Shown: in pieces, positions 1-64,000 of the stretch
Numbering within the stretch: position 1 is the first letter of the stretch
How the letters are laid out: every line of letters begins with the position of its first letter
NCBI GenBank assembly: GCA_037576195.1
Contig: CM075101.1
Coordinates: 37,386,001 to 37,450,000 of the forward strand
Direction of reading: 5' to 3'
From: Phytoseiulus persimilis
Lineage: Eukaryota > Arthropoda > Arachnida > Mesostigmata > Phytoseiidae
DNA: 64,000 nucleotides
Program-made: the position numbers and the translations under genes
The notes under the pieces: model-generated
Databases searched by the model: none
What the model was told of the DNA's origin: nothing
Seen by the model: the letters and a program-made list of their open reading frames with translations, nothing else

Positions 1-596
1 TATTTCTTCAAATCCAAAGCGTCGCAAAGCCGAATTCTTTCGTAAGGGCGAACCGATCTCAAGAGCGGGACGTTGTCCATGAAGCTCAAGTGGCGTACTC
101 TCCTTTCGTACGCCATTTTCACGACGACTCTGGTGTATAGTTTACGATCGATCACCCAGAGCTGACCATCGGTTATAGCCTTCACACTGTGTGGACGCTC
201 CTCATTGTACAGGAGAGCGATTTCACCGATGCACGGGCTTTTGTCATCGTAGTGCCCCTTCGCATCTCCCAGTCCTTTCTCTTCTTCGTCTCTCTCGAAA
301 ATTTGAAATGAGCCAGACTCGACGATGTAGAAATGGTCTCCGGGCTCTCCCTGATTAAAGACGATATCGCCAGCTTTCACGTCCTTCAGAGTCATGTGAC
401 GGAGAGCCGCCGTCAAACGCTTCTCGTCGAGTTCTTTCAGGAACGCGGTGTCTCCGATTTTCTTGTGCAGCTTTTCGAGCTGCTCTTCGGTCTTTTCGGG
501 AGGCTCCGGAAGGGGATCGTGATCGGCTGCAGGATCGTATACTTCGCCGTAGACTGTCTTACATCGATGACGCAGTCCCCTCGCAGGCCTCGCCAT
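1..596 (-). CDS. PKA regulatory-subunit-like protein, copy 1 (partial, runs off left edge)
   Basis: The minus strand is open from an ATG at 596-594 for 198 codons up to the window edge. The product matches the second copy at 3834-4766 almost throughout: the YGEVYDP segment after the N-terminal inhibitor-like site, then a first cyclic-nucleotide-binding (CNB) domain. Its phosphate-binding cassette reads IGEIALLYNEER, keeping the Glu and Arg that hold the cAMP phosphate. The second CNB domain is cut off by the window. The protein starts at the inhibitor segment, so the dimerisation/docking domain normal for this family is absent. The inhibitor site reads RCKTV rather than RRxS/TV, losing the P-2 Arg that copy 2 keeps, so binding to a catalytic subunit may be weaker. 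A TATA box and a promoter block shared with copy 2 lie upstream. No intron is seen. Family assignment is firm; function is inferred. Confidence 0.85.
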   Translation of the reverse strand, partial: MARPARGLRHRCKTVYGEVYDPAADHDPLPEPPEKTEEQLEKLHKKIGDTAFLKELDEKRLTAALRHMTLKDVKAGDIVFNQGEPGDHFYIVESGSFQIFERDEEEKGLGDAKGHYDDKSPCIGEIALLYNEERPHSVKAITDGQLWVIDRKLYTRVVVKMAYERRVRHLSFMDNVPLLRSVRPYERIRLCDALDLKK

Positions 597-674
597 CTGG
601 GAAATATTTTCTTCCCTGTGCTGACCTAAGCTGTGATCTTCTGGAATGCAGAGCAATGATTTGTCACAACCAAT

Positions 675-699
675 TCGTTATCATTGCTTCCCTTTATAG
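675..699 (-). promoter_or_regulatory. Core promoter of PKA-R-like copy 1
   Basis: On the minus strand a CTATAAAGG TATA element (about 699-691) lies about 95 bases before the ATG. It is followed by GAAGCAATGATAACGA (690-675), where transcription would be expected to start. The same arrangement stands before copy 2 (4839-4868), with one change inside the 16-base block. Confidence 0.6.
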
Positions 700-2739
700 G
701 GTTGCATCGAATGAAGAGTAGTGGAAACCGCAGACACTTGGACGAGTTAGCGCAACAGGCACGAAAAATTGCTCGCGAGTGAAACTCCTCGAGTTTCACC
801 GTATCGGACGAAGCGTTCAATGTCTTGTCCTCTGGGCTGTGTAGGGACGGATTCATCTATCCGTCGATTCTTCCCAGGAATCATCTACTGAGCCGCCTTG
901 GACCAACAGTTCATGGAACATTGTTGTCGTCAAGGAGAGAGATGTGTGACCAACACCAGAGACCTAATTTTACAGTCAGAATACTGGAACCACTCTGCGG
1001 CTCTCAAGACGAGGGAGATTGCATTTTCATTGGAGATGTTCGCTCGTTCGATAAATGATAACAAAGTTGAACCAGTTTTTCCCAGTCGGCAGACCCGAGA
1101 GCACTTGGCAGATATGGTTTCCGCGAGTACGGTTTTCGCGGCCCGAATTCAGGCAGCTACAAGCCACTGTGCTGTAGAGAACCCGACGACTGTTCAACGA
1201 CTTTTATGGCTTGCTCGTATTCGCGCTCGGGAATATTTTTCAGGTCGACGCCCCTATCTCTCACCCACGCAGCTCCACTGTGTCAAAACGGAACTTTGGT
1301 TCTCAGGGCCGTCTGAGCTGCGCGCGGTTTATTCCATTGCGCCACTTCTCAGATGTAGCTATCCACCACCGCAAAGTGACTGGACGTTGAGACGAGCCCT
1401 CTGAACCCGAAACTCAAACAAGACGAACAAGAATTACATCGAATCTACAACGTTGATCTAAAAAAAGCTGCTCCCGTGCCATGTGCGATAGCTTCCAGCC
1501 TGCGTGCCTCGAATAACGAGTCGAAGAGGTACATTGAGTAATGCTGATAAGAACATCAACGATAGAGGCTGACGCGTCAGGTTCGAGCGTCTCGCTGCAG
1601 GTTCTCCGCTCGCAAAACCGTTGCACCCCAACTGGGCCGGGCCGTCTACTGGGAGTCGACCATCAAGATGCGCCCTCGTCTAATTATCCTCGTTCTGCTG
1701 TAGAGTCCGGAATCGGGGCGCATTCTCCATCATTTCCAATTAAAGCCATCAAGGGCCATTCTCGGACTGGTTCTTGGCAGGCGAATTGCGTCCGCGATTC
1801 CGAGTCGGAGATGCGAGCCGCGACGCTACGAAGTTCGGTATAAATGACGGAAATAGGGTCAGCGTACCAGTCACGGGACAGTCACCGGTTTTGGCCTGGA
1901 GCATACCTATTCTGCGCCCCGACTGCTAGGGGACAAGATGAGGCGAATTCAAGGTGGAGCCCGATTTCCTGCAAAGTTCTTGGATAGAACATGGGCAACA
2001 CGATTCCGCGGGCGATTTCTCACAAGGGGATGAATCCTAGAAAACCGGGTAGGGGAGACCGTCGATGTGCTCAAAAGCTCCCACCTTAGGAGGAGATGTG
2101 ACATGAACACAATGGGACCATTAAATACCATCCCATTTTTTCTGGAATCTTCCTACCGAATGTATGTCAATTTTCCATGATGTTTCTAAAACCCAGTCCA
2201 GGCAAGGGATCACTCGGGTTGTGAATCCTCGAGGAACTTTTCTGCATCCGTGCACCTGATGTACTTCTGCCGAACAGAGCTCTCAATGTTTCGTTCCAAT
2301 GAGAGGCGGGTCTAAGGTGAGCTACCCAGCCCTTCTCTGAATCCCATGCCAGGATTCCCGAAGTTGTGAAGGGTCAGAGAGAGGAGAATTCGGAAAACTG
2401 AAATAGGATATCGTCGAATGAATGAAGATGATGGCGCGTATAGGGCCCTCCATGTCCTACCAGACTCTGCAAGCAGTGGGCAGAAGAGAGACACGTATTA
2501 GAGTGCAATCGAGATGAGCTCTGCCGAGAGGTCAGTTCGCCTATTCTGTGCCGGCCATCCTGGTCCACGCCTCCGACAGCAGAGCACTTGCGGTGCCAAT
2601 GTGCCGGGCGACGTGGCCAACCAGGCCAGTCAACTTCTTGGAAGGTCCGTTAGAGCAACCCGAGGACACCTCACAAAGGAGTCCACCATGGACCTCGCCC
2701 TGGAACTCGAAGAGCGGATATAACACGAACGGTTGAAGT
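700..2739. other. No convincing gene
   Basis: About 2 kb between the PKA-R-like promoter and the MATH remnant. One plus-strand open frame (898-1404, 168 codons, TTG start) is near the length expected by chance and I recognise nothing in it. No tRNA, clear repeat or splice-bounded exon was found. Confidence 0.4.
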
Positions 2740-3314
2740 TCATAGAGAGCTGGATATTGAATGACTAGGATTGGAAAGCATAAGATCATCGTTCGGTGGC
2801 TGATGATGAACGAGAAACTCAACATCTTGAAGCTCATTCATCTCGTCGGGAAGCTCTCGTTTCTCGTCACAATCCATTCTCAGAAGACAATTCTTCCGGG
2901 ATGTTGAAGGACGATACACGGAAGAGCACCCTCCAGTTCGCCATCTCGGAGAGTCGACACAAAAATTGAAGCTCTTCTCATCGAGGGAACCTGTCTCAGA
3001 GGGGGTCACAGCTTTAATTTCCAGGGACTGTGATCCACTCGTCCGGTTCTCAAATCCTTCCAGGTTCTCACTCGTGACTCGGAAGTTGACCCAACAGGTG
3101 TGGTCGAGCAGTTTGAAGTCTCCGGATGATAGAACTTTCCTCGGGGGCATCGACTCTAAACAGGACTCCGTTCCTAGAGCTCGCAATTCACACGCGTATC
3201 CTCGAAGTTGGGAGCGTAGCTTTCGCTCAATTCGCAAATCACAATCACTGCGGTCTGCGAAGGCGTCCTTGCATGTTCCCAGCATGTCCCGAAAGTGGTC
3301 AGGGTGTCTCCCAT
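2740..3314 (-). pseudogene. Decayed MATH-domain (speckle-type POZ-like) gene
   Basis: A minus-strand ATG at 3314-3312 opens a 46-codon frame ending in a stop at 3174. A second minus-strand frame continues to 2740 with what looks like the rest of the same domain. The second frame ends with a block (RELPDEMNELQDVEFLV) like the acidic-loop-then-strand end of MATH/TRAF domains in SPOP-type proteins. The preceding region has the WxxNFRV and LEIKAVTPS-type strands expected before it. No BTB domain can be read in frame afterwards. The simplest reading is a MATH-BTB gene broken by a frameshift and truncated. The match is by eye and the family is divergent, so an unrelated gene or two exons with a missed intron remain possible. 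Confidence 0.35.
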
Positions 3315-3833
3315 GGCTGACCTAGTTATCTCACTAAACTCGCCAATGCAGTTTCTGCCGGATTGTCGTCAGAAGCCCACAACATCCAACTTTTCCCGGA
3401 CGTAGGAAAATCAGTGTTCTGTACGTAGATGAGAGTCTGCGTAAGGTATTGTGACCTAAAGCTTGTACGCTCACCCTGGAACTGCCAATAAGAAAAACTC
3501 GAGATCCCGGGCAGGGAGACTTATTTTTCTGTTTCTAAGAAGTCGGTGCGGGTATTTGCTTCGCTCGAGCCGCAGCTTTGGCTCGGCTGGGGCGGCCGTT
3601 CTTGCTAAATGGTTTCCGGGAGCGTGCTTTCTGGATGACTTCTCTGAATCACGGTCATGCTAGCAAGCGCGGCATGCACTACATACTCACTTCACCCTTC
3701 TCCTAACGCTCAAGTGCTAAGCTAAGGCATTCTACGGGAATGAAGAGTCATGAAACGTTGTCATTGAGTTGAGTAATTATGTACCACCGCTAAGAGGCGC
3801 GATGGGTGGTTAGCTTTTTCATCAGAGTTCCCT

Positions 3834-4766
3834 TTATCTGATCTGGTTCTCGTCGGGATTCTCAGTTCCAAGAGCTTCCTTGCACACTTTCTTGAAAACG
3901 TCGGGCTTCCTCTGCAAGAGGGTCTTGAGTTTGCCCAGGAGACGCTCAAAAGCTTCTGTGTCGAGAAATGCCACCTCGCAATCCGTTTTAGCGGTACAGG
4001 TCTCGCTCCTTTTCCCTTTTGAGAGAAGTGCAAGCTCACCGAAATGACTCCCCTCCTTGAGAGTTTTTTTCTCGCCAGATTTGGTCTCCAGCTCCACTTC
4101 ACCTCCTTCGACGAAGAATATTCCGTCAGCCTTATCACCTTCTTTCATGATCTTCTCCCCTTCTTTGTATTTTCTCTGCTCGATTGCGTCGCAGAGTCGG
4201 ACCCGCTCATAATTTTCAACCGTTTCCAGCATGGGGACTGCCTCCAAGTACTCCATGTGTCGTTGTCTCCTCTCATAGGCCATTCTCACCACGACGCGCG
4301 TGTAGAGCGGGCGATCGAGCTGCCACAGCTTGCCATCGGTTGCCGCCTTCACGGTGGTCATGCGTTCGTCTCGATAAAGAAGGGCGAGCTCACCGATACA
4401 GGGGCTATCAGCATCATAACTGCCTGTTTCGTCTCCCAAGCCTTCTGCCCCATCATCGTCTTTCTGATAGACATCGAATTCGCCCTCTTCGACGATATAA
4501 AAAGTGTCTCCTGGCTCTCCCTGCTTGAAAATAGTATCGCCCGCTTTCACTTCCTTCAGAGTCATGTGACTCAGCGCCGCGGTCAATCTTTTCTCGTCGA
4601 GTTCTTTCAGGAATGCGGTCCTCTGGATTTTTTTCCGGAGCGACTCGAGCTGCTGCGGGGTCTTCTGCGGCGGTTCTGGCAGCGGCTCCTTGTCGGATGT
4701 TGGGTCATACACCTCTCCGTAGACCGTCTCCCGCCGGGCACGTTGTCTTCGGTTGGTTTTCGTCAT
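3834..4766 (-). CDS. PKA regulatory-subunit-like protein, copy 2 (complete, intronless)
   Basis: A 310-residue protein resembling the cAMP-binding regulatory subunit of protein kinase A. Residues 11-15 are RRETV, a kinase inhibitor/substrate site with a phosphorylatable Thr, as in type II subunits. Two CNB domains follow. The first cassette has Glu126 and Arg135; the second (FGELALLSKGKR) has Glu244 and Arg253. These are the residues that bind the cAMP phosphate, so both sites look able to bind nucleotide. Usual family length is about 370-400 residues. The missing part is the N-terminal dimerisation/docking domain, so this protein should be monomeric and unable to anchor to AKAPs. It is a tandem copy of the gene at 1-596 in the same orientation, and has a TATA box about 95 bases before the ATG. 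A single open frame suggests the coding region has no intron. Confidence 0.9.
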   Translation of the reverse strand: MTKTNRRQRARRETVYGEVYDPTSDKEPLPEPPQKTPQQLESLRKKIQRTAFLKELDEKRLTAALSHMTLKEVKAGDTIFKQGEPGDTFYIVEEGEFDVYQKDDDGAEGLGDETGSYDADSPCIGELALLYRDERMTTVKAATDGKLWQLDRPLYTRVVVRMAYERRQRHMEYLEAVPMLETVENYERVRLCDAIEQRKYKEGEKIMKEGDKADGIFFVEGGEVELETKSGEKKTLKEGSHFGELALLSKGKRSETCTAKTDCEVAFLDTEAFERLLGKLKTLLQRKPDVFKKVCKEALGTENPDENQIR

Positions 4767-4838
4767 TTTTCTCAGGATGCGCCTTCTTCTGATCTGCCGA
4801 CAAATCCACTTCCAAAACGTTGAAGCCTCTGCAAAGTT

Positions 4839-4868
4839 TCGTTGTCATTGCTTCAGAGCTTTATATAA
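4839..4868 (-). promoter_or_regulatory. Core promoter of PKA-R-like copy 2
   Basis: The minus strand carries TATATAAA (about 4868-4860) followed by GAAGCAATGACAACGA (4854-4839), roughly 70-100 bases before the ATG at 4766. The block matches copy 1 at 15 of 16 positions although the rest of the 5' leaders has diverged, which suggests selection on the core promoter. Confidence 0.6.
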
Positions 4869-4869
4869 A

Positions 4870-6114
4870 TACTCGCTCAGAGTCGGCAGCTTAATAAATT
4901 ATCGGTTCCAAAGTTACAGCCGTGGTACACATTTTCGATCAATATGAGTACCAGGTCTGGATTTCATGCCTGACTCAGAGTTTGGAAGCTTACTCATGTT
5001 TGCCTCAGTCGAGGTCCAACTCTCCAAATTGCTGATTACGGAAGCGGAGACAATGAAGTTGAGCCGACTCAAAGAGTCGTGGGCTTCAAGTTAGTCTGTC
5101 GACTTTCGCGTAGCGTCACCAGTGCATCCATTTACACGAATCGGCAGTGAACACCACGACTAGTCACCGAACACTTTCTGTCGTCTCCCGAATAAACACA
5201 TGTGCAACGCGGGTTGACGTTGCCAGTGACACGATATGCGCTCTCCCCTGACGTTCAACCATGACATGTTCCTGTTCTCAGTTTCGCTGGAACCATTGGG
5301 TCTCCGGACACCGAGAACAGGATAGTTTGCTCGGAGAAATTCATCAGACACAACCAGACGCATCGGAGCTCGAAATTCTCAGAATAATCCATGGAGAGCT
5401 TCTTCAGCTCTCGTCCGTGAGCGAGTGCATAACTTTGCCCCCATCCTAATTCCATGCACCAGCATTTCCTCACTTGTATCAGGTGAAGGAGGCTCCCATG
5501 GAGTCCCACCGAAGTCCTTCATGTTCGAGATGCTTTCAGAACGAGACCAGACCTGAGCTCCCTCGTCAGCGCTGTGAGTGGCGAGCAGAGGCATCGTGAT
5601 CAACATTCCTGCCGGCTCCGAGTCAAGTGGTTGCACTCCGATTTGATAGAACCAGAAAACGGAGAGCATATATGAGCTTCGCCGATAGTTGTCTGATGGC
5701 TGATCCTTCGACGAATCGTTCCGATAATTTCCTTTATCGAAGATGTAGATATCTCACGACGGACCTTGATCACCTCATTTGATAATCGGACAGCTTCTTA
5801 TCGTTTGCTACACCGTTTACCTCTTTTCACGCCTGTGACCGTGACTGTAGAGGCGATTCACCATTAATAATTTGTCTTTGTCTAGCATCGTCGCCTACTG
5901 AACTTTTCAGCTCATTGCCTCTACGCTCGGAGGAGAACTTGGGAGGGGTATCGTTCGTTTCCTTACTTCTGGAATCGACGCATGTATACAGCGACAGTCG
6001 TGCATTCCAGTCAAGTTGCTCGAGAATCCAGGAAACGATCAACGAGGGAAGCAGCTCATGCCCATCATCAGAACCCCTGATCCAGCGCCCACCCGCGAGC
6101 CGTAATAAAGTCGG
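4870..6114. other. No clear gene; weak minus-strand reading frames
   Basis: Two overlapping minus-strand frames at 5160-5669 (96, 84 and 67 codons) look like one longer reading frame broken by shifts, but I cannot name a family. Nothing else is supported here. Confidence 0.3.
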
Positions 6115-6285
6115 TTGCAATGCAATGATGGATACCCTGTATGCCGAAAAATCGAGCCAGAAATGCATGAAGCCGAAAAATCGAGCCCGAAAAGCATGAA
6201 GCCGAAAAGCATGAAGTTGGAGAGCGTGAAGCCGAAAACCTCCTCTCCCAACAGCGGAGCGGTCGGGACTGGTTTAGCGGGGAGG
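6115..6285 (+). repeat. Left arm of a foldback inverted repeat, with internal 15-base tandem repeats
   Basis: Contains several imperfect copies of GCATGAAGCCGAAAA (6165-6237), followed by a unique part running to about 6285. The reverse complement of 7042-7168 matches it, including the end region CGGGACTGGTTTAGCGGG, at roughly 80-90 percent by eye. No transposase is visible between the arms. Confidence 0.7.
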
Positions 6286-7041
6286 AATTGCACCTTCGTT
6301 ATGCTCAGCCTACCTACTTCTTCTGCCTCGCTTACGTCCTCGCTGTTCCGCATCTGCGAACTGACCGAACATCGAACTGACCAAAGGTGTAGCTGCTACA
6401 GGAAGCAATCTGCTGAACGCGAATCTTGAAGTTTCCGAGGTCATCTCTCTAGAACTGGAGAGGAATCTTCACCTCCAGCTCTAGTACTATTCGCAGAATA
6501 CGCTGTTACAACACCTTGTTCTTTCCCACCGAAAGGGGAGAACCGGCATGGAAACCCTCTTCCGCAGTCACAGTACATCTTCTGCCTGTTGAAGGCTCAG
6601 ATGGACTCGACTTGACCGGAATCCGCGTTAAACAGCTCCACTCGCAGTAGTGCGATCAGTCCCTAGAGCATCTACAAAGATCGCCCGCACTCCGGCAGAC
6701 GAGTCATACGTTCCTATTAAACCCGGACGATCAGTTCCTATGGCGTCAATGATTTGACGATGATGGGTTGGAGGCGCTCCTGACCCAGGACAACACTCAA
6801 ACCCAGGATGAGCGCGCAGAGGCGCTTTGCGTGCCTAGAAGAATGACCCATTCCCGTAAATGGACACGCTGATGAAAAGCGCTCGTGCGAAAGGTTCTAT
6901 ATTAGAGAGCGAATTGGGAAAAAGGTTTTTTCATCGTTTCGCCGTGCTCTGGAGTCATACTGAGCCGTTGTCATCATCGCGTCTCCCAGTCGTTCCGAAT
7001 GAGTCTCACAAAGGTACAGATCGACGAAACGATACAGAAAT

Positions 7042-7168
7042 CCCATCCCGCCAAACCAGTCCCGAACACTCCGCCGTTGGGGGAGGAGGTTTCCGGCTTC
7101 ATGCTTTTCGGCTTGATGCGTTTCGGGTTCGAATTTTCGGCTTGTCGGACCCTAATCCAATGCAATAC
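7042..7168 (-). repeat. Right arm of the foldback inverted repeat
   Basis: In reverse complement this repeats the left arm at 6115-6285, with fewer copies of the GCATGAAGCCGAAAA unit. The two arms enclose about 0.75 kb with no coding signal, as in a foldback or MITE-like element. Confidence 0.7.
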
Positions 7169-7778
7169 ACCGAGGAAACACTGCTTGATATCTGAACATA
7201 CTGCAGAGCGTTCCGAGGGAAGGAAGAGAGCATTCCAGGAGCCGTTTGGTCAGCTGAACGAATCTCACAAGGCGAAATGGAGCGGAACCCGTACACTCAC
7301 ACAGATGCCTCAAACTCGGATGATATAGTCCTCTTCCAGTTGGGTCCACCAGGTTTGGTGACTCCATCATCGAACAAGAAGAATATGAACGTTATCGTGA
7401 GTTCCACAATGGTTCCCGGGCATATTCTGGGGATTCAGTTTATTCACACTGTTTCATTGCAATTACATGGGGGCAGACGGAAAAAGAATGTTGAAGCTAT
7501 CTACTGACATGGAGTTTGATACTAGGCGGAGAACTCCCACTGCTGCGCGGAAGGAGAGGTCGTCGCTGCATAGGCAGGAGGGCATTTTAGAACAAAATTC
7601 AGAACACCGGCGCCAAGGATACCGGATACCTCACTCGAGGTTAAGTCATAAGCTCTAATTTGAGACGGTTCCCAAGGACAGCAGCAGGGGCCAGGAGTAT
7701 ACATCGTCGTGGTTCAAGTTTGAAACCCAAGCGTAGACTTTCCAAGGGATCCGAAGGGATTTCCTCGGCTAAGCTGCC
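7169..7778. other. Intergenic, 3' of F-box gene 1
   Basis: No gene, RNA or repeat was recognised between the foldback arm and the stop codon of the F-box gene. Short frames here look like chance. Confidence 0.4.
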
Positions 7779-9605
7779 TCACTCTATGTTCCACCCGATA
7801 GGCGGAACGACCCCGATGGAACTCTCCGCGAAACATAGAGCGCGTCCCAAGATACAAGCTCCTGGATCACACGATGCGATTGTGCGTGAAAAGAAACTCT
7901 GTAAGTCAGCTACGATTCTCGCTCTGATATACTCCAGTTGGAAAACTTGCTCTAGGACTTGTTGCAGTATGAAGGTCAATTCTCTATCCGGGCAATGGAG
8001 ATGCATGAACTCGACCCGCCCGAAGACTCGTATGAAACAATTTCGTACCTTGAGATCCAAGTCTCTGTGACCCGTTCCCTGCCGCCCCGTTCTGAGGCAC
8101 AATTGCCCCAGGCGTTCTCCAAGAGCGAGAGCCTCCCAGATTTCCTCTGACCGCAATTGGAGATCGAAACCTTCGATTTTGAAGTGCTTGAGATTCTTAC
8201 ATTGTCGCATGAAATCCCGCAGGCCTGAGTAATCATTTCTCGCGTTCAAACATAATCTCACTGTGTGGACATTTGGGTTCGCCAAGCTCTCCAAGGCGGA
8301 CGCTCCGAGATTCACGCCGTTGATATTCAGTTCTTCCAAGTAGGCGAACCCACTCAGATCCACTAGGTCGCACGACTCCAACGGCGACCGGTCCTCGCAT
8401 CTGTTGCAGTTCAGTTCCGGTAGGCATAGACATGGTCCCCGACAATCTGCTCTGTGGCGGACTGCACTCACGAAGAGCTTTCTCAACCTGAGCTCCTGTA
8501 AGGCCCTACTCCAAGCTTCCTCCTCTGTAGGAGCGTAGCTTCTGTTACTATTGTTACTGGGCTCCGAGGGGTGGAAAAAACAGAGCGAGCACGCCAGAGA
8601 TTCCAATGATGGCGATGAAGCGATTACGGCGAGGCGGGATCTCACCGTGAAGTTGCCATGATATTCCGTGAGATCACACTCTTTCAACACAGACGAAAGA
8701 CAGCCATACGAGCGGAGGTCCGAACGGCTCGAACCGATGACGCGAATCGACAGGGGCGGTCCCCAAGTGTATTCGGGATCGCTCAGGATGTTCCAAGCGC
8801 CGGGTACTTCGACAAGTTGGAACCGTCTCAATAAATTTATTTCGGCGTTATTTCCGGAACGATTCGGAGCAGTCCCGCTCAGATTACCATGCTCATAGAT
8901 GTAGCAAACACTTTCCCGTTCGATCCAGCTTTCAATCCCCGGAACAGGATTGTGGGCGAAAATCCGCTGGAGTAGACCTTCGGCAGAGTTTCTCCCCGTT
9001 AAATGCTGAGAACATATGAAAGTGTTGAGCGTTCTCCATCGTGCGGGTTCCATCGCCGGCAAAGTCCGGTTGTCGTTCCAATCATATCCGAACCCGAACA
9101 GGTTGATGTGAATTCGTTCGATATTGTCGCACGCGTTTATCAGCCTTATGATCCGGATCAGTGAGGCACTGCATGGTTGAGCTTCAATATAAAGCCTCTT
9201 CATTAGAGGCAGCGAAAGCTCATACGAAGCTCCGATGTCAGTCTCTCGCGAAACGGTCACGTTGAAACATTCCAGCTCTTTGAGCGGGTACAGGACTTTC
9301 AATGAGCTGAAATTCGCGTTGACCACGTTCAACTCCTCGAGATGTGGACATTTACCGATGACGGCCTCGATACAGATCCTTTTCGAATTACAGTTGGAGA
9401 GGTCTAAATGTCGCACGACGCTACCATTCAGTTGCAGATACGGGAGGCAGAACTTCGATATTTTCCTCATCTTTATGAACCCGGCCACACAGAGTGAAAC
9501 ATCTTGGAGCCGTCGATTCGCGAGGCCGAATGAGAACAGGGAGTTCGAATCCAAGCTGCGAGCGACTTTCAGGAGGATCTCAGTCGGAAGGTCGAGGAGA
9601 CTCAT
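7779..9605 (-). CDS. F-box / leucine-rich-repeat protein 1 (intronless)
   Basis: A 608-residue protein. The N-terminus (MSLLDLPTEILLKVARSLD) is an F-box, the part that binds Skp1 in SCF ubiquitin ligases. The rest carries irregular leucine-rich repeats that would recruit the substrate. I chose the Met at 9605-9603, not the upstream in-frame Met at 9710, because it lines up with the start of the paralogue at 14415-16199. The two share the whole architecture: a mid-protein block around PGIESWI and YIYEHGNLSG, the NDYSGLRDF segment near residue 480, and a GRALCFAES and PPIGWNIE tail. Both genes are single open frames in the same orientation, about 4.8 kb apart. An upstream minus-strand exon-like segment with a GTAAGC donor near 9833 may be 5' leader or another gene. 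Substrate unknown. Confidence 0.85.
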   Translation of the reverse strand: MSLLDLPTEILLKVARSLDSNSLFSFGLANRRLQDVSLCVAGFIKMRKISKFCLPYLQLNGSVVRHLDLSNCNSKRICIEAVIGKCPHLEELNVVNANFSSLKVLYPLKELECFNVTVSRETDIGASYELSLPLMKRLYIEAQPCSASLIRIIRLINACDNIERIHINLFGFGYDWNDNRTLPAMEPARWRTLNTFICSQHLTGRNSAEGLLQRIFAHNPVPGIESWIERESVCYIYEHGNLSGTAPNRSGNNAEINLLRRFQLVEVPGAWNILSDPEYTWGPPLSIRVIGSSRSDLRSYGCLSSVLKECDLTEYHGNFTVRSRLAVIASSPSLESLACSLCFFHPSEPSNNSNRSYAPTEEEAWSRALQELRLRKLFVSAVRHRADCRGPCLCLPELNCNRCEDRSPLESCDLVDLSGFAYLEELNINGVNLGASALESLANPNVHTVRLCLNARNDYSGLRDFMRQCKNLKHFKIEGFDLQLRSEEIWEALALGERLGQLCLRTGRQGTGHRDLDLKVRNCFIRVFGRVEFMHLHCPDRELTFILQQVLEQVFQLEYIRARIVADLQSFFSRTIASCDPGACILGRALCFAESSIGVVPPIGWNIE

Positions 9606-10579
9606 GTTGACGTAAGCTAATGGCGGAACTGTTATCCTTAATCTGGCTCGGAGACAAATGCGTTGAATGATTCTCGCTGCCTCAACAGGAATAACGCGAA
9701 CTTTCCACACGTGAAGCAGTTGCTCCGTTCAGGATGAACTTGTCCGGCGTTCCTGGAACCGAAGTACTCATCATGATCGGTCGACGCCCAGGGGGAATTC
9801 TGTAGATCACTGAGATACCAACGGGGCTTACCTCCGGTTTTTTCCGTTCTTTCGATACTTAATTAGTTGGATGATAGCTGGAACAGACGGGACGCTCGTT
9901 CGGAGTGGCAGATGATCTCGCTCCGTTACGAAACACGGATGCTTTGGGTGACAATCTCCGAGAGAACCTCGAGATTCTGATCCCGACCCGCGCACCAGCA
10001 CTTGCCACTCTCACAAGGTTAGTGCGTGGTTGAAGGTTCGTGCAACACCGCGAATTGCGAAGCTCCATCGATGCTCGATTGAAGCAGTGAGCAGCCGAGG
10101 GGAGAGTTAAACTCCTCTCTCGAACTCCGATAGCACCTGATCGTACAGATAGCTCTACGACGTTTTGATCAGTCTCACTCCGATAGGGATAAGGGCTTTC
10201 GCCGAACTCCTTTTCCCCGATCCTCCCGAGAGTTTCGGCGATTTCAACACCGCCGGGAACTTTGGGTGGGCCCCGAATTATCACGTTAATTCGAAATGAA
10301 TAACTGTTCTCGGCATCCTGAAGTTGTTTTCTTAGAAGCACAACACAAAACCAGCTGATGAAAGAAGTCCGTTTTGTCCTCCTCATCATTCATATCTGCT
10401 ACGCGGTTCCTGCTCGACCGTGGAAAGGGCGGTTTTGCATTCGAGAGCGGCGGGCATTAGAAATTTTCGCTGAGCATTCTACATCCGGACGGGAAACTCA
10501 TTAGCAGGCTGGGGCTCGGTGTCTGCTTCATATGCATTGAAAAAGAATAGTCAGAGTTGGTAATATTTATTATATACGA
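9606..10579. other. Upstream of F-box gene 1; one exon-like segment
   Basis: A minus-strand segment at about 9833-9879 has an acceptor-like CTGTTCCAG before it and a GTAAGC donor after it, and reads IIQLIKYRKNGKNR. A minus-strand frame at 9859-10389 (176 codons) has length compatible with chance. Neither could be joined to a gene. Confidence 0.3.
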
Positions 10580-11970
10580 TGCTGGACGATGACCGACCCT
10601 CGCCGTCTTCAGATGTTGCTTTCCTCGAAGAAACTGACCCTAGCGGCTATGACAGCGGCACGAATACGAGGCATACGATCCGTGATCTTCCACAGAATCG
10701 CGGGTCTCATTTTCGCCCATGTAGTCCGTTGGGCTGTCCACAGCTTGTCCTCGCGAGTTACACTTCTGTCGCGGATAGCTCTGTCCAAATGGTCCCAGAG
10801 GAGCTCGATGGGATCACAATCTGGAATCTGAAGCGGCCAGGCGCTGGCAGATGTGGCACTTGTGTTTGGGGTCGTTGTCTTGTTCGAAAATGAAGTCACG
10901 ACCGATGAGACGAATCGCACATAGGACGGCTCAGCTGACTAGAATTCTGTGGTACTACTGCATGTCCATGCGACTTTCGATCTTCAATAAATCACCAAAA
11001 CAGCCCCATACCATTATATAACAACCTCCATGCTTCATGGTTGGCACAGAGCGGACCGTTGTCCTGCCGTTTCCCTGGAACCGTTTCCCCGACCAGAAAT
11101 CCTCTCCTGATTCCGAGACCCTCCGAGTGGGTGCGATCTCTATGCAGAGCGTGGGGTCCGAGAAACCGGACTTCAAGGGAAGCGAGTCATGTTGAGGATT
11201 TGCGTAGAGATTGGAGTCGCATATCCCGCTAACCCTTAATCCCGCGGGCCTGATCTGAGTACCACAAATATCACTGCACGCCGATGTGACGAACGGAGTG
11301 AACTTTCGATTCATTTCTCGACTGTTCCTCGTTCGTCTTCAATAGCTTATACCGATCTTGAGGTCGGTGAAATGTTATGTGATCGAGATTCCTGTGCTCC
11401 GATGCCTCTGACTTGGACTACTCTGTCGCGCTTGCTCGTGGTGACAATGTACACATCCTTTTGCTTTGTCGTCATAAGAGGAGCCCCAGCTCACAGTAAC
11501 CTTCCGTCTCTGCGAATCGATCGCGTGTGACTTGCACGCCATGCGCAGAAACCCTTCGACCACGAGCTGTTTTCCGTGGGCTGCATCCGGCCTTCCTAAA
11601 AGCCACCATGGCTGCTGGTTTCTCCGTTCACAGCTGCTTGCAGGGAGCCATTCTTCTTGCGTGACATAGCCTTAGCTGATCGCCCGACAGCAGCAAGCTT
11701 GGTTTCCTCTATACATGAGTGAACAATGTCGATGACAATGTTTCGAGAAGACTTGGATCGGAATGAGATGCGTTCCTTAGCACACGCTGTTCTTGAACGA
11801 TATTCTTCTCGGTTTTGGTGATCCCGCAAAGCTTCTTCCCGAAATCCGGCTCCCCGGCAGTGCTGCACGACAAGAATCGGATGGAGAGAAAACCGAAAAT
11901 ACTCTTCCAAACAGCTGGTTCTGTGTTTTGCTCCTCATCGAATCGTTCCGGGACGCCTGAAACTGTCATT
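10580..11970 (-). mobile_element. Degenerate Tc1/mariner-type transposon (Tc1-like transposase remnant)
   Basis: Broken minus-strand frames carry the hallmarks of a Tc1-family transposase. At 10955-11314 the frame ends in PTMKHGGCYIMVWGCFGD, matching the conserved KHGGG-MVWGCF block. Just downstream one frame reads FEQDNDPKH (second catalytic Asp). After a frameshift another reads WPLQIPDCDPIELLWDHLD (10609-10920), matching the family's SPDLNPIE-LWDELD block with the last catalytic acid. The C-terminal end RIRAAVIAAR also fits. Frames at 11375-11969 may hold the N-terminal DNA-binding part. Several frameshifts make this an inactive fossil. I could not define terminal repeats with confidence, so the outer borders are approximate. 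Confidence 0.75.
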
Positions 11971-12820
11971 CATTCTGAATTTATGTGAAATTTCGGTATT
12001 AACCGAAACTCTCTGCCGGTGGTGCATCTTTTGAGTCACCCCAGTGGTCGAAGTGATCCGGTCATTCAGCCAAACAGCCACTTCTTACCTGATTCCGGAT
12101 TCTCCGGAGCTCCGACAAGCAGAGCTGGACATCCAGAGGAATCATTGGAGCGACTGGGATCCGCTTTCATTCAGAAATCACGAAGTCGTCTGAAAACTAT
12201 CACGATGTCATTGGACTCCGAACGTTTTCCGACCCGAGGGAGGTAACCAACGTAGGATCAATTCTTCTGAATCTGGTACAGGAGCGTCCAATAACTCCTG
12301 GCAAGCGAGTGTCCAGGTCCGTGGAGGACGAAATATTAGACGACGTACAGTGCTTCTGAATCAAGATTCAAACCTGGGAGGAGGCCCGCCGAGCACCAGT
12401 CTAGCCCCGCCAACACTCGCACGAAAGATCTTAAGAGAGTCACGCGCTCACAGCACGTCCGGATCACCGATGAGTGATCGTTCGATCACGAGGGAAGGTT
12501 CATAATTGTACAACCCCGATTCCAATCAGATATGTCGCGATCAGTAGGCCTACTAGAGACATGAAAAACGTCTGATGAAACTTTTCCCAATGGGCCGTCG
12601 TTTGCGAGCTAGAGCGCCCTCAGAACTTGGAATTCGACATGAGCTCCCATGGGAGCCTGGGCCAAGCAAGCTCTGAGAATCGTTATGAGATGTTTCTGGT
12701 ACCTGGCCCTGTCCTGAAAATGGCGCCCCGCGACGCTGGTTCCGTCGAAGCCCTGGTTTAATTTTCATGAGCAAGTTATCTGCTCTCCACGCGCGGCCTG
12801 TTTTTTGTCTGCGGCATCAG
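11971..12820. other. No clear gene
   Basis: The sequence between the transposon remnant and the orphan exon shows only short frames. A weak match between about 11995-12025 and the reverse complement of about 10545-10565 could be terminal inverted repeats of the Tc1 remnant, but it is poor. Confidence 0.3.
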
Positions 12821-13374
12821 CTGAAGCTCCGGTGAGATCCCTGTTCGGAACCAGGAAAGTCGTTGGAGCAGTCACTGTGGTGCCGATCAGAGTCAATGCA
12901 TTGGTGTCGCTGATCCATCAACAGCTAGAGTCCTTGCACATCGCTCGAAGAGCTCGAGAGGACGCCCGAAAGATTGAGAAGAAACTAGCGGTTGATATCG
13001 TGTCAACGGTGAAGAAGTACGAGTCGAACAGCAATGGCGACGAGGACGAGCCTCTGATCGAAGACCTGGACAGGGGATTGCCGCAGGGACTGTTCGGGGA
13101 AATCTCTCGGATCCTGGACTGCATTGACGCAAACCTAAACTGGAAGTTCGAATCAATACAGCACAATTTCCCTTGTGTACGCCAACCGATCTACATATCG
13201 AGGTTCAGTCTCTACAGAGAACAAATGGGAACTTGGAGAGATCCCGAGATCAAGATTTCCGAACACTGCAAGGATATGTTCGATGTCTCGCGGGCAAATG
13301 GACTGATCATTCACGATCGGACCATGAGGATGTGGGCCATTCGAAACGCACGTGAGCTTAGAATGAGCTACTAG
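12821..13374 (+). CDS. Orphan terminal exon or gene fragment, unknown protein
   Basis: An open frame of about 185 codons ends at a stop at 13372-13374. It has no ATG near its left end. Instead a good splice acceptor (pyrimidine-rich CCTGTTTTTTGTCTG then GGCATCAG) ends at 12820, so this reads as the last exon of a spliced gene. The composition is protein-like: a basic, helical stretch HIARRAREDARKIEKKL, an acidic segment (NGDEDEPLIEDLDRG) and a C-terminal part ending in RMWAIRNARELRMSY. I do not recognise the family. No upstream coding exon was found between the Tc1 remnant and this acceptor, so it could be a fragment left by rearrangement. It lies between the two F-box paralogues, on the opposite strand. 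Confidence 0.45.
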
Positions 13375-14414
13375 TCACAGCTAGTCACTCTCGGAGTTCC
13401 AAATTCAAAAAATCTCGGCGCGGAAAATCGTCAATGAAACAAGAGCTCCGGTGGAACCAGCGTCGCATGGCGCGCCTTTCAGGATATGACCCGGTACCAA
13501 AAACCCTTCTCAACGATTTCCGGAGCTTGCAGGAAATCGCGATCGTCTTGCATACAAGACTAGAGATTTCTCAAGCGTCGGAACCTTCGGGGAGTTTGTG
13601 AGGATTAATGGAGACTCGAGGCTATACGGGTACGATGAAGTAGACGTACCCACTCTGTGTCAATTCCGTTACTCGTGAACTCCAACTTGCTGTATCGGTG
13701 AATTCCGACGATGAAATCGATAACAAGGAGCCGCGCGAAATCAGGTGCCGGAATCGACTATGAACGCGCCTCGAGAGGTTGCAGAGTGATCGGGGAGCGT
13801 CGAGATCTCACTATCGATGAATGAATGCATGGTTGGACACTCTGATCGCTCCAATCCCCAGCCCGTTTGGAATACAGAACGAGCGTAGAGGAAAGAAACT
13901 CATGAGCCGCATCGCACGTCGTCTACTCTTCAACAGAAATCCGCGGGATGGTGAGCGTTGCGCTTGAATCAGCGCTTGAGCTGGATCCTGTGCGCGTTTT
14001 GTGTGAAAAAAGGCGTTCGATATTTTAATGACTTGACGCATTTCTGAGCCAAACTTGAGCCGGGTAGGCTTCCTTGAACGGAAAGGGACGCTCCACTTCG
14101 TACCATTCGAAATCCACAGTGAACTCCGAAAACGAATATTCTAGAACCTCGTCTGACAATCTATGGACATTTTTATTCTCCCTTCATTGCGAAGCGAGCT
14201 TCATTGGAACGATTTTAGACGCGGCAAATACAAGAACCGGTGAAATCGTCCGAATCGTTGCAGACGTAAATTGCCTGCGCCACGGAGAGCGCGATCAAGT
14301 TCGATGTCTTTCCCGGTAACAGTGAGACTACGAGTGCCGTTCAGAGGTTTGGGCACGGAAATAATCCCGTATCAGAACAGTTCCGGTGGGTACAAGGGCA
14401 TTATGCCATCCCTT
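13375..14414. other. Intergenic, no gene seen
   Basis: The 3' sides of the orphan exon and F-box gene 2 face each other here. Only short frames of chance length are present; no RNA gene or repeat was recognised. Confidence 0.4.
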
Positions 14415-16199
14415 CTAATCTATATCCCACCCCAAGGGAGGCACAAGACCGGCGAAACTTTCAGAATAACATAGACTGCGTCCTACGGTACCTTGCGCCA
14501 AGCGCGCTGACCTGATATTCCGGAGAGAAAAATGGGTATCCTCAGAGTAAACCTTCTCGCACAAATAGCTATGTTTCGATTCTATTAGGAACATTCGCAG
14601 CCTTTTTATGAATCGTGAGTCTGGCGAATGCAGATGCATGAATTCGAGTCGTCGTATGATTTCTAGGAAATAATCTTGGAATTCCCCGCTGAATACTGTA
14701 TCGGTGAATCCCCCGACCCCGCTGCTGAGACAAACCTGTTTCAATTCTCTCCCTTCGACGAGAGCTTCCCAAACCTTCAGCAAGTGCAACTGGAAATCAA
14801 AACCTTCTAGTTTGAGATATCTGAGGTCCCTACATCGTCGGATGAATGCCCGCAGACCTGAGTAGTCGTTTTTCGCGTTCAAGCGTAACATCACCGTTCG
14901 GACCTTTGAGGTTCCCATGTTACTGTAAGCAGATGCTTCGAGATCGACGCCGCTGAGAGTCAACTCTTCAAGGTCTTCAAGCTTGGTCATGTCCACTAGG
15001 TTCAGACTCGTCAGAGAAGTCCTGCAGCGTGAACAGGACGACGTATATTCTCTAATGAAGAAAAATCCCTCCAAGAAGAATTTCTTCAAGGTGAGCTTCT
15101 GCAAAGCCTTGCATAGCTCTTCTTTATGGAGGGACATGATGTCTCTGTCGACGAGGCTCTCGGGGAGGAAAAAACACAGAGAAGACGCGATATCCTCGAG
15201 AGTTGGAACTGACGCGACCAAATCGAGGATGAATCTACTCGCGAAGCTGTTATGGCACCCCCTTAAATTAAGCTCCACCAGCGCGGTCGACCAACAGTTT
15301 TCGAACCTAGAGAGTGAACAGTTGATACTATAGACCCGAACCGCTCGAGGCGAACCCCAAGGTGATTTGAAAATCTCAGTGATGTCCCCGTCGGGAGGCA
15401 AATCAACGGAATGATACTGTCGCAGGAGCGAAACTTTGTCGATCCCCATATCTTCCCGGGGAGCCCTTCCACTCAGATGGCCATGCTCGTAAATGTAATA
15501 TTCTCGGACCCGAGCTATCCACTCTTCGATACCAGGATCGGTCTTGTTGGCAAAAATATGCTTTAGGAGCATTCTGACACGGACATTCGCTCTCGTGAAA
15601 AGACGAGTGCATATCACGGTATGTAAGGTGTTCCATCGCTCAGCGATCAAATTAGGCAACTCACTGAACAAAGTCCCCATCGTAACACCGAATATGTTCA
15701 CGTGGATCACTTCAATGGATGTGCAGGAATTTAAGAAATCCATGGTGAAAATCAGCTCTTGCTGTCGTGGTATAGAGTCGATGTAAACTTTCCTAATGGA
15801 AGCGAACCTGTAAGACTTTTCGAACTCGCTGTTTAGCGTGCACGACGCAGTGACACTGAAAGATTCTAGCTCTTCCAGGTCACACAGAATATCCAAATTA
15901 TGGAACCTCGAATTGATGACGTTTAGTTCCGTGATATTCCGACACTGCTTGATGACAGACTCCAACTCCTCAGAGCCTGAGCAACAACTGGACAGATCCA
16001 AACTTCGAATCGAGGATCCGTTCGCGTTCAGGCACTCTGATAGAGGTGGAACTATCCTCTTCAATCTCAGGGTCCTCAGCGAATTGAGCGAAACTTGTGC
16101 TAGCCGTGAGTTTGTTGTAGCGAAGGCGATCAGGGAGTCGATGTCCAAGGAGACTGCGATCCTTTGCAGAACTTCATTTGGAAGGTCTAGTAGGTGCAT
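14415..16199 (-). CDS. F-box / leucine-rich-repeat protein 2 (intronless)
   Basis: A 594-residue tandem paralogue of the gene at 7779-9605. Residues 1-40 form an F-box (MHLLDLPNEVLQRIAVSLD). Irregular LRR-type strands follow, for example SIRSLDLSSC, ITELNVINS and LEELTLSGVDLEAS. Residues about 222-247 (DPGIEEWIA then YYIYEHGHLSGRAP) are not LRR-like, yet are the best conserved part shared with copy 1. The C-terminus VGRSLCYSES and VPPLGWDID is also shared. The role is probably substrate choice for an SCF ubiquitin ligase; the target cannot be told from sequence. A splice-acceptor-like CTCGTTCGCAG sits one base before the ATG, so an untranslated 5' exon is possible. Overall identity with copy 1 is modest, so the duplication is old. 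Confidence 0.85.
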   Translation of the reverse strand: MHLLDLPNEVLQRIAVSLDIDSLIAFATTNSRLAQVSLNSLRTLRLKRIVPPLSECLNANGSSIRSLDLSSCCSGSEELESVIKQCRNITELNVINSRFHNLDILCDLEELESFSVTASCTLNSEFEKSYRFASIRKVYIDSIPRQQELIFTMDFLNSCTSIEVIHVNIFGVTMGTLFSELPNLIAERWNTLHTVICTRLFTRANVRVRMLLKHIFANKTDPGIEEWIARVREYYIYEHGHLSGRAPREDMGIDKVSLLRQYHSVDLPPDGDITEIFKSPWGSPRAVRVYSINCSLSRFENCWSTALVELNLRGCHNSFASRFILDLVASVPTLEDIASSLCFFLPESLVDRDIMSLHKEELCKALQKLTLKKFFLEGFFFIREYTSSCSRCRTSLTSLNLVDMTKLEDLEELTLSGVDLEASAYSNMGTSKVRTVMLRLNAKNDYSGLRAFIRRCRDLRYLKLEGFDFQLHLLKVWEALVEGRELKQVCLSSGVGGFTDTVFSGEFQDYFLEIIRRLEFMHLHSPDSRFIKRLRMFLIESKHSYLCEKVYSEDTHFSLRNIRSARLAQGTVGRSLCYSESFAGLVPPLGWDID

Positions 16200-17605
16200 C
16201 CTGCGAACGAGGAGAAGCGCGCCGGATCAGTTGGTGAGAATATGTGAAACTCATCGTCGTAGCAATGAGAATGAGATATGTCGGCGAGTGTGATCATCGA
16301 TCCTTACTTGTTGCGGAAGAAGACGATTGTTCCGTTCCGTTCGGCTCCACGAGCTCACGAACTACCCCAGACCTTTCCAGCTACCTTTCTCCCTGTTAAC
16401 TTAGAAGCCAACCAAGCAAGACGTTGATCTTACTCCAGGTCGGACCCGCGGGGCACACAATGAAATTCCCGCGGAATCTACTGATATTTACAACTTCCCT
16501 CACCGGAGGTTGTCAGAGGGTGGTTCGCATGAGGACCAGGTGGCTCCAAAGCACTTATCCTGGGACCATTCGCAGTCGGGAACGAACATATGCTCGAAAA
16601 ACAAATCAAAACACTTTGCACGGCTTGAATGGCGTCGTGAGAAAGGACAGAGAGCTGCAACTCTCTCTACTCAGTCTCTCCTCTCCTACACGGAGTTCTG
16701 CGTCGCGGTTCCGCCACATACATTCTGGGCGGACTTCTCAGAAGAAGCTGCTCGCGATCATTTCCAGAGAGTCGAATTCGGAGGCGGCACCGATTGTTCG
16801 AAATCTGCCAACTCTCGAATGCTTCTCAAAAAATTTATCTGATTCCGCTTTTCCAACCCGATTGTGATGAAACATCTTTCGCGGCATCACGTTATCCTTG
16901 TCTCACCCTCGCCCATCTCAGCCGCAATCCAAGTTTGGTTCATACGCGCTAGCAATGCTGGGCAAGAACTTTTTTTTTGTTATCGTCAAGACCCGAGGTG
17001 TAGAATGCGGAAAATACTCAAGCTTGGGTGCCAGAGTTCTAGCCTCCACTTAGTTTCTCCCTAGGAATGAATTCTGGGGGAAAAGAAGTGTTCGATTTGA
17101 GACAATATAGTCACAGAACGATCGATATCGGAGCTCTACTTCGGACACCAGAACCGTTCACGGTTGCGGATATGTCGAGCAGGCGAAGCTTCAGAGTCCG
17201 GAAAAAATCATCCGAAATCGTTAGAGGACCGATCATATGGTGACAAGGAACGACGTTTCCTCCGACGTGGTTCGCCGACTTCGAAGGTATCTCGAACAGG
17301 GCGAAGCGGGAGAGGATTTTTCGTGGCTCACGTACTTTGGGTGCTACCATCTTGCGGTTCGATCAAACAGGGGGCTCAATTAGTTTCTCCCGCTGTGCCA
17401 CATTGAAAACGCACAATGAGGTATACCTCGCTTTGTGAAATCTGACCGCCTCGGTCATTCACTCAAAATTGCTTCCCAATAGCGGCGCAAAGCCCGTTTC
17501 CGTGCGAGATACTGGGTGTCTGCCTGCGGAATCGGAATCGATCCGGAAATCAATCTCAGGAAGTCCATGAAGTGATGCGGTTTCTTATTAACATCTCAGC
17601 AGCAG
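16200..17605. other. Intergenic, no gene seen
   Basis: Between F-box gene 2 and the polyadenylation signal of the small secreted-protein gene I see only short frames (60-147 codons) with unremarkable composition, and no RNA gene. Confidence 0.35.
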
Positions 17606-17611
17606 TTTATT
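17606..17611 (-). terminator. Polyadenylation signal of the small secreted-protein gene
   Basis: AATAAA on the minus strand, about 90 bases after the stop codon at 17699-17697. Confidence 0.55.
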
Positions 17612-17696
17612 CTGACCCGCAAAATAAGCTTGTGCCTAAACAGTGGAAAACCCGGACACGAACAATGACAGTGAACGCATATTCATATCACGTTTC

Positions 17697-19012
17697 TCAA
17701 GCTGAGCCGTAGACGCAGTTCTGCGAGAGAAATTCACAAGGTTAGTTAGATCTACAACCTCCAGATTCCACAAGGCCGTTCGTATTCAGTACTGGAATGT
17801 ACGAGTTAAATACGCTCACCTTGAGGTGCTTGATGAACGCCTTGATCTGAACCTTATCTTCAGGAGAGAATGACCTGTTCTCCTGATGGGACCATAATGG
17901 TGAGTTAATGAATCATGTTGGTTGAGATGGAACCTCAATGAAAGACAAAGAAATCGGATTCGCGAAACCAAAATGAACTTGAATCTCTATTGGTCTCACC
18001 ATGGCAACATATTCTGTTCTCTTGAGCACGAGACTAAAATGTTTCAATACAGCCCCTTTTTCTTTCGGGTTAATGCGCTTCTCCTCGGAGTCGGAAATGT
18101 CCCCCATGATCAGCCCGAGTTCTCGCTGTGCTCCGTCAGTGATTCTCCGGCTGAAGCCATGATGTACTTTCTCGAAGCAATCTCCTGAGAGGAAATGATA
18201 ACAATAAGAAATAGTTTCACATCTTGCAGCCGTCGGTGTAACAGAAATTTCCGGCCAGTCTACGGTTAAGTCTATGAGCGCGGGATCCGCAGATGCAGGG
18301 AATCATTTGCTCATTCATGATTCCGATCGGGCAACACAGTCTGCGTAACGCCCGATGGTTCGCTGTCTGACATCTGTCGAACGCGTTGCGGGTTGCAGAA
18401 GGTCTGAAACGTGAAGGTGGAAGGCGATTTGAAACGTACTTGACTGCTCGAGCGGATCATCGCGGAAGTCGTCGTTTTGGCCACCTGAAATGTTAGATAC
18501 GCTTCGCTGTTATGTAACGTTATGTAACACAAGCCGCAAGGGGGCGAGAATATGAACCCGCGCGCACGGATACACTTCGTAGGGAAAGTGAAAATTTCTC
18601 GTCGCTTGTTTGCCTGCGCCGATGCGCGACCTCAACTTGTCAAGCGCGTCATGGGTAACAAAGCGCAACGCCTCAAGCTGTCGGGAGGAATTCCGAAGCA
18701 GTTGTTGGAAACAACGATCATGATTTGAATTTTCAGCTTTGGATCTGAAGACACTCTGTTACCGGTGGCCAAATCAAGAGGGCGATGCGAGAATGCACCT
18801 CCAGAAAATGATCGAATTTCACCACAACAGAGGCGATGACCGCCTATAGAGAACAATATTCGACCATTCGCCGCCGACCTTTCCGGAAATTCGAGCGCAT
18901 CGTGATTCTAACGTGAACAACAACAACAATCAAGACTTCAGTGGCTTCACTTACGCGCGGTGGACACAATGAGAAGGACACAAACGAAACTCGAAATAAG
19001 TTTAACCGTCAT
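17697..19012 (-). CDS. Small secreted protein, five exons, unknown family
   Basis: I join five minus-strand exons: 19012-18955, 18484-18440, 18184-18000, 17882-17820 and 17720-17697. They give 124 residues. Donors are GTAAGT, GTACGT, GTGAGA and GTGAGC; acceptors end in TTTCAG, CTCTCAG, ATCAG and TCGCAG. All phases agree. Exon 1 encodes a textbook signal peptide (MTVKLISSFVCVLLIVSTA). The mature part is acidic then helical and highly charged, with only two cysteines (in RDCFEKVHHGF and at HLKNCVYGSA), which may pair. A TATA element stands 50 bases before the ATG and an AATAAA follows the stop. The reading frame is invisible to simple ORF scans because no exon exceeds 62 codons. I do not recognise the family; an effector, carrier or hormone-like protein are all possible. 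Confidence 0.75.
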
Positions 19013-19059
19013 GTTCTGAACCGAATCCTTCGTTGCTGTGTTTCCAACAAGAATCGGCT

Positions 19060-19068
19060 TTCTTATAT
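19060..19068 (-). promoter_or_regulatory. TATA element of the small secreted-protein gene
   Basis: The minus strand reads GATATAAGAAAG about 50 bases before the ATG at 19012, a spacing that leaves a leader of roughly 20-25 bases. Confidence 0.5.
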
Positions 19069-19744
19069 CGGGGTAAGCGAGCAATGCCGTGGTTGCGGAA
19101 AGGGCTTGCTTGCTTGCTCGCTCGTTCGCTCCCTCACAGACTGGCTTCTGCGATTCGATTTCTTGAGACCCGTAGCTCGGTTTTCGGAAACGCGCAAGTG
19201 GTTTTGGTGAAAGCGATGTCTGCGGCGGTGGTTACAGTGACGGCGGCGGCGGCGATCCCGATGACGACGTAGCCAGCGACCAGGATACTCGTCGCGGTCA
19301 CCCAAGACAACATCATCCTAATCAACAACATCGGAAACAACAAAACTGGGGTTCCTATCGATGAGTTGGAATACGTCGGGAAGAACTCTCACGATCGGGG
19401 AGTGAGAACACAGTATGAACACCACGGACGGCTACAGAGCTGAGCTCTCGTACAGAACGAGGAAACAATTGCGAGCTCGGTGAGGTTGCGATGAATTCGC
19501 CAGTCGCAGCTCGCTGGCCGGAGCAAACCGATCAATGAATAAATCAGACCGTCTGGCGAGGCGCTGGAATGACATTTCACCAATCGTTTTAGATATTCTA
19601 CGGCGCATGCGACAGCGTATCCTTCAAGTGTTAGTGCAGACATCGCCATCGTAAGGTCTTCGAGAGGCATAGTGAGCATCGGCGTTTGGTATATTTATTT
19701 TAACGGCGCTATTCGGTCACTGTTACGCAACGCCGCAGTGTGCG

Positions 19745-20304
19745 TTGTCACCAGTCAGTGAAGTCAGCGACTGCACTGAAGTCGACAACCAGCAGGCAAA
19801 ACTTGGCGAGATTCAGACAACGCTCCAGTCATCCCACCAGCTAGACGTTCGGCAACGACTTCCGCTACTTGAGAAGAGGGGTGCAACCGGAGACGAACTT
19901 GAGAATAAGATCGGAAACGTCGAAGACAGCGGCTGTTATGATCGGGTAGCGGAGCTGACGAGCTCGATCGCATAAGCTTAGAGGTGTTCCCGGGACGAAA
20001 ACGAGAGCTTCTAAAGGAAGTCACAAAGCCACTGCGTCTCGGAATTGTAGCGGAGGATGCTCCGAAATCGTGTCCTGGTATTTCCGAATCCTCGGGAAGA
20101 TCTTTGTGCGAGGTTCTTTGGCGAATGTATAAGAAAGAACGCCGGGAGGCCATTGCGGCACTCAGTGAGGACACGATCGTTAAAATCGTAAAAGTCACTG
20201 TTCTCCATGCCGGAGCAGGATTCATCAATCTGTGTTTTGAGACCGCTTTTTATTCCGCTCTCTTGAGCTGTGCGCATGACCTGGAGACCGTGGGCTCTGG
20301 TTGA
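19745..20304 (+). pseudogene. Degraded coding sequence of unknown family (HQLDV repeat family, member 1)
   Basis: Two plus-strand frames (19745-19975, then 19984-20304 after a frame change) together look like one broken protein. The first carries HQLDVRQRLPLLEKR. A similar peptide, HQLDVDQRLDIFQKR, occurs at 25129-25329, also followed by a frame change and by a Lys/Arg-rich ...RILTQASEK segment resembling KRELLKEVTK here. I do not know the family. Both may be remnants of a repeated element or of a decayed gene family. Confidence 0.3.
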
Positions 20305-20392
20305 AATAGTTCTCATAAATAGATTCATCCTTCCCTATCGGAGCCCTCAGGAGTCGGTTATAGCGTCCTCGGGCTTGCATCGAAACTACGAA

Positions 20393-21224
20393 TCATCTCA
20401 TGGCAGAACGTTCATCACAAAATTCACGGAGTCGCACATTTGGACGATGCTCATCACGGATGCCCTGCACGTGACATGAAATTCTTTGGGGTCGAGCAAC
20501 ATCTTGAGACATTGATTCTCTCATCCGATGAGGGAAAGTGTGGATTCTCGCAGGGAACTTGAGGTCTGTTTTGAGAGACCCGTCCGAGAGCTCTCTGTTG
20601 CTCGGAGACTCCAGATGTGAGGGGATCTCCACGTCATCCAAGATGGGGCCAGTACCGTGGGGCTGATCTCCCTTTGGTGGTGAATTCCATCAGAGGAATA
20701 TAGAAAGCGATCTTGCCCACTGATGGGAGATGCTCTTCTTCGAGACTTCCAGCGTCCGGGGCCTCGAAGCTGGGCTCAATACTTTGGTGCTGTTCGTCAA
20801 CTTCGAAGCGTGGGCTGCGCGGTATAATCGGCGGAATAAGTGTACCAAGTAGCTCCCGCTGAATCGTGTTCGGAAGTGGTTTGTGTCCAACAGAGTTCTC
20901 AGAATCGATAGTGAGATCTGTGTCAGAGCAGGTCGCTAATTTGTGAGGTATCCGGCAGGGACGTGGTTTGACTCCAACAAAGACATTACGCAGATGTTGA
21001 GCACTTTGATCTTTCTTCCTCTTCTCGGAGCTAATCCGCCGATTCCGCTCACTGGAATGGGCCATTGCGACCGTCGGAACCCTCACTTTTAATTCGAAGC
21101 GATCCTGTTCTCTTAACGGAGTCACCGGATCCAATAAATTAGCCGAAACGTTCGACATGGAATGTCTCACTTGCATCGGCCGATCGGAATATTTCACCCC
21201 TCTGTGGGAACCACCGATCAACAA
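20393..21224 (-). pseudogene. Possible decayed MATH-BTB gene
   Basis: A minus-strand frame of 196 codons (20634-21224) holds REQDRFELKVRVPTV, like the last strand of a MATH domain. The next frame (20393-20641) holds SLKTDLKFPARIHTF and RMRESMS, like the start of a BTB fold. After another frame change KMLLDPKEFHVTC and VMSIVQMCDSVNFVMNVLP follow, ending in a stop. The order of these pieces suits a MATH-BTB protein, but about 140 codons between them do not, and each match is short. I give this low weight. Confidence 0.25.
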
Positions 21225-22738
21225 TCACTTGCTGCTCCACAAGACATTCAATCTGCATTTATTATGTCCATGGGAAAATTTTCATCTTTCGAAACGCAAA
21301 TAGTGTGATTCTCAAACGGTTCGCAAACGCCTTCCTTGCCGAAGAGCTGAAACGCAACAAAAACGTACGATGTCTGAGAATTCATGTATAATAACTTTTC
21401 AGATATCACGATCCAAGAGCATTGCGAGAGTCAGAGGATTTGGATTCCGTTCCGTCTTGCTCGGAATTCGCCTCTCGGATTGTCGGTTCAGCCCGATTCC
21501 CAAGTGAACTCGAGGTCAAGATGGGGTTAAGTTGTTATATGGACCTACATTTGTGCAAGTAGAATTTACAGGGAGCGAAGCCGTCTTAGGAGGAAATCCG
21601 TGGCACAAGATGAAGCAGTCTGTCACAACGGCAACCGATCGGTCCCCGCATTCCAACTTGGCAACGATCTCTGTCGAATAAATGAGGTATTATTCGAAAG
21701 CCCCAATCTGATGTACGAAAAGCTCTGGGAGTCGCCCCTACAGTACAACTGACGTACATGACGGGATGTGTTGGCATCGAACTCACCGTTTTCGTCTGTC
21801 ATCGGTGAAGGATCACGATGACCTGCGGGAACGGAGGGAGAGTATTGAGCGGGAAGCGAAAAACCTGCAGACTCAAGAAATGAAAATAGCGCGCCAGAAA
21901 ACTCCAATGCACGAGAGGAGCATGCGAGCTAAACGCTCATAATAATCATCCATTGAGTTTCCCCCGGACAAGGAAATCCTGAAAGACACGGTCGCCTGCA
22001 GCTACTTTCAGTATATTTTCCATTCGATGAAGCTTGAGGAATACGCACTTTGGGCGTTCACGTTGGACAGAATACAGGCCATAATAAGAAGACGCCAACA
22101 ATGACTGCGCCTATGATGATGGTTGCGGCTGAAGAACATCGTCCCGAACGGGGCAAACAGCGATTTGCAGACTGGCTCACTCGCTCAATATTGATGAACG
22201 TTCAGACACCCCAACATACAAGCAGGAAGTATCCTGCCTTGCTCGCAGCTCGGATACATCAATAAGAATCAATTACGCATCGGCTATTGTGACGGAGAGC
22301 GACATCACATGATCGTTGACCACGGCTTGCTTTTGTCGGAGAGAGATCGCTGGCAACAGCTGCGACTTCGTTCAAAGCAGAGCCAGGGAGTCGGAGGAAC
22401 GTTCTGGCGAAAAACCTTCGGCTTGAGTCTGCCAAATCGAACAACTGTGATCGCTATCATTTCTCGAATTCCTAGCAGCACAGACAGATCACTTCCCTTC
22501 ACCCACAGTCACAAGGGTTCCTCAAAGGAAGGATTTGACAGATAGAGGATTGAAAAATATTGTGATCTCCCTGTCGGCTGAAGGGCAATCTGCTGAGCGC
22601 GACGGCGATAGTTTATTCCAGGACCAATTCCCTTGATGCGACGAAAACTCCTCGGGGCAATAGCGATCTCAGGCATTAAAATTGAATATGTCTCACTCTG
22701 GGGTCTGTTCATTCTGCTCCTTTCGCTCCATTTAGACT
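21225..22738. other. No clear gene
   Basis: Only short frames and no convincing splice-bounded exons. AATAAA on the minus strand near 22610-22615 could serve the candidate exon just to the right. Confidence 0.3.
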
Positions 22739-22976
22739 GTAAGATAGGTAGCACCACAGATGAACTCACCTTCATGTTCTCCACGAGAACCCGTTGTGGT
22801 ATCGAGGATGACTTTTCTTCCGCCAAGATATGCAGATGCGGAGAAACTCCCAGATAGGTTGGGACCGGGACAAAGAAGTGCAGAAGGAAGAATCTGCTGC
22901 TGACTTGTTGTAAGATTGCTGTAGCAAGAGCCGTGGCGAAACTATGCAGCTCTATTGTAGATTTCTGCAGTAGGGC
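22739..22976 (-). CDS. Candidate terminal exon, unknown protein
   Basis: A minus-strand frame of about 75 codons ends at a stop near 22741-22739 and has no ATG. Its residues look coding (SALLCPGPNLSGSFSAS, AYLGGRKVILDTTTGSRG, FICGATYLTV at the end). AATAAA lies about 125 bases after the stop. Possible acceptors are the CTACAG or AAGTCAG inside it. No upstream exon could be joined, and another minus-strand frame overlaps the same bases, so this is tentative. Confidence 0.25.
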
Positions 22977-25128
22977 CTGCGCGTTCCCCTGATTATATTC
23001 GAGCGCGCAAGAATGCATGAGTAATTTTCAATTGAGCGAGGTGCCACTTCCTTCCGGGGAGTGTCAAGAGGTATTCCCCGCAGATACAGTTGAACTCGAG
23101 TTGCTATCCATCGCACGAGCGACACTGCCTCGCGACGCAGCCCAGAGCGTACCCAATTTTTTTTGCTCAGGAGCACGTGGGTTTGAGGCACACCAGCGCC
23201 GTAGATTAGCTCCCAAGTGTCCGATTAACATACCTTGAGCTGAAACTCAGGCTCTCGCCTTCCCGGCGTGCAGTCACGGAAGCTGCGTCACGTTAGAGTT
23301 CGATAGAAGGACACCTTGCTCTTCCGGCGGGTTCGAAAGAACCGCTTACCCTCGTATAAAGCCTGTGGTAGACCAGGGTTTTGAAGACAACTCACGGGCT
23401 GACCGTCCGAAATCAGTCATTCCTTGGTGATATCGCCTGTCTCCTTGGCGGAACACCGACTCCCGGCTTCAGACCTCGATCTGAAATCGATTGGAACTGA
23501 ATCGTCATCAATACAGTATCTCCAAGTTCTGTATACAAACAGACCGGTGATCTCTCTGTTGGTTTGTCCGTTCTCGATGAACATCCGAACAATAGATCAG
23601 AGAGGCACGAAATTCGCGTTATGTTTCAGAGGGGATCTTGGCGATGGACATGGTGAGGAGTGAGAAACAGTCCCATCGCTGGCCAACAAAAGGAGAGTGG
23701 CCGAGATCACCAGACGTCGGTTTTTTGCAGTGATTTGTGCGCTCTCGTCCCTCAGCTATCCGCGATCGGACGCTGCAGTCGATGGTTGTGATAATTAACA
23801 TGGAGCCCAATGGCACGGACGAGAGTTTTGAGGGGGGCACAGACCTCTTGTCTCCTTGTTACCCTACTGTCGTCATGATTGTTGGCACTAACTCAGAAAT
23901 CCGAGACAGATTTCCGGCCGAAAGGACCCGAGGATGGTGGATCCTCAACGACTTCCCTAGTGAGTCTCCGAGTGGACGCAACTTGAACTCTTGGAGCTCC
24001 ATGCCGGCGCCGCTAGACGCTAGTTTTGTGAATCGCGTCGAAATCATAGCCACGGAGACACTCCTAGATCAATCGGAAAGGTTTCCATTATTCCGCCTCA
24101 TACGCCATCTCTAGCTCTTCCCTTTCGGAGGAAGATTTGCTCCTTCCTTTGATTGATTGTGGCTTTGGAAGAGGCCAGAGCAGGGGTGTTCACGAGAAAA
24201 CAGTCCCGCGCCGGATGGTTGGTGATCTCGGCCGATATATGTTCGCAATTTATTCGCAATGGTCCCCGCTCTTCTCTGACGTTGCTTTCACGATACCAGT
24301 GAATGAGGGGGTGCTCGAATTTCCAAAATACAAGAGATAGTATTGGTGGATTCCTGTTTCCCCACGGTATTCAGGTTCGAGTTCACGAGGACGGTCGTGT
24401 GATTCCGCTCGTTTCCAAGTGTCTTCTCTGAAAGCGGGTTCTTCGGCAACGTTTGTGTTTCACTCGTTTCTCTACGATGATTCGCTCTTATTCTCGCCAT
24501 GACCCTGGCCCGGATATGCAACATTGATCCCGGAGGTTTTCGCCCAGTCTTCTCTCGCTTGTCAGTCCGAGTATGGATGTGTTCGTTGAGTACTCGCTCA
24601 CAACACCAGGTGCTTTGAGGTAGAGCGTCTTGCACCCGTCGAGATTCGTCACGGTTGTTCTGGTCAATGACCAGCTCCTATCCGATATGCCACACCCCGC
24701 GCCTTCTCAACTATTACTGATAATGTCCACAGCGAATCCGTGGACGGTATAATCAGTGACAGTCGACATGGAAAGTGGAAATACACAGTGAAGGCCAACT
24801 GCTAACCATCCGGAAGGATGCCCGACCGGTACGGAAGGTACATCCAATACCTCCTTTCTTGAGCAAAGAGATGATTCTGATGCGCACGGCGTCCTCAGCA
24901 ATCGAAAAATACCCAACGGAATCCACGCGATGTGGACGCCTGAAAGCAGAGGCTGCGAACAGAATAGTCGCGAACCTCTGCAGATATCATCTCATCGTTG
25001 AAGAGCAGTAGTTTCTCGTCATTGAGTCATTTCTTCAGGAGTTCCGCAAGGAGTCAGAGCTCGTTCTCCGTTCCATGTGGATGAGCACGATATTGATGGG
25101 TGGTAAATAATTTAAAGCACGCGGCTCC

Positions 25129-25436
25129 GTGCATGACCGACCACAACGACCTCAGTTTCCGAGCCGGTGGACAAACGAGCGCCCTCCCGCTCACCAGCTG
25201 GACGTTGACCAACGATTGGATATTTTCCAGAAGCGATCACCCGGTCAGTGCGAGAGCGGATTCTCACCCAGGCTTCTGAAAAAGGGTTTCCTACGAGTGA
25301 TTTCGAACTGCCATCGGACGGCCCTCTGATCCTGGTCTACTCATCTGTGCCCACGGAGCACGGGAAGCGGCTGAGACGCATCGAAAGCGAGGGAGTTCTT
25401 CAACTTCGCGCGAAATGCCATGAGTTGAAAGGGTGA
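25129..25436 (+). pseudogene. Degraded coding sequence of unknown family (HQLDV repeat family, member 2)
   Basis: The plus-strand frame at 25129-25329 reads HQLDVDQRLDIFQKR, close to HQLDVRQRLPLLEKR at 19745-19975. A second frame (25248-25436) continues with RERILTQASEKGFP and ends at a stop. Broken frames suggest a remnant. Confidence 0.25.
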
Positions 25437-25960
25437 CTCGAGTCGATATTCGATTCCCGCTCGTCCGCTTTCCCGGTCGCTCCCTCCTCAGCTGTCTCGC
25501 TGGGATTCATGCAGATAGATGATAAACGGCATCGCTCAATTGATAGTCGGTGATACCGAGCTGACGTCACTCGAGAGGCTCCTTCTCGAATGTGTTCGGG
25601 CGGGTTTGTGTGTATGGATGCTTGCTTGCTTACTCACTGCCAGCTTTCTAGCTATGCGGTCGAACCGCTGGTAGCAACAGAAAGAGGAAGTGGATCGAGG
25701 GTGAGTCTGTACAGTGAGCCACCGAGCGAATCAGCCGTCCGGCCAAGCCGCAACCGAGCAAAATCCCCTCAGGGAAGGAAGGAAGCAAGCCATGGGCCTC
25801 GACTATGAAGGAGGACTGAGGGAGGGAGCCTCGTGGAGAGAACACCGGAGCATCTCTCCACTCTGACGCCGTGCGCCCAAAGTGGAATCTCAAACGAAAA
25901 CTCGGTGGAGAGCGAGTTGCCGACGGAGCAGAACCCGTTGTCACAAATCGGACCCCCACA

Positions 25961-25981
25961 GTTGTTGCTGTTGTTGTTGTT
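25961..25981 (+). repeat. GTT/GCT trinucleotide repeat
   Basis: GTTGTTGCTGTTGTTGTTGTT, a short imperfect microsatellite in non-coding sequence. Confidence 0.8.
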
Positions 25982-28900
25982 CGCGTTTGTGATTGGACGG
26001 TGGCTTCTCGATCCGAATGATCGACGGGAGATTCAGGCTGAGAGTGTCAAAATGTTCTGGTCCCGATCTTCGAGTTCAGCGGTCATGTTCAACAGGACCT
26101 AGGACCCCGTTCCGAATCAGCTGTCGTCGCCTGTTTCGCTCAAGCTTTCACAGAATAGTGGGATCGTGCATCTGCGAAAAGTGAAGTCCACTGACAGTTG
26201 GCAGCAAAACTGAATTTGTTCCTCGTGCCGACTCCATCGTGTCATGGAGCAAGCCCCGATTCGTTCGTGAGTGAGCCTGACCCTCAACGGACGATGTGAA
26301 TCAGTGAACCCTTCGCTCGTTCGCCCTCTGTATCACGAAATCCCCCCTGCTCGGAAGGAGCAGGCACGGAGCCCGACGAGGAAGAGAACAAGAGTTTCGC
26401 TCAATTCCCCAGGTGAATGGAAATTCCATGAAGTTCACTGCATGCTGGCAACCCCGCACGCACACAGTACTTAACCGACTAGGTAGCGCGCTGATCGTGA
26501 ATGTCGAAGTGCCCGTCCGATGGAACGAGGTCCACTGAGTGAGGGAGAGATTGTGACGCGAAAGCGACGAGGATCTTTTGACATGTTCCACAGATAAGCT
26601 GATGCACACGCCAGAACCGACGAAAACGACAGCCAGGGGCCGGGTCGCGAAGGGGCCACGGTTGACACAGCCTGGACGGCGAATGCACATGGTCGTGTTA
26701 TCTGCAAGTGTTACCCAGTTGTGTACGTGTGCCATTAACTTGGAGCCCCCTCCCCCGCCCCCGTCTCGCGGCAGAGCTCTTCTACGGCCTTTTGACAGAA
26801 TCGATTTTCGCTCCTACTGGTTTCGGTGGTGACGGCGGTGAGCCGAAATACCGCAGAGGGCTGCCGCTATCTCGGTCGAGTTGTCATATCTCTTAATATG
26901 TCGACGCGTTCTGAGCTCCAGGCATTGAGAAAACCGCGAAAAGCCTTTGTTCGAATGGAGGGCGACGGATCGAGCTCGCGGGGCTCATTGCGACGAGGGG
27001 CTTACTCGAGTTAGGTGTGATCCGACGAAGGCAACGAGGGCACCGAGAGGCTCATCCATATTCATGAAGTCCGACATTGGAACACAAAGTGCGCCAGCAC
27101 CATCGTCAACGCCACCGGCATCAGCGTCCGATTCAGAGCACAGCTGAATCGGATAAGTGTTAGGTTCCTTCGCCCTCCGTTCTTCGGTTTTTTTTTTCTC
27201 TAATTTCATCGCTCCTCGACCAGCTCGGTCTCTGAGGATCGTCGCGTGAATCGATTCGCAAACGAGAGAATCTAATGAGCTGGAGGAGGAATTCAGAACC
27301 GATCGAACTCGATTGCAGTGAACACAATGTTCTCCAACATGTGCTCTCACGGAATCCGCGTTGAATGCATGAAAATACGATGAACAAGCATAGCCGGCTC
27401 TCACAGGCCAACTTAGAGAGGAAATAAAGCGTCACGAACGTTCCGAAGGCCCAGAGGTAACCAGTAGAGGTCCTGATCATGAAATACTGTCGGCTTACAT
27501 CGACGGGCATTAGCGACCGGGGGCACAGTCATGGAAGCGGCCGAGATGAGGGTAGGACGAAGAGTCGCTCCCAATTAGCTCGAGCTGCATGAAAATCAGT
27601 CGGAACAATACTGCACGGGCTGCTTGCCTATTCTCCCGACGTCACTCATCCTCATTCGCGTGGTTTGTGAGTTGATGAGCACTGCGGCTCCCGGACGAGC
27701 TACAACCGCTCCATTTAAGTGAGCTTTGTTTCCGAGCTCGTTCCAGACAACAGCTCAGCTGATCCTGCCGTTGGCCATGAGTCAGCTGCATGAAATCATT
27801 CGGCATGTTCACGAAGCAGAGCGAGCCGAAACGCACCCCTCCGGCAGGCTAGAAGCTTTTTCCAGTTTTCCCTCGACTTGGTGAACTAATTCCGTTTCGA
27901 TACATTCCAGACCTCTGGGACGAGCCGCCGTGGCGACGAAGTTTTCGTTATTGTGGAAGTGAAGACGCGCCCGGTCCCATCGGCAATCGGTCCATTCGCG
28001 AACAGAATGGGGTCAATAGACTACGTGAAGCACGCCGCATGCTACACAAAATGGCACACAAGCGATGCGGAGAACATAGATATGGAGCTGACGTCACCAT
28101 CAACCATGGCTCACGTTGGCCATCATCCCAGGATGTATCCTCGAGAGCATTGGCTCGCTGGCACCAAAGGCCGATTAATCAAGGTAGGCTTTGTGGAAGG
28201 CACACTTCCTCAGGGGGTTAAGACGGGCTCGCCCACCGAGGACCAGGCTAATTGTTAGGCGACTCATGGACTGCTCGAAAGCAACTCATACATCATCATA
28301 GGTATCTCAGGCCTCTCGCTGACTCGGAAGGGACGGATCTGCTGGTCAAGCGTGCTGTCTCGGTGTGCAGAGAACGAGGAAATTGGATCGTCCTCATCGA
28401 GTACCAAACCCGGACTCAAATCTCTTCCGGAATCTGCCAGAGATCAGAGTCCTCGACTCGATGGCAGCTCCCCGCAGGCTCCCTCCGAGTGTGACGCAGA
28501 AACAAGGCTCGCACAAACTGACGCACGACACCCCGTCCTGCGCCTTCTCCAGATACTGGTTCTTGACTGATTCGAGTGCGGACCGGTGAGAGGAAGGCCG
28601 GAAAACTCAAACCTCAGAGAAATTCAGGAGAACAGCGGTACGTCATCCAGCCTTGCCGCCGCCATCGGATGTCGCTCGGGAAGCTTTGCTGCCTAGTGTG
28701 GCAGGGTCTGGTGGCTTTCAGACAAGTCGGTTGACGGCAACGGCGCTGTAGTTTTTGCCGAGCCTGGGGTCCTCCTCCACCGAAACGCAATAAATCTATT
28801 ACGATTCGATGTCATTGCCTTCCGTACGCTACTGTGAGGACTCTGCAGCTCAACAAGCAGAGAGCCAACATGGCCGGTTGGATGGATGGATAGTGGCTTG

Positions 28901-31900
28901 GGTGGGTGAATGAAGGAGAAGACGAATAGCACGAACCAACAAACAGGTATCGGTAACGAGCCTGATAGGTTTTCAGAGAAGAGAGCGTTACTCGCCGGAA
29001 CCCTAACCGGAAACCACTTTCCACCGGTCCATCAGGGGTCGTAGTGCTGATACTGCTGCTTTCCGCTGTCTCCTTCTGATATCTCGGAGTCTCCGGCCTT
29101 CTGCAGCAATCTCGCAGCTCAGAGTCTCCCATGTCCGAAGATGAAACTCGATGAAATGAACGGGTCACGGTACGGCCCTCAAATCGAAGGTAATACTGTA
29201 CAGAATGGCTCTTTTAATGATTTTCGAGCCCGATTTTGTTTTTGCCATGACTTCGTAATTTTTCCCGAATTCTTCCGAAAAGAATCCGAAACTTGATTGC
29301 GGATTTCGAGGTGATTTTGATTCCAATTAGAGAGGAGGTTCGTCTTCCGGGGATTTCCGGGAAGCTCTCGCCGTGAGGTACTCCCTTCACAACGAACCAA
29401 ATCCAAGCACTTCTAGAAGTTTGCTGCAGAGTACTTTCAGTGTGAACCACGCGAGAGTAGAGTACACGCATCGGAAGTTATAGCGCGTTTTGGTTGGAGG
29501 AGCGGACGATTCGACTCCCCAACCATGTACGGAATACCTCTACCCCGAAGCTGCATTGCAACACTCGAAGCAGAGAACATAATACGGTCTTGGAGTGAAG
29601 CTCCCGGGTCCATGCCCGATCCTCTGCATTCCACGCTCTGCTTGTACGCGGCATTTTCCCGAACGCGCGTAGACGCCAAGAAATAGAGAGAGACACGACA
29701 AGAAACAGCCTTGGAACCTCTTCGAGGGAGCCCCACTGTACTCAATAGTTTCGTCGCTGAGTGAGATCTGGCGCAGTACAGCCCGCCGATCGCTGGGACG
29801 ACAGCTAAACAATTCCTTGTCGTGCACTTAATTCTTGGCCGGGAGCGAAGACGATCCAATTTGAAGGAAAGCTTCCCCGAAACTAAACGAATAATCGCTC
29901 CGTAAGAACAAGCGGATCTGCTTCAAACATCAATCCTCCTCGACGGGTTTGACCCCAACTCCGGGCGATAAACGGCAGCGAGCCGCGGTCCCGGAAGAAA
30001 GCGGGGGAGAGCTGGCTGCCGAACTCAACGAAACAGGGCGCTGGCTTTTATTGAAAAAGTCGGCTCGGCTGTTCGGAGGTTACTTTCCGCAATGAAAAGC
30101 AGATAGAAGCACATTTCAATCTCCTTCGGTCGGCTGCGGTGGATAAGGCTGTTCGGAGAGATAAGTCAACTGTGGAAAGTTCCAATCGCGCGATCGAGCC
30201 GACCATCGAACAAGTGACTGCTCCCTTCATTCGACTTGAGCTCATAAACAAATAAGGCGGGAAGCCTTCCTAATTGAAACTGATCAAAAAGGCCAAAGTG
30301 AGATGACTTCAAGAAGAGGCTTTGTGTTTGGCTGGGGACGAAGCGCACTTCGGGCGCGCAGAGCAGCCCTTCTTCGAGAGATTTTGTGGCTCCGATGTCT
30401 ACCGATAATCAGCTGGGCGAGCGGCCCGAATTGGACAAGTTATTGATCTCGACCAATTAGGCTCGTTCACTTATAAATTTATCGTTCCGCGCTCATTCCA
30501 TCAACTGAGGCTCCTCCGCAGCGATATCATAACGGCCCGAACAGATCTTCGCTTGTATTCCCCGCTGGCTTGCTCAACTGCTTACCCGCCCGTTGAGTCC
30601 ACTGAGAGGCGCCGTCGACAATCACGTCTCGATACATTAGGGCGAATCGAGCGCGCTTCCCTCCGTGAGTGGGTCTTGTTCGACTCGCGATCGAGTGAAT
30701 GTCGGAACCATACGGAACCTCCACGGATAGCTGCTCGCAACTCGATGTTTCCGCCTGTTCAGTCTCAGTTTTCCAACAGGTCTTTCCGGGTCTCCGTTCA
30801 TTAATGTGTCAACTGATCCGAAAAGCAAACTGCTCTAATCTGCGGGATGCGCGGCAATCGAAGGCCTGCTTTGCGATCCACTCGGGCTGAGTGTTTGTCG
30901 AAGTCGTGCGGAGTCGCTGAAGTGTTGTTCCACTCGAATCTCCTACACTTTGCTGTGAGAGGTGCTGCTACGTAGGCCAAAGTAGGCGTGAACTTGTCGC
31001 TTTCTTCAGCCGCCGCGCTGGCGAAGAATTCGTAGTCGTGGATTGTCCTCAAGGACGGAGCGGCTCGTTCGAAGAAAGCCCTGAGAACGGTGGCGGGCGC
31101 CGAGGGGCGTCGGAGCTTCCATGATCTCCAAAACGTACGATGGAACTTTTGACTGCATCCATTACATGAGTATGACGACCGTAACGACCAAATTGTGCAC
31201 CGCAAATGTTCTCGCCCCGGCCCATCGTTTTCCTCTTCTGCTGGATGCGGCTCAACGAAACAGCTCTTCAACGAATCCCACTGTATTTGACCCTGATGAT
31301 CATATCAAATATAGCGACTCTCAAAGGGTCCTCCTCTAATGAGCCCAGTCGGTCGGTCTGTCACTACGGGCAGTAAGTCGTACAGCTATTGAGCTGGGGA
31401 GGTACCAGCACGGGGAGTCGCCAACGGAACGCACTGCGTCCCGACGAGGAAAGGGGAATCATCACTCTGCGAAATGCTGTGAAATTGTAGCGTTTGCCGC
31501 GCTCGGCTCTCACTCGACCCAGTAGAGGGTTTGTCTTCCAGACAATTGTTCTGTGCTTCGGAGCGGAATCCAGTTTAGATAGGGCTCGTTGCAGCATTGC
31601 TGCTTCTGTTGTTCCCATAGTCATCAAGTCGCTACTCGCGCTACGCATTCAGACAAGAAAAAGCTTCCGAGAGCAGAGGCAACCTTCAAGAGCTCTTCGG
31701 TGCCATATGAGTTCCACTTGACTTGATCACTGCAGCCCGCATTTCTTAGCCTGCTCGAGAACTCGAAGTCATTCGAGAAGACGAGATAGCCCGTAAACCG
31801 TGCGAACCGCCGCATCCTCGCTCTCTCCACCAATCCTCCCACGAACCTCTGGAATTCCCGGGAATCCCCGCGATATTTTCAGCGGCGATGACCGTGGTAG

Positions 31901-32992
31901 GCAGATTGGAGGGTGTAGTCCTGGGGGAAGTTTGTCGGCACGCTGCGGGACGCGGATTCCCATTTTTCCGAAAGCCTTGCGTGAAGTCTTCATTGAATCG
32001 GACAGGGAAGGCGAGCACAACTCATTTTGCATAACTCGTGCCCTCCGAAGAGATTCGGAGCCGTCGGGAGAGGAATCGAAACGACGACGGATCGCGAGTC
32101 ATCGATCGAAGTGTCGGTCGTTTGGCAGCCTCGACGGAGGTGACGATGTTGGAAGTGTTCCCAACAGGAGACGACTCGATCACCCCCAACGATGTTCCAT
32201 TCCACCTATGCTCACATCGAGCAACGGTGGGGCATGCGTGGATCGCTCATTCAGCCAGTCAATCGATCAGTCTCTCAACGCGTTCGACCGTCAGTCCGAC
32301 AAGGAGTCGATCGCGGCCTCGTGATGCGCATCATAAGCACGCTGCTCTGTTATTCATGAGATCTATCGATGAGGAAAACGGATCGCCAGGAAGCCTTACA
32401 GATGTTGTTGGAGCCGGGCATCTGCAAGTCCGTTATGAAGTTGCAGAAGTCAGACACTGATCGCAGCCATGTCGGAGCCGTGCGACTCGTAAAAGCCGTC
32501 GACACGCGTGTTCACCGCTGACGCGTGGGGCGGACAGACCGACCGACACAAACAGCGTGACCCGAACCACGGCAGACACCCACCTAACACTCACAACCAT
32601 GGCTGATCTGGAGCTTGGAGTCTCTATCCTTAAGCTCCCCCTCCGTTGATTGAGCGATTTCAGCAACTCCGGCCCCATCTGAGCTTCTGCGTCCCTCGAG
32701 CTCTCATTTCCGTAAAGTTCTTTCGGAGTGACGGAGAACGAGGGCAAGAGGTGGTTTCGAACATCGAGTTAGTTGGAACGCGAACGCGGCCCATGGGGAC
32801 TGAAGGGACCGGAAAGGGCTGTTGCATCAATATTAATACCAAGGAAGAGCAGCGAAGACGAAGAAAACTGCCAAGACTGCTCCATGGAGCCGCACAGAGA
32901 GGCTTCAGATCCATGCAAGGAAAAAACGAAACAGTTCCTCCGTGCGTTCTCCCGGAATGAATCCATCCGGCGCGAACGGATGATCTCACAAG

Positions 32993-35900
32993 ATGGAGTC
33001 GACCGGCGATTCCAACGATCGCGATGAATATTTTCCCCCGAGGCTCTCTACCCTCGGTAAGTAATCGTTGATGCGGACAGCTCCTTGAGACCAGCGATGC
33101 ACCGGCGAGGGATCCGGGAGGCTCGGCTGAAGCGAACGGGGCAACGAGAGTTCTCCGTTCGAGTAGGCCCGGAGTCGAGCATGGCACAGCGAAAGCCACC
33201 TACAGGGCTATTAGATTAGGCGATATCCAGGCGCAAAACCGAGACCGAGCTATTAAGCGCTCAAAGCATGGATATATGGCCGACTCCCGTATGACCCGCC
33301 GGTGTTCCGTCTCCTGTCGGGTCGTAATATGTTCCGCAAGACGGCCGCCGGCAGCCGCCGCAGGAGAAGGCGTGGCATCTTCATCGTTTCCCATGTGCAC
33401 CTTTATTCCCCTTCCGCCCTGCTCTGAACGGCCGCCATTGAAGCATTGCAACCACCGGCCGCGACGCCGAGGTCTTTAGGGGCAATTCTTGTAAAGCCGC
33501 CCGCCCGTAGTAACGCGCTGGAGTCGACACCTCAATCGAGTTTCGGCTCGCGGGGTTGCTGCCAAAACCGGTGTTCGTTGTGCGTGGCGACGCCCCGCGA
33601 GGACCCTGCGCGCAGAGCTCGCGACCCGATTTCGGATTCGACTTCCGCTGCTAGAGAGGAGCCAGGCAGAGCTGGCTATCGAGGCGGAACATCCGTTATG
33701 AGGAGTCACTCAAGGGAACATTAGTAGCGGACTCGTCAACGACCAGAGTCCGTCGTCAGCGCTGCATTTGATGCGCGCTATGAAGCTCTGCGCTATTGTT
33801 CTCCTTGAGATCTTGCGGTTATCCTGCTGAGTGATCCAGGGCAACTACGAAGAAACGAGAAGTATGAGCGGGACAAATGTCCGCCCGTTTCCCGGGATCG
33901 GTGACCGGTCCGGAGCCTCAGAGCGATATGAGTGGCCTCAGCCAGAGTGTCCACAGTTCTCACAAACTACCCCGATAATGAGCTCTGGGAGTTCCTTCTC
34001 CTTCGAGCCACGGACTGAGCGCAGCAACCACCGTTCTCCAGGAAAGTTTCGAGTGAACCTGATCCCGGGACACGCGACTCAAGCAGTTTCCCGGGTACAG
34101 CCAGAACCTGGGGTCGATAGTCATGAGTCTCGGCCGAGGGAACGTTGGCGATGACGGAATAAACGTCTGTTCCGCCTTCGTTTCGCAAACATCGCGCGGT
34201 GCTGCGGCTTCGCCTTTTGGTGACAAGACCAGCGGCGGCACCCATGGAACAGAGCCGAAAAGCCGGGCAAGCTGAGCGAACAGAGCGAGGGAGGGTAGGC
34301 TGCTGGACGGACGAAGGGCACGGCAAGGCAGCACCGATAGATGCATGAAGCAAAATGCCTAATGACCAGCAAGGCAAACTCTGCGGACGCCCTCTGTGTC
34401 CGATGACCCGGACGTCTCCAGCAGACGAATCCGGCCGAGGGAAGCTACTTCGGAATCAAATCAGTGCCAGCCGCCGTGCGATGGCTTTCAAGCCTGAAAT
34501 AGGGGTTAAGGGCCGTAATGGGCTTATTGACGACGTTGGCGGCGGCGGCGACGACGACGACAACGATATCCGCAGAGCAACCGAGCAAATAACCAACTTT
34601 TCGGAGCAACCTGCGGGGCGATCTTCATTGTGTTAGACAACTTGACACATCGGGATTTTGTGCGCTCCAAGGGGATCTTGGCGCGTCCAGATCACTGGGC
34701 CCCGGCTGAGGGTTGAGGAACGTGGAGCATTGAGACATCGCGGATCAGAAGTATCGTTGTAGGGTGCGGCCAAGTTCCCTCTGGGCCCCTCCTGCTGCGG
34801 CAAAAGCGAGAGTCACCAGCTTGCGCCTCCGGCTCGTTTTTAGGAGCTTCTGTTTTGCGACCGTCCAGGCAAGCCAACTGCGGAGGACACGAGGGGTCAG
34901 CTGAGTGACGAGGACGAGTGGTTCAAAGGGGGATTCGCGGAAAGCGGCAGGTTATGCGTATGGAGACGGCTTCGCACATCTCTCACCCTAGTTGAAGCCC
35001 TGTGACAGGAGAGAAAGGAGAATGCCAGTCTGAACCGGCCCACCGGTCGCTTCGCTTGGGTGGCCGCGTTCCCTTTTCGTTCACGAGAAAGAAGTGTGAC
35101 AGTTATGATCGCTGAGAGAGAAAGTAACGCGTTAAGCTGTTTTTTCGAAAAGCCGGTCTTTCTGACTAAGCGGAGGAGCAACCAGCGGCGGCTCCCTTTC
35201 ACGCTGGGAAAGATGTCGCGCTCCTTCTTTTTAAGCCTCTCTTCTCTTCCTAAGCCTAAGTGAACCCCGCGGTCGGATGCCGCTACAGAGCCGTCCCCTT
35301 CCTGTGAGAATGAAGCCACCAAAACAAAACCTCTCTCTGTTGTCCGTTGATTTCCCGCCAGAGCTTCCCCGTCGTCCTGGCTCTCGAGATCCTCGAAGGT
35401 TTCTCGGGACAACGAGATCCTTCGCTGGCAAAACATGACCGGACGATTCACTGGAAGCTGGGATTAGCTCCCTATCGGAACGTGAAGCTCGTTCACCCCA
35501 CCCCTTCCGACGTCTCCGTAAATAGAGCGAGTCAACATCGCGTGACACTCAAATGCCGCCCCGTTCCTCTTTCCTGGGGCGAGTTCACGAAATATCAATT
35601 CTGACGCGAAAACACAATGGAGCAGCAAGCCCCCACGAGCTGTGGATGGGCACGGGAAGCGAGTGAGATAGAGACGGAGCGAGCGATAGAGTCAGACAGG
35701 CGCTCGCACGCACACATAGAGCCTCCCTGGCACCCGCGGGAACAACTCCCGCAGACGTCGCGAGGCAAGGGATGAATTTGTCTTCATTTTTGAGTCGCGG
35801 TTGGAACGAAGCGAAGCCACTATTTCCGCCAAGAACATCAGTGTTCTCGATAGCAGCTCTCGAAATCAGAGACAAAGGAGGGGAGCGAAGATAATGCAAT

Positions 35901-38900
35901 ACATCTCACGCCGATCTGAGGTTAGAGCTCGGGAGGGAGGAGCAGATTGGCATCTTCTGACTCTGAAATATAGCTCCTGATCGGCGGTGTTCAAGCGCTG
36001 CGGCGGTGGGGTGGGAGATAACACCGCAACCGACGCAACCAACAATCAGGATCACCTCTCCTCGGGGAGAAAGGAAACGTCGTCATATTCCTCCTGGGTT
36101 CCCTGCCGAGCTACTGCGCCCGTCATCAGGATGGCGGGGACGCGAGGTCTCCTCAGACGAAATCGCTCCTTTTTCCCGGGAAGGCCTGATTCCCCATCCG
36201 AAGCAGCTCCATTCTGCGTCGGAAACCTCTGAGGTCAGGGAACCTGAGGTCGAGAAAGACGGGCAGGAAAACAAACTTCGAAGGAGCGATAAACTGCGAC
36301 ACTATCCATCAGTGAACCGGGGTAAGTTTCCATTTCCAGGGGAGTCTGTTTCCGTTCCTTCGGGTGGGATGTTTGAGTTTCCGTTTGATTTTATTTGCTC
36401 AGTTTGTCTCCGCCACGACGGAACCAGCCCGACGACGAAGCGCGGGGATTTCGTGCCACTGCGCGGCGGCAGCAACCGCGCCACCGTCAACTGTGCGGCG
36501 AAGATTTTTTTCTTTTTTTTATTTGTTCTGATGAACAATGTACTCGTAAAGTTTGCATGGGTTCCGCGAGGCTCCGACAGACAGCAGTCCGGCTATCCGT
36601 CTCCCTCCTGTTGTGACAACACCAGATCCGCGATGGTAAGGAGAGGCTCCTTTCCTTGCGCCGCTCGTCAGATCTCCTCCGCGCGTTCACCGTTCTTGTG
36701 AGTTCAGAGTCAGTTTAGTGTTTCCCTCGAGTCCGGTTGGCTTGCATCAGCCGACAAGGAAGTTGCTCGCTCAGGATGAGTTTGTGATTCCCTTTGATTG
36801 CGACTTCAAGAGACCCCCCCCCCTCCTCCTCTCGCATCCGAAGACGAGGTTCAGGGCGCCCTGGTCGACCCGTATTCGTTGTCTGTGTGCGCCGATCGAA
36901 GTCCCAAACCGCGGGTGGTCACCGACGAGCGTCTGCAGTGGGCAGCCGGTAGATCGCTCAACCCGTCGTCTCGAAATGTCTGTGTCAAGAACAACGATGA
37001 CCAGTTGTTATTTTTCGAACAGCGAAACCTAGGGATGATGGAGTGCATTAGTGCGCACGCTGTTCGTTTACCCGCTCGCTGCTGAGGCTGCTGAGGATCC
37101 GCCGTCGCCGCTGCCGCGCCGTAACTGACGACAGTATTCTCAAGGGTGCCGTAGATCGTAAAGAGCAAAAGCTAGTCCGCTGTGTTTCAAGGGTGTTCCA
37201 TCCTGTCCATCCAGAGTGTTTTGCTCTCTCGCCAGCTAGCGGCGCTGGTTTCCCAAGTTGGTGGTTTCCCCGGCGAGTTTACTCCGTGGGGTCGCGCTCG
37301 CTGACTGGACGGATTCCGGGCTCTTACGTCCACTGTCGTCATGAGGTATATTTTGCAAGGGCCCGCGTCCGGAGAATCGGGCAGCCGTTGGTCGACTTGG
37401 GCCGGCTTGTCGTTGGCGTGTAGCTTGGCTGCCCGGCTATCCTTTCGGCGGCTGAGGGGAGGGGATCCGACCCCTTCCGCTACATCTTCCCCCTTGTATC
37501 GCCGGAGGCCAACACGAGCTTCCTCCGTACCCTCGTCTGATGTTCACAACGATCCCTTGCCGGCGTTGTCGCTACTGGCTGCGACTGTTGTGTGTTCAGC
37601 TTTCTGCAGCAACTGTTGCAAAGAGCAACACGCATTGAAGTTTATGGCACTCTCGAAGTCTACTCCTCGCGAGCGGGGATTGCTTCCACGGCCGCGATCA
37701 CCACCGCTCCAATAGGCCGCTCCCTCGTGCAGACGCGGAGCGGAATCCGCACGACCTGGGAGGGTCGAGGAGAGAATGGGCAGCATGCGAACTGGCAAAT
37801 GCGAGGGAATAAACAGCGAAATCGCTTGGACGGAACTTCCTCTCCCGGAAAACGGAAAAGCCTCTGTATATCTGTGTATATATATATATATGTATGCCGA
37901 CGGAAGTATTCGGACGTGCTCTTCAATGGAATCCCGGCCGGATTTGTCCACTGGGGTCATGGAGGCAGCTCATCCACTTGCCAGCCCGGGGCCTTTTTGA
38001 AGAGAGATAGGACCCGATGGCTCTCGGAGATTCACTGATACACAGCGGCGGCGGCGAGAAAAGAAACGTCAAGATGTCCGCACGGATACTGAGCTCACGC
38101 CGAGGGAAACAGTTCAACAGCGTTGTCACTTGAGAGGGATTTCACCGAGAACGCTCAAATATCCCTCTTTATACGACTCGGAGGAGATCCCAGCTCGAGC
38201 GGGCTCCCGAACCCCGCTGGCGTTCCCGATAGGGAAGTCATGATCTCAGGCCGGTCGCAGACGGATTGTCGCGCTTCCCGCGCGACCGATACAATTCACC
38301 GGGAACATCGGAACAAGCGCCACCGAGTTCCGGCTCCGAATCAGAAATCCACGAATCCCGATAAGCGCTCAAGGATCCGAGAACAAATGGTCCAGGACCC
38401 ATTCTATCGCCCCCCACCGAACATGTAGTACGGCGTGGCTTGCTTTGCCTCACCAAGTGCGAGGGTTCGGGTCCTCGCTCACCACAAAGCGGGTTCGGAA
38501 GCGTGAACGGCTTCGATAACCTCGGGGTTACGTATTCTGCCTTGACCCGCGGGAGAGTTATTTGTGTTCGAAAGGGATCACTTCTAAAATTCGAGTTTAT
38601 CAAACGTTTGTCCCTCCCCAGGATAGCTCCAACGCCCCCCAGATCCAATTTCCTCTTGTTTCTAGAGAGAAAGAGAGAGAGAGAGATAGAGCTCTCTGTC
38701 CATAAAATACCAGGGTTTGGGGCCCGGCTTGAGTGCGAACCGCTCGTTGACGGCGGGCGGGCGGTTGGATGGAGGGAGGGAGGCTCTCTGAATGCCTGAG
38801 CTGTCAAAAGACGACGTTTCAGGACGGATAATGATGCAAGACAAAAGATATCCGAGCCGTTCGGGCGTGCTCACTTCAAAGTGGAACCTTCTTTCGGGCA

Positions 38901-41900
38901 CACAAAAACTCACTAGATATGTACGTAGCCGTCCTAATTCCCCTCACGGGTTGATTTTATCCTTTTATTCGGCGTTAATTTGCGCTCGGAGTTAATGACT
39001 GTGGCCAGCCGCGGCTCACCATCCAGCCGGCAAACGAGTCTTTTCTCCGTTGTTCCCATGCGCTATATCCACCGCACCGCACACTATTTGGGCGCTCGAC
39101 GCGAGTTCGTTTTATGATCACCTGCCGCTGCCCTACCGCCGCGGAATAAACAGCGATAAGCTACTGAGGATAAGCTCGCTCCACAGGGCCACGAGGCTTC
39201 GATGCCGCCTACCTCCGGCCCGTGCGTGACAATTTTCCGAACACACAAGTATAAACACGTTCACAAACAAACACAAACGAACGCCGGGCAGGAGGCGTGC
39301 TCTCCCCCGGGTCGCCAGGATCGGCTCCCAAGGCGGTTCTCACAACTACTTGTCGAGTTATTTATTGTGAGGCTGTTACCCTGGCGGGTGTAAGCTACCG
39401 TAAAGCCGTTGCGTGACGCAGCGTGCGAAACTGCGAGCCCTGTCGTGCCCGGGCGGTGTGTTGTGTTAGTCGTCGCTCGTTCCCATGCAACGCTTGCTTT
39501 CCAATTAGCATTTTTGGAAAATGGATTGAGGGAACCGCTGAGTAGTTGGATGCTCCCACCTCACGCTTGGCAACGTTCTCTTCTCTGGACGGGCAAGGTC
39601 TCTACTTTTCCCACGGGGGATCGGCGCTGCACCCAGGATTTCATGAGGAGCGTCAACATGGCCGAGTAAGCTACGAGGGAGCTTGAGACGAGATCGATGC
39701 ATTGCTTGTTTGTTACTCCGTGACCAATGGGCTGACGCTGAGGGAGTCGCTGTGGAAACGGAGAGCGAGCCTGGACTTATCAGTGGTACTCCGATGGCGG
39801 TAGGAACAACGCCTCGTGCGAAGCCCGCTCGATACATTAAGGAAGAAGCTGTGGGAAGAAGCAGCGCTCTATGGCAGTCGCGTCGAACTCAATGTGATTC
39901 CCGGATCCACTGCGGCGTTCCATGTGGAGTCGCTCGAGGAGATTCCCAATGTGTGCGCGACCGGCGGAGTCAAACATTTCAGGTGGCGCCAAGGCATGGC
40001 TCGTCCATTGTTATCAAAGGATTTCCGACGCTTCGTCGCGATGTATTCTTCCCTTTCCATAGATGCCAGCAGAGTACCAGGCTAGAAAACAACGAAATCT
40101 GCGCCAGACACTCAGACGACACGCTCGGTCTTTGATCTCCCATGGGGGATACCGAATACGATTATGACACATCCAGCCACTCGTGGGTCGCGTCTCAATA
40201 GAATAGTTAGCTTTCGTGCATTCGGGCTTCTCACCCGTCTCTTCGAGTCTTGGATGGTTTTCCTGCGCCTCCGTCTTCGGATGGCCCCTCCCCGCTCGAG
40301 GGACGAGCGAAATCGGCGTAAAACACTCACATTCTATAGGAGAGTGGACACTGGCGTTGAACCCTGGTCCTTGACACACAGATCCATGCACTCATCGTAT
40401 GCAGACATAAGCGGCTGAGACAAAACCTTTGCAGTGACGTGCACGCAATCCCCAATGACAGCGCGCTCCCGCTCAACAAAATTCTACGTACCATAGTTTC
40501 AGTGAATTCTCTTGATTAAGCTGTATGGAGATACGTTCTCTCCAGATATTCGTCGCATGGGGGCGAATGCTCCCGCGAAATCTGGATTGGAGGTTGGATA
40601 GTCAGTTCAAGATGTTACTGTAAGACCTACCGAAAGCGAAGCTCACTCAGTTTTCGGATTCAATCCCTCGACATGCTCGCTCTTTATGGCTACAAGACAG
40701 GCGTTCAACCCCCTCGCCGGTTCAACGCAAAACGTCCGACGGTGACTGAGAAGATCAGAGTACTAAACAACAGAATCGTGTTTTCCTCCGTTTCAATGCT
40801 AGCGTCATAGACGTGTGCGCTCTCCTGCAATCCCGGACCCTGATCCCGGACGAATTCAGGTGGAGACGATGAAGAGGGCTACAGCGCAAACCCCGCGGCG
40901 CCCCATTGTCCCACTTCGTTGCCTCTCAGTCGAGGCCTCCCCACTTCGTTGGCGCCCACTCTCATGGAGGACCCTCGTAGCGTCAGAGTTTTTCGTTCCC
41001 TCGCTCATTTGCGCCACAATGATAGCCCAGAGTAGAGCGCCGAGTTTCCGCGCTGAAACCCCTCTATTCTGCGTCAACTCCAGCCATTCGGAAGAGACCG
41101 TAGTCCTGAGTCCTCCATCGTAGTTCCAACTGAGCCGCAGCGGAATTCCTGGTACGACCATCGCTGCTTGACGGCAACGAGGACGTCATTGCCGGAGGAG
41201 CGTATGATGAAATCTTTCCCGAGCGTCATGAGCTCAACGGGTCACGCTCGTTAAGCATCGGACAGAAGGCCTGTCGCATAAATCGATTCCGGAGTTGGAT
41301 TCTGTCCTGGTATCTCGATGGGACACACATGCGACGGGCGGCAGTCGTGAACGAATCCAGTTTCCCGCTCGCCGTGAATCTGCTACTGAGCCGGCGACCA
41401 AGTCCGACGTTGCGAGGTGCTTGCACTCCTTGTCCTGTGCTCCGCAGAAAAGCCCTGAGGATGATCGGGGAGAAGCTGCGCGGGAGAGGAGGAAGCCGTA
41501 ATTAATTAAAGATGAATCAGAGCTCAGACTTCTTGACTGGGTACCGCCGTCGTTGTTTCCCTGGATGCTGCTTCTGGAAGTTGCAAGAGCCCGAGACGCA
41601 GCATCGAAGGTCCGACTGAAAGGATTCCGCAGCTCACGCCAGCGATTTCGTTACAGGTGCTGTCGGTGGCCTGTGTGTTCAGCGTCGGCCTCGTCATCGG
41701 ATCGTCAGCGCGACGGCAGATCCAGAGGAACGTCACCCTCCACCAGAGCCATTGCGACCTCTTGCCCCGGGAACCCTATCAGATGAATGACAAAATTTTG
41801 AAGAAACTCATCGACTCAGTCAGTCGAGAGAACATCGAGAGCTGGTTGTGGTAAGTGCCAAGGGGCTGCCTCCAACGGACGGTGTTACGTGATCAGAATG

Positions 41901-44796
41901 TGAGTGGACCGAGACGTCGGTCTCTGGCTCCACCATCGCGGCAACTGACCGCTCCGGCCTCTCGTGGGTTTCCCACGAGTCTCTTACTGTGTAACATCAA
42001 TAATTCCGATAACTCATCCAAGACAAAACACATTGGGTGTGTTAGTTTGTTGGTCGCTCGGTCAGCCGGCAAACAGGAGAGAAGAATTCCGTTGTGTGCC
42101 TGCGGTGGCCGCGGGTCGATTCCAAAACCCTTTAAGTATCTTCTACAGAACGGCCGGGGGATTGGGGTATTGGAAAAGACATACTAGAGGAAAGAAAATG
42201 ACTTGCCGGCGACCGGGCCAGCTTCTTGTTGTCTCTTTCTTCTTGGGTTTTCCGACTGACAGACTTGACGGTTGCTTGGTTGGTCGGTCGCTCGTTCGTT
42301 CGTTCGAGTAAATAAAAAAGCTGAAGAGGAAGCCACAGCTTGGGAAGAGCAGCCGGAACGCGCCGGGGCGGCAAGGGACCTCGCGCAGCAATCTCCGATG
42401 ACTTGCACATAGCAATCACCTCGGCCGTATTTTCTCTCGGAACTCTTCCTCGCTGATTTCTCCATCCTCGCGAGCGGCCGCGCAAGACCCGCGTCTGCTG
42501 TAGCTCATCGGCTCGGCCTCCGAGGAATTCCCAAATCTGAGTTCCGATATGGCTTCCTCAGGCAAACGACTCGAGATTTCCACGTCGGCGGATCGGACAA
42601 AGGGTCTCAGCTGGCGCAGAAAATCAAAGCCACCTGGACGAGCCAGGAGATGAAAAATGTTCGCGTCGAGGTTTTCAGACCTTTATTGTCTTATCCCGAT
42701 ATGGAGCGAGCCAACGATGTCAGATTGACGAAAGGATCTCGCGTCATCTACCTCCTGAAGACCTCGGCTCTCGAGAGTCAACTCGGTAAGTCTTCGCTTA
42801 GAATACAGATCAGATCAATAGAGCTCAGCATAAATAGTCGTCGAGACTGTAAGCCTGTCAGCGCGCGTGCCTGCGTGTGTACGTGCCCCCGTCAATCCGA
42901 TCACGGCGGTGAAACTGCAAGAGAGCGTCAAATCCCGAGAAGGCCTAAAAAGTTGGGTCTCCCGTCGACTCCGGTTGCGAAGTCTCGGAAGTGGAATGGG
43001 AGCTGTTTTTAGACAAAAACGGCTCACTTCCTTCCCACTCACTTCCGTCGGAAAAGTTGGAAAAACTTTTCCCCTTGAACGGCGGGAAGCGGAAAAGCTT
43101 GAAACAGTGCCGTTCCGGGAAGAGTGATGAGGGCCAAAAATCAAAGCTCCGCAGTCCTTAGCTGAAATTCCATGCTGGAGGGGGCACGTTCCACTTTATC
43201 TCACTGACCTCTCGATCGCCCAGGGAGCAGCGCGGTGTTAGACCGGCCTTGCGGGTCTGTTGCTCATCCGCTTCGTTCCTCCCGAGTTGATTCGTTGCTT
43301 CTGCTTTGTTACAGAGACGCACCCCTATATGGCCTACTCGTCGCCGGGCAAGGTCCGGGGCAAGCCGGTGTACGTGAATTTCGGCCAGTCGGAGGACTTC
43401 GACGTCCTGAAGACGCGTGGTGTGACTCTGAACGGCACCATTGCAATCATGCGCTACGGCAAAGGGCAGACACTCGCTAAGATTAAACGCGCAGAAGAAA
43501 ACGGCATCCAGGGTGAGTGGCCGGCACGCCTCCGAGCAGACAACCGAAAATCCCTCGGAGACTATCACCACCGTATCTCACTACACTTGCTCTCGATACT
43601 TTTACTTACCTTGTCAAAACGGTGGACCTCCTCTCGGCTGTTGTTGTTCGTTCATTCGGTGCTGATCCATCGGCCGGATGTCGTTCGACCGAGCACTGTC
43701 CAAATGTCAAACTGCAGGTGTCCTGATCTACGCGGATCCGTTTGACACGGAATCTCTCGACACCGAACTCCCGAGCGGTCCAGCTGTTTCGAGCGACGCT
43801 GTTGAACGTGGCAACATCAAGTCGTTCCCAGGGGACCCCGTGACACCTTTCCTCCCAGCCACGGACGACATCTACAGAATGCCAAGGAGTGATGTCCAGC
43901 TGCCAGGGATTCCGGTGCAGCCCATAAGTGCTGAAGACGCGCAACACCTGCTTCAGTGAGTCATGAATTATATGCGTTTTCGTTTTTGCCTCCTCAACGG
44001 AAGCTGGCCGCAGCCACGCTTTCAGGCGCGCTGACAGACTGACTCTGAGTGAGAGGTGTGAGAGGTCCCAGGGGATGGGTGAGGGGGGCAACAACGACGA
44101 GGGCTCGGGGAAGGCGAAATGGGAGGGACCTGAGTGCGTCAAACAAAATGCCACTGGTCTTTTTCAACGGAACAACTCTCACCGCAAAGTGGTAGCTACG
44201 CTGGAACGGACTGCAACGGCCTCTTGAAGGTTACGCGTCGTTGATTTCCCGTCGAACAAGTTTCGCTCAGAGAGCAAATCTTCCCGTCGGCGGCAGTCTC
44301 TGGGTAACGTCCCTCGTCGTTTGTTCGCGGTTCTCGAAAAGCATCCCGAATCCGCGTTCTCGGCTCCGTCCGGCGCGGGCGGATGGGATCCCGCTCGAGG
44401 CAGCGACATGGCTGAAAGATTCGGAAACACAAACCGTTCAAAATGAGTCGTCGCCGATCGATTCGGACTGTGAGCGTATTATGGGCGTGACGCATGGACT
44501 GTCGGCGCTCTGGAGTTCGCCAACGTTAACGTTTGCATGAGAACCGTACTCGTGCAGTCAAGATGCGGGGAGTACTCGAATCAAGGGAGCTCGGACCACT
44601 TCAAAAAGTAGCCCCCGACTCCTATGATCGACGCTGGAAGAACACCGAGTTTCCGGGTGTGCAAACTCCAGGCACCGGCAACTGGGGCTCCTTGCCGGTC
44701 AGCAGAAAAGTCGAGTCTTTGTTGAGCCGATACGACAAGATAAAGCATCAACCTCGCCCCCTCATGAGCTTCCTCCGCCAGATGGGCGATTTTTGA
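32993..44796 (+). CDS. Candidate spliced gene with exons at 33.0, 36.2 and 44.6 kb, unknown protein
   Basis: Exon 1 (32993-33056) starts with an ATG in good context (ACAAGATGG), has an in-frame stop just upstream, and ends G|GTAAGT after MESTGDSNDRDEYFPPRLSTL. Exon 2 starts at 36157 (after CTCCTCAG) or 36130 (after GTCATCAG); both give the same phase. It ends at 36321 before GTAAGT and encodes charged residues such as SASETSEVREPEVEKDGQEN. A terminal exon at 44558-44796, after CGTGCAG, fits the phase and runs to a stop (SYDRRWKNTEFPGV, SLLSRYDKIKHQPRPLMSF). The joined frame is about 155 residues. The last exon lies inside an intron of the carboxypeptidase-like gene, so the link is uncertain: exons 1-2 might instead be the 5' end of that gene, and 44558-44796 a separate nested gene. 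Family not recognised. Confidence 0.35.
33057..36156 (+). other. Candidate first intron, GC-rich, no other gene seen
   Basis: GC-rich sequence with many long but compositionally poor frames on both strands (Arg/Pro/Ser-rich). Includes a GGC/GAC triplet run at 34537-34566. No RNA gene recognised. Confidence 0.3.
34537..34566 (+). repeat. GGC/GAC trinucleotide repeat
   Basis: Consecutive GGC then GAC triplets in non-coding DNA. Confidence 0.75.
37866..37896 (+). repeat. TA/TG dinucleotide microsatellite
   Basis: GTATAT and TATATATATATA runs with one CTG interruption. Confidence 0.85.
38664..38690 (+). repeat. GA dinucleotide microsatellite
   Basis: AGAGAGAAAGAGAGAGAGAGA followed by GATAGAG; GA repeats can bind GAGA-type factors, but no function can be claimed. 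Confidence 0.85.
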
Positions 44797-47700
44797 ATTA
44801 TTCGAGTTCCATGAAGTGAATTCCTAAAACAATGCATGGCTGATTCTAGAATCACTCGTTTGGAACCCGCAGGAGTCCCACAGGGAGGAGAGCGAGACTC
44901 CCGAGTGGGTAGATACCTCACTAATTCGAACCCGCTTCTTCAGGGGCATCGGCGGACCCTCCGCTCCAATCGAATGGCAGGGTCGACTCAACCTGTCGTA
45001 CAACATCGGGCCCGGCTACAAGGACGCTGCGGAAATGCAAGTATAAGAAAATCCTTTTTGATTCACGTTGTTCGCTACATTGATTCCGTTGGCACAACTC
45101 GCTGCGATTCGTCTGAAGCGAGTCTGAACGAGCAACAAGCCCTTTCGTGTTTTGATTCCATCAGTTCCAATCCGATCCCCGCGCGTTGCACTTTGAATGG
45201 CTCCCCGAACGCTGTCCATGCATCCCCGACCGCTAGAATCGCGCTGGCTGGAGGGAGGGCCAAACGTAGAGGGGACGCCGTGGGGGCGAACTGCTCTGGA
45301 GATGACTGCAATTTGTGCATCTCAATCATTCGAAGCCGGCTTCTTCTCCACGCTGGCTCTGCTTCGAAATCGATGACGCCGCTCGTAGCTCCCGAACGTG
45401 AGGAGCCCTTTCGCGTAGAGATGAAACTTCACCGGTTGAGGACGTGCGTGCAACTCTTGAGACATTTTCATTGTTTCGTTCATTCACCCGTTCAACTCCT
45501 GCGCGGAATCCGAGTTCTCGCCGCGGGGAGCGATCAGTCAGTAGTTCACTCGCAGCCACTGTCGTTGCTGTGCTCCGTCGTTTCCGCATCGAGCCGGGTT
45601 TTTTTATGGCCCAACAGTTCCAACGAGGAACGTCATTTCGATTCTCCGCCTCAGTGTAATTCGTCTATTTGCTGATGAGTTTGCAAAAACCAAACCTCGC
45701 TTCGTCCGCACAGAGTGCGTTTTCGTTCCGCTATCGGAAGCAAGCAACAATCCGCTTGCGAACGCTTATCACGGTTTGCTTCCCTGTCACGGGAAAAGCA
45801 TTGCGTAAACAATGTTCGCCGACCCTCTGTCCTTCTGTTCATGTGTCTTTGCGTTCGTCCGCTGGTCTTCCCTCGCCGGGTCGCAATGGTGGTGGTCGTC
45901 GCGGTCGTCCACTGAAGAAAACGGGCGACACAGTCTTGGAAAGCATTTTGGCACCACAATAACAGCGGCCTTATAGAGGTCCGTTCGTCCGTGTTATGGT
46001 CGGCAGTTGTTAGGCATCTGCCCGACGAGAAGGCCACGACGCAATTGCCCAACAGAGGTAGGTAACAGCTGCCCGCTCGAAAACAAAGCCCGTCCATCGC
46101 GGTGCCGACCGGAGCAAACCCGCAGCGCCCCTTCAGTCGAGCTGGAAAGATTCATCCCGGCCACGGTTTCGAGAGCCTTCCGGATCAACGAGAGCGGCAG
46201 CGGCCTCGATCCGACGGCCGGATCGTGATTTGCTGATGCTGGCGCGGTTCATTATACCGTGCTGCACGATTCGTTCTGCTTGTTGCTCGCTCCATCTTAT
46301 ACACATTTGCTCCTGCTTCCGTAATTCCCGGGCACGTTGCCGCGACCGTCGCTCCGCAGGTAACATATCACACTGATTAGAGGAACAAGAGATCCTAAGA
46401 AGCTTCGGCCACCGTCTCACATCCGTGCCCGTCCATCGCCCTGTCCGGATGTCGTCGCGTTTATTGGATAGAAGCGGAGTTGAGCACGGAATTAGGCACG
46501 GCGCGCGAGCGAGAGGGGAAAAATTCGCGCGTGTCCCGCTCCCGGCCTCCCGCGTTTCGTGTGACACTTAGCTCTGTAGGGGAACAGCCGTGTAGTGGTT
46601 CCCCACCTAGATCGCACGAGTTTGGGAATGTTTCCTTCATGGTACAAAACCTCTAGAATTCTGCTGTTCCTCGTTAGCGGACGGTTGAGAGGAGGAGGTG
46701 AGGATCGTGATTCGACTGATCGAGACCACGATCCTGAGAGCTTACGATAAATGTACAGGAGTCCGGTGCACCGTTTCGCTCCTAGTTAGAATCGATTATA
46801 GTGGTCAACGACGCCTGCGCTCCGGTGCTGATGGAAGTCTAGAAAACGGGACAAAGAAGAAAACTCTCCCGTGTGGGCTCCGTAATCTAGGAAAACTTCC
46901 ATGAGCTTCTCGGACGAGTGTTCGACGAAGCGCCGGCTGCGGGTCAGGGCTGCGGACGGTGGCGCGATTAGGGGTCGAGAATTCCGTACGTTCTTCCCAT
47001 CTCAAGATCTCTAGCACAAGCCGATGGCCGCGCCTATTTAGGAAAGAGCAAACCAGACAATGAAACACAGACGAGTGGCCAGGCAAACAGGACAAGACGA
47101 GGACCGGACAACAAACAAACCAACGAGCGAACGAACGAACGAACATTGGGGAACAGAGTAAATCTGGTTGGCGATAGAGCGTGGACCTAGTTCGGGGATG
47201 CTATTACGCCACTCGGAAGCTCGTCTTCAGCCAATATGTGGTTATGCCCATCGCCAGTCGTCTTTCCAGGGCTTTCTCTCCATCCGTATTGGTGCATTCC
47301 TTCGCACGATTGAGTATTCCAGTGTTGCAACGGAAAAATATCTTGCCAGGCCAGACGGAAAGGAGGAAGACCACGCAATGGAGCTTGAAGGAGACCGAAA
47401 GAGCTCGATGTCGTTTGGCGAAATCGGTTGTGCTCAAACTCGTGGTGAGCTCGAACTCGGCTGAAAACTGGCTTTTGCTTTCAGTGAAGTGCAACTTTCC
47501 TCATACAACCTGTTCCGAGAAATGACCATTTTCAACGTCATCGGAGTCATCCCAGGAACTCACGAGCCCGGTGAGTGCTCTCCATGAACGCAAGAAGAAT
47601 CCATGAGGAGTTTCAGGGTTCTTGGGTCGATTGAGAATCACTCGCCAGGAGCGTTGTGTGAAACTCAATCAGGCGGCTAGATTGGGAAAGGAAGTGCTCC

Positions 47701-50700
47701 GCTGAAGCCTCTCGGATGGTAGGGGCGGTCTCGCAGAGCTTTCTCCGACCCAGGTTCTTCCGACCTTTCTTCCCCACTGTTGTCACGGATTTCCCCCATT
47801 GTATCGTTGATCGAGATCCTGTTGTTCCTTTCCACAAGACCGATTCTTTGTGAAATGGCTGCAGGGAGCGATTCCGGTCCTGGGATTCCCCGTGCTAGAA
47901 GTAGACGCTCTTCCCGGGGAGCGTTCCCACTCAACCAGGCGGTTGGCGGCCTCGACGATGATGTAGCCATGCGAAAATGTTGATCAGCGCTGCAGAGAAC
48001 GTTTCGAGTGGTACGATTGTACGCAGCTTGCGGCCCGTCCCCGCTCCGTAACGTACGTTCGGAATACGGCGTTCAATGGGCTTGTTCGTCCAGCGGTCGA
48101 GCAAGCCGCTGGTCATACTAGTTTGCATAGGAAGTGTACAGCGCAAACACGGAGCTTCATTTTGCATACATATGAAAGTACAGCTGCGCAAGATTACCAA
48201 TCGCTGACCGGCTGGCGAGCTGACTGTCCGCTCCACCTGGCTCCCGCGCCGAATCTCGCGTCCGATCGTCTCCACGGTTACGTTTCGTTGAGCCGAATCT
48301 GTCCCGGTTCAGCTGCTACTGCAGCTTGCATGCGGCGGGACTTATCGGTGAACATGACGATAACGCGCGAGGGGAGAAGCGGCTGCCTTCTGCCTGCCGA
48401 ATCGATGAGTGCTCCTTTGTGATGAAGCATATATGGGCTCATGCATATACTCGGACACGAGAGCTGCATTCGCGTCGCCGTCATCAGTCGCCCGACAGAA
48501 TCGCCACGATGTCAGGTGTTCTTGGATTCGGGGCCCGAACTCAATCCAGGAGGAGCTACAGCGACGCGAACTACGAGATCGCAGCCGGAACATCGAGTCG
48601 TGTCGAGGAGCAGATAGGGTGCCCGTCCGTAGCGACTTCACTGATTTGCGGGCTGGCGGCGCGGGGATTGATGCTCGGATGGCCGGTTACAGCGTTCCGT
48701 ATTGCAACGCGTTTCATCAAATGTGTTTCATATTTTTCAGGTCGTTACATCATCATCGGTTGCCACCATGACTCGTGGACAAAAGGAGCCGGCGATCCAG
48801 GCAGCGGAATGGCCGTTCTGATGGAGGTCTGCTTCGCGACTAGAGAATTTTTCCATGATTATCCCGAATAGCGCATGCAGGAGAGGGATCATTTGAGCAG
48901 AAACAATGCATCCGAGCAATCTAATCCGTCGGAAAATGGCCGCCAGTAACCCCTGGTTTTCAGGTTGCCCGCATGTTCTCCGACCTCATCCGGATAGAAG
49001 GTTGGAGACCTAAGAGGACTCTGATTTTCGCTGCTTGGGACGCTGAAGAATTCGGCCAAGTCGGGAGCACGGAATTCCTCCAAAAACACTTCAGCGAACT
49101 CAGTCACAGAACTGTCGCCTACTTGTCCCTCGATCAAGCCGTAACCGGTGAGTTCGTCCGAGGAGGCATGCCGCTTGATCTCGCGTTTCCAACGGTTTTT
49201 ATACCGAATCTGCGTTCGGAAAATCAAGATTCCCCGAAGTATCTGCCGCGCGGATCCATTAGCTGCGATGTGACCCTCCGAATCTATTTGATTCCGAGCA
49301 TGTCGAGAACAAGTCGAACCAAAAGACGTCTCTGGTCAAATAATTAGGCTCGGAGCACAATGGAGACAATGAGGGGGAAATAGCGACGAGGAATTCTCAA
49401 CGGCCTCCAGTGAGATAACAAAGCTTTTATGTCCTCTGTATTATACGCGTGTGCCCGTTCCCGTCTCGACCGCGGAGCAGCCGCTTGTCCATCGGCTCGT
49501 GTCTCCCATTGGAAGAATAGCTTCAAGCATCCCGGTCGATGATCTGCGGCCCCGATCCGGCCCGGCCGTTGACTCGCCACATTTTCCTGCGAAACATCGA
49601 GACACAACTCACTGTTCGACCTCGGTGTTCTCAGAAGGTGCGGCGAACACGTGATGCGGTGTCCCTGATCAGCGGAACAGGAGGGAATTAAAAGTTTGAG
49701 CTTGTTCTGTATTCAAGCGCCATCCGCCAATTAAGGGCAGCTTACAGACGCTACTGAATAACTGAGTTCCATCGCAACGATACGTTCACGGAACGCTCAT
49801 GAGTGAATCGTAAACTCTGCGGGACGAGGGCTGCTCGTGAAAATGAAGCTCCTTAGAGTCCATTAGCCGTTTTTGGAACTACGGTCGTCGGAACAGCCGG
49901 CGGCTGACCAGCCCCACGGAGCGGAAGGAGAGCGTGGTCCTCGTCAGCGACATCAGTGCAGTAAAACACGGGTATGGTGGGAAGTCTGTCTCAGGAATCT
50001 CAAGAGCTGCGCGGATCGATTTCAATGCACCGCGTTCCAGGAGTGTCACTATACGAAGCAGTCAAACAGGCCGTGGTTTCCCAATCACTCAGTCAGGTCA
50101 CAAGGTCGCATCTGTTGCTTCGCAGGCAATCGCACTCTGCAGGTGATCGGCAGTCCGCTACTCCGACAGGTTCTGAGTGAGGCCGCTGAGAAGGTCCCAT
50201 CACCCGGAGAAGACCAAATTGCAAACTCCGATCAGAACAATAACCCTCCGCCGCAGCAGTCGTCCGGGACAACTGCGCCGCACCAGCAGGCCGAGAGCTT
50301 ATACTCTTCTTGGACGCGTGCACGACCCGCACTTTTGAACTCTCGACGGGGATCGGTGCCCGAAATAATTCCACCTGCTAGCGGAGCGGATTTCGTTCCA
50401 TTCTTCCAGCTGCTTGGCGTCCCAGTCGCTCACTTCCAATATGTGGCCAGGGACGGCTCCACCGATTATCCGCCCCTGCGTACGGTGTACGACGATTTCG
50501 ATTATATCGCCAACTTCACCGACCCGGGACAGCACGCAATGGCCGCGCTCGCTCAGCTCATTGCAGCGACCGCGCTCAAGCTCGCTGACACACTCCAACT
50601 GCCTGTGAAGGTGAGTGACGGCGAATTCTTCGTTTCTCCAGTAGGTTTATCCGCGGATCGTAGCTCTGACCCGATGTGAGCTCTCCGACTGGTGTCTGTT

Positions 50701-51519
50701 CCGTGTCCGTGCGAGTAGATGCACGTCGTCCGAGGGCGACGCGGAGCGTCATCGTTGCCCAGAGCTGCTCCGCTCCGAGCTCAAAAATTCCAACTCCCGC
50801 GTTGCAGGCCACCGACTACGCCGATCAGCTTTCGGCAGACTTCGCCACGTTCCAAAGGGTTCAAGGAGATTTCTTCAGGACGAATCACATCCGACTCGAT
50901 GCCTTGTCGCTGGCAGTCAAGGGTTTTAGCGCGGCCGCCAAGAATTTTCAAGAGACTTCCGACAGGAGCTCGAAGAGCGACAAGAGTAGGTTGCGTTCAT
51001 CTTGAGTTGACCTCCTTGGCAGCGAGTATCACCCAAACTCGAACCAAGAGAGCCGAGTCTGGTAGTCAACCTCAAATTTTTGTACGAGGACGTCTCGGAC
51101 CTTCTGTCGCTGCCGAGAACATGTATTCGTGCGAAGACTTTGATTCGAACGGTTTCGGTTGACGTTCTGTGGACTGCATCAGAACCACTTAAAGCCTCGG
51201 CTTTCCTGTTCCAGACATCCTGAGCACACTTGAGGAGTTCAACGACCGACTTCTGCAGCTCGAACGAAGCTTCCTTCTGCCTGCCGCGTACCCGCGCCAC
51301 TCGCACTCCAGGCATCTGCTCTACGGGCCCGACAACGACGATTCAACAAAAGGAACCTTGTTCCCTCATTTGGTGATGGCCGTGAGGCAGGCCCGAAAAC
51401 GACCCATCTCGCCAGCACTCAGCTACGTGCGTGAAAACCTCTCGTTGGTTCTCAACGCCATCCGGGCCGCGACCGGAATCCTCGACAAGAGTTTGCTGCT
51501 CAGAGGCGACCCGGTCTAA
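41512..51519 (+). CDS. Glutamate carboxypeptidase II (NAALADase/PSMA)-like membrane protein, probably inactive
   Basis: Twelve plus-strand exons join with consistent phases to 791 residues: 41512-41540, 41581-41850, 42562-42785, 43315-43512, 43718-43955, 44944-45036, 47485-47570, 48741-48826, 48964-49147, 50126-50610, 50808-50985, 51215-51519. Layout follows the PSMA/transferrin-receptor family: short cytosolic tail, one membrane span (residues about 36-52), protease-associated domain, M28 peptidase domain, helical dimerisation domain. Zinc-site residues kept are His388 (GCHHDSW), Asp398, Glu436-Glu437 (WDAEEF) and Asp465. The remaining ligand His is Arg588 (YPPLRTVY). The family's glutamate-binding SGRARY and NKY segments are also lost, so catalysis is unlikely; a receptor or scaffold role like the transferrin receptor is an inference. 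A Gln/Pro/Asn-rich insert lies near residues 500-525. Intron 45037-47484 uses a GC donor. Exon 1 is the least certain; a far upstream first exon is possible. Confidence 0.85.
42278..42306 (+). repeat. GGTC/GTTC tetranucleotide repeat in an intron
   Basis: GGTTGGTCGGTCGCTCGTTC and further GTTC units within the carboxypeptidase-like gene intron 41851-42561. The complementary GAAC repeat occurs at 47110-47144. Confidence 0.75.
44558..44796 (+). CDS. Coding exon or small gene nested in an intron of the carboxypeptidase-like gene
   Basis: An open frame of 79 codons lies inside intron 43956-44943, on the same strand. It can start as an exon after CGTGCAG (44558) or as a stand-alone 77-residue protein at the ATG at 44563 (context TCAAGATGC). 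Its composition looks coding: acidic and basic residues are mixed, with VAPDSYDRRWKNTEF, GTGNWGSLPVSRKVE and RPLMSFLRQMGDF at the end. It does not match the phase of the carboxypeptidase exon before it. It does match the phase of the exon ending at 36321. Family not recognised. Confidence 0.4.
47110..47144 (+). repeat. CAAA/GAAC tetranucleotide repeat in an intron
   Basis: ACAAACAAACC then CGAACGAACGAACGAAC within intron 45037-47484; partly complementary to the repeat at 42278-42306. Confidence 0.75.
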
Positions 51520-52667
51520 CGGGTCTAGAGGCTCTTGATGATACAGCACCTGTTCTCCCGGTCCGGATGTCAGAAACGAAACCACCCGGACCCGCCTCGG
51601 AGATTTCACCACGACCGAGGATAGCAGCGGGAAAAAAAAAAACATCCAAACCTGTGATTTCACAATTATGTCAGTCATCCATAGTTGAAAGTCGACGAAG
51701 TTGAAGCATCGAACTTTCGTTGTATCATTCGCTCACGTTTCCTATCTACAATGTCTATCTTGTTGGAGAACCCGTTTATATCAATCCAGCCGGGAGCCCG
51801 TTCTAGGAAAATTCATAGAGAGCGATCGTAACGTAGCGCGCATCAAAATGGGGGAGCTAGCGATCAAATTATACTTTTTGTCTTTTCTCAGCGTAGTTTC
51901 GACAATCAGCCGATAGATAGCGTGATTCATAAAGGCGAGCTTCGAACATTCCTTTGAAGGCCTCGGGCGCAGTGAATTATCGGGAAAATACACCGACAAC
52001 ATGGATGAACGGGGGACTGGACGATCGACCGATTGAGTGATTTCGTCGTAGCAAATTGGTTCAGAAGATTCGAGCCGTAGGTAGAACTGATGACTGCCGA
52101 TCGAAGGAGCTTGATCGAAAGCTAATAAATAATTCCTCAGGGCAATAAGGGGTTGTGACGTCGATGAGTTACGAGAGCTCTCTTACTCCTCCGCGATGAG
52201 CTGTATCGGAGAGAATAACAGAGAATGGCATTTTGAAACAGGACTGTGAGCTTGCGTAGGTGTCCCTGAGAGTACGGCAGGCGAGAGGAGAATGCCTCAG
52301 AGAGCAAATATTTCCGTGAGTGAGATATCCCAGGAGGTTTCAATCCACGCAACTGTCACGACCGACCAACGAGCAGGGTTTACTGCCGATATGCCGACCT
52401 CGAATCTTTCTGGAATGTCGATGTTTGCGTTGTTGATTGCCCGTTGAGTAACAGGCATCAAATCATTACCATGTAATAAAATGATATACATTGTTCCTAA
52501 GAGAGGCAGAGTTTCTCGGGGCGACGCTCCCGTCTAAATTGAGCCGGTGGATTGTCTGCACGTTTGGATTCTTTTTCCGCTCGGACTCAAGTTTGAATTG
52601 GGAACCGACTACCCAACTCGACCCCCTTAGCGAGGATGATAATCAATATCGATAGCTCCTCCTCGAA
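51520..52667. other. 3' flank of the carboxypeptidase-like gene; no other gene seen
   Basis: AATAAA near 52124 is a possible distal polyadenylation signal; an A-rich run occurs near 51630. Frames are short and unremarkable. Confidence 0.35.
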
Positions 52668-53024
52668 ATGAGCCCCGTGGATCTCGTGAACTCGAGATTC
52701 CTGTCAGATTTCCGCCTTGGAACCAAGATTGTCCTCGGGCAAGGATTCTCAAGTAAGGGACCCTGTTCTTTATTGTGGTCTGATCGTCGCTCGTGTGCGA
52801 TCTTCATTCAATTTTTAGACAAAGAAGTGAAACAGAGTCTGTGTGCTATTACACTAGACGGCTATCAGCCTTGCCTAAGGAAATCCGCCGCAAGGCCGGC
52901 GAATTCAATTCCACTGAATGAGGTGTTCGGGAGCGCACTGACGAGCCTGGAAAAGAGACTGAGGGCCCAGATATCACTTCCTCGGGCTATTTCGTATCTA
53001 TCCCGCTCGGCGCCAACGCTTTGA
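52668..53024 (+). CDS. Small two-exon gene, unknown protein
   Basis: Exon 1 (52668-52752) begins with an ATG and ends A|GTAAGG. Exon 2 (52819-53024) follows a good acceptor (CATTCAATTTTTAG). Phase 1 joins phase 1, giving 96 residues. The intron is 66 bases and is also open in the same frame, so an unspliced 118-residue form can be read. The N-terminus (SDFRLGTKIVLGQGFS) looks superficially like the start of a protein-kinase glycine loop, but no further kinase motif follows. The rest is basic and helical (LTSLEKRLRAQ). Family not recognised; a truncated gene is possible. Confidence 0.4.
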   Translation: MSPVDLVNSRFLSDFRLGTKIVLGQGFSSKGPCSLLWSDRRSCAIFIQFLDKEVKQSLCAITLDGYQPCLRKSAARPANSIPLNEVFGSALTSLEKRLRAQISLPRAISYLSRSAPTL

Positions 53025-56000
53025 ACGTCTTCGGGCGTCCCTGATGCCTCGGCATCTGTCCGACTCGGAGGCGCATCAACGGAGCAGAGGGGCGACTTTT
53101 GAAAATTACTGCTGTGAACAACAATTATTCTCCTGGGGCTAGGAGGTAAACGATCTCGGTATCACCACACGCCTGTTCCTCAATAGGAATGCTCGGCTCA
53201 GTTCCCAATGGAGGCCAACCAAGCTCGTTCGTGAGCGGAAAACTTGGGAAACTTGGATGCTCCTCAGAAAAATCTTGAGTATGCTTGGGCCGGCATTGAT
53301 TCTGTGAAAGTCCCTCCGGGGTTGAATCTCTGGTTCCGGCTCCCTTGCTCCCGAAAAGTTCGAACCATGCCACACTGTCGATGGAAACTTATTTCCAGAG
53401 AAATCGCTCTCCACCCCCAAATCGACTAAAAATGCCTTCCCTTCTGCAATTCGTAAATATGACTCACTTATGACCCACTTCCGCATGCGATTCAAGTCTT
53501 CGAAAAATTTCGCTCATGGAAAGCGTACTCGCTATGAGGAGTGGTAAGGCTCCTTTGCCCGGAGAAAGTTCCAGAAAAAGTAGTACGTCCCACACGATTA
53601 ACAGCCATCCGACACTTCGCTCATCAGGAGGTCATCAATTCCCGATCGGAAATAAACTTCTCTAAGCTTCCATGATCACGCCTCTGAAGCGAATGCAGTT
53701 ACGAGGGTTCCCTGAGCTCTCCATTGCCCTAGGAGCTCGCGAGATCGGCGCGCCGCTCATCCCAAAAATGTCCGTGTGTGTTGCGCGGAGCGCTACAGTG
53801 GAGGAGCTTGACTCAACGCACTGCGGCTTACATTACCTGTGAAGTCCGTTTCAACTGCCAACTGTGGTCAGGTTTCGGCCGGTTTGTCACCGCAACGACA
53901 TGAACAAAGTTCGCCACGCAGTGCAGGTTAACCGGAGCCTGCGCTCTGCCCGCTGCTTCCAGCCGAACTCCCTACTTCGGTGGTTCTCAACCTTTTTGAG
54001 TCAGCGGACCTCCGTGGGGGTCCCGGAAGACCCTTCATCCATGCATATCCATCGATCTTCCCATCTGAGTATCAGATGCCCATTGCCATTGAGAGTTCTT
54101 GGTCAATGAGAGGAGAACAATGCAGCGTCGTTAATTTACTCTCTCTAGACAACTTGCGTGCGCAAACTCAGAGTGGACATATCCACAATCTTTGAGGATG
54201 ACGATCGCTGCTGGACATGACGATGGAGAGCACGTTAAGGTAATCAATGAATGAGATTTGCTTATGGTGGTGGCCCTTTCCTGCTCTCGGTCTCCGTTGA
54301 GACGACGTAAAACACGCACTTCGAGGCTCGGCGCGAAGAGAAGGAGAGCCACCACCACGCCGTTGGTGACCCGGATAATTACGAGTCCAGCGCGATAACT
54401 ACGCTGGCGGAGCCTTCTTGTATCCGATTCTCCCGTTCGAATAGGAACATTCGTTCGTCGGAACGAATTTAAATTCAATTTGAATTCAATACGATGACAT
54501 AATGTATTTTCAGTCAGACGACTGCTCTTGGCGGGTTCCCCGCTTGTAACGCAATCGAGTGACGAGAAACAAATAGGACGAGAGGATACTTGAAACCATG
54601 GAAGACTGATTCACGAGTAAAACGGAAATTTCGAACGTCGGGAGGGGAAATAGTTCAGCAAATCTCAGATGCGGTGTCAAGGATCAGCAAGTCAGGTGCT
54701 CCTTGTGTGCTCCGACGGAGTCCTGAACTTGATGTATCGCGAAGCATGTGATCGCATCGGGGACCCTTGCTCGACGGAGCCTGTGACAGCTTTGCAAATG
54801 AATTCTGCCCATGTCGGTTTCGCTGAACTCAGGCTGGATTAGACGATATTTTGGATGGGAACGGTGCACCTGGAAGTTGCCGGACAGTTCGACCTCTGCG
54901 TTCGAGATGGCAACCCATGATGACCCATTGCGCAGCTCGGTCCGGTATCGGAACAAATAGATGCCCAAGGCTCTTCCAGTGAGATCAGCGCCGCCGAGGG
55001 GAGACTGTAAGCGGAAGAACCAGAAAAATATGATTGCTCGACGCGATTCGGCCGCAGGAGTGGGTGGGCTGAAACATACGACCATCGCTCGGTATGTGTG
55101 CCCAGATAATGAAGCAGGGTACTGAACAAGCCGTAAGTTATCAAGCGGTTGTTGGGGTTTTCTAGTGACTGAGGACGATCTCCAAGGCCATTAATTCGAA
55201 CTTCCAAGCTTACATCCTCGATTCTACTCGAGTCTGCTGTCTTCATTCAACAGCGGGAAAGATCAATGACGAAGAAGAGCGGGGTTTGTAAGCAAACCTT
55301 TTCATTGGAATGATACCGACTCTCGCCCTCCTTCTATGAATGGAGAGAAGAAAACCGAAGGAAAACAATACCACTGATGTGGTCCGCAGCTGCGCCGCGA
55401 AGGCGCATGCAATGAGATTACGACCTCAACAGACCAACAGGGCCGTAAAGCCGAGAGGATAGCATGTTTCACCAACCGTTAGGGCTTCTTCAGCGAGCTA
55501 TAGCGTCCTACATCCGAATGGTCTCTATCTAGTAGAGAATTTGTGAGGTGCAGGCTCATAAACCATGCTGTTCACGTATGCACGCATAAGTTGCTCGTTG
55601 GCTGGCGAGTTTCCTGCCTCGGCATTTCTAGGAAGGATTCCCACGTTCAGTGACTCCGCGACTTCCCCCACCTCTCGGTAGCGGATAGATGGACAGCTGT
55701 TTTCGAAACCGCTGAACACTGTCGGGACATGGTTGCTGGATGAAGTGTTTCGCATAACAGCAACGGAATTATGAACGAGCAGAACTTGTTTTGGACCCAT
55801 AAAAGTCGATTGAGTCTTCAAGAGGCAACCAGGCGCGTGGCCACCGAGCTGAGTTCTCAGACCAACGTCACCAATACTCTTCTTCCAAAGCTCATTTTCC
55901 TTGTTCCGATCGCTCATGTACAGCTTCTGCTCGGACCTGAGTTTAAAACTCATCCTGCTAGTTAACTGGAACGCTTGCAGCGGCATGGTAATGAATTTCG

Positions 56001-56880
56001 ATACTTCTCCCTCGAAATTGATTTCGTTGATATAGGAAACTCAATATCATTTTCAGAGTTTCTGCCCAGAACAAACGCTGTCCTCGGAAACTAGTTTCAA
56101 AATCAGACGGCTCGTCCTCCATCGCTGTCTGATCGACGCCCTTGAAGTTTAAAGAAATCGGAGAACAAGATAACATCTCGTGCTACTTACCTCCCACAGG
56201 CCTGGAAAATAGTCGAAAATTCCGCGGGATGGAGACTTGATCGATGCGTTTTCGCCTTCGATAGTAACGGTTGACGAGGGACTATTTTTTTGACAGAGAA
56301 AATTGCTGGAACTTTCGCTTGTGTGCACGCATAGGAATCCTAATAATTTTTGCACGATGTAGTAACGTTCTGTCTGTCCGGAAAAATTGCAGATCTTGAA
56401 AGTTTCTTCGATGACTGTGGATTTGGGGTGTATTTATGGTTGAAAAAGTGGTCCCCCATCTCCCAGATTTTTAGGTACATACGAGAAGGTCTGTCATGAG
56501 AAGCTTCCTCGTGGCCACGCCCCTAGTGCAGCACGTAGTTTCTGGTATCAGTTACCCAGATGTCTCGGGTTTCTGTCGTTCACCATATTTTTCTCAACTT
56601 CGGGTCGTCCCGCGAATCGTGAATCCAGAGGTTCTCATGAATCCAGTTGGTACTCGAAAAAACGTACTTGCGAACCCCAGCTCGCATTGTTTGAAATCAC
56701 GGCGTCAGACGACTGGAACAGTATGATCGAATGCCAGAATGGGCTGAAAAATGGGAACAGAACTCCGTTCTCCATGCAAGAGGGGATGGAGTCTGTCGGG
56801 GAGTATCACTCGATCCGGAATGAGCATGGGTGGAGTCGCTTCACGGAGCTCTCCTTGAAATCAGTTCATGAGTAAATATA
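53025..56880. other. Minus-strand exon-like frames, no gene assembled
   Basis: Minus-strand frames at 53125-53495, 54684-55246 and 55525-55986 have protein-like composition: for example LEVRINGLGDRPQSLE and NFQVHRSHPKYRLIQPEF at 54.7-55.2 kb, and QKLYMSDRNKENELWKKS at 55.9 kb. An acceptor-like CTTCCGCTTACAG lies near 55007. I could not join them with matching phases or recognise a family, so they are left as candidates. Confidence 0.3.
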
Positions 56881-57443
56881 GTGACATTTCGAGAGGCGCT
56901 ACAGTTTCAACTTCAAACTGTTGATCATTCATTGAGGACGATTGTTCTCTTCTTCGCGCTTCTGGCTTGTGCTAACGCTCAATATGGTTACAGGCGCGGT
57001 CACGTAGCCTACGGAGGCCAGGCAGTCCGAGGTGGTCTCGGGGGTCTCGGCGCTGGAAAATATAGAGACTACTCGGACAGCGGAGGAGGTTATGGAGCCA
57101 AAGGAGCAGGCGGTTACGGAGAGATCGATACGGACGTTACGGAGCTGGACTTGGAAGAATCGGATATCGAGGTCACGGAGCTGGACTTGGTGGCGCACGA
57201 AACGGCGGAAAAATCTCACCGCTGTCAGTCGATATGATAGAGGCTACCCCGACTGACTCTCTGACTGCCCAAATATATTCGTCAATTGAAGCACCGGTTC
57301 GAATGAGTTCGAGTGATTTCTTGATTAATCGAGTGAGCTGCTTTCGTTTGGGAGACAATAAGACGGGCTCGACAACGACCCTGGAGAACGCAAGTCTAAA
57401 ATTAGACGTTGGCAACGCTCACAAATTCTGCAGAGCCGCTTGA
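56881..57443 (+). pseudogene. Glycine/tyrosine-rich secreted (cuticle-like) protein with two apparent frameshifts
   Basis: A plus-strand frame encodes a signal peptide (TIVLFFALLACANAQ) followed by YGYRRGHVAYGGQAVRGG and more Gly/Tyr-rich sequence, as in arthropod cuticle and glycine-rich secreted proteins. The start Met is not in this exon; it probably comes from a tiny upstream exon joined after CATTCATTGAG. After about 57122 the open frame turns acidic (VTELDLEES), while the +2 frame keeps the Gly/Tyr theme (YGAGLGRIGYRGHGAGLGG). After an A-run near 57207-57212 a third frame gives SRYDRGYPD and a stop. Two single-base shifts, by mutation or assembly error, would explain this. If the frame as given is real, the protein simply has an acidic tail ending at 57237. 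Confidence 0.6.
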
Positions 57444-57687
57444 ATGCCTTCACGCACCGCATTAGCGCTAGCATTCCCTGCGTGAAGCCACTCCGAGCGA
57501 CCCAACGCACCTTGTTCCGAGGAAACAGCAGCCGCTCGCTCACACAAGGTGTCCATGAAGGACGTTTATTGAATGAATACAAAACGTGGATGGGTCATTC
57601 GACTCTCGGCATTCATTGATGCAGCGATCGGGCACACGAAGAGGACATTCCAGGAATGATGAGACCAGTGATCTTACAAAAGCTATT

Positions 57688-58727
57688 TCAATGACCCGGA
57701 GCTGGGCCTACGTTAAAGCACACTTCAGATTTGTGCACCTCTGTCGGCTCAGCCTCAACGCTGTTGGGCACAGTCGGTGCCGTCTGAAGTTCCGTTCGAC
57801 CGTGCGAAAGTCGCTGAGGTTGAGAAGCGGCGCTTATTTGAGGCTGCTGGGCGGTCGGCATCTGGGCATGAATGGACAACAGACCTGGGGATTAGGGGAA
57901 CACTGTCAGCGGAATAGATAGGCAGCATAGATTGACCGATGGGTCCAGACAGACGTCGATGGTAGGAACAGGATCCCTGTGCATGCTTTCCAAAAAAAGG
58001 AAAATAGTACACGCCCAACAGTTTCCAAGATTTGTCACTGACCAGATGGGCTAAGATTCGACGTCACCGTGTCCAGATCGACTCCGTCGGGAAGCTGGAT
58101 TTCCCGCCGGAACTCTTTGCAGCAATTTTGTGTTTCTTTCTTGGCATGGACGATGAGTTGGTTCTCGATCGCCTTCACTGTGATCTCTTCTGGTTCGAAC
58201 TCGTGGACATCCAATTCGACCAAGAGCCGATTTTTCTCATCAACCTCGGCCTTGACTTCCCGAGCGACTTTTTGGAAGCCGCTGCGAAGGCAAAAAGAGC
58301 CTCTGAACAAAGTTGGCGCCGAATATATCAGAGCTACGGGAAAACATCCATTTCGCGGGGATAGTCATCCACGTGCGCGCGCGCACGCACACGCGACTGA
58401 AACGCTTGACCCGAAACGAACAGATTCGCTTTCTTCCATATCATCCTTTCACTTATTCTCTCTGCCAAGACATTAAGCGACCCCCTACCTGTCGGTGGGG
58501 AACTGCAGCTCCTTGAAAATGTCGTCGAACATATCGTCTTGGAAGGTTCTTGAGTAGCGGTTGAACACGCCGCTGAGCTGACGGCGAAGGTCTCGCTCTG
58601 GCCTGTGGGTGGCTTCCCTCATAATATCATCGATCTGCCTGCGGACACGCTGCCGGTATTCATCGAAAGACGAACCGAAAACGTCCATCGGAACGAGAAA
58701 CTCATCGTGATGAGGGAAGTTGTCCAT
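57688..58727 (-). CDS. Small heat shock protein (alpha-crystallin family), three coding exons
   Basis: Minus-strand exons 58727-58489, 58281-58043 and 57884-57688 join in phase to 224 residues. Donors are GTAGGG and GTCAGT; acceptors are CCTTCGCAG and ATCCCCAG. Residues about 82-168 form an alpha-crystallin domain: LVELDVHEFEPEEITVK, then a KEFRREIQLPDGVD block, then TVTSNLSPSG joined across the last intron to LLSIHAQMP. Such proteins hold unfolding proteins as ATP-independent chaperones. The C-terminal tail (about 56 residues) is Gln/Pro/Ser-rich and lacks an obvious I-x-I motif. The first Met is placed in the exon after CTCTTTCGCAG because no upstream frame matches its phase; the 5' exon is then untranslated. 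A second in-phase acceptor (TTGTTCAG) 21 bases earlier would add seven residues at the second exon. Confidence 0.88.
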
Positions 58728-59158
58728 CAGGGAACGGCTGCGAAAGAGAATGAAACCTTGAGTGAGGATGAGTCCTTGATCTCAAATCGGGTCGAGAAGC
58801 CAGCAACCGCCTGTGGCAGCAGCCAGACCAAAGAGCGCAATACATAGCGAACTAGAACGACGAGCCGAGCCATGAAAGAATTCCAGCGAAATGTTCGACG
58901 TTCATCACACAAGTGCTGTTAAGGGCTGAGCGTTATGTCCATCGGCAGCGGACAAACGTGAGCGGATATAAATAGTAGGCCTAAACATGACAGGGTTGAG
59001 CCGAGCCACGACACATGGTCTGCTGAGACTTCTAGCTTCAGATCGAACAGCGCGGCTTCACGAGACGACGATTCGTCCAGCTAGCCAGCCCGGCGGTCTG
59101 TCGGACCATCGGCCTGCCGGCATGCCTTGCCCCCTTTCTGGCGTCACTGCGAATGTAT
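58728..59158. other. 5' region of the heat shock gene
   Basis: Contains the acceptor before the coding exon (58734-58742), a probable non-coding first exon, and TATAAATAG on the plus strand at about 58966-58974 (reads CTATTTATA on the minus strand). No clear heat-shock element array was found. Confidence 0.35.
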
Positions 59159-59458
59159 CTAGGCCTCGCAGGCGCTTGTCATGAGCTCGCTCTTCGCGGA
59201 GTCATCAGATTTTGAGTTTCCGAGTGTAGACTCCCCGAGCACGAGAAGAAGTCTACGTCCTTTTCTCGAACGATTGGGATCTCCCGCAGGTATTGCTTCG
59301 GCTAGAATAGAGCTTTCCAGATCACACAGCGATCTCCGTGGATTCTTAAGCCGAATCGAGTCGGAAACTGACAACGCGAGAATCGCAGATACCAAGAGCA
59401 GAGCCAGGAGATCAACGGTGCGCCGCTCCTGTGCAGCGAACACATAGCCGAGGCTCAT
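59159..59458 (-). CDS. Possible secreted peptide precursor
   Basis: A 99-codon minus-strand frame starts at ATG 59458. It has a strong hydrophobic segment (VDLLALLLVSAILALSVS) acting as a signal sequence, followed by basic cleavage-like sites (KNPRRS and SRKGRR) around a peptide SLCDLESSILAEAIPAG. A splice acceptor (TTCGCTGCACAG) lies just before the hydrophobic part, so the real start may be in an upstream exon. The layout resembles a neuropeptide or hormone precursor, but no known peptide motif is present. A chance frame is possible. Confidence 0.35.
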   Translation of the reverse strand: MSLGYVFAAQERRTVDLLALLLVSAILALSVSDSIRLKNPRRSLCDLESSILAEAIPAGDPNRSRKGRRLLLVLGESTLGNSKSDDSAKSELMTSACEA

Positions 59459-61053
59459 GCGCGAGAACTTGGGATCTCAACACACAAGCATCCACTCGAC
59501 CGCCCTCAATGGCTCTCGACACGATTCGCGAATCCCGATTGATCAGCTGCCCAGCAGCTTGGCGTTTCCGTTTTCAGCGCGCATGCGGACTTGCTTGGAG
59601 CCTCTACTCTACTGGCTTGCTCTGGTAGGCCCGCGTTAAATTCCAGAAGATACCACACTCTACAAACGGACCTGCTCGAAACAACAGAAGAGACACGTAG
59701 TAAAGTAGTCGGCTGGGCCAATCGTCGTCAGAGGCACGAAACGGGAATTAGCTATCACACACGCACGGCTCACTGGCTTAGACTCTCGCTAAGATCTCTG
59801 ATGTGAAGCTTCTTCGAAGCTGTTGGGCTCGGGTTCTCTTCGGACGTTTATAGTCTCCGGCCTGGTGGCGCTCTCTTCTTCCAGATCTCTCGCGCAACGA
59901 ACTCACCCTCGGAAGCGACTCATTCTGACGACGATGCTCGATGCGCTCGCACTCCGATGTGATGCTCTGAGCCTGTGCTCGCAGCGAATGACTCATCCGC
60001 TCACTTACGTACTCGCCCTGCCGATCACTCCCTTGCCACCCGAACGACTGGGACTGCACCTCACAAAAGCGACGTAACCCTGACGTCACCGTGCCTCCTC
60101 TCTGTCAATCACGACAGGAATACGTTGCGTGGAAAGAGGGCGCCTGGTCATCAAACAATAGTCTCAGGCAATCTGTAAACTTGTCTCCACGTTGACCTCG
60201 ACCGAGGGATTGGCGAACCCGTGTTAAAGGAACGATGATAGATAAACAGCTCCCACTCGAAGAATCCAGCAATGTTAGGAATGTAGCGTCTTCAGTTTTA
60301 CAACTGATCACGCGACAAGAGCCTTACGGACTCACACCCCAGACGAAAAGGAATTCCGCCTGTCCGCAGAGTGGGTTCGGCTTCATGGAAAGATTACGGG
60401 AGAGAGAGAGAGTTGCGCGAACCTGGCGGTTTGCTCAGATCGCCTCCCGGAGGAAATTCGCGGGCCCCGATAGTTTGCGGGCGCTGACACACAAACTATT
60501 GGTTCCCCTTTCATTCCGGACCGACGCCTGTATCATTCATGGAACAAGGCTCCCGCTCTACTCACCGCGTTGCCGCCATACTTTTTACCTTCCCCGTCTC
60601 TCACTAGATTCTTGAAATATGCATCAGGAACGTGTGTCGTCGATGATACCGATGACTCATCCAGAATTCCTGACTTCTGCGTCACAGAATAAAGTTGAGT
60701 CATTCTCTGTTTCTATCCAACTTTAAGAGTCGCCCGCAGATTTCCTTGAAAAATGTCGAAGAAAAAAGGACACTCGATTTCACTCTTCTCCGCCGAGCCC
60801 GAACGCCTCGACAACGGACGACTTCGAGCGAGGTTGGCGAGGAATAATTCTGTCCCGTCCAAACTCCGTGTCGAACCTTAAGGAAGCCTTGATTCGAAAG
60901 ACAGAGGAATCCAGATTGATGGACTACTTCGATACTTTCGAGTAGAATGGACCACTTCGAGTTTAAACTCGAAATTCTCAAGAAATCGGGAGTTTAACGC
61001 ACCTGGTAACTCCTCAAAAACCCGTCGCAGTCCAGGCGGCCGAAGTAAAAGTC
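59459..61053. other. No convincing gene
   Basis: Short frames on both strands, none recognised. A GAGAGAGAGAG run lies near 60401. Confidence 0.35.
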
Positions 61054-61135
61054 TGGCAGCGGTGGGGTTCGAACCCACGCCTCCGAAGAGACTGGTGCCT
61101 AAAACCAGCGCCTTAGACCACTCGGCCACGCTACC
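61054..61135 (-). tRNA. tRNA-Leu (UAG)
   Basis: The 82-base minus-strand sequence folds as a class II tRNA. Acceptor stem GGTAGCG pairs with CGCTGCC; anticodon stem CTGGT/ACCAG holds loop TTTAGGC with anticodon TAG; a long variable arm and the T arm GTGGGTTCGAACCCCAC are present. Discriminator base A. Confidence 0.95.
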
Positions 61136-61779
61136 TTGGTCCAGCAACGAGCTTCTGGATGACCTTAACATTTTGGGGCGCTGTCGCGGTGAATCTGATC
61201 CAAGAAGTAGTCAGAATTTCTCTGATATTGCCTATAAGTCACGACAATCTAGGCGGATATCCCAGTCTCCAGCCCAGGGTGATCAGTTGAAGACATTCTC
61301 GTGTGAATCAGCATGCGAGCAGGACTGTCAGGGGAAGAGAAAAGACAGTCCGTAATCGAGCGGAGCGCATGAGTAGCATGGAAGGCTCGCAGAGTACAAC
61401 CGTTTTTAATGTAGGCTTACATTCTACCGGCGAGGGTTCGCTTGTTGTGCCGGAAGCTAACCGCAACGAAACTGAAACCACCCAGGGTTGTGCTTTGCGG
61501 TACTGTCGACTAGCACTTATCACTCGCTCTGCCGTCAGCGGCTTGCTTCCATTATACTGGTCAATGATCAGATCGATGTGAAACGTAAGCCTACGGACCC
61601 ACTAGTTCAGCAGCTGAACTTGGCCCCGTGTTTTTTTCCGCCGGTGGTGTGGTAGAGTTTCTCGATGGATCGAGCTCTGATAATAATAAAATTCGTGTAA
61701 TTAACCGATTAGAGGCGGAGCTGAAGAACCCATCGAAACGCTTGTGACATCCGAGTTGAAAGATTTCAGCAAAAGTACT

Positions 61780-61851
61780 TGGAGATGCCGGGGATCGAAC
61801 CCGGGGCCTTTCACATGCAAAGCGAACGCTCTACCACTGAGCTACATCCCC
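61780..61851 (-). tRNA. tRNA-Ala (UGC)
   Basis: The 72-base minus-strand cloverleaf has acceptor stem GGGGATG/CATCTCC, anticodon loop TTTGCAT (TGC) and T arm CCGGGTTCGATCCCCGG. It is nearly identical to the plus-strand Ala gene at 62087-62158. Confidence 0.95.
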
Positions 61852-62086
61852 GTCGTCAGATGACAGCGCTCGAAGATGTTTTCCAATAGACTGCGCTGCC
61901 TCCGCTTCGAACTGTGGCTTACGCTGTTCCCGGTACGTTCGGCCACCTCTGCGTACTCTGGCCGAACAAATGAAACTGGGGACCGATTCTCCGATAGGAC
62001 CCGGATCTACAGACGAAAACCAGCGCATAGGATGATCTTGAGGGGTGCTCAGGACCGGATCGACTTGCCGCACTCGATGAGCGTAA

Positions 62087-62158
62087 GGGGATGTAGCTCA
62101 GTGGTAGAGCGTTCGCTTCGCATGTGAAAGGCCCCGGGTTCAATCCCCGGCATCTCCA
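62087..62158 (+). tRNA. tRNA-Ala (CGC)
   Basis: The 72-base plus-strand cloverleaf differs from the minus-strand Ala gene only at the first anticodon base (TTCGCAT, anticodon CGC) and one base in the T loop (TTCAATCC). Confidence 0.95.
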
Positions 62159-62411
62159 AATTTTGATTGCTCCCTCGAGCCTGTGCTGTTCAGCAGAAGT
62201 GCTTTTTAGCCCACATTTGTCACAAGATCTCTCCAAAACGCGCAGATTGGTGAGCGAGATATCGGTCAGATAGTCTCCATGAGCGCCATCTGCGCTTTTC
62301 TCGCATTCAGGCTCGGATTCGATTCCAAGGCTCGTAGAGTCATCGTAAGTGTTTCAAGGACCGTCGAAGAGTAATATGCGAGAACAGTTCCATGACCCAC
62401 ATCATCCACGG

Positions 62412-62430
62412 AAAAAAATAACAAAAAAAA
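62412..62430 (-). terminator. Pol III terminator of tRNA-Leu (UAA)
   Basis: Two T runs on the transcribed strand (TTTTTTTTT and TTTTTTT) begin a few bases after the tRNA 3' end. Confidence 0.7.
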
Positions 62431-62433
62431 ACC

Positions 62434-62517
62434 TGTCAGAAGTGGGGTTCGAACCCACGCCCTCTTTCGAGGAGCAGAGCTTAAATCTGCCGCCTTAGAC
62501 CACTCGGCCATTCTGAC
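62434..62517 (-). tRNA. tRNA-Leu (UAA)
   Basis: The 84-base class II minus-strand tRNA has acceptor stem GTCAGAA/TTCTGAC, anticodon stem GCAGA/TCTGC with loop TTTAAGC (TAA), a long variable arm and T arm GTGGGTTCGAACCCCAC. Confidence 0.95.
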
Positions 62518-63711
62518 TAGCTGTCCGCTCACGGCAATTTCTCTATAGACATATGCATGCATAGCTCGCGCGCGACAAAACTCGATATGTCATCGATACG
62601 AGCTGTAGGCATCACGACGCTGATATTCTTTCGTCACTCGTGGGTCTTCGGATATCTTCGAGTTGGATTCCAGCATACGAGGGACTGCTCCGTTAGAGCA
62701 CGATCTTCCAGTGGAAATCTTTCATTCGCCACGTCGTTGCCAAAGCGCCCTGATCAGTTAGCGTTTGGCAGGTTCAAAAGAACGGGTTGAAATCGGAGAT
62801 GAGAGAACGATGATGATGACAGTGATCACTGTTCAGCGCCAGGACAGACGTAGGACGCTGTTTTCATCGTATCGTGAATAGTGACTCATCTCAGAGGAGC
62901 CGACGCTGCAACACAGCGATCATGGCATCGGGTCTCGATGCAGGCTCAGGTGTGTTCCGGTCGGTTCATCTTGCTCCATCGAATCCTAGTCGAACTCGGT
63001 GAGTCTTCCCGCTTCTGTCTCGAGAATGCGGGAGGCATTCGCAGCATCCAAGAGCCGTTGGTCGCGGAACCGGACCTGGAGCTCCTATTGAGTTGCGCAT
63101 TCCAAGAAAGAGTGTGCTTCTTGGCGAGGGCGGCAAACTCATTCGGCACCCCAGTGTCACTTCGGCCTGACGCGAGAGAAAACCATATGCGGTCCGCTGT
63201 CGTTGCTGAGTTGGACGGGATGGTGCTGTCGGGCTTGGGACTGTGTTGACCAGAATGGCCGAGCCCCCTGCGCGAGCAGTACCATGGTACCTAATCATTT
63301 TATAAAAGTTTGGACACAGAGGGATCTAACGAGCAAGACGTATGCAAGACTCAAACGGATCATGAGCTTGGTTATGTTAGAAATGTGTCGCCTGTCAGTT
63401 GCGGAGCTTACACGCGTCCTGCCCTCAAGGAGAAGTGTCTTTTTCTTCGACAGAGAAGTTCGGTTGCCACAGGAACACCGAAGTTCTGCTCAGTTTTTGA
63501 CCATTGGGTATGGTTTCGGAATTCCTTGTTTGGCTGTTTCTCATCGTTCGCGGAATATTGGCGGAGATAATCCGGAGAAAATAAGAAGCATAGTGTTCCC
63601 CGCTTGGACGCTCGAACGCTGACTGAGTCAGTTGTTGCTTCATTCCAAACACGAATCGTCTCTATGTCATGATCTGGTCCACGGGGTTCGCGTTGCGGAA
63701 CGTTGATGAAA
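62518..63711. other. Between tRNA genes; no protein gene recognised
   Basis: A plus-strand frame (62881-63249) and an overlapping minus-strand frame (62946-63149, NEFAALAKKHTLSWNAQ) have some protein-like composition but no family match or clear splice context. Confidence 0.3.
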
Positions 63712-63718
63712 AAAAAGA
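63708..63718 (-). terminator. Pol III terminator of tRNA-Glu
   Basis: A T run (TTTTTTTT on the transcribed strand) immediately follows the tRNA-Glu 3' end. Confidence 0.7.
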
Positions 63719-63719
63719 T

Positions 63720-63791
63720 TTCCGACGCCGGGAATTGAACCCGGGCCGCCTGGGTGAAAACCAGGAATCCTAGCCACTAGACCACGCCGGA
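63720..63791 (-). tRNA. tRNA-Glu (UUC)
   Basis: The 72-base minus-strand cloverleaf has acceptor stem TCCGGCG/CGTCGGA, anticodon stem CCTGG/CCAGG with loop TTTTCAC (TTC), and the GGTTCAATTCC T loop with discriminator A. Confidence 0.95.
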
Positions 63792-64000
63792 TATATCTTC
63801 GCTAGTATCAACAGCCCACCACATGCCAGGCCGCCGCACAGTGGGTCTGCGGCGGAACAAAGTGGTCGCATAGCAGTTGACGTCGGATGAGCTCATGAAA
63901 GGAGGATCGAACGTGATGGAAAACTCGTATTTTCTTCGTTTTCCCTCCAAGATTCTGCCCTTGAATCATGAGAATAGGAGGAAAGAGATCCAACGAAGCC

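Follow-up and report, generated by a model that had tools for sequence, protein, structure and literature searches.

Gene A, the PSMA/GCPII-like gene of the window (the whole 64,000-nucleotide stretch of DNA analysed here, C1:37386001-37450000, from a genome of 181 Mb in 127 contigs), appears to encode a surface protein that has lost catalysis and would bind rather than cleave, in the manner of the transferrin receptor, a reading to which we give a probability of about three in four. The original prediction had proposed a pseudopeptidase on the basis of one replaced zinc ligand. At the level of sequence, four further findings strengthened this proposal: Tyr552 is lost too, the genome has two paralogues (B and C) whose zinc sites are damaged further, the A-B pair is under purifying selection, and whole-genome searches failed to find an intact GCPII-type gene. 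A, B, and C would thus presumably bind a ligand instead of hydrolysing peptides.

Gene Structure and Domain Organization

Gene A spans positions 41657-51519 of the plus strand and comprises at least 11 exons, which were delimited by matches to human GCPII and by splice phases (Table 1). It had been placed originally at 48741-50610, an interval that does contain three real exons, but that covers only a part of the gene. The eleven exons join into a model of 756 stop-free codons followed by TAA, and the gene structure described earlier as clean remains so over these exons, except for one GC donor and a missing first exon. A comparison of the DNA upstream of A and B did not reveal a first exon with the start codon and the cytoplasmic tail, as none of the 63 weak matches it returned (best E 0.008) was convincing. 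Nine of the ten introns between the known exons are GT-AG and one, at 45037-47484, is GC-AG. The donor of the latter reads GCAAGT, the form that GC donors usually have, and B presents GT at the same place; a GT donor tried at 45040 breaks the frame that the GC donor preserves. The transmembrane exon was also recognized in B, whose homologous exon was matched by tblastn at E 3.7e-10.

The spliced protein matched PF04389 (M28, E 6.9e-24) and PF04253 (TFR_dimer, E 1.1e-15), both above the cut-off, while its PA domain scored 20.3 bits, slightly below the Pfam cut-off of 23.9. The domain set of the GCPII/TfR family (M28B), namely the M28 core, TFR_dimer, and the apical PA insertion, is therefore present in A, together with a hydrophobic exon upstream of the ectodomain that would act as an N-terminal membrane anchor and that is likewise found in B and C. 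A would be a type II membrane protein, in a presumed orientation, and the ectodomain carries glycosylation sequons (six in the whole model). The likeness to solved GCPII structures is not due to chance (phmmer E about 1e-101, obtained with a draft of the A model carrying four residues too many, close to the start and to the first junction).

Table 1. Exons and catalytic-site positions of gene A (window coordinates; residue names in GCPII numbering) and location of its paralogues.
Feature	Position	Strand	Evidence or remark
Exon, hydrophobic (transmembrane) helix and stalk	41657..41850	+	AG 41655-41656; GT after 41850; in frame with next
Exon, first protease-like segment	42562..42785	+	tblastn human GCPII E 3e-5; splice phase; same exon in B
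Exon, apical (PA) domain, first half	43315..43512	+	80% identity A/B, highest of compared segments
Exon, apical (PA) domain, second half	43718..43955	+	tblastn, splice phase
Exon ending at GC donor (GCAAGT)	44944..45036	+	Frame kept; B has GT there
Exon, M28 core start	47485..47570	+	Homologous exon in B
Exon, His377 and Asp387 equivalents kept	48741..48826	+	Sequence, splice model
Exon, Glu424, Glu425, Asp453 equivalents kept	48964..49147	+	Pfam Peptidase_M28
Exon, Leu/Arg replacing Tyr552/His553	50126..50610	+	Alignment
Exon, helical domain; Lys-Gly-Phe at TfR1 Arg-Gly-Asp place	50808..50985	+	Alignment
Last exon, TFR_dimer domain, stop TAA 51517-51519	51215..51519	+	PF04253 E 1.1e-15, spliced protein; end of frame
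His377 equivalent, kept	CAC 48764-48766	+	
Asp387 equivalent, kept	GAT 48794-48796	+	
Glu424 equivalent, kept	GAA 49045-49047	+	
Glu425 equivalent, kept	GAA 49048-49050	+	
Asp453 equivalent, kept	GAT 49132-49134	+	
Tyr552 position, Leu	CTG 50476-50478	+	
His553 zinc-ligand position, Arg	CGT 50479-50481	+	In frame, exon 50126-50610
Paralogue B	C1:49.657-49.663 Mb		12 exons joined including transmembrane exon, ends in stop
Paralogue C	near C1:7.964 Mb		16 exons joined, hydrophobic helix, stop

Loss of Catalytic Residues

A passage of a study on GCPII states that Zn1 is held by Glu425 and His553 and Zn2 by His377 and Asp453, with Asp387 as the bridge, and that the E424A substitution abolishes activity while Y552I lowers kcat 80-fold (PMC8538779). 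Mapping this numbering onto the protein of the window bore out the core of the original prediction, since the codon CGT (Arg), in frame in its exon, replaces the zinc ligand His553, and the other four ligands (His377, Asp387, Glu425, and Asp453) are kept, as is the base Glu424. Moreover, Tyr552, the residue of the oxyanion hole, is replaced by Leu, a change that had not been listed earlier. A therefore departs from the residue set of active M28B peptidases, which comprises the five zinc ligands, Glu424, and Tyr552, at two adjacent positions.

Both of these residues are present in GCPII, GCPIII, and NAALADL1, and in 78 of 80 bacterial relatives, the remaining two (L094 and L097) being gapped there. 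These relatives were the best 80 of 305 and were read from sequence alone, so that residue counts among them do not imply enzyme activity. His377, Asp387, Glu424, Glu425, and Asp453 were kept in 80/80 in the alignment with A, although retrieval relied on patterns for the HxDSW and WxAEE motifs, which biases the counts of His377, Glu424, and Glu425 but not that of His553. An initial scan for such relatives, run from an alignment of just two sequences, had returned none from the bacterial genomes; the second scan found them. In the part of a C. elegans study that bears on this point, three GCP2 proteins keep all five zinc ligands (PMC10794815), which argues that the loss of zinc ligands is not general in invertebrates.

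The original prediction had also drawn on the absence of the Arg patch and the Lys-Tyr pair of the glutamate pocket. Arg534, Arg536, Lys699, and Tyr700 are indeed absent from A; however, this is weak evidence of lost activity, because Arg534, Arg536, and Lys699 are absent from NAALADL1 too, and among the bacterial relatives they occur in 0/80, 1/80, and 1/80, respectively (two gapped). Across these alignments, the Arg patch and Lys699 mark substrate preference rather than activity, and their absence was rejected as a sign of lost function, even if the C. elegans passage, according to which GCP2 proteins keep Lys699 and Tyr700 (PMC10794815), speaks the other way. Tyr700 is kept in 77/80 bacterial relatives and lost in A. 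The Lys-Tyr pair is thus ambiguous and may really have been lost in A, if the ancestor was of the GCP2 type.

Paralogues and Genome Inventory

The A protein, searched against the whole genome, matched 21 places, of which nine fell in A, nine in B, two in C, and one was a weak match (C4:264722-264955, E 3.85) with two internal stops; a local tblastn around the latter, limited to E 1 or better, found nothing but a match of 14 residues at another place. All 15 places matched by human GCPII lay in A, B, or C, and TFR_dimer matched three, which corresponded to A, C, and, below the cut-off, B. No fourth gene and no intact GCPII-type gene was found in the whole genome with these three queries, on which the statement rests, and not on the Pfam M28 search, which missed B and C. 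Exons of B and C were within reach of the human query at 28-58% identity, so that an intact copy, if assembled, should not have escaped detection.

Both paralogues have a more eroded zinc site than A. B has Ser-His in place of Glu424-Glu425, Asp at His553, and Val at Tyr552. In C, His377 is replaced by Gly, Glu425 by His, Asp453 by Ser, Tyr552 by Phe, and His553, as in A, by Arg, and Asp387 falls in a gap, so that all five ligands are lost and only Glu424 is kept. His553 and Tyr552 are missing from A as well as from B, so they had probably been lost before the two genes diverged. C, read in locus L027 from 2235 on, has no GDPxTP stretch in its apical domain, and an additional insertion precedes its His553 region.

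Besides A, the Pfam M28 search recovered three loci, namely a peptidase M28 locus (L028), which presumably resembles plasma glutamate carboxypeptidase, a Nicastrin/M28-like locus (L029), which we take to be perhaps nicalin, and a nicastrin locus (L030). Nicastrin and nicalin are M28-fold proteins of other subfamilies that are not known to be catalytic and that have a different membrane topology; they share the fold with A, but neither L029 nor L030 matched TFR_dimer. L029 lies on a small contig (C74) of exactly 75000 bases, which may or may not be host sequence. Another GCPII-type pseudopeptidase may be the vertebrate NAALADL2, with its degenerate catalytic residues.

Selection and Domain Constraint

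Over 728 aligned codons, A and B share 57% protein identity, with a pS of 0.78 (dS beyond estimate) and a dN of 0.37. At fourfold sites with a shared amino acid, the third base agreed in 55/210 (26.2%), and the base frequencies of two independent sequences would give 26.2% as well. Such synonymous saturation despite 57% protein identity indicates long purifying selection on the A-B pair, a pairwise measure that by design does not divide the constraint between the two genes.

The constraint is unevenly distributed. The first half of the apical domain exceeds the M28 core (68% identity) by 12 points, and the least conserved segments are the helical domain (about 45-46%) and the transmembrane segment with the stalk (44%). 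Among bacterial pairs with 50-65% identity (n=245, pairs that share sequences and are not independent), the apical minus core difference had a mean of -8.4 (sd 5.5) and a maximum of +7, and it was -26 for GCPII/NAALADL1; TfR1/TFR2 lay outside the comparison for the apical segment. This pattern is read as a shift of constraint from the catalytic core towards the outward-facing binding surface, although the shift alone is not proof and GCPII/GCPIII, too, have the apical segment above the core (84 vs 80, +4). The low conservation of the helical domain does not favour a conserved ligand there.

Relationship to Transferrin Receptors

Against solved structures, A scored 385 bits with NAALADL1, 382 with GCPIII, 344 with GCPII, and 212 with TfR1 (phmmer), while the order for B was GCPIII, NAALADL1, GCPII, and TfR1, and C had GCPIII first and TfR1 last of the four. 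NAALADL1 (a human aminopeptidase, 4twe), GCPIII, and GCPII (PSMA) have the same domains as A, in the same order, at 34-36% identity, but they keep the two residues that are Arg and Leu in A. TfR1 and TFR2 belong to the same family, share TFR_dimer, and have lost the catalytic site; TfR1, with 28% identity to A, changed five of six catalytic-site residues (Asp453 is kept), whereas A changed one of these six plus Tyr552. At the aligned helical-domain place of the TfR1 RGD, A has Lys-Gly-Phe, which speaks against binding of transferrin in the human way. The GDFFR string of the helical domain, considered as a counterpart of this RGD, aligns elsewhere.

The phylogenetic trees lean towards the transferrin receptors without settling descent. 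An unrooted tree of eight sequences left A and B unplaced, since its best version grouped them with the enzymes at 39/21 and grouping with TfR had an AU p of 0.41. The rooted trees had an outgroup of 12 bacterial relatives, drawn from the 80, with support given as bootstrap/SH-aLRT. With C included, A, B, and C stood beside TfR1/TFR2 at 85/81, but A+B beside TfR alone reached only 56/34, A+B with the human enzymes had an AU p of 0.065, and A+B with NAALADL1 alone was not rejected (0.22); for this tree the program warned of long branches meeting. Without C, A+B stood beside TfR at 92/94 (AU p for the enzymes, 0.039), and at 90/95 when seven catalytic columns were masked (0.046); with both C and TFR2 left out, the support was 88/93 (0.055). 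As regards derived sites, A/B share two with TfR and four with the enzymes, and TfR shares none with the enzymes. Membership argued from shared alignment phrases (LDxAVxG, PVQPIS) was rejected, as the trees do not settle descent. TfR ancestry of A and B is therefore possible, and the parallel with the transferrin receptor drawn originally holds as a presumed way of working, whereas common descent is neither shown nor excluded.

Five stretches of the genome matched transferrin, at one gene, and three matched ferritin, at two loci, and iron is one candidate cargo of A. No iron-responsive element reached the Rfam gathering score in the window, B, or C, nor did any at the ferritin loci, which leaves this search with no positive control. 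It is rather unlikely that A or B is a true arthropod member of the TfR branch that takes up iron carried by transferrin or secreted ferritin. The rooted trees, the near rejection or rejection of a grouping of A+B with the human enzymes, the TFR_dimer of a membrane protein, and the presence of both iron carriers in the genome speak for it; the weak support for A+B beside TfR when C is included, the surviving NAALADL1 placement, the long-branch warning, the unsettled unrooted tree, the derived sites and phmmer scores in favour of the enzymes, the Lys-Gly-Phe, and the missing iron-responsive element, with the reservation just given, speak against it.

A passage of one paper states that Tfr orthologues are exclusive to vertebrates (PMC11094094, citing Lambert and Mitchell 2007), and an excerpt from another names a 'transferrin receptor, putative' that is strongly raised in fed Dermacentor marginatus (PMC7654163). 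In the parts consulted of two invertebrate studies, NAALAD2 is named as a possible iron receptor (PMC7034838, PMC12896564): the sponge protein is described as a TfR homologue of ancient origin whose mRNA carries an iron-responsive element (PMC7034838), and the clam protein was studied in iron metabolism (PMC12896564). Among the literature matches listed, outside which most subscription journals lie, there was no report of GCPII-type pseudopeptidases in mites.

Proposed Mode of Action and Alternative Explanations

Following the example of TfR1, A would be an M28B membrane protein that no longer hydrolyses peptides. The loss of His553 and Tyr552 would remove a Zn1 ligand and the oxyanion-hole tyrosine, while the Zn2 ligands (His377, Asp453, and the bridging Asp387) remain and may hold one metal ion. 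The protein would dimerise through its helical TFR_dimer domain, as is usual in the family, and the outward-facing apical (PA) domain, together with the remodelled M28 cleft, would bind an extracellular ligand, serving uptake, display, or scaffolding as in TfR1. Inactivity, topology, dimerisation, and a surface binding role are all inferred from sequence and analogy.

Residual catalysis is improbable but conceivable, because A keeps four ligands and Glu424 and could act as a hydrolase with one zinc, another metal, or a replacement ligand and altered chemistry; the loss of Tyr552, the additional loss of Glu424 and Glu425 in B, and an ancestor that was probably already defective argue otherwise. 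It is about as doubtful that A modulates proteases or peptides, for example as a decoy to which peptides bind uncut: the M28 core conserved between A and B and the largely retained zinc site of A would suit such a role, but the catalytic residues of the cleft differ between the two paralogues. A pseudogene or an assembly error is very unlikely. One GC donor, an unfound first exon, and the single base that separates the Arg codon from a His codon (CGT for CAT), which could be a sequencing error, can be cited in its favour. They are set against eleven exons that join stop-free, synonymous saturation at 57% protein identity to B, and a GC donor in its usual form; an error at CGT is unlikely, as Tyr552 has also changed and B argues likewise. 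A dead binding protein at the cell surface thus remains the preferred reading of A.

A broader scenario is conjectural and rather improbable. In this scenario, three receptor-like pseudopeptidases would have taken the place of all GCPII peptidases of this arthropod. Two of them or more would belong to the TfR branch, whose origin would then predate the vertebrates, and A and B would be the missing receptors for iron carriers, with the strongly conserved apical domain as the part that binds secreted ferritin or transferrin. A, B, and C may bear on how arthropod cells take up iron from transferrin or secreted ferritin, and, with pseudopeptidases as the only GCPII-type genes detected, they provide three named candidates for knock-down and binding tests. 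If they bind something else, peptidase activity would have been lost on this fold outside vertebrates as well, and the three genes would be useful for understanding how an enzyme becomes a binding protein.

Other Features of the Window

Two nearby reading frames with cyclic-nucleotide-binding matches (Pfam cNMP_binding) were observed on the minus strand at 3-677 and 3837-4844; they presumably resemble regulatory subunits of cAMP-dependent kinase and are perhaps a local duplication. The same strand harbors two long single-exon frames, at 7782-9728 (649 codons) and 14418-16226 (603 codons), with 38% identity over 611 aligned positions. The former showed weak, sub-cut-off matches to F-box and FBXL18 LRR, and the latter had no Pfam match. 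Finally, five tRNA genes, for Leu (tag), Ala (tgc), Ala (cgc), Leu (taa), and Glu (ttc), are located at 61054-63791.
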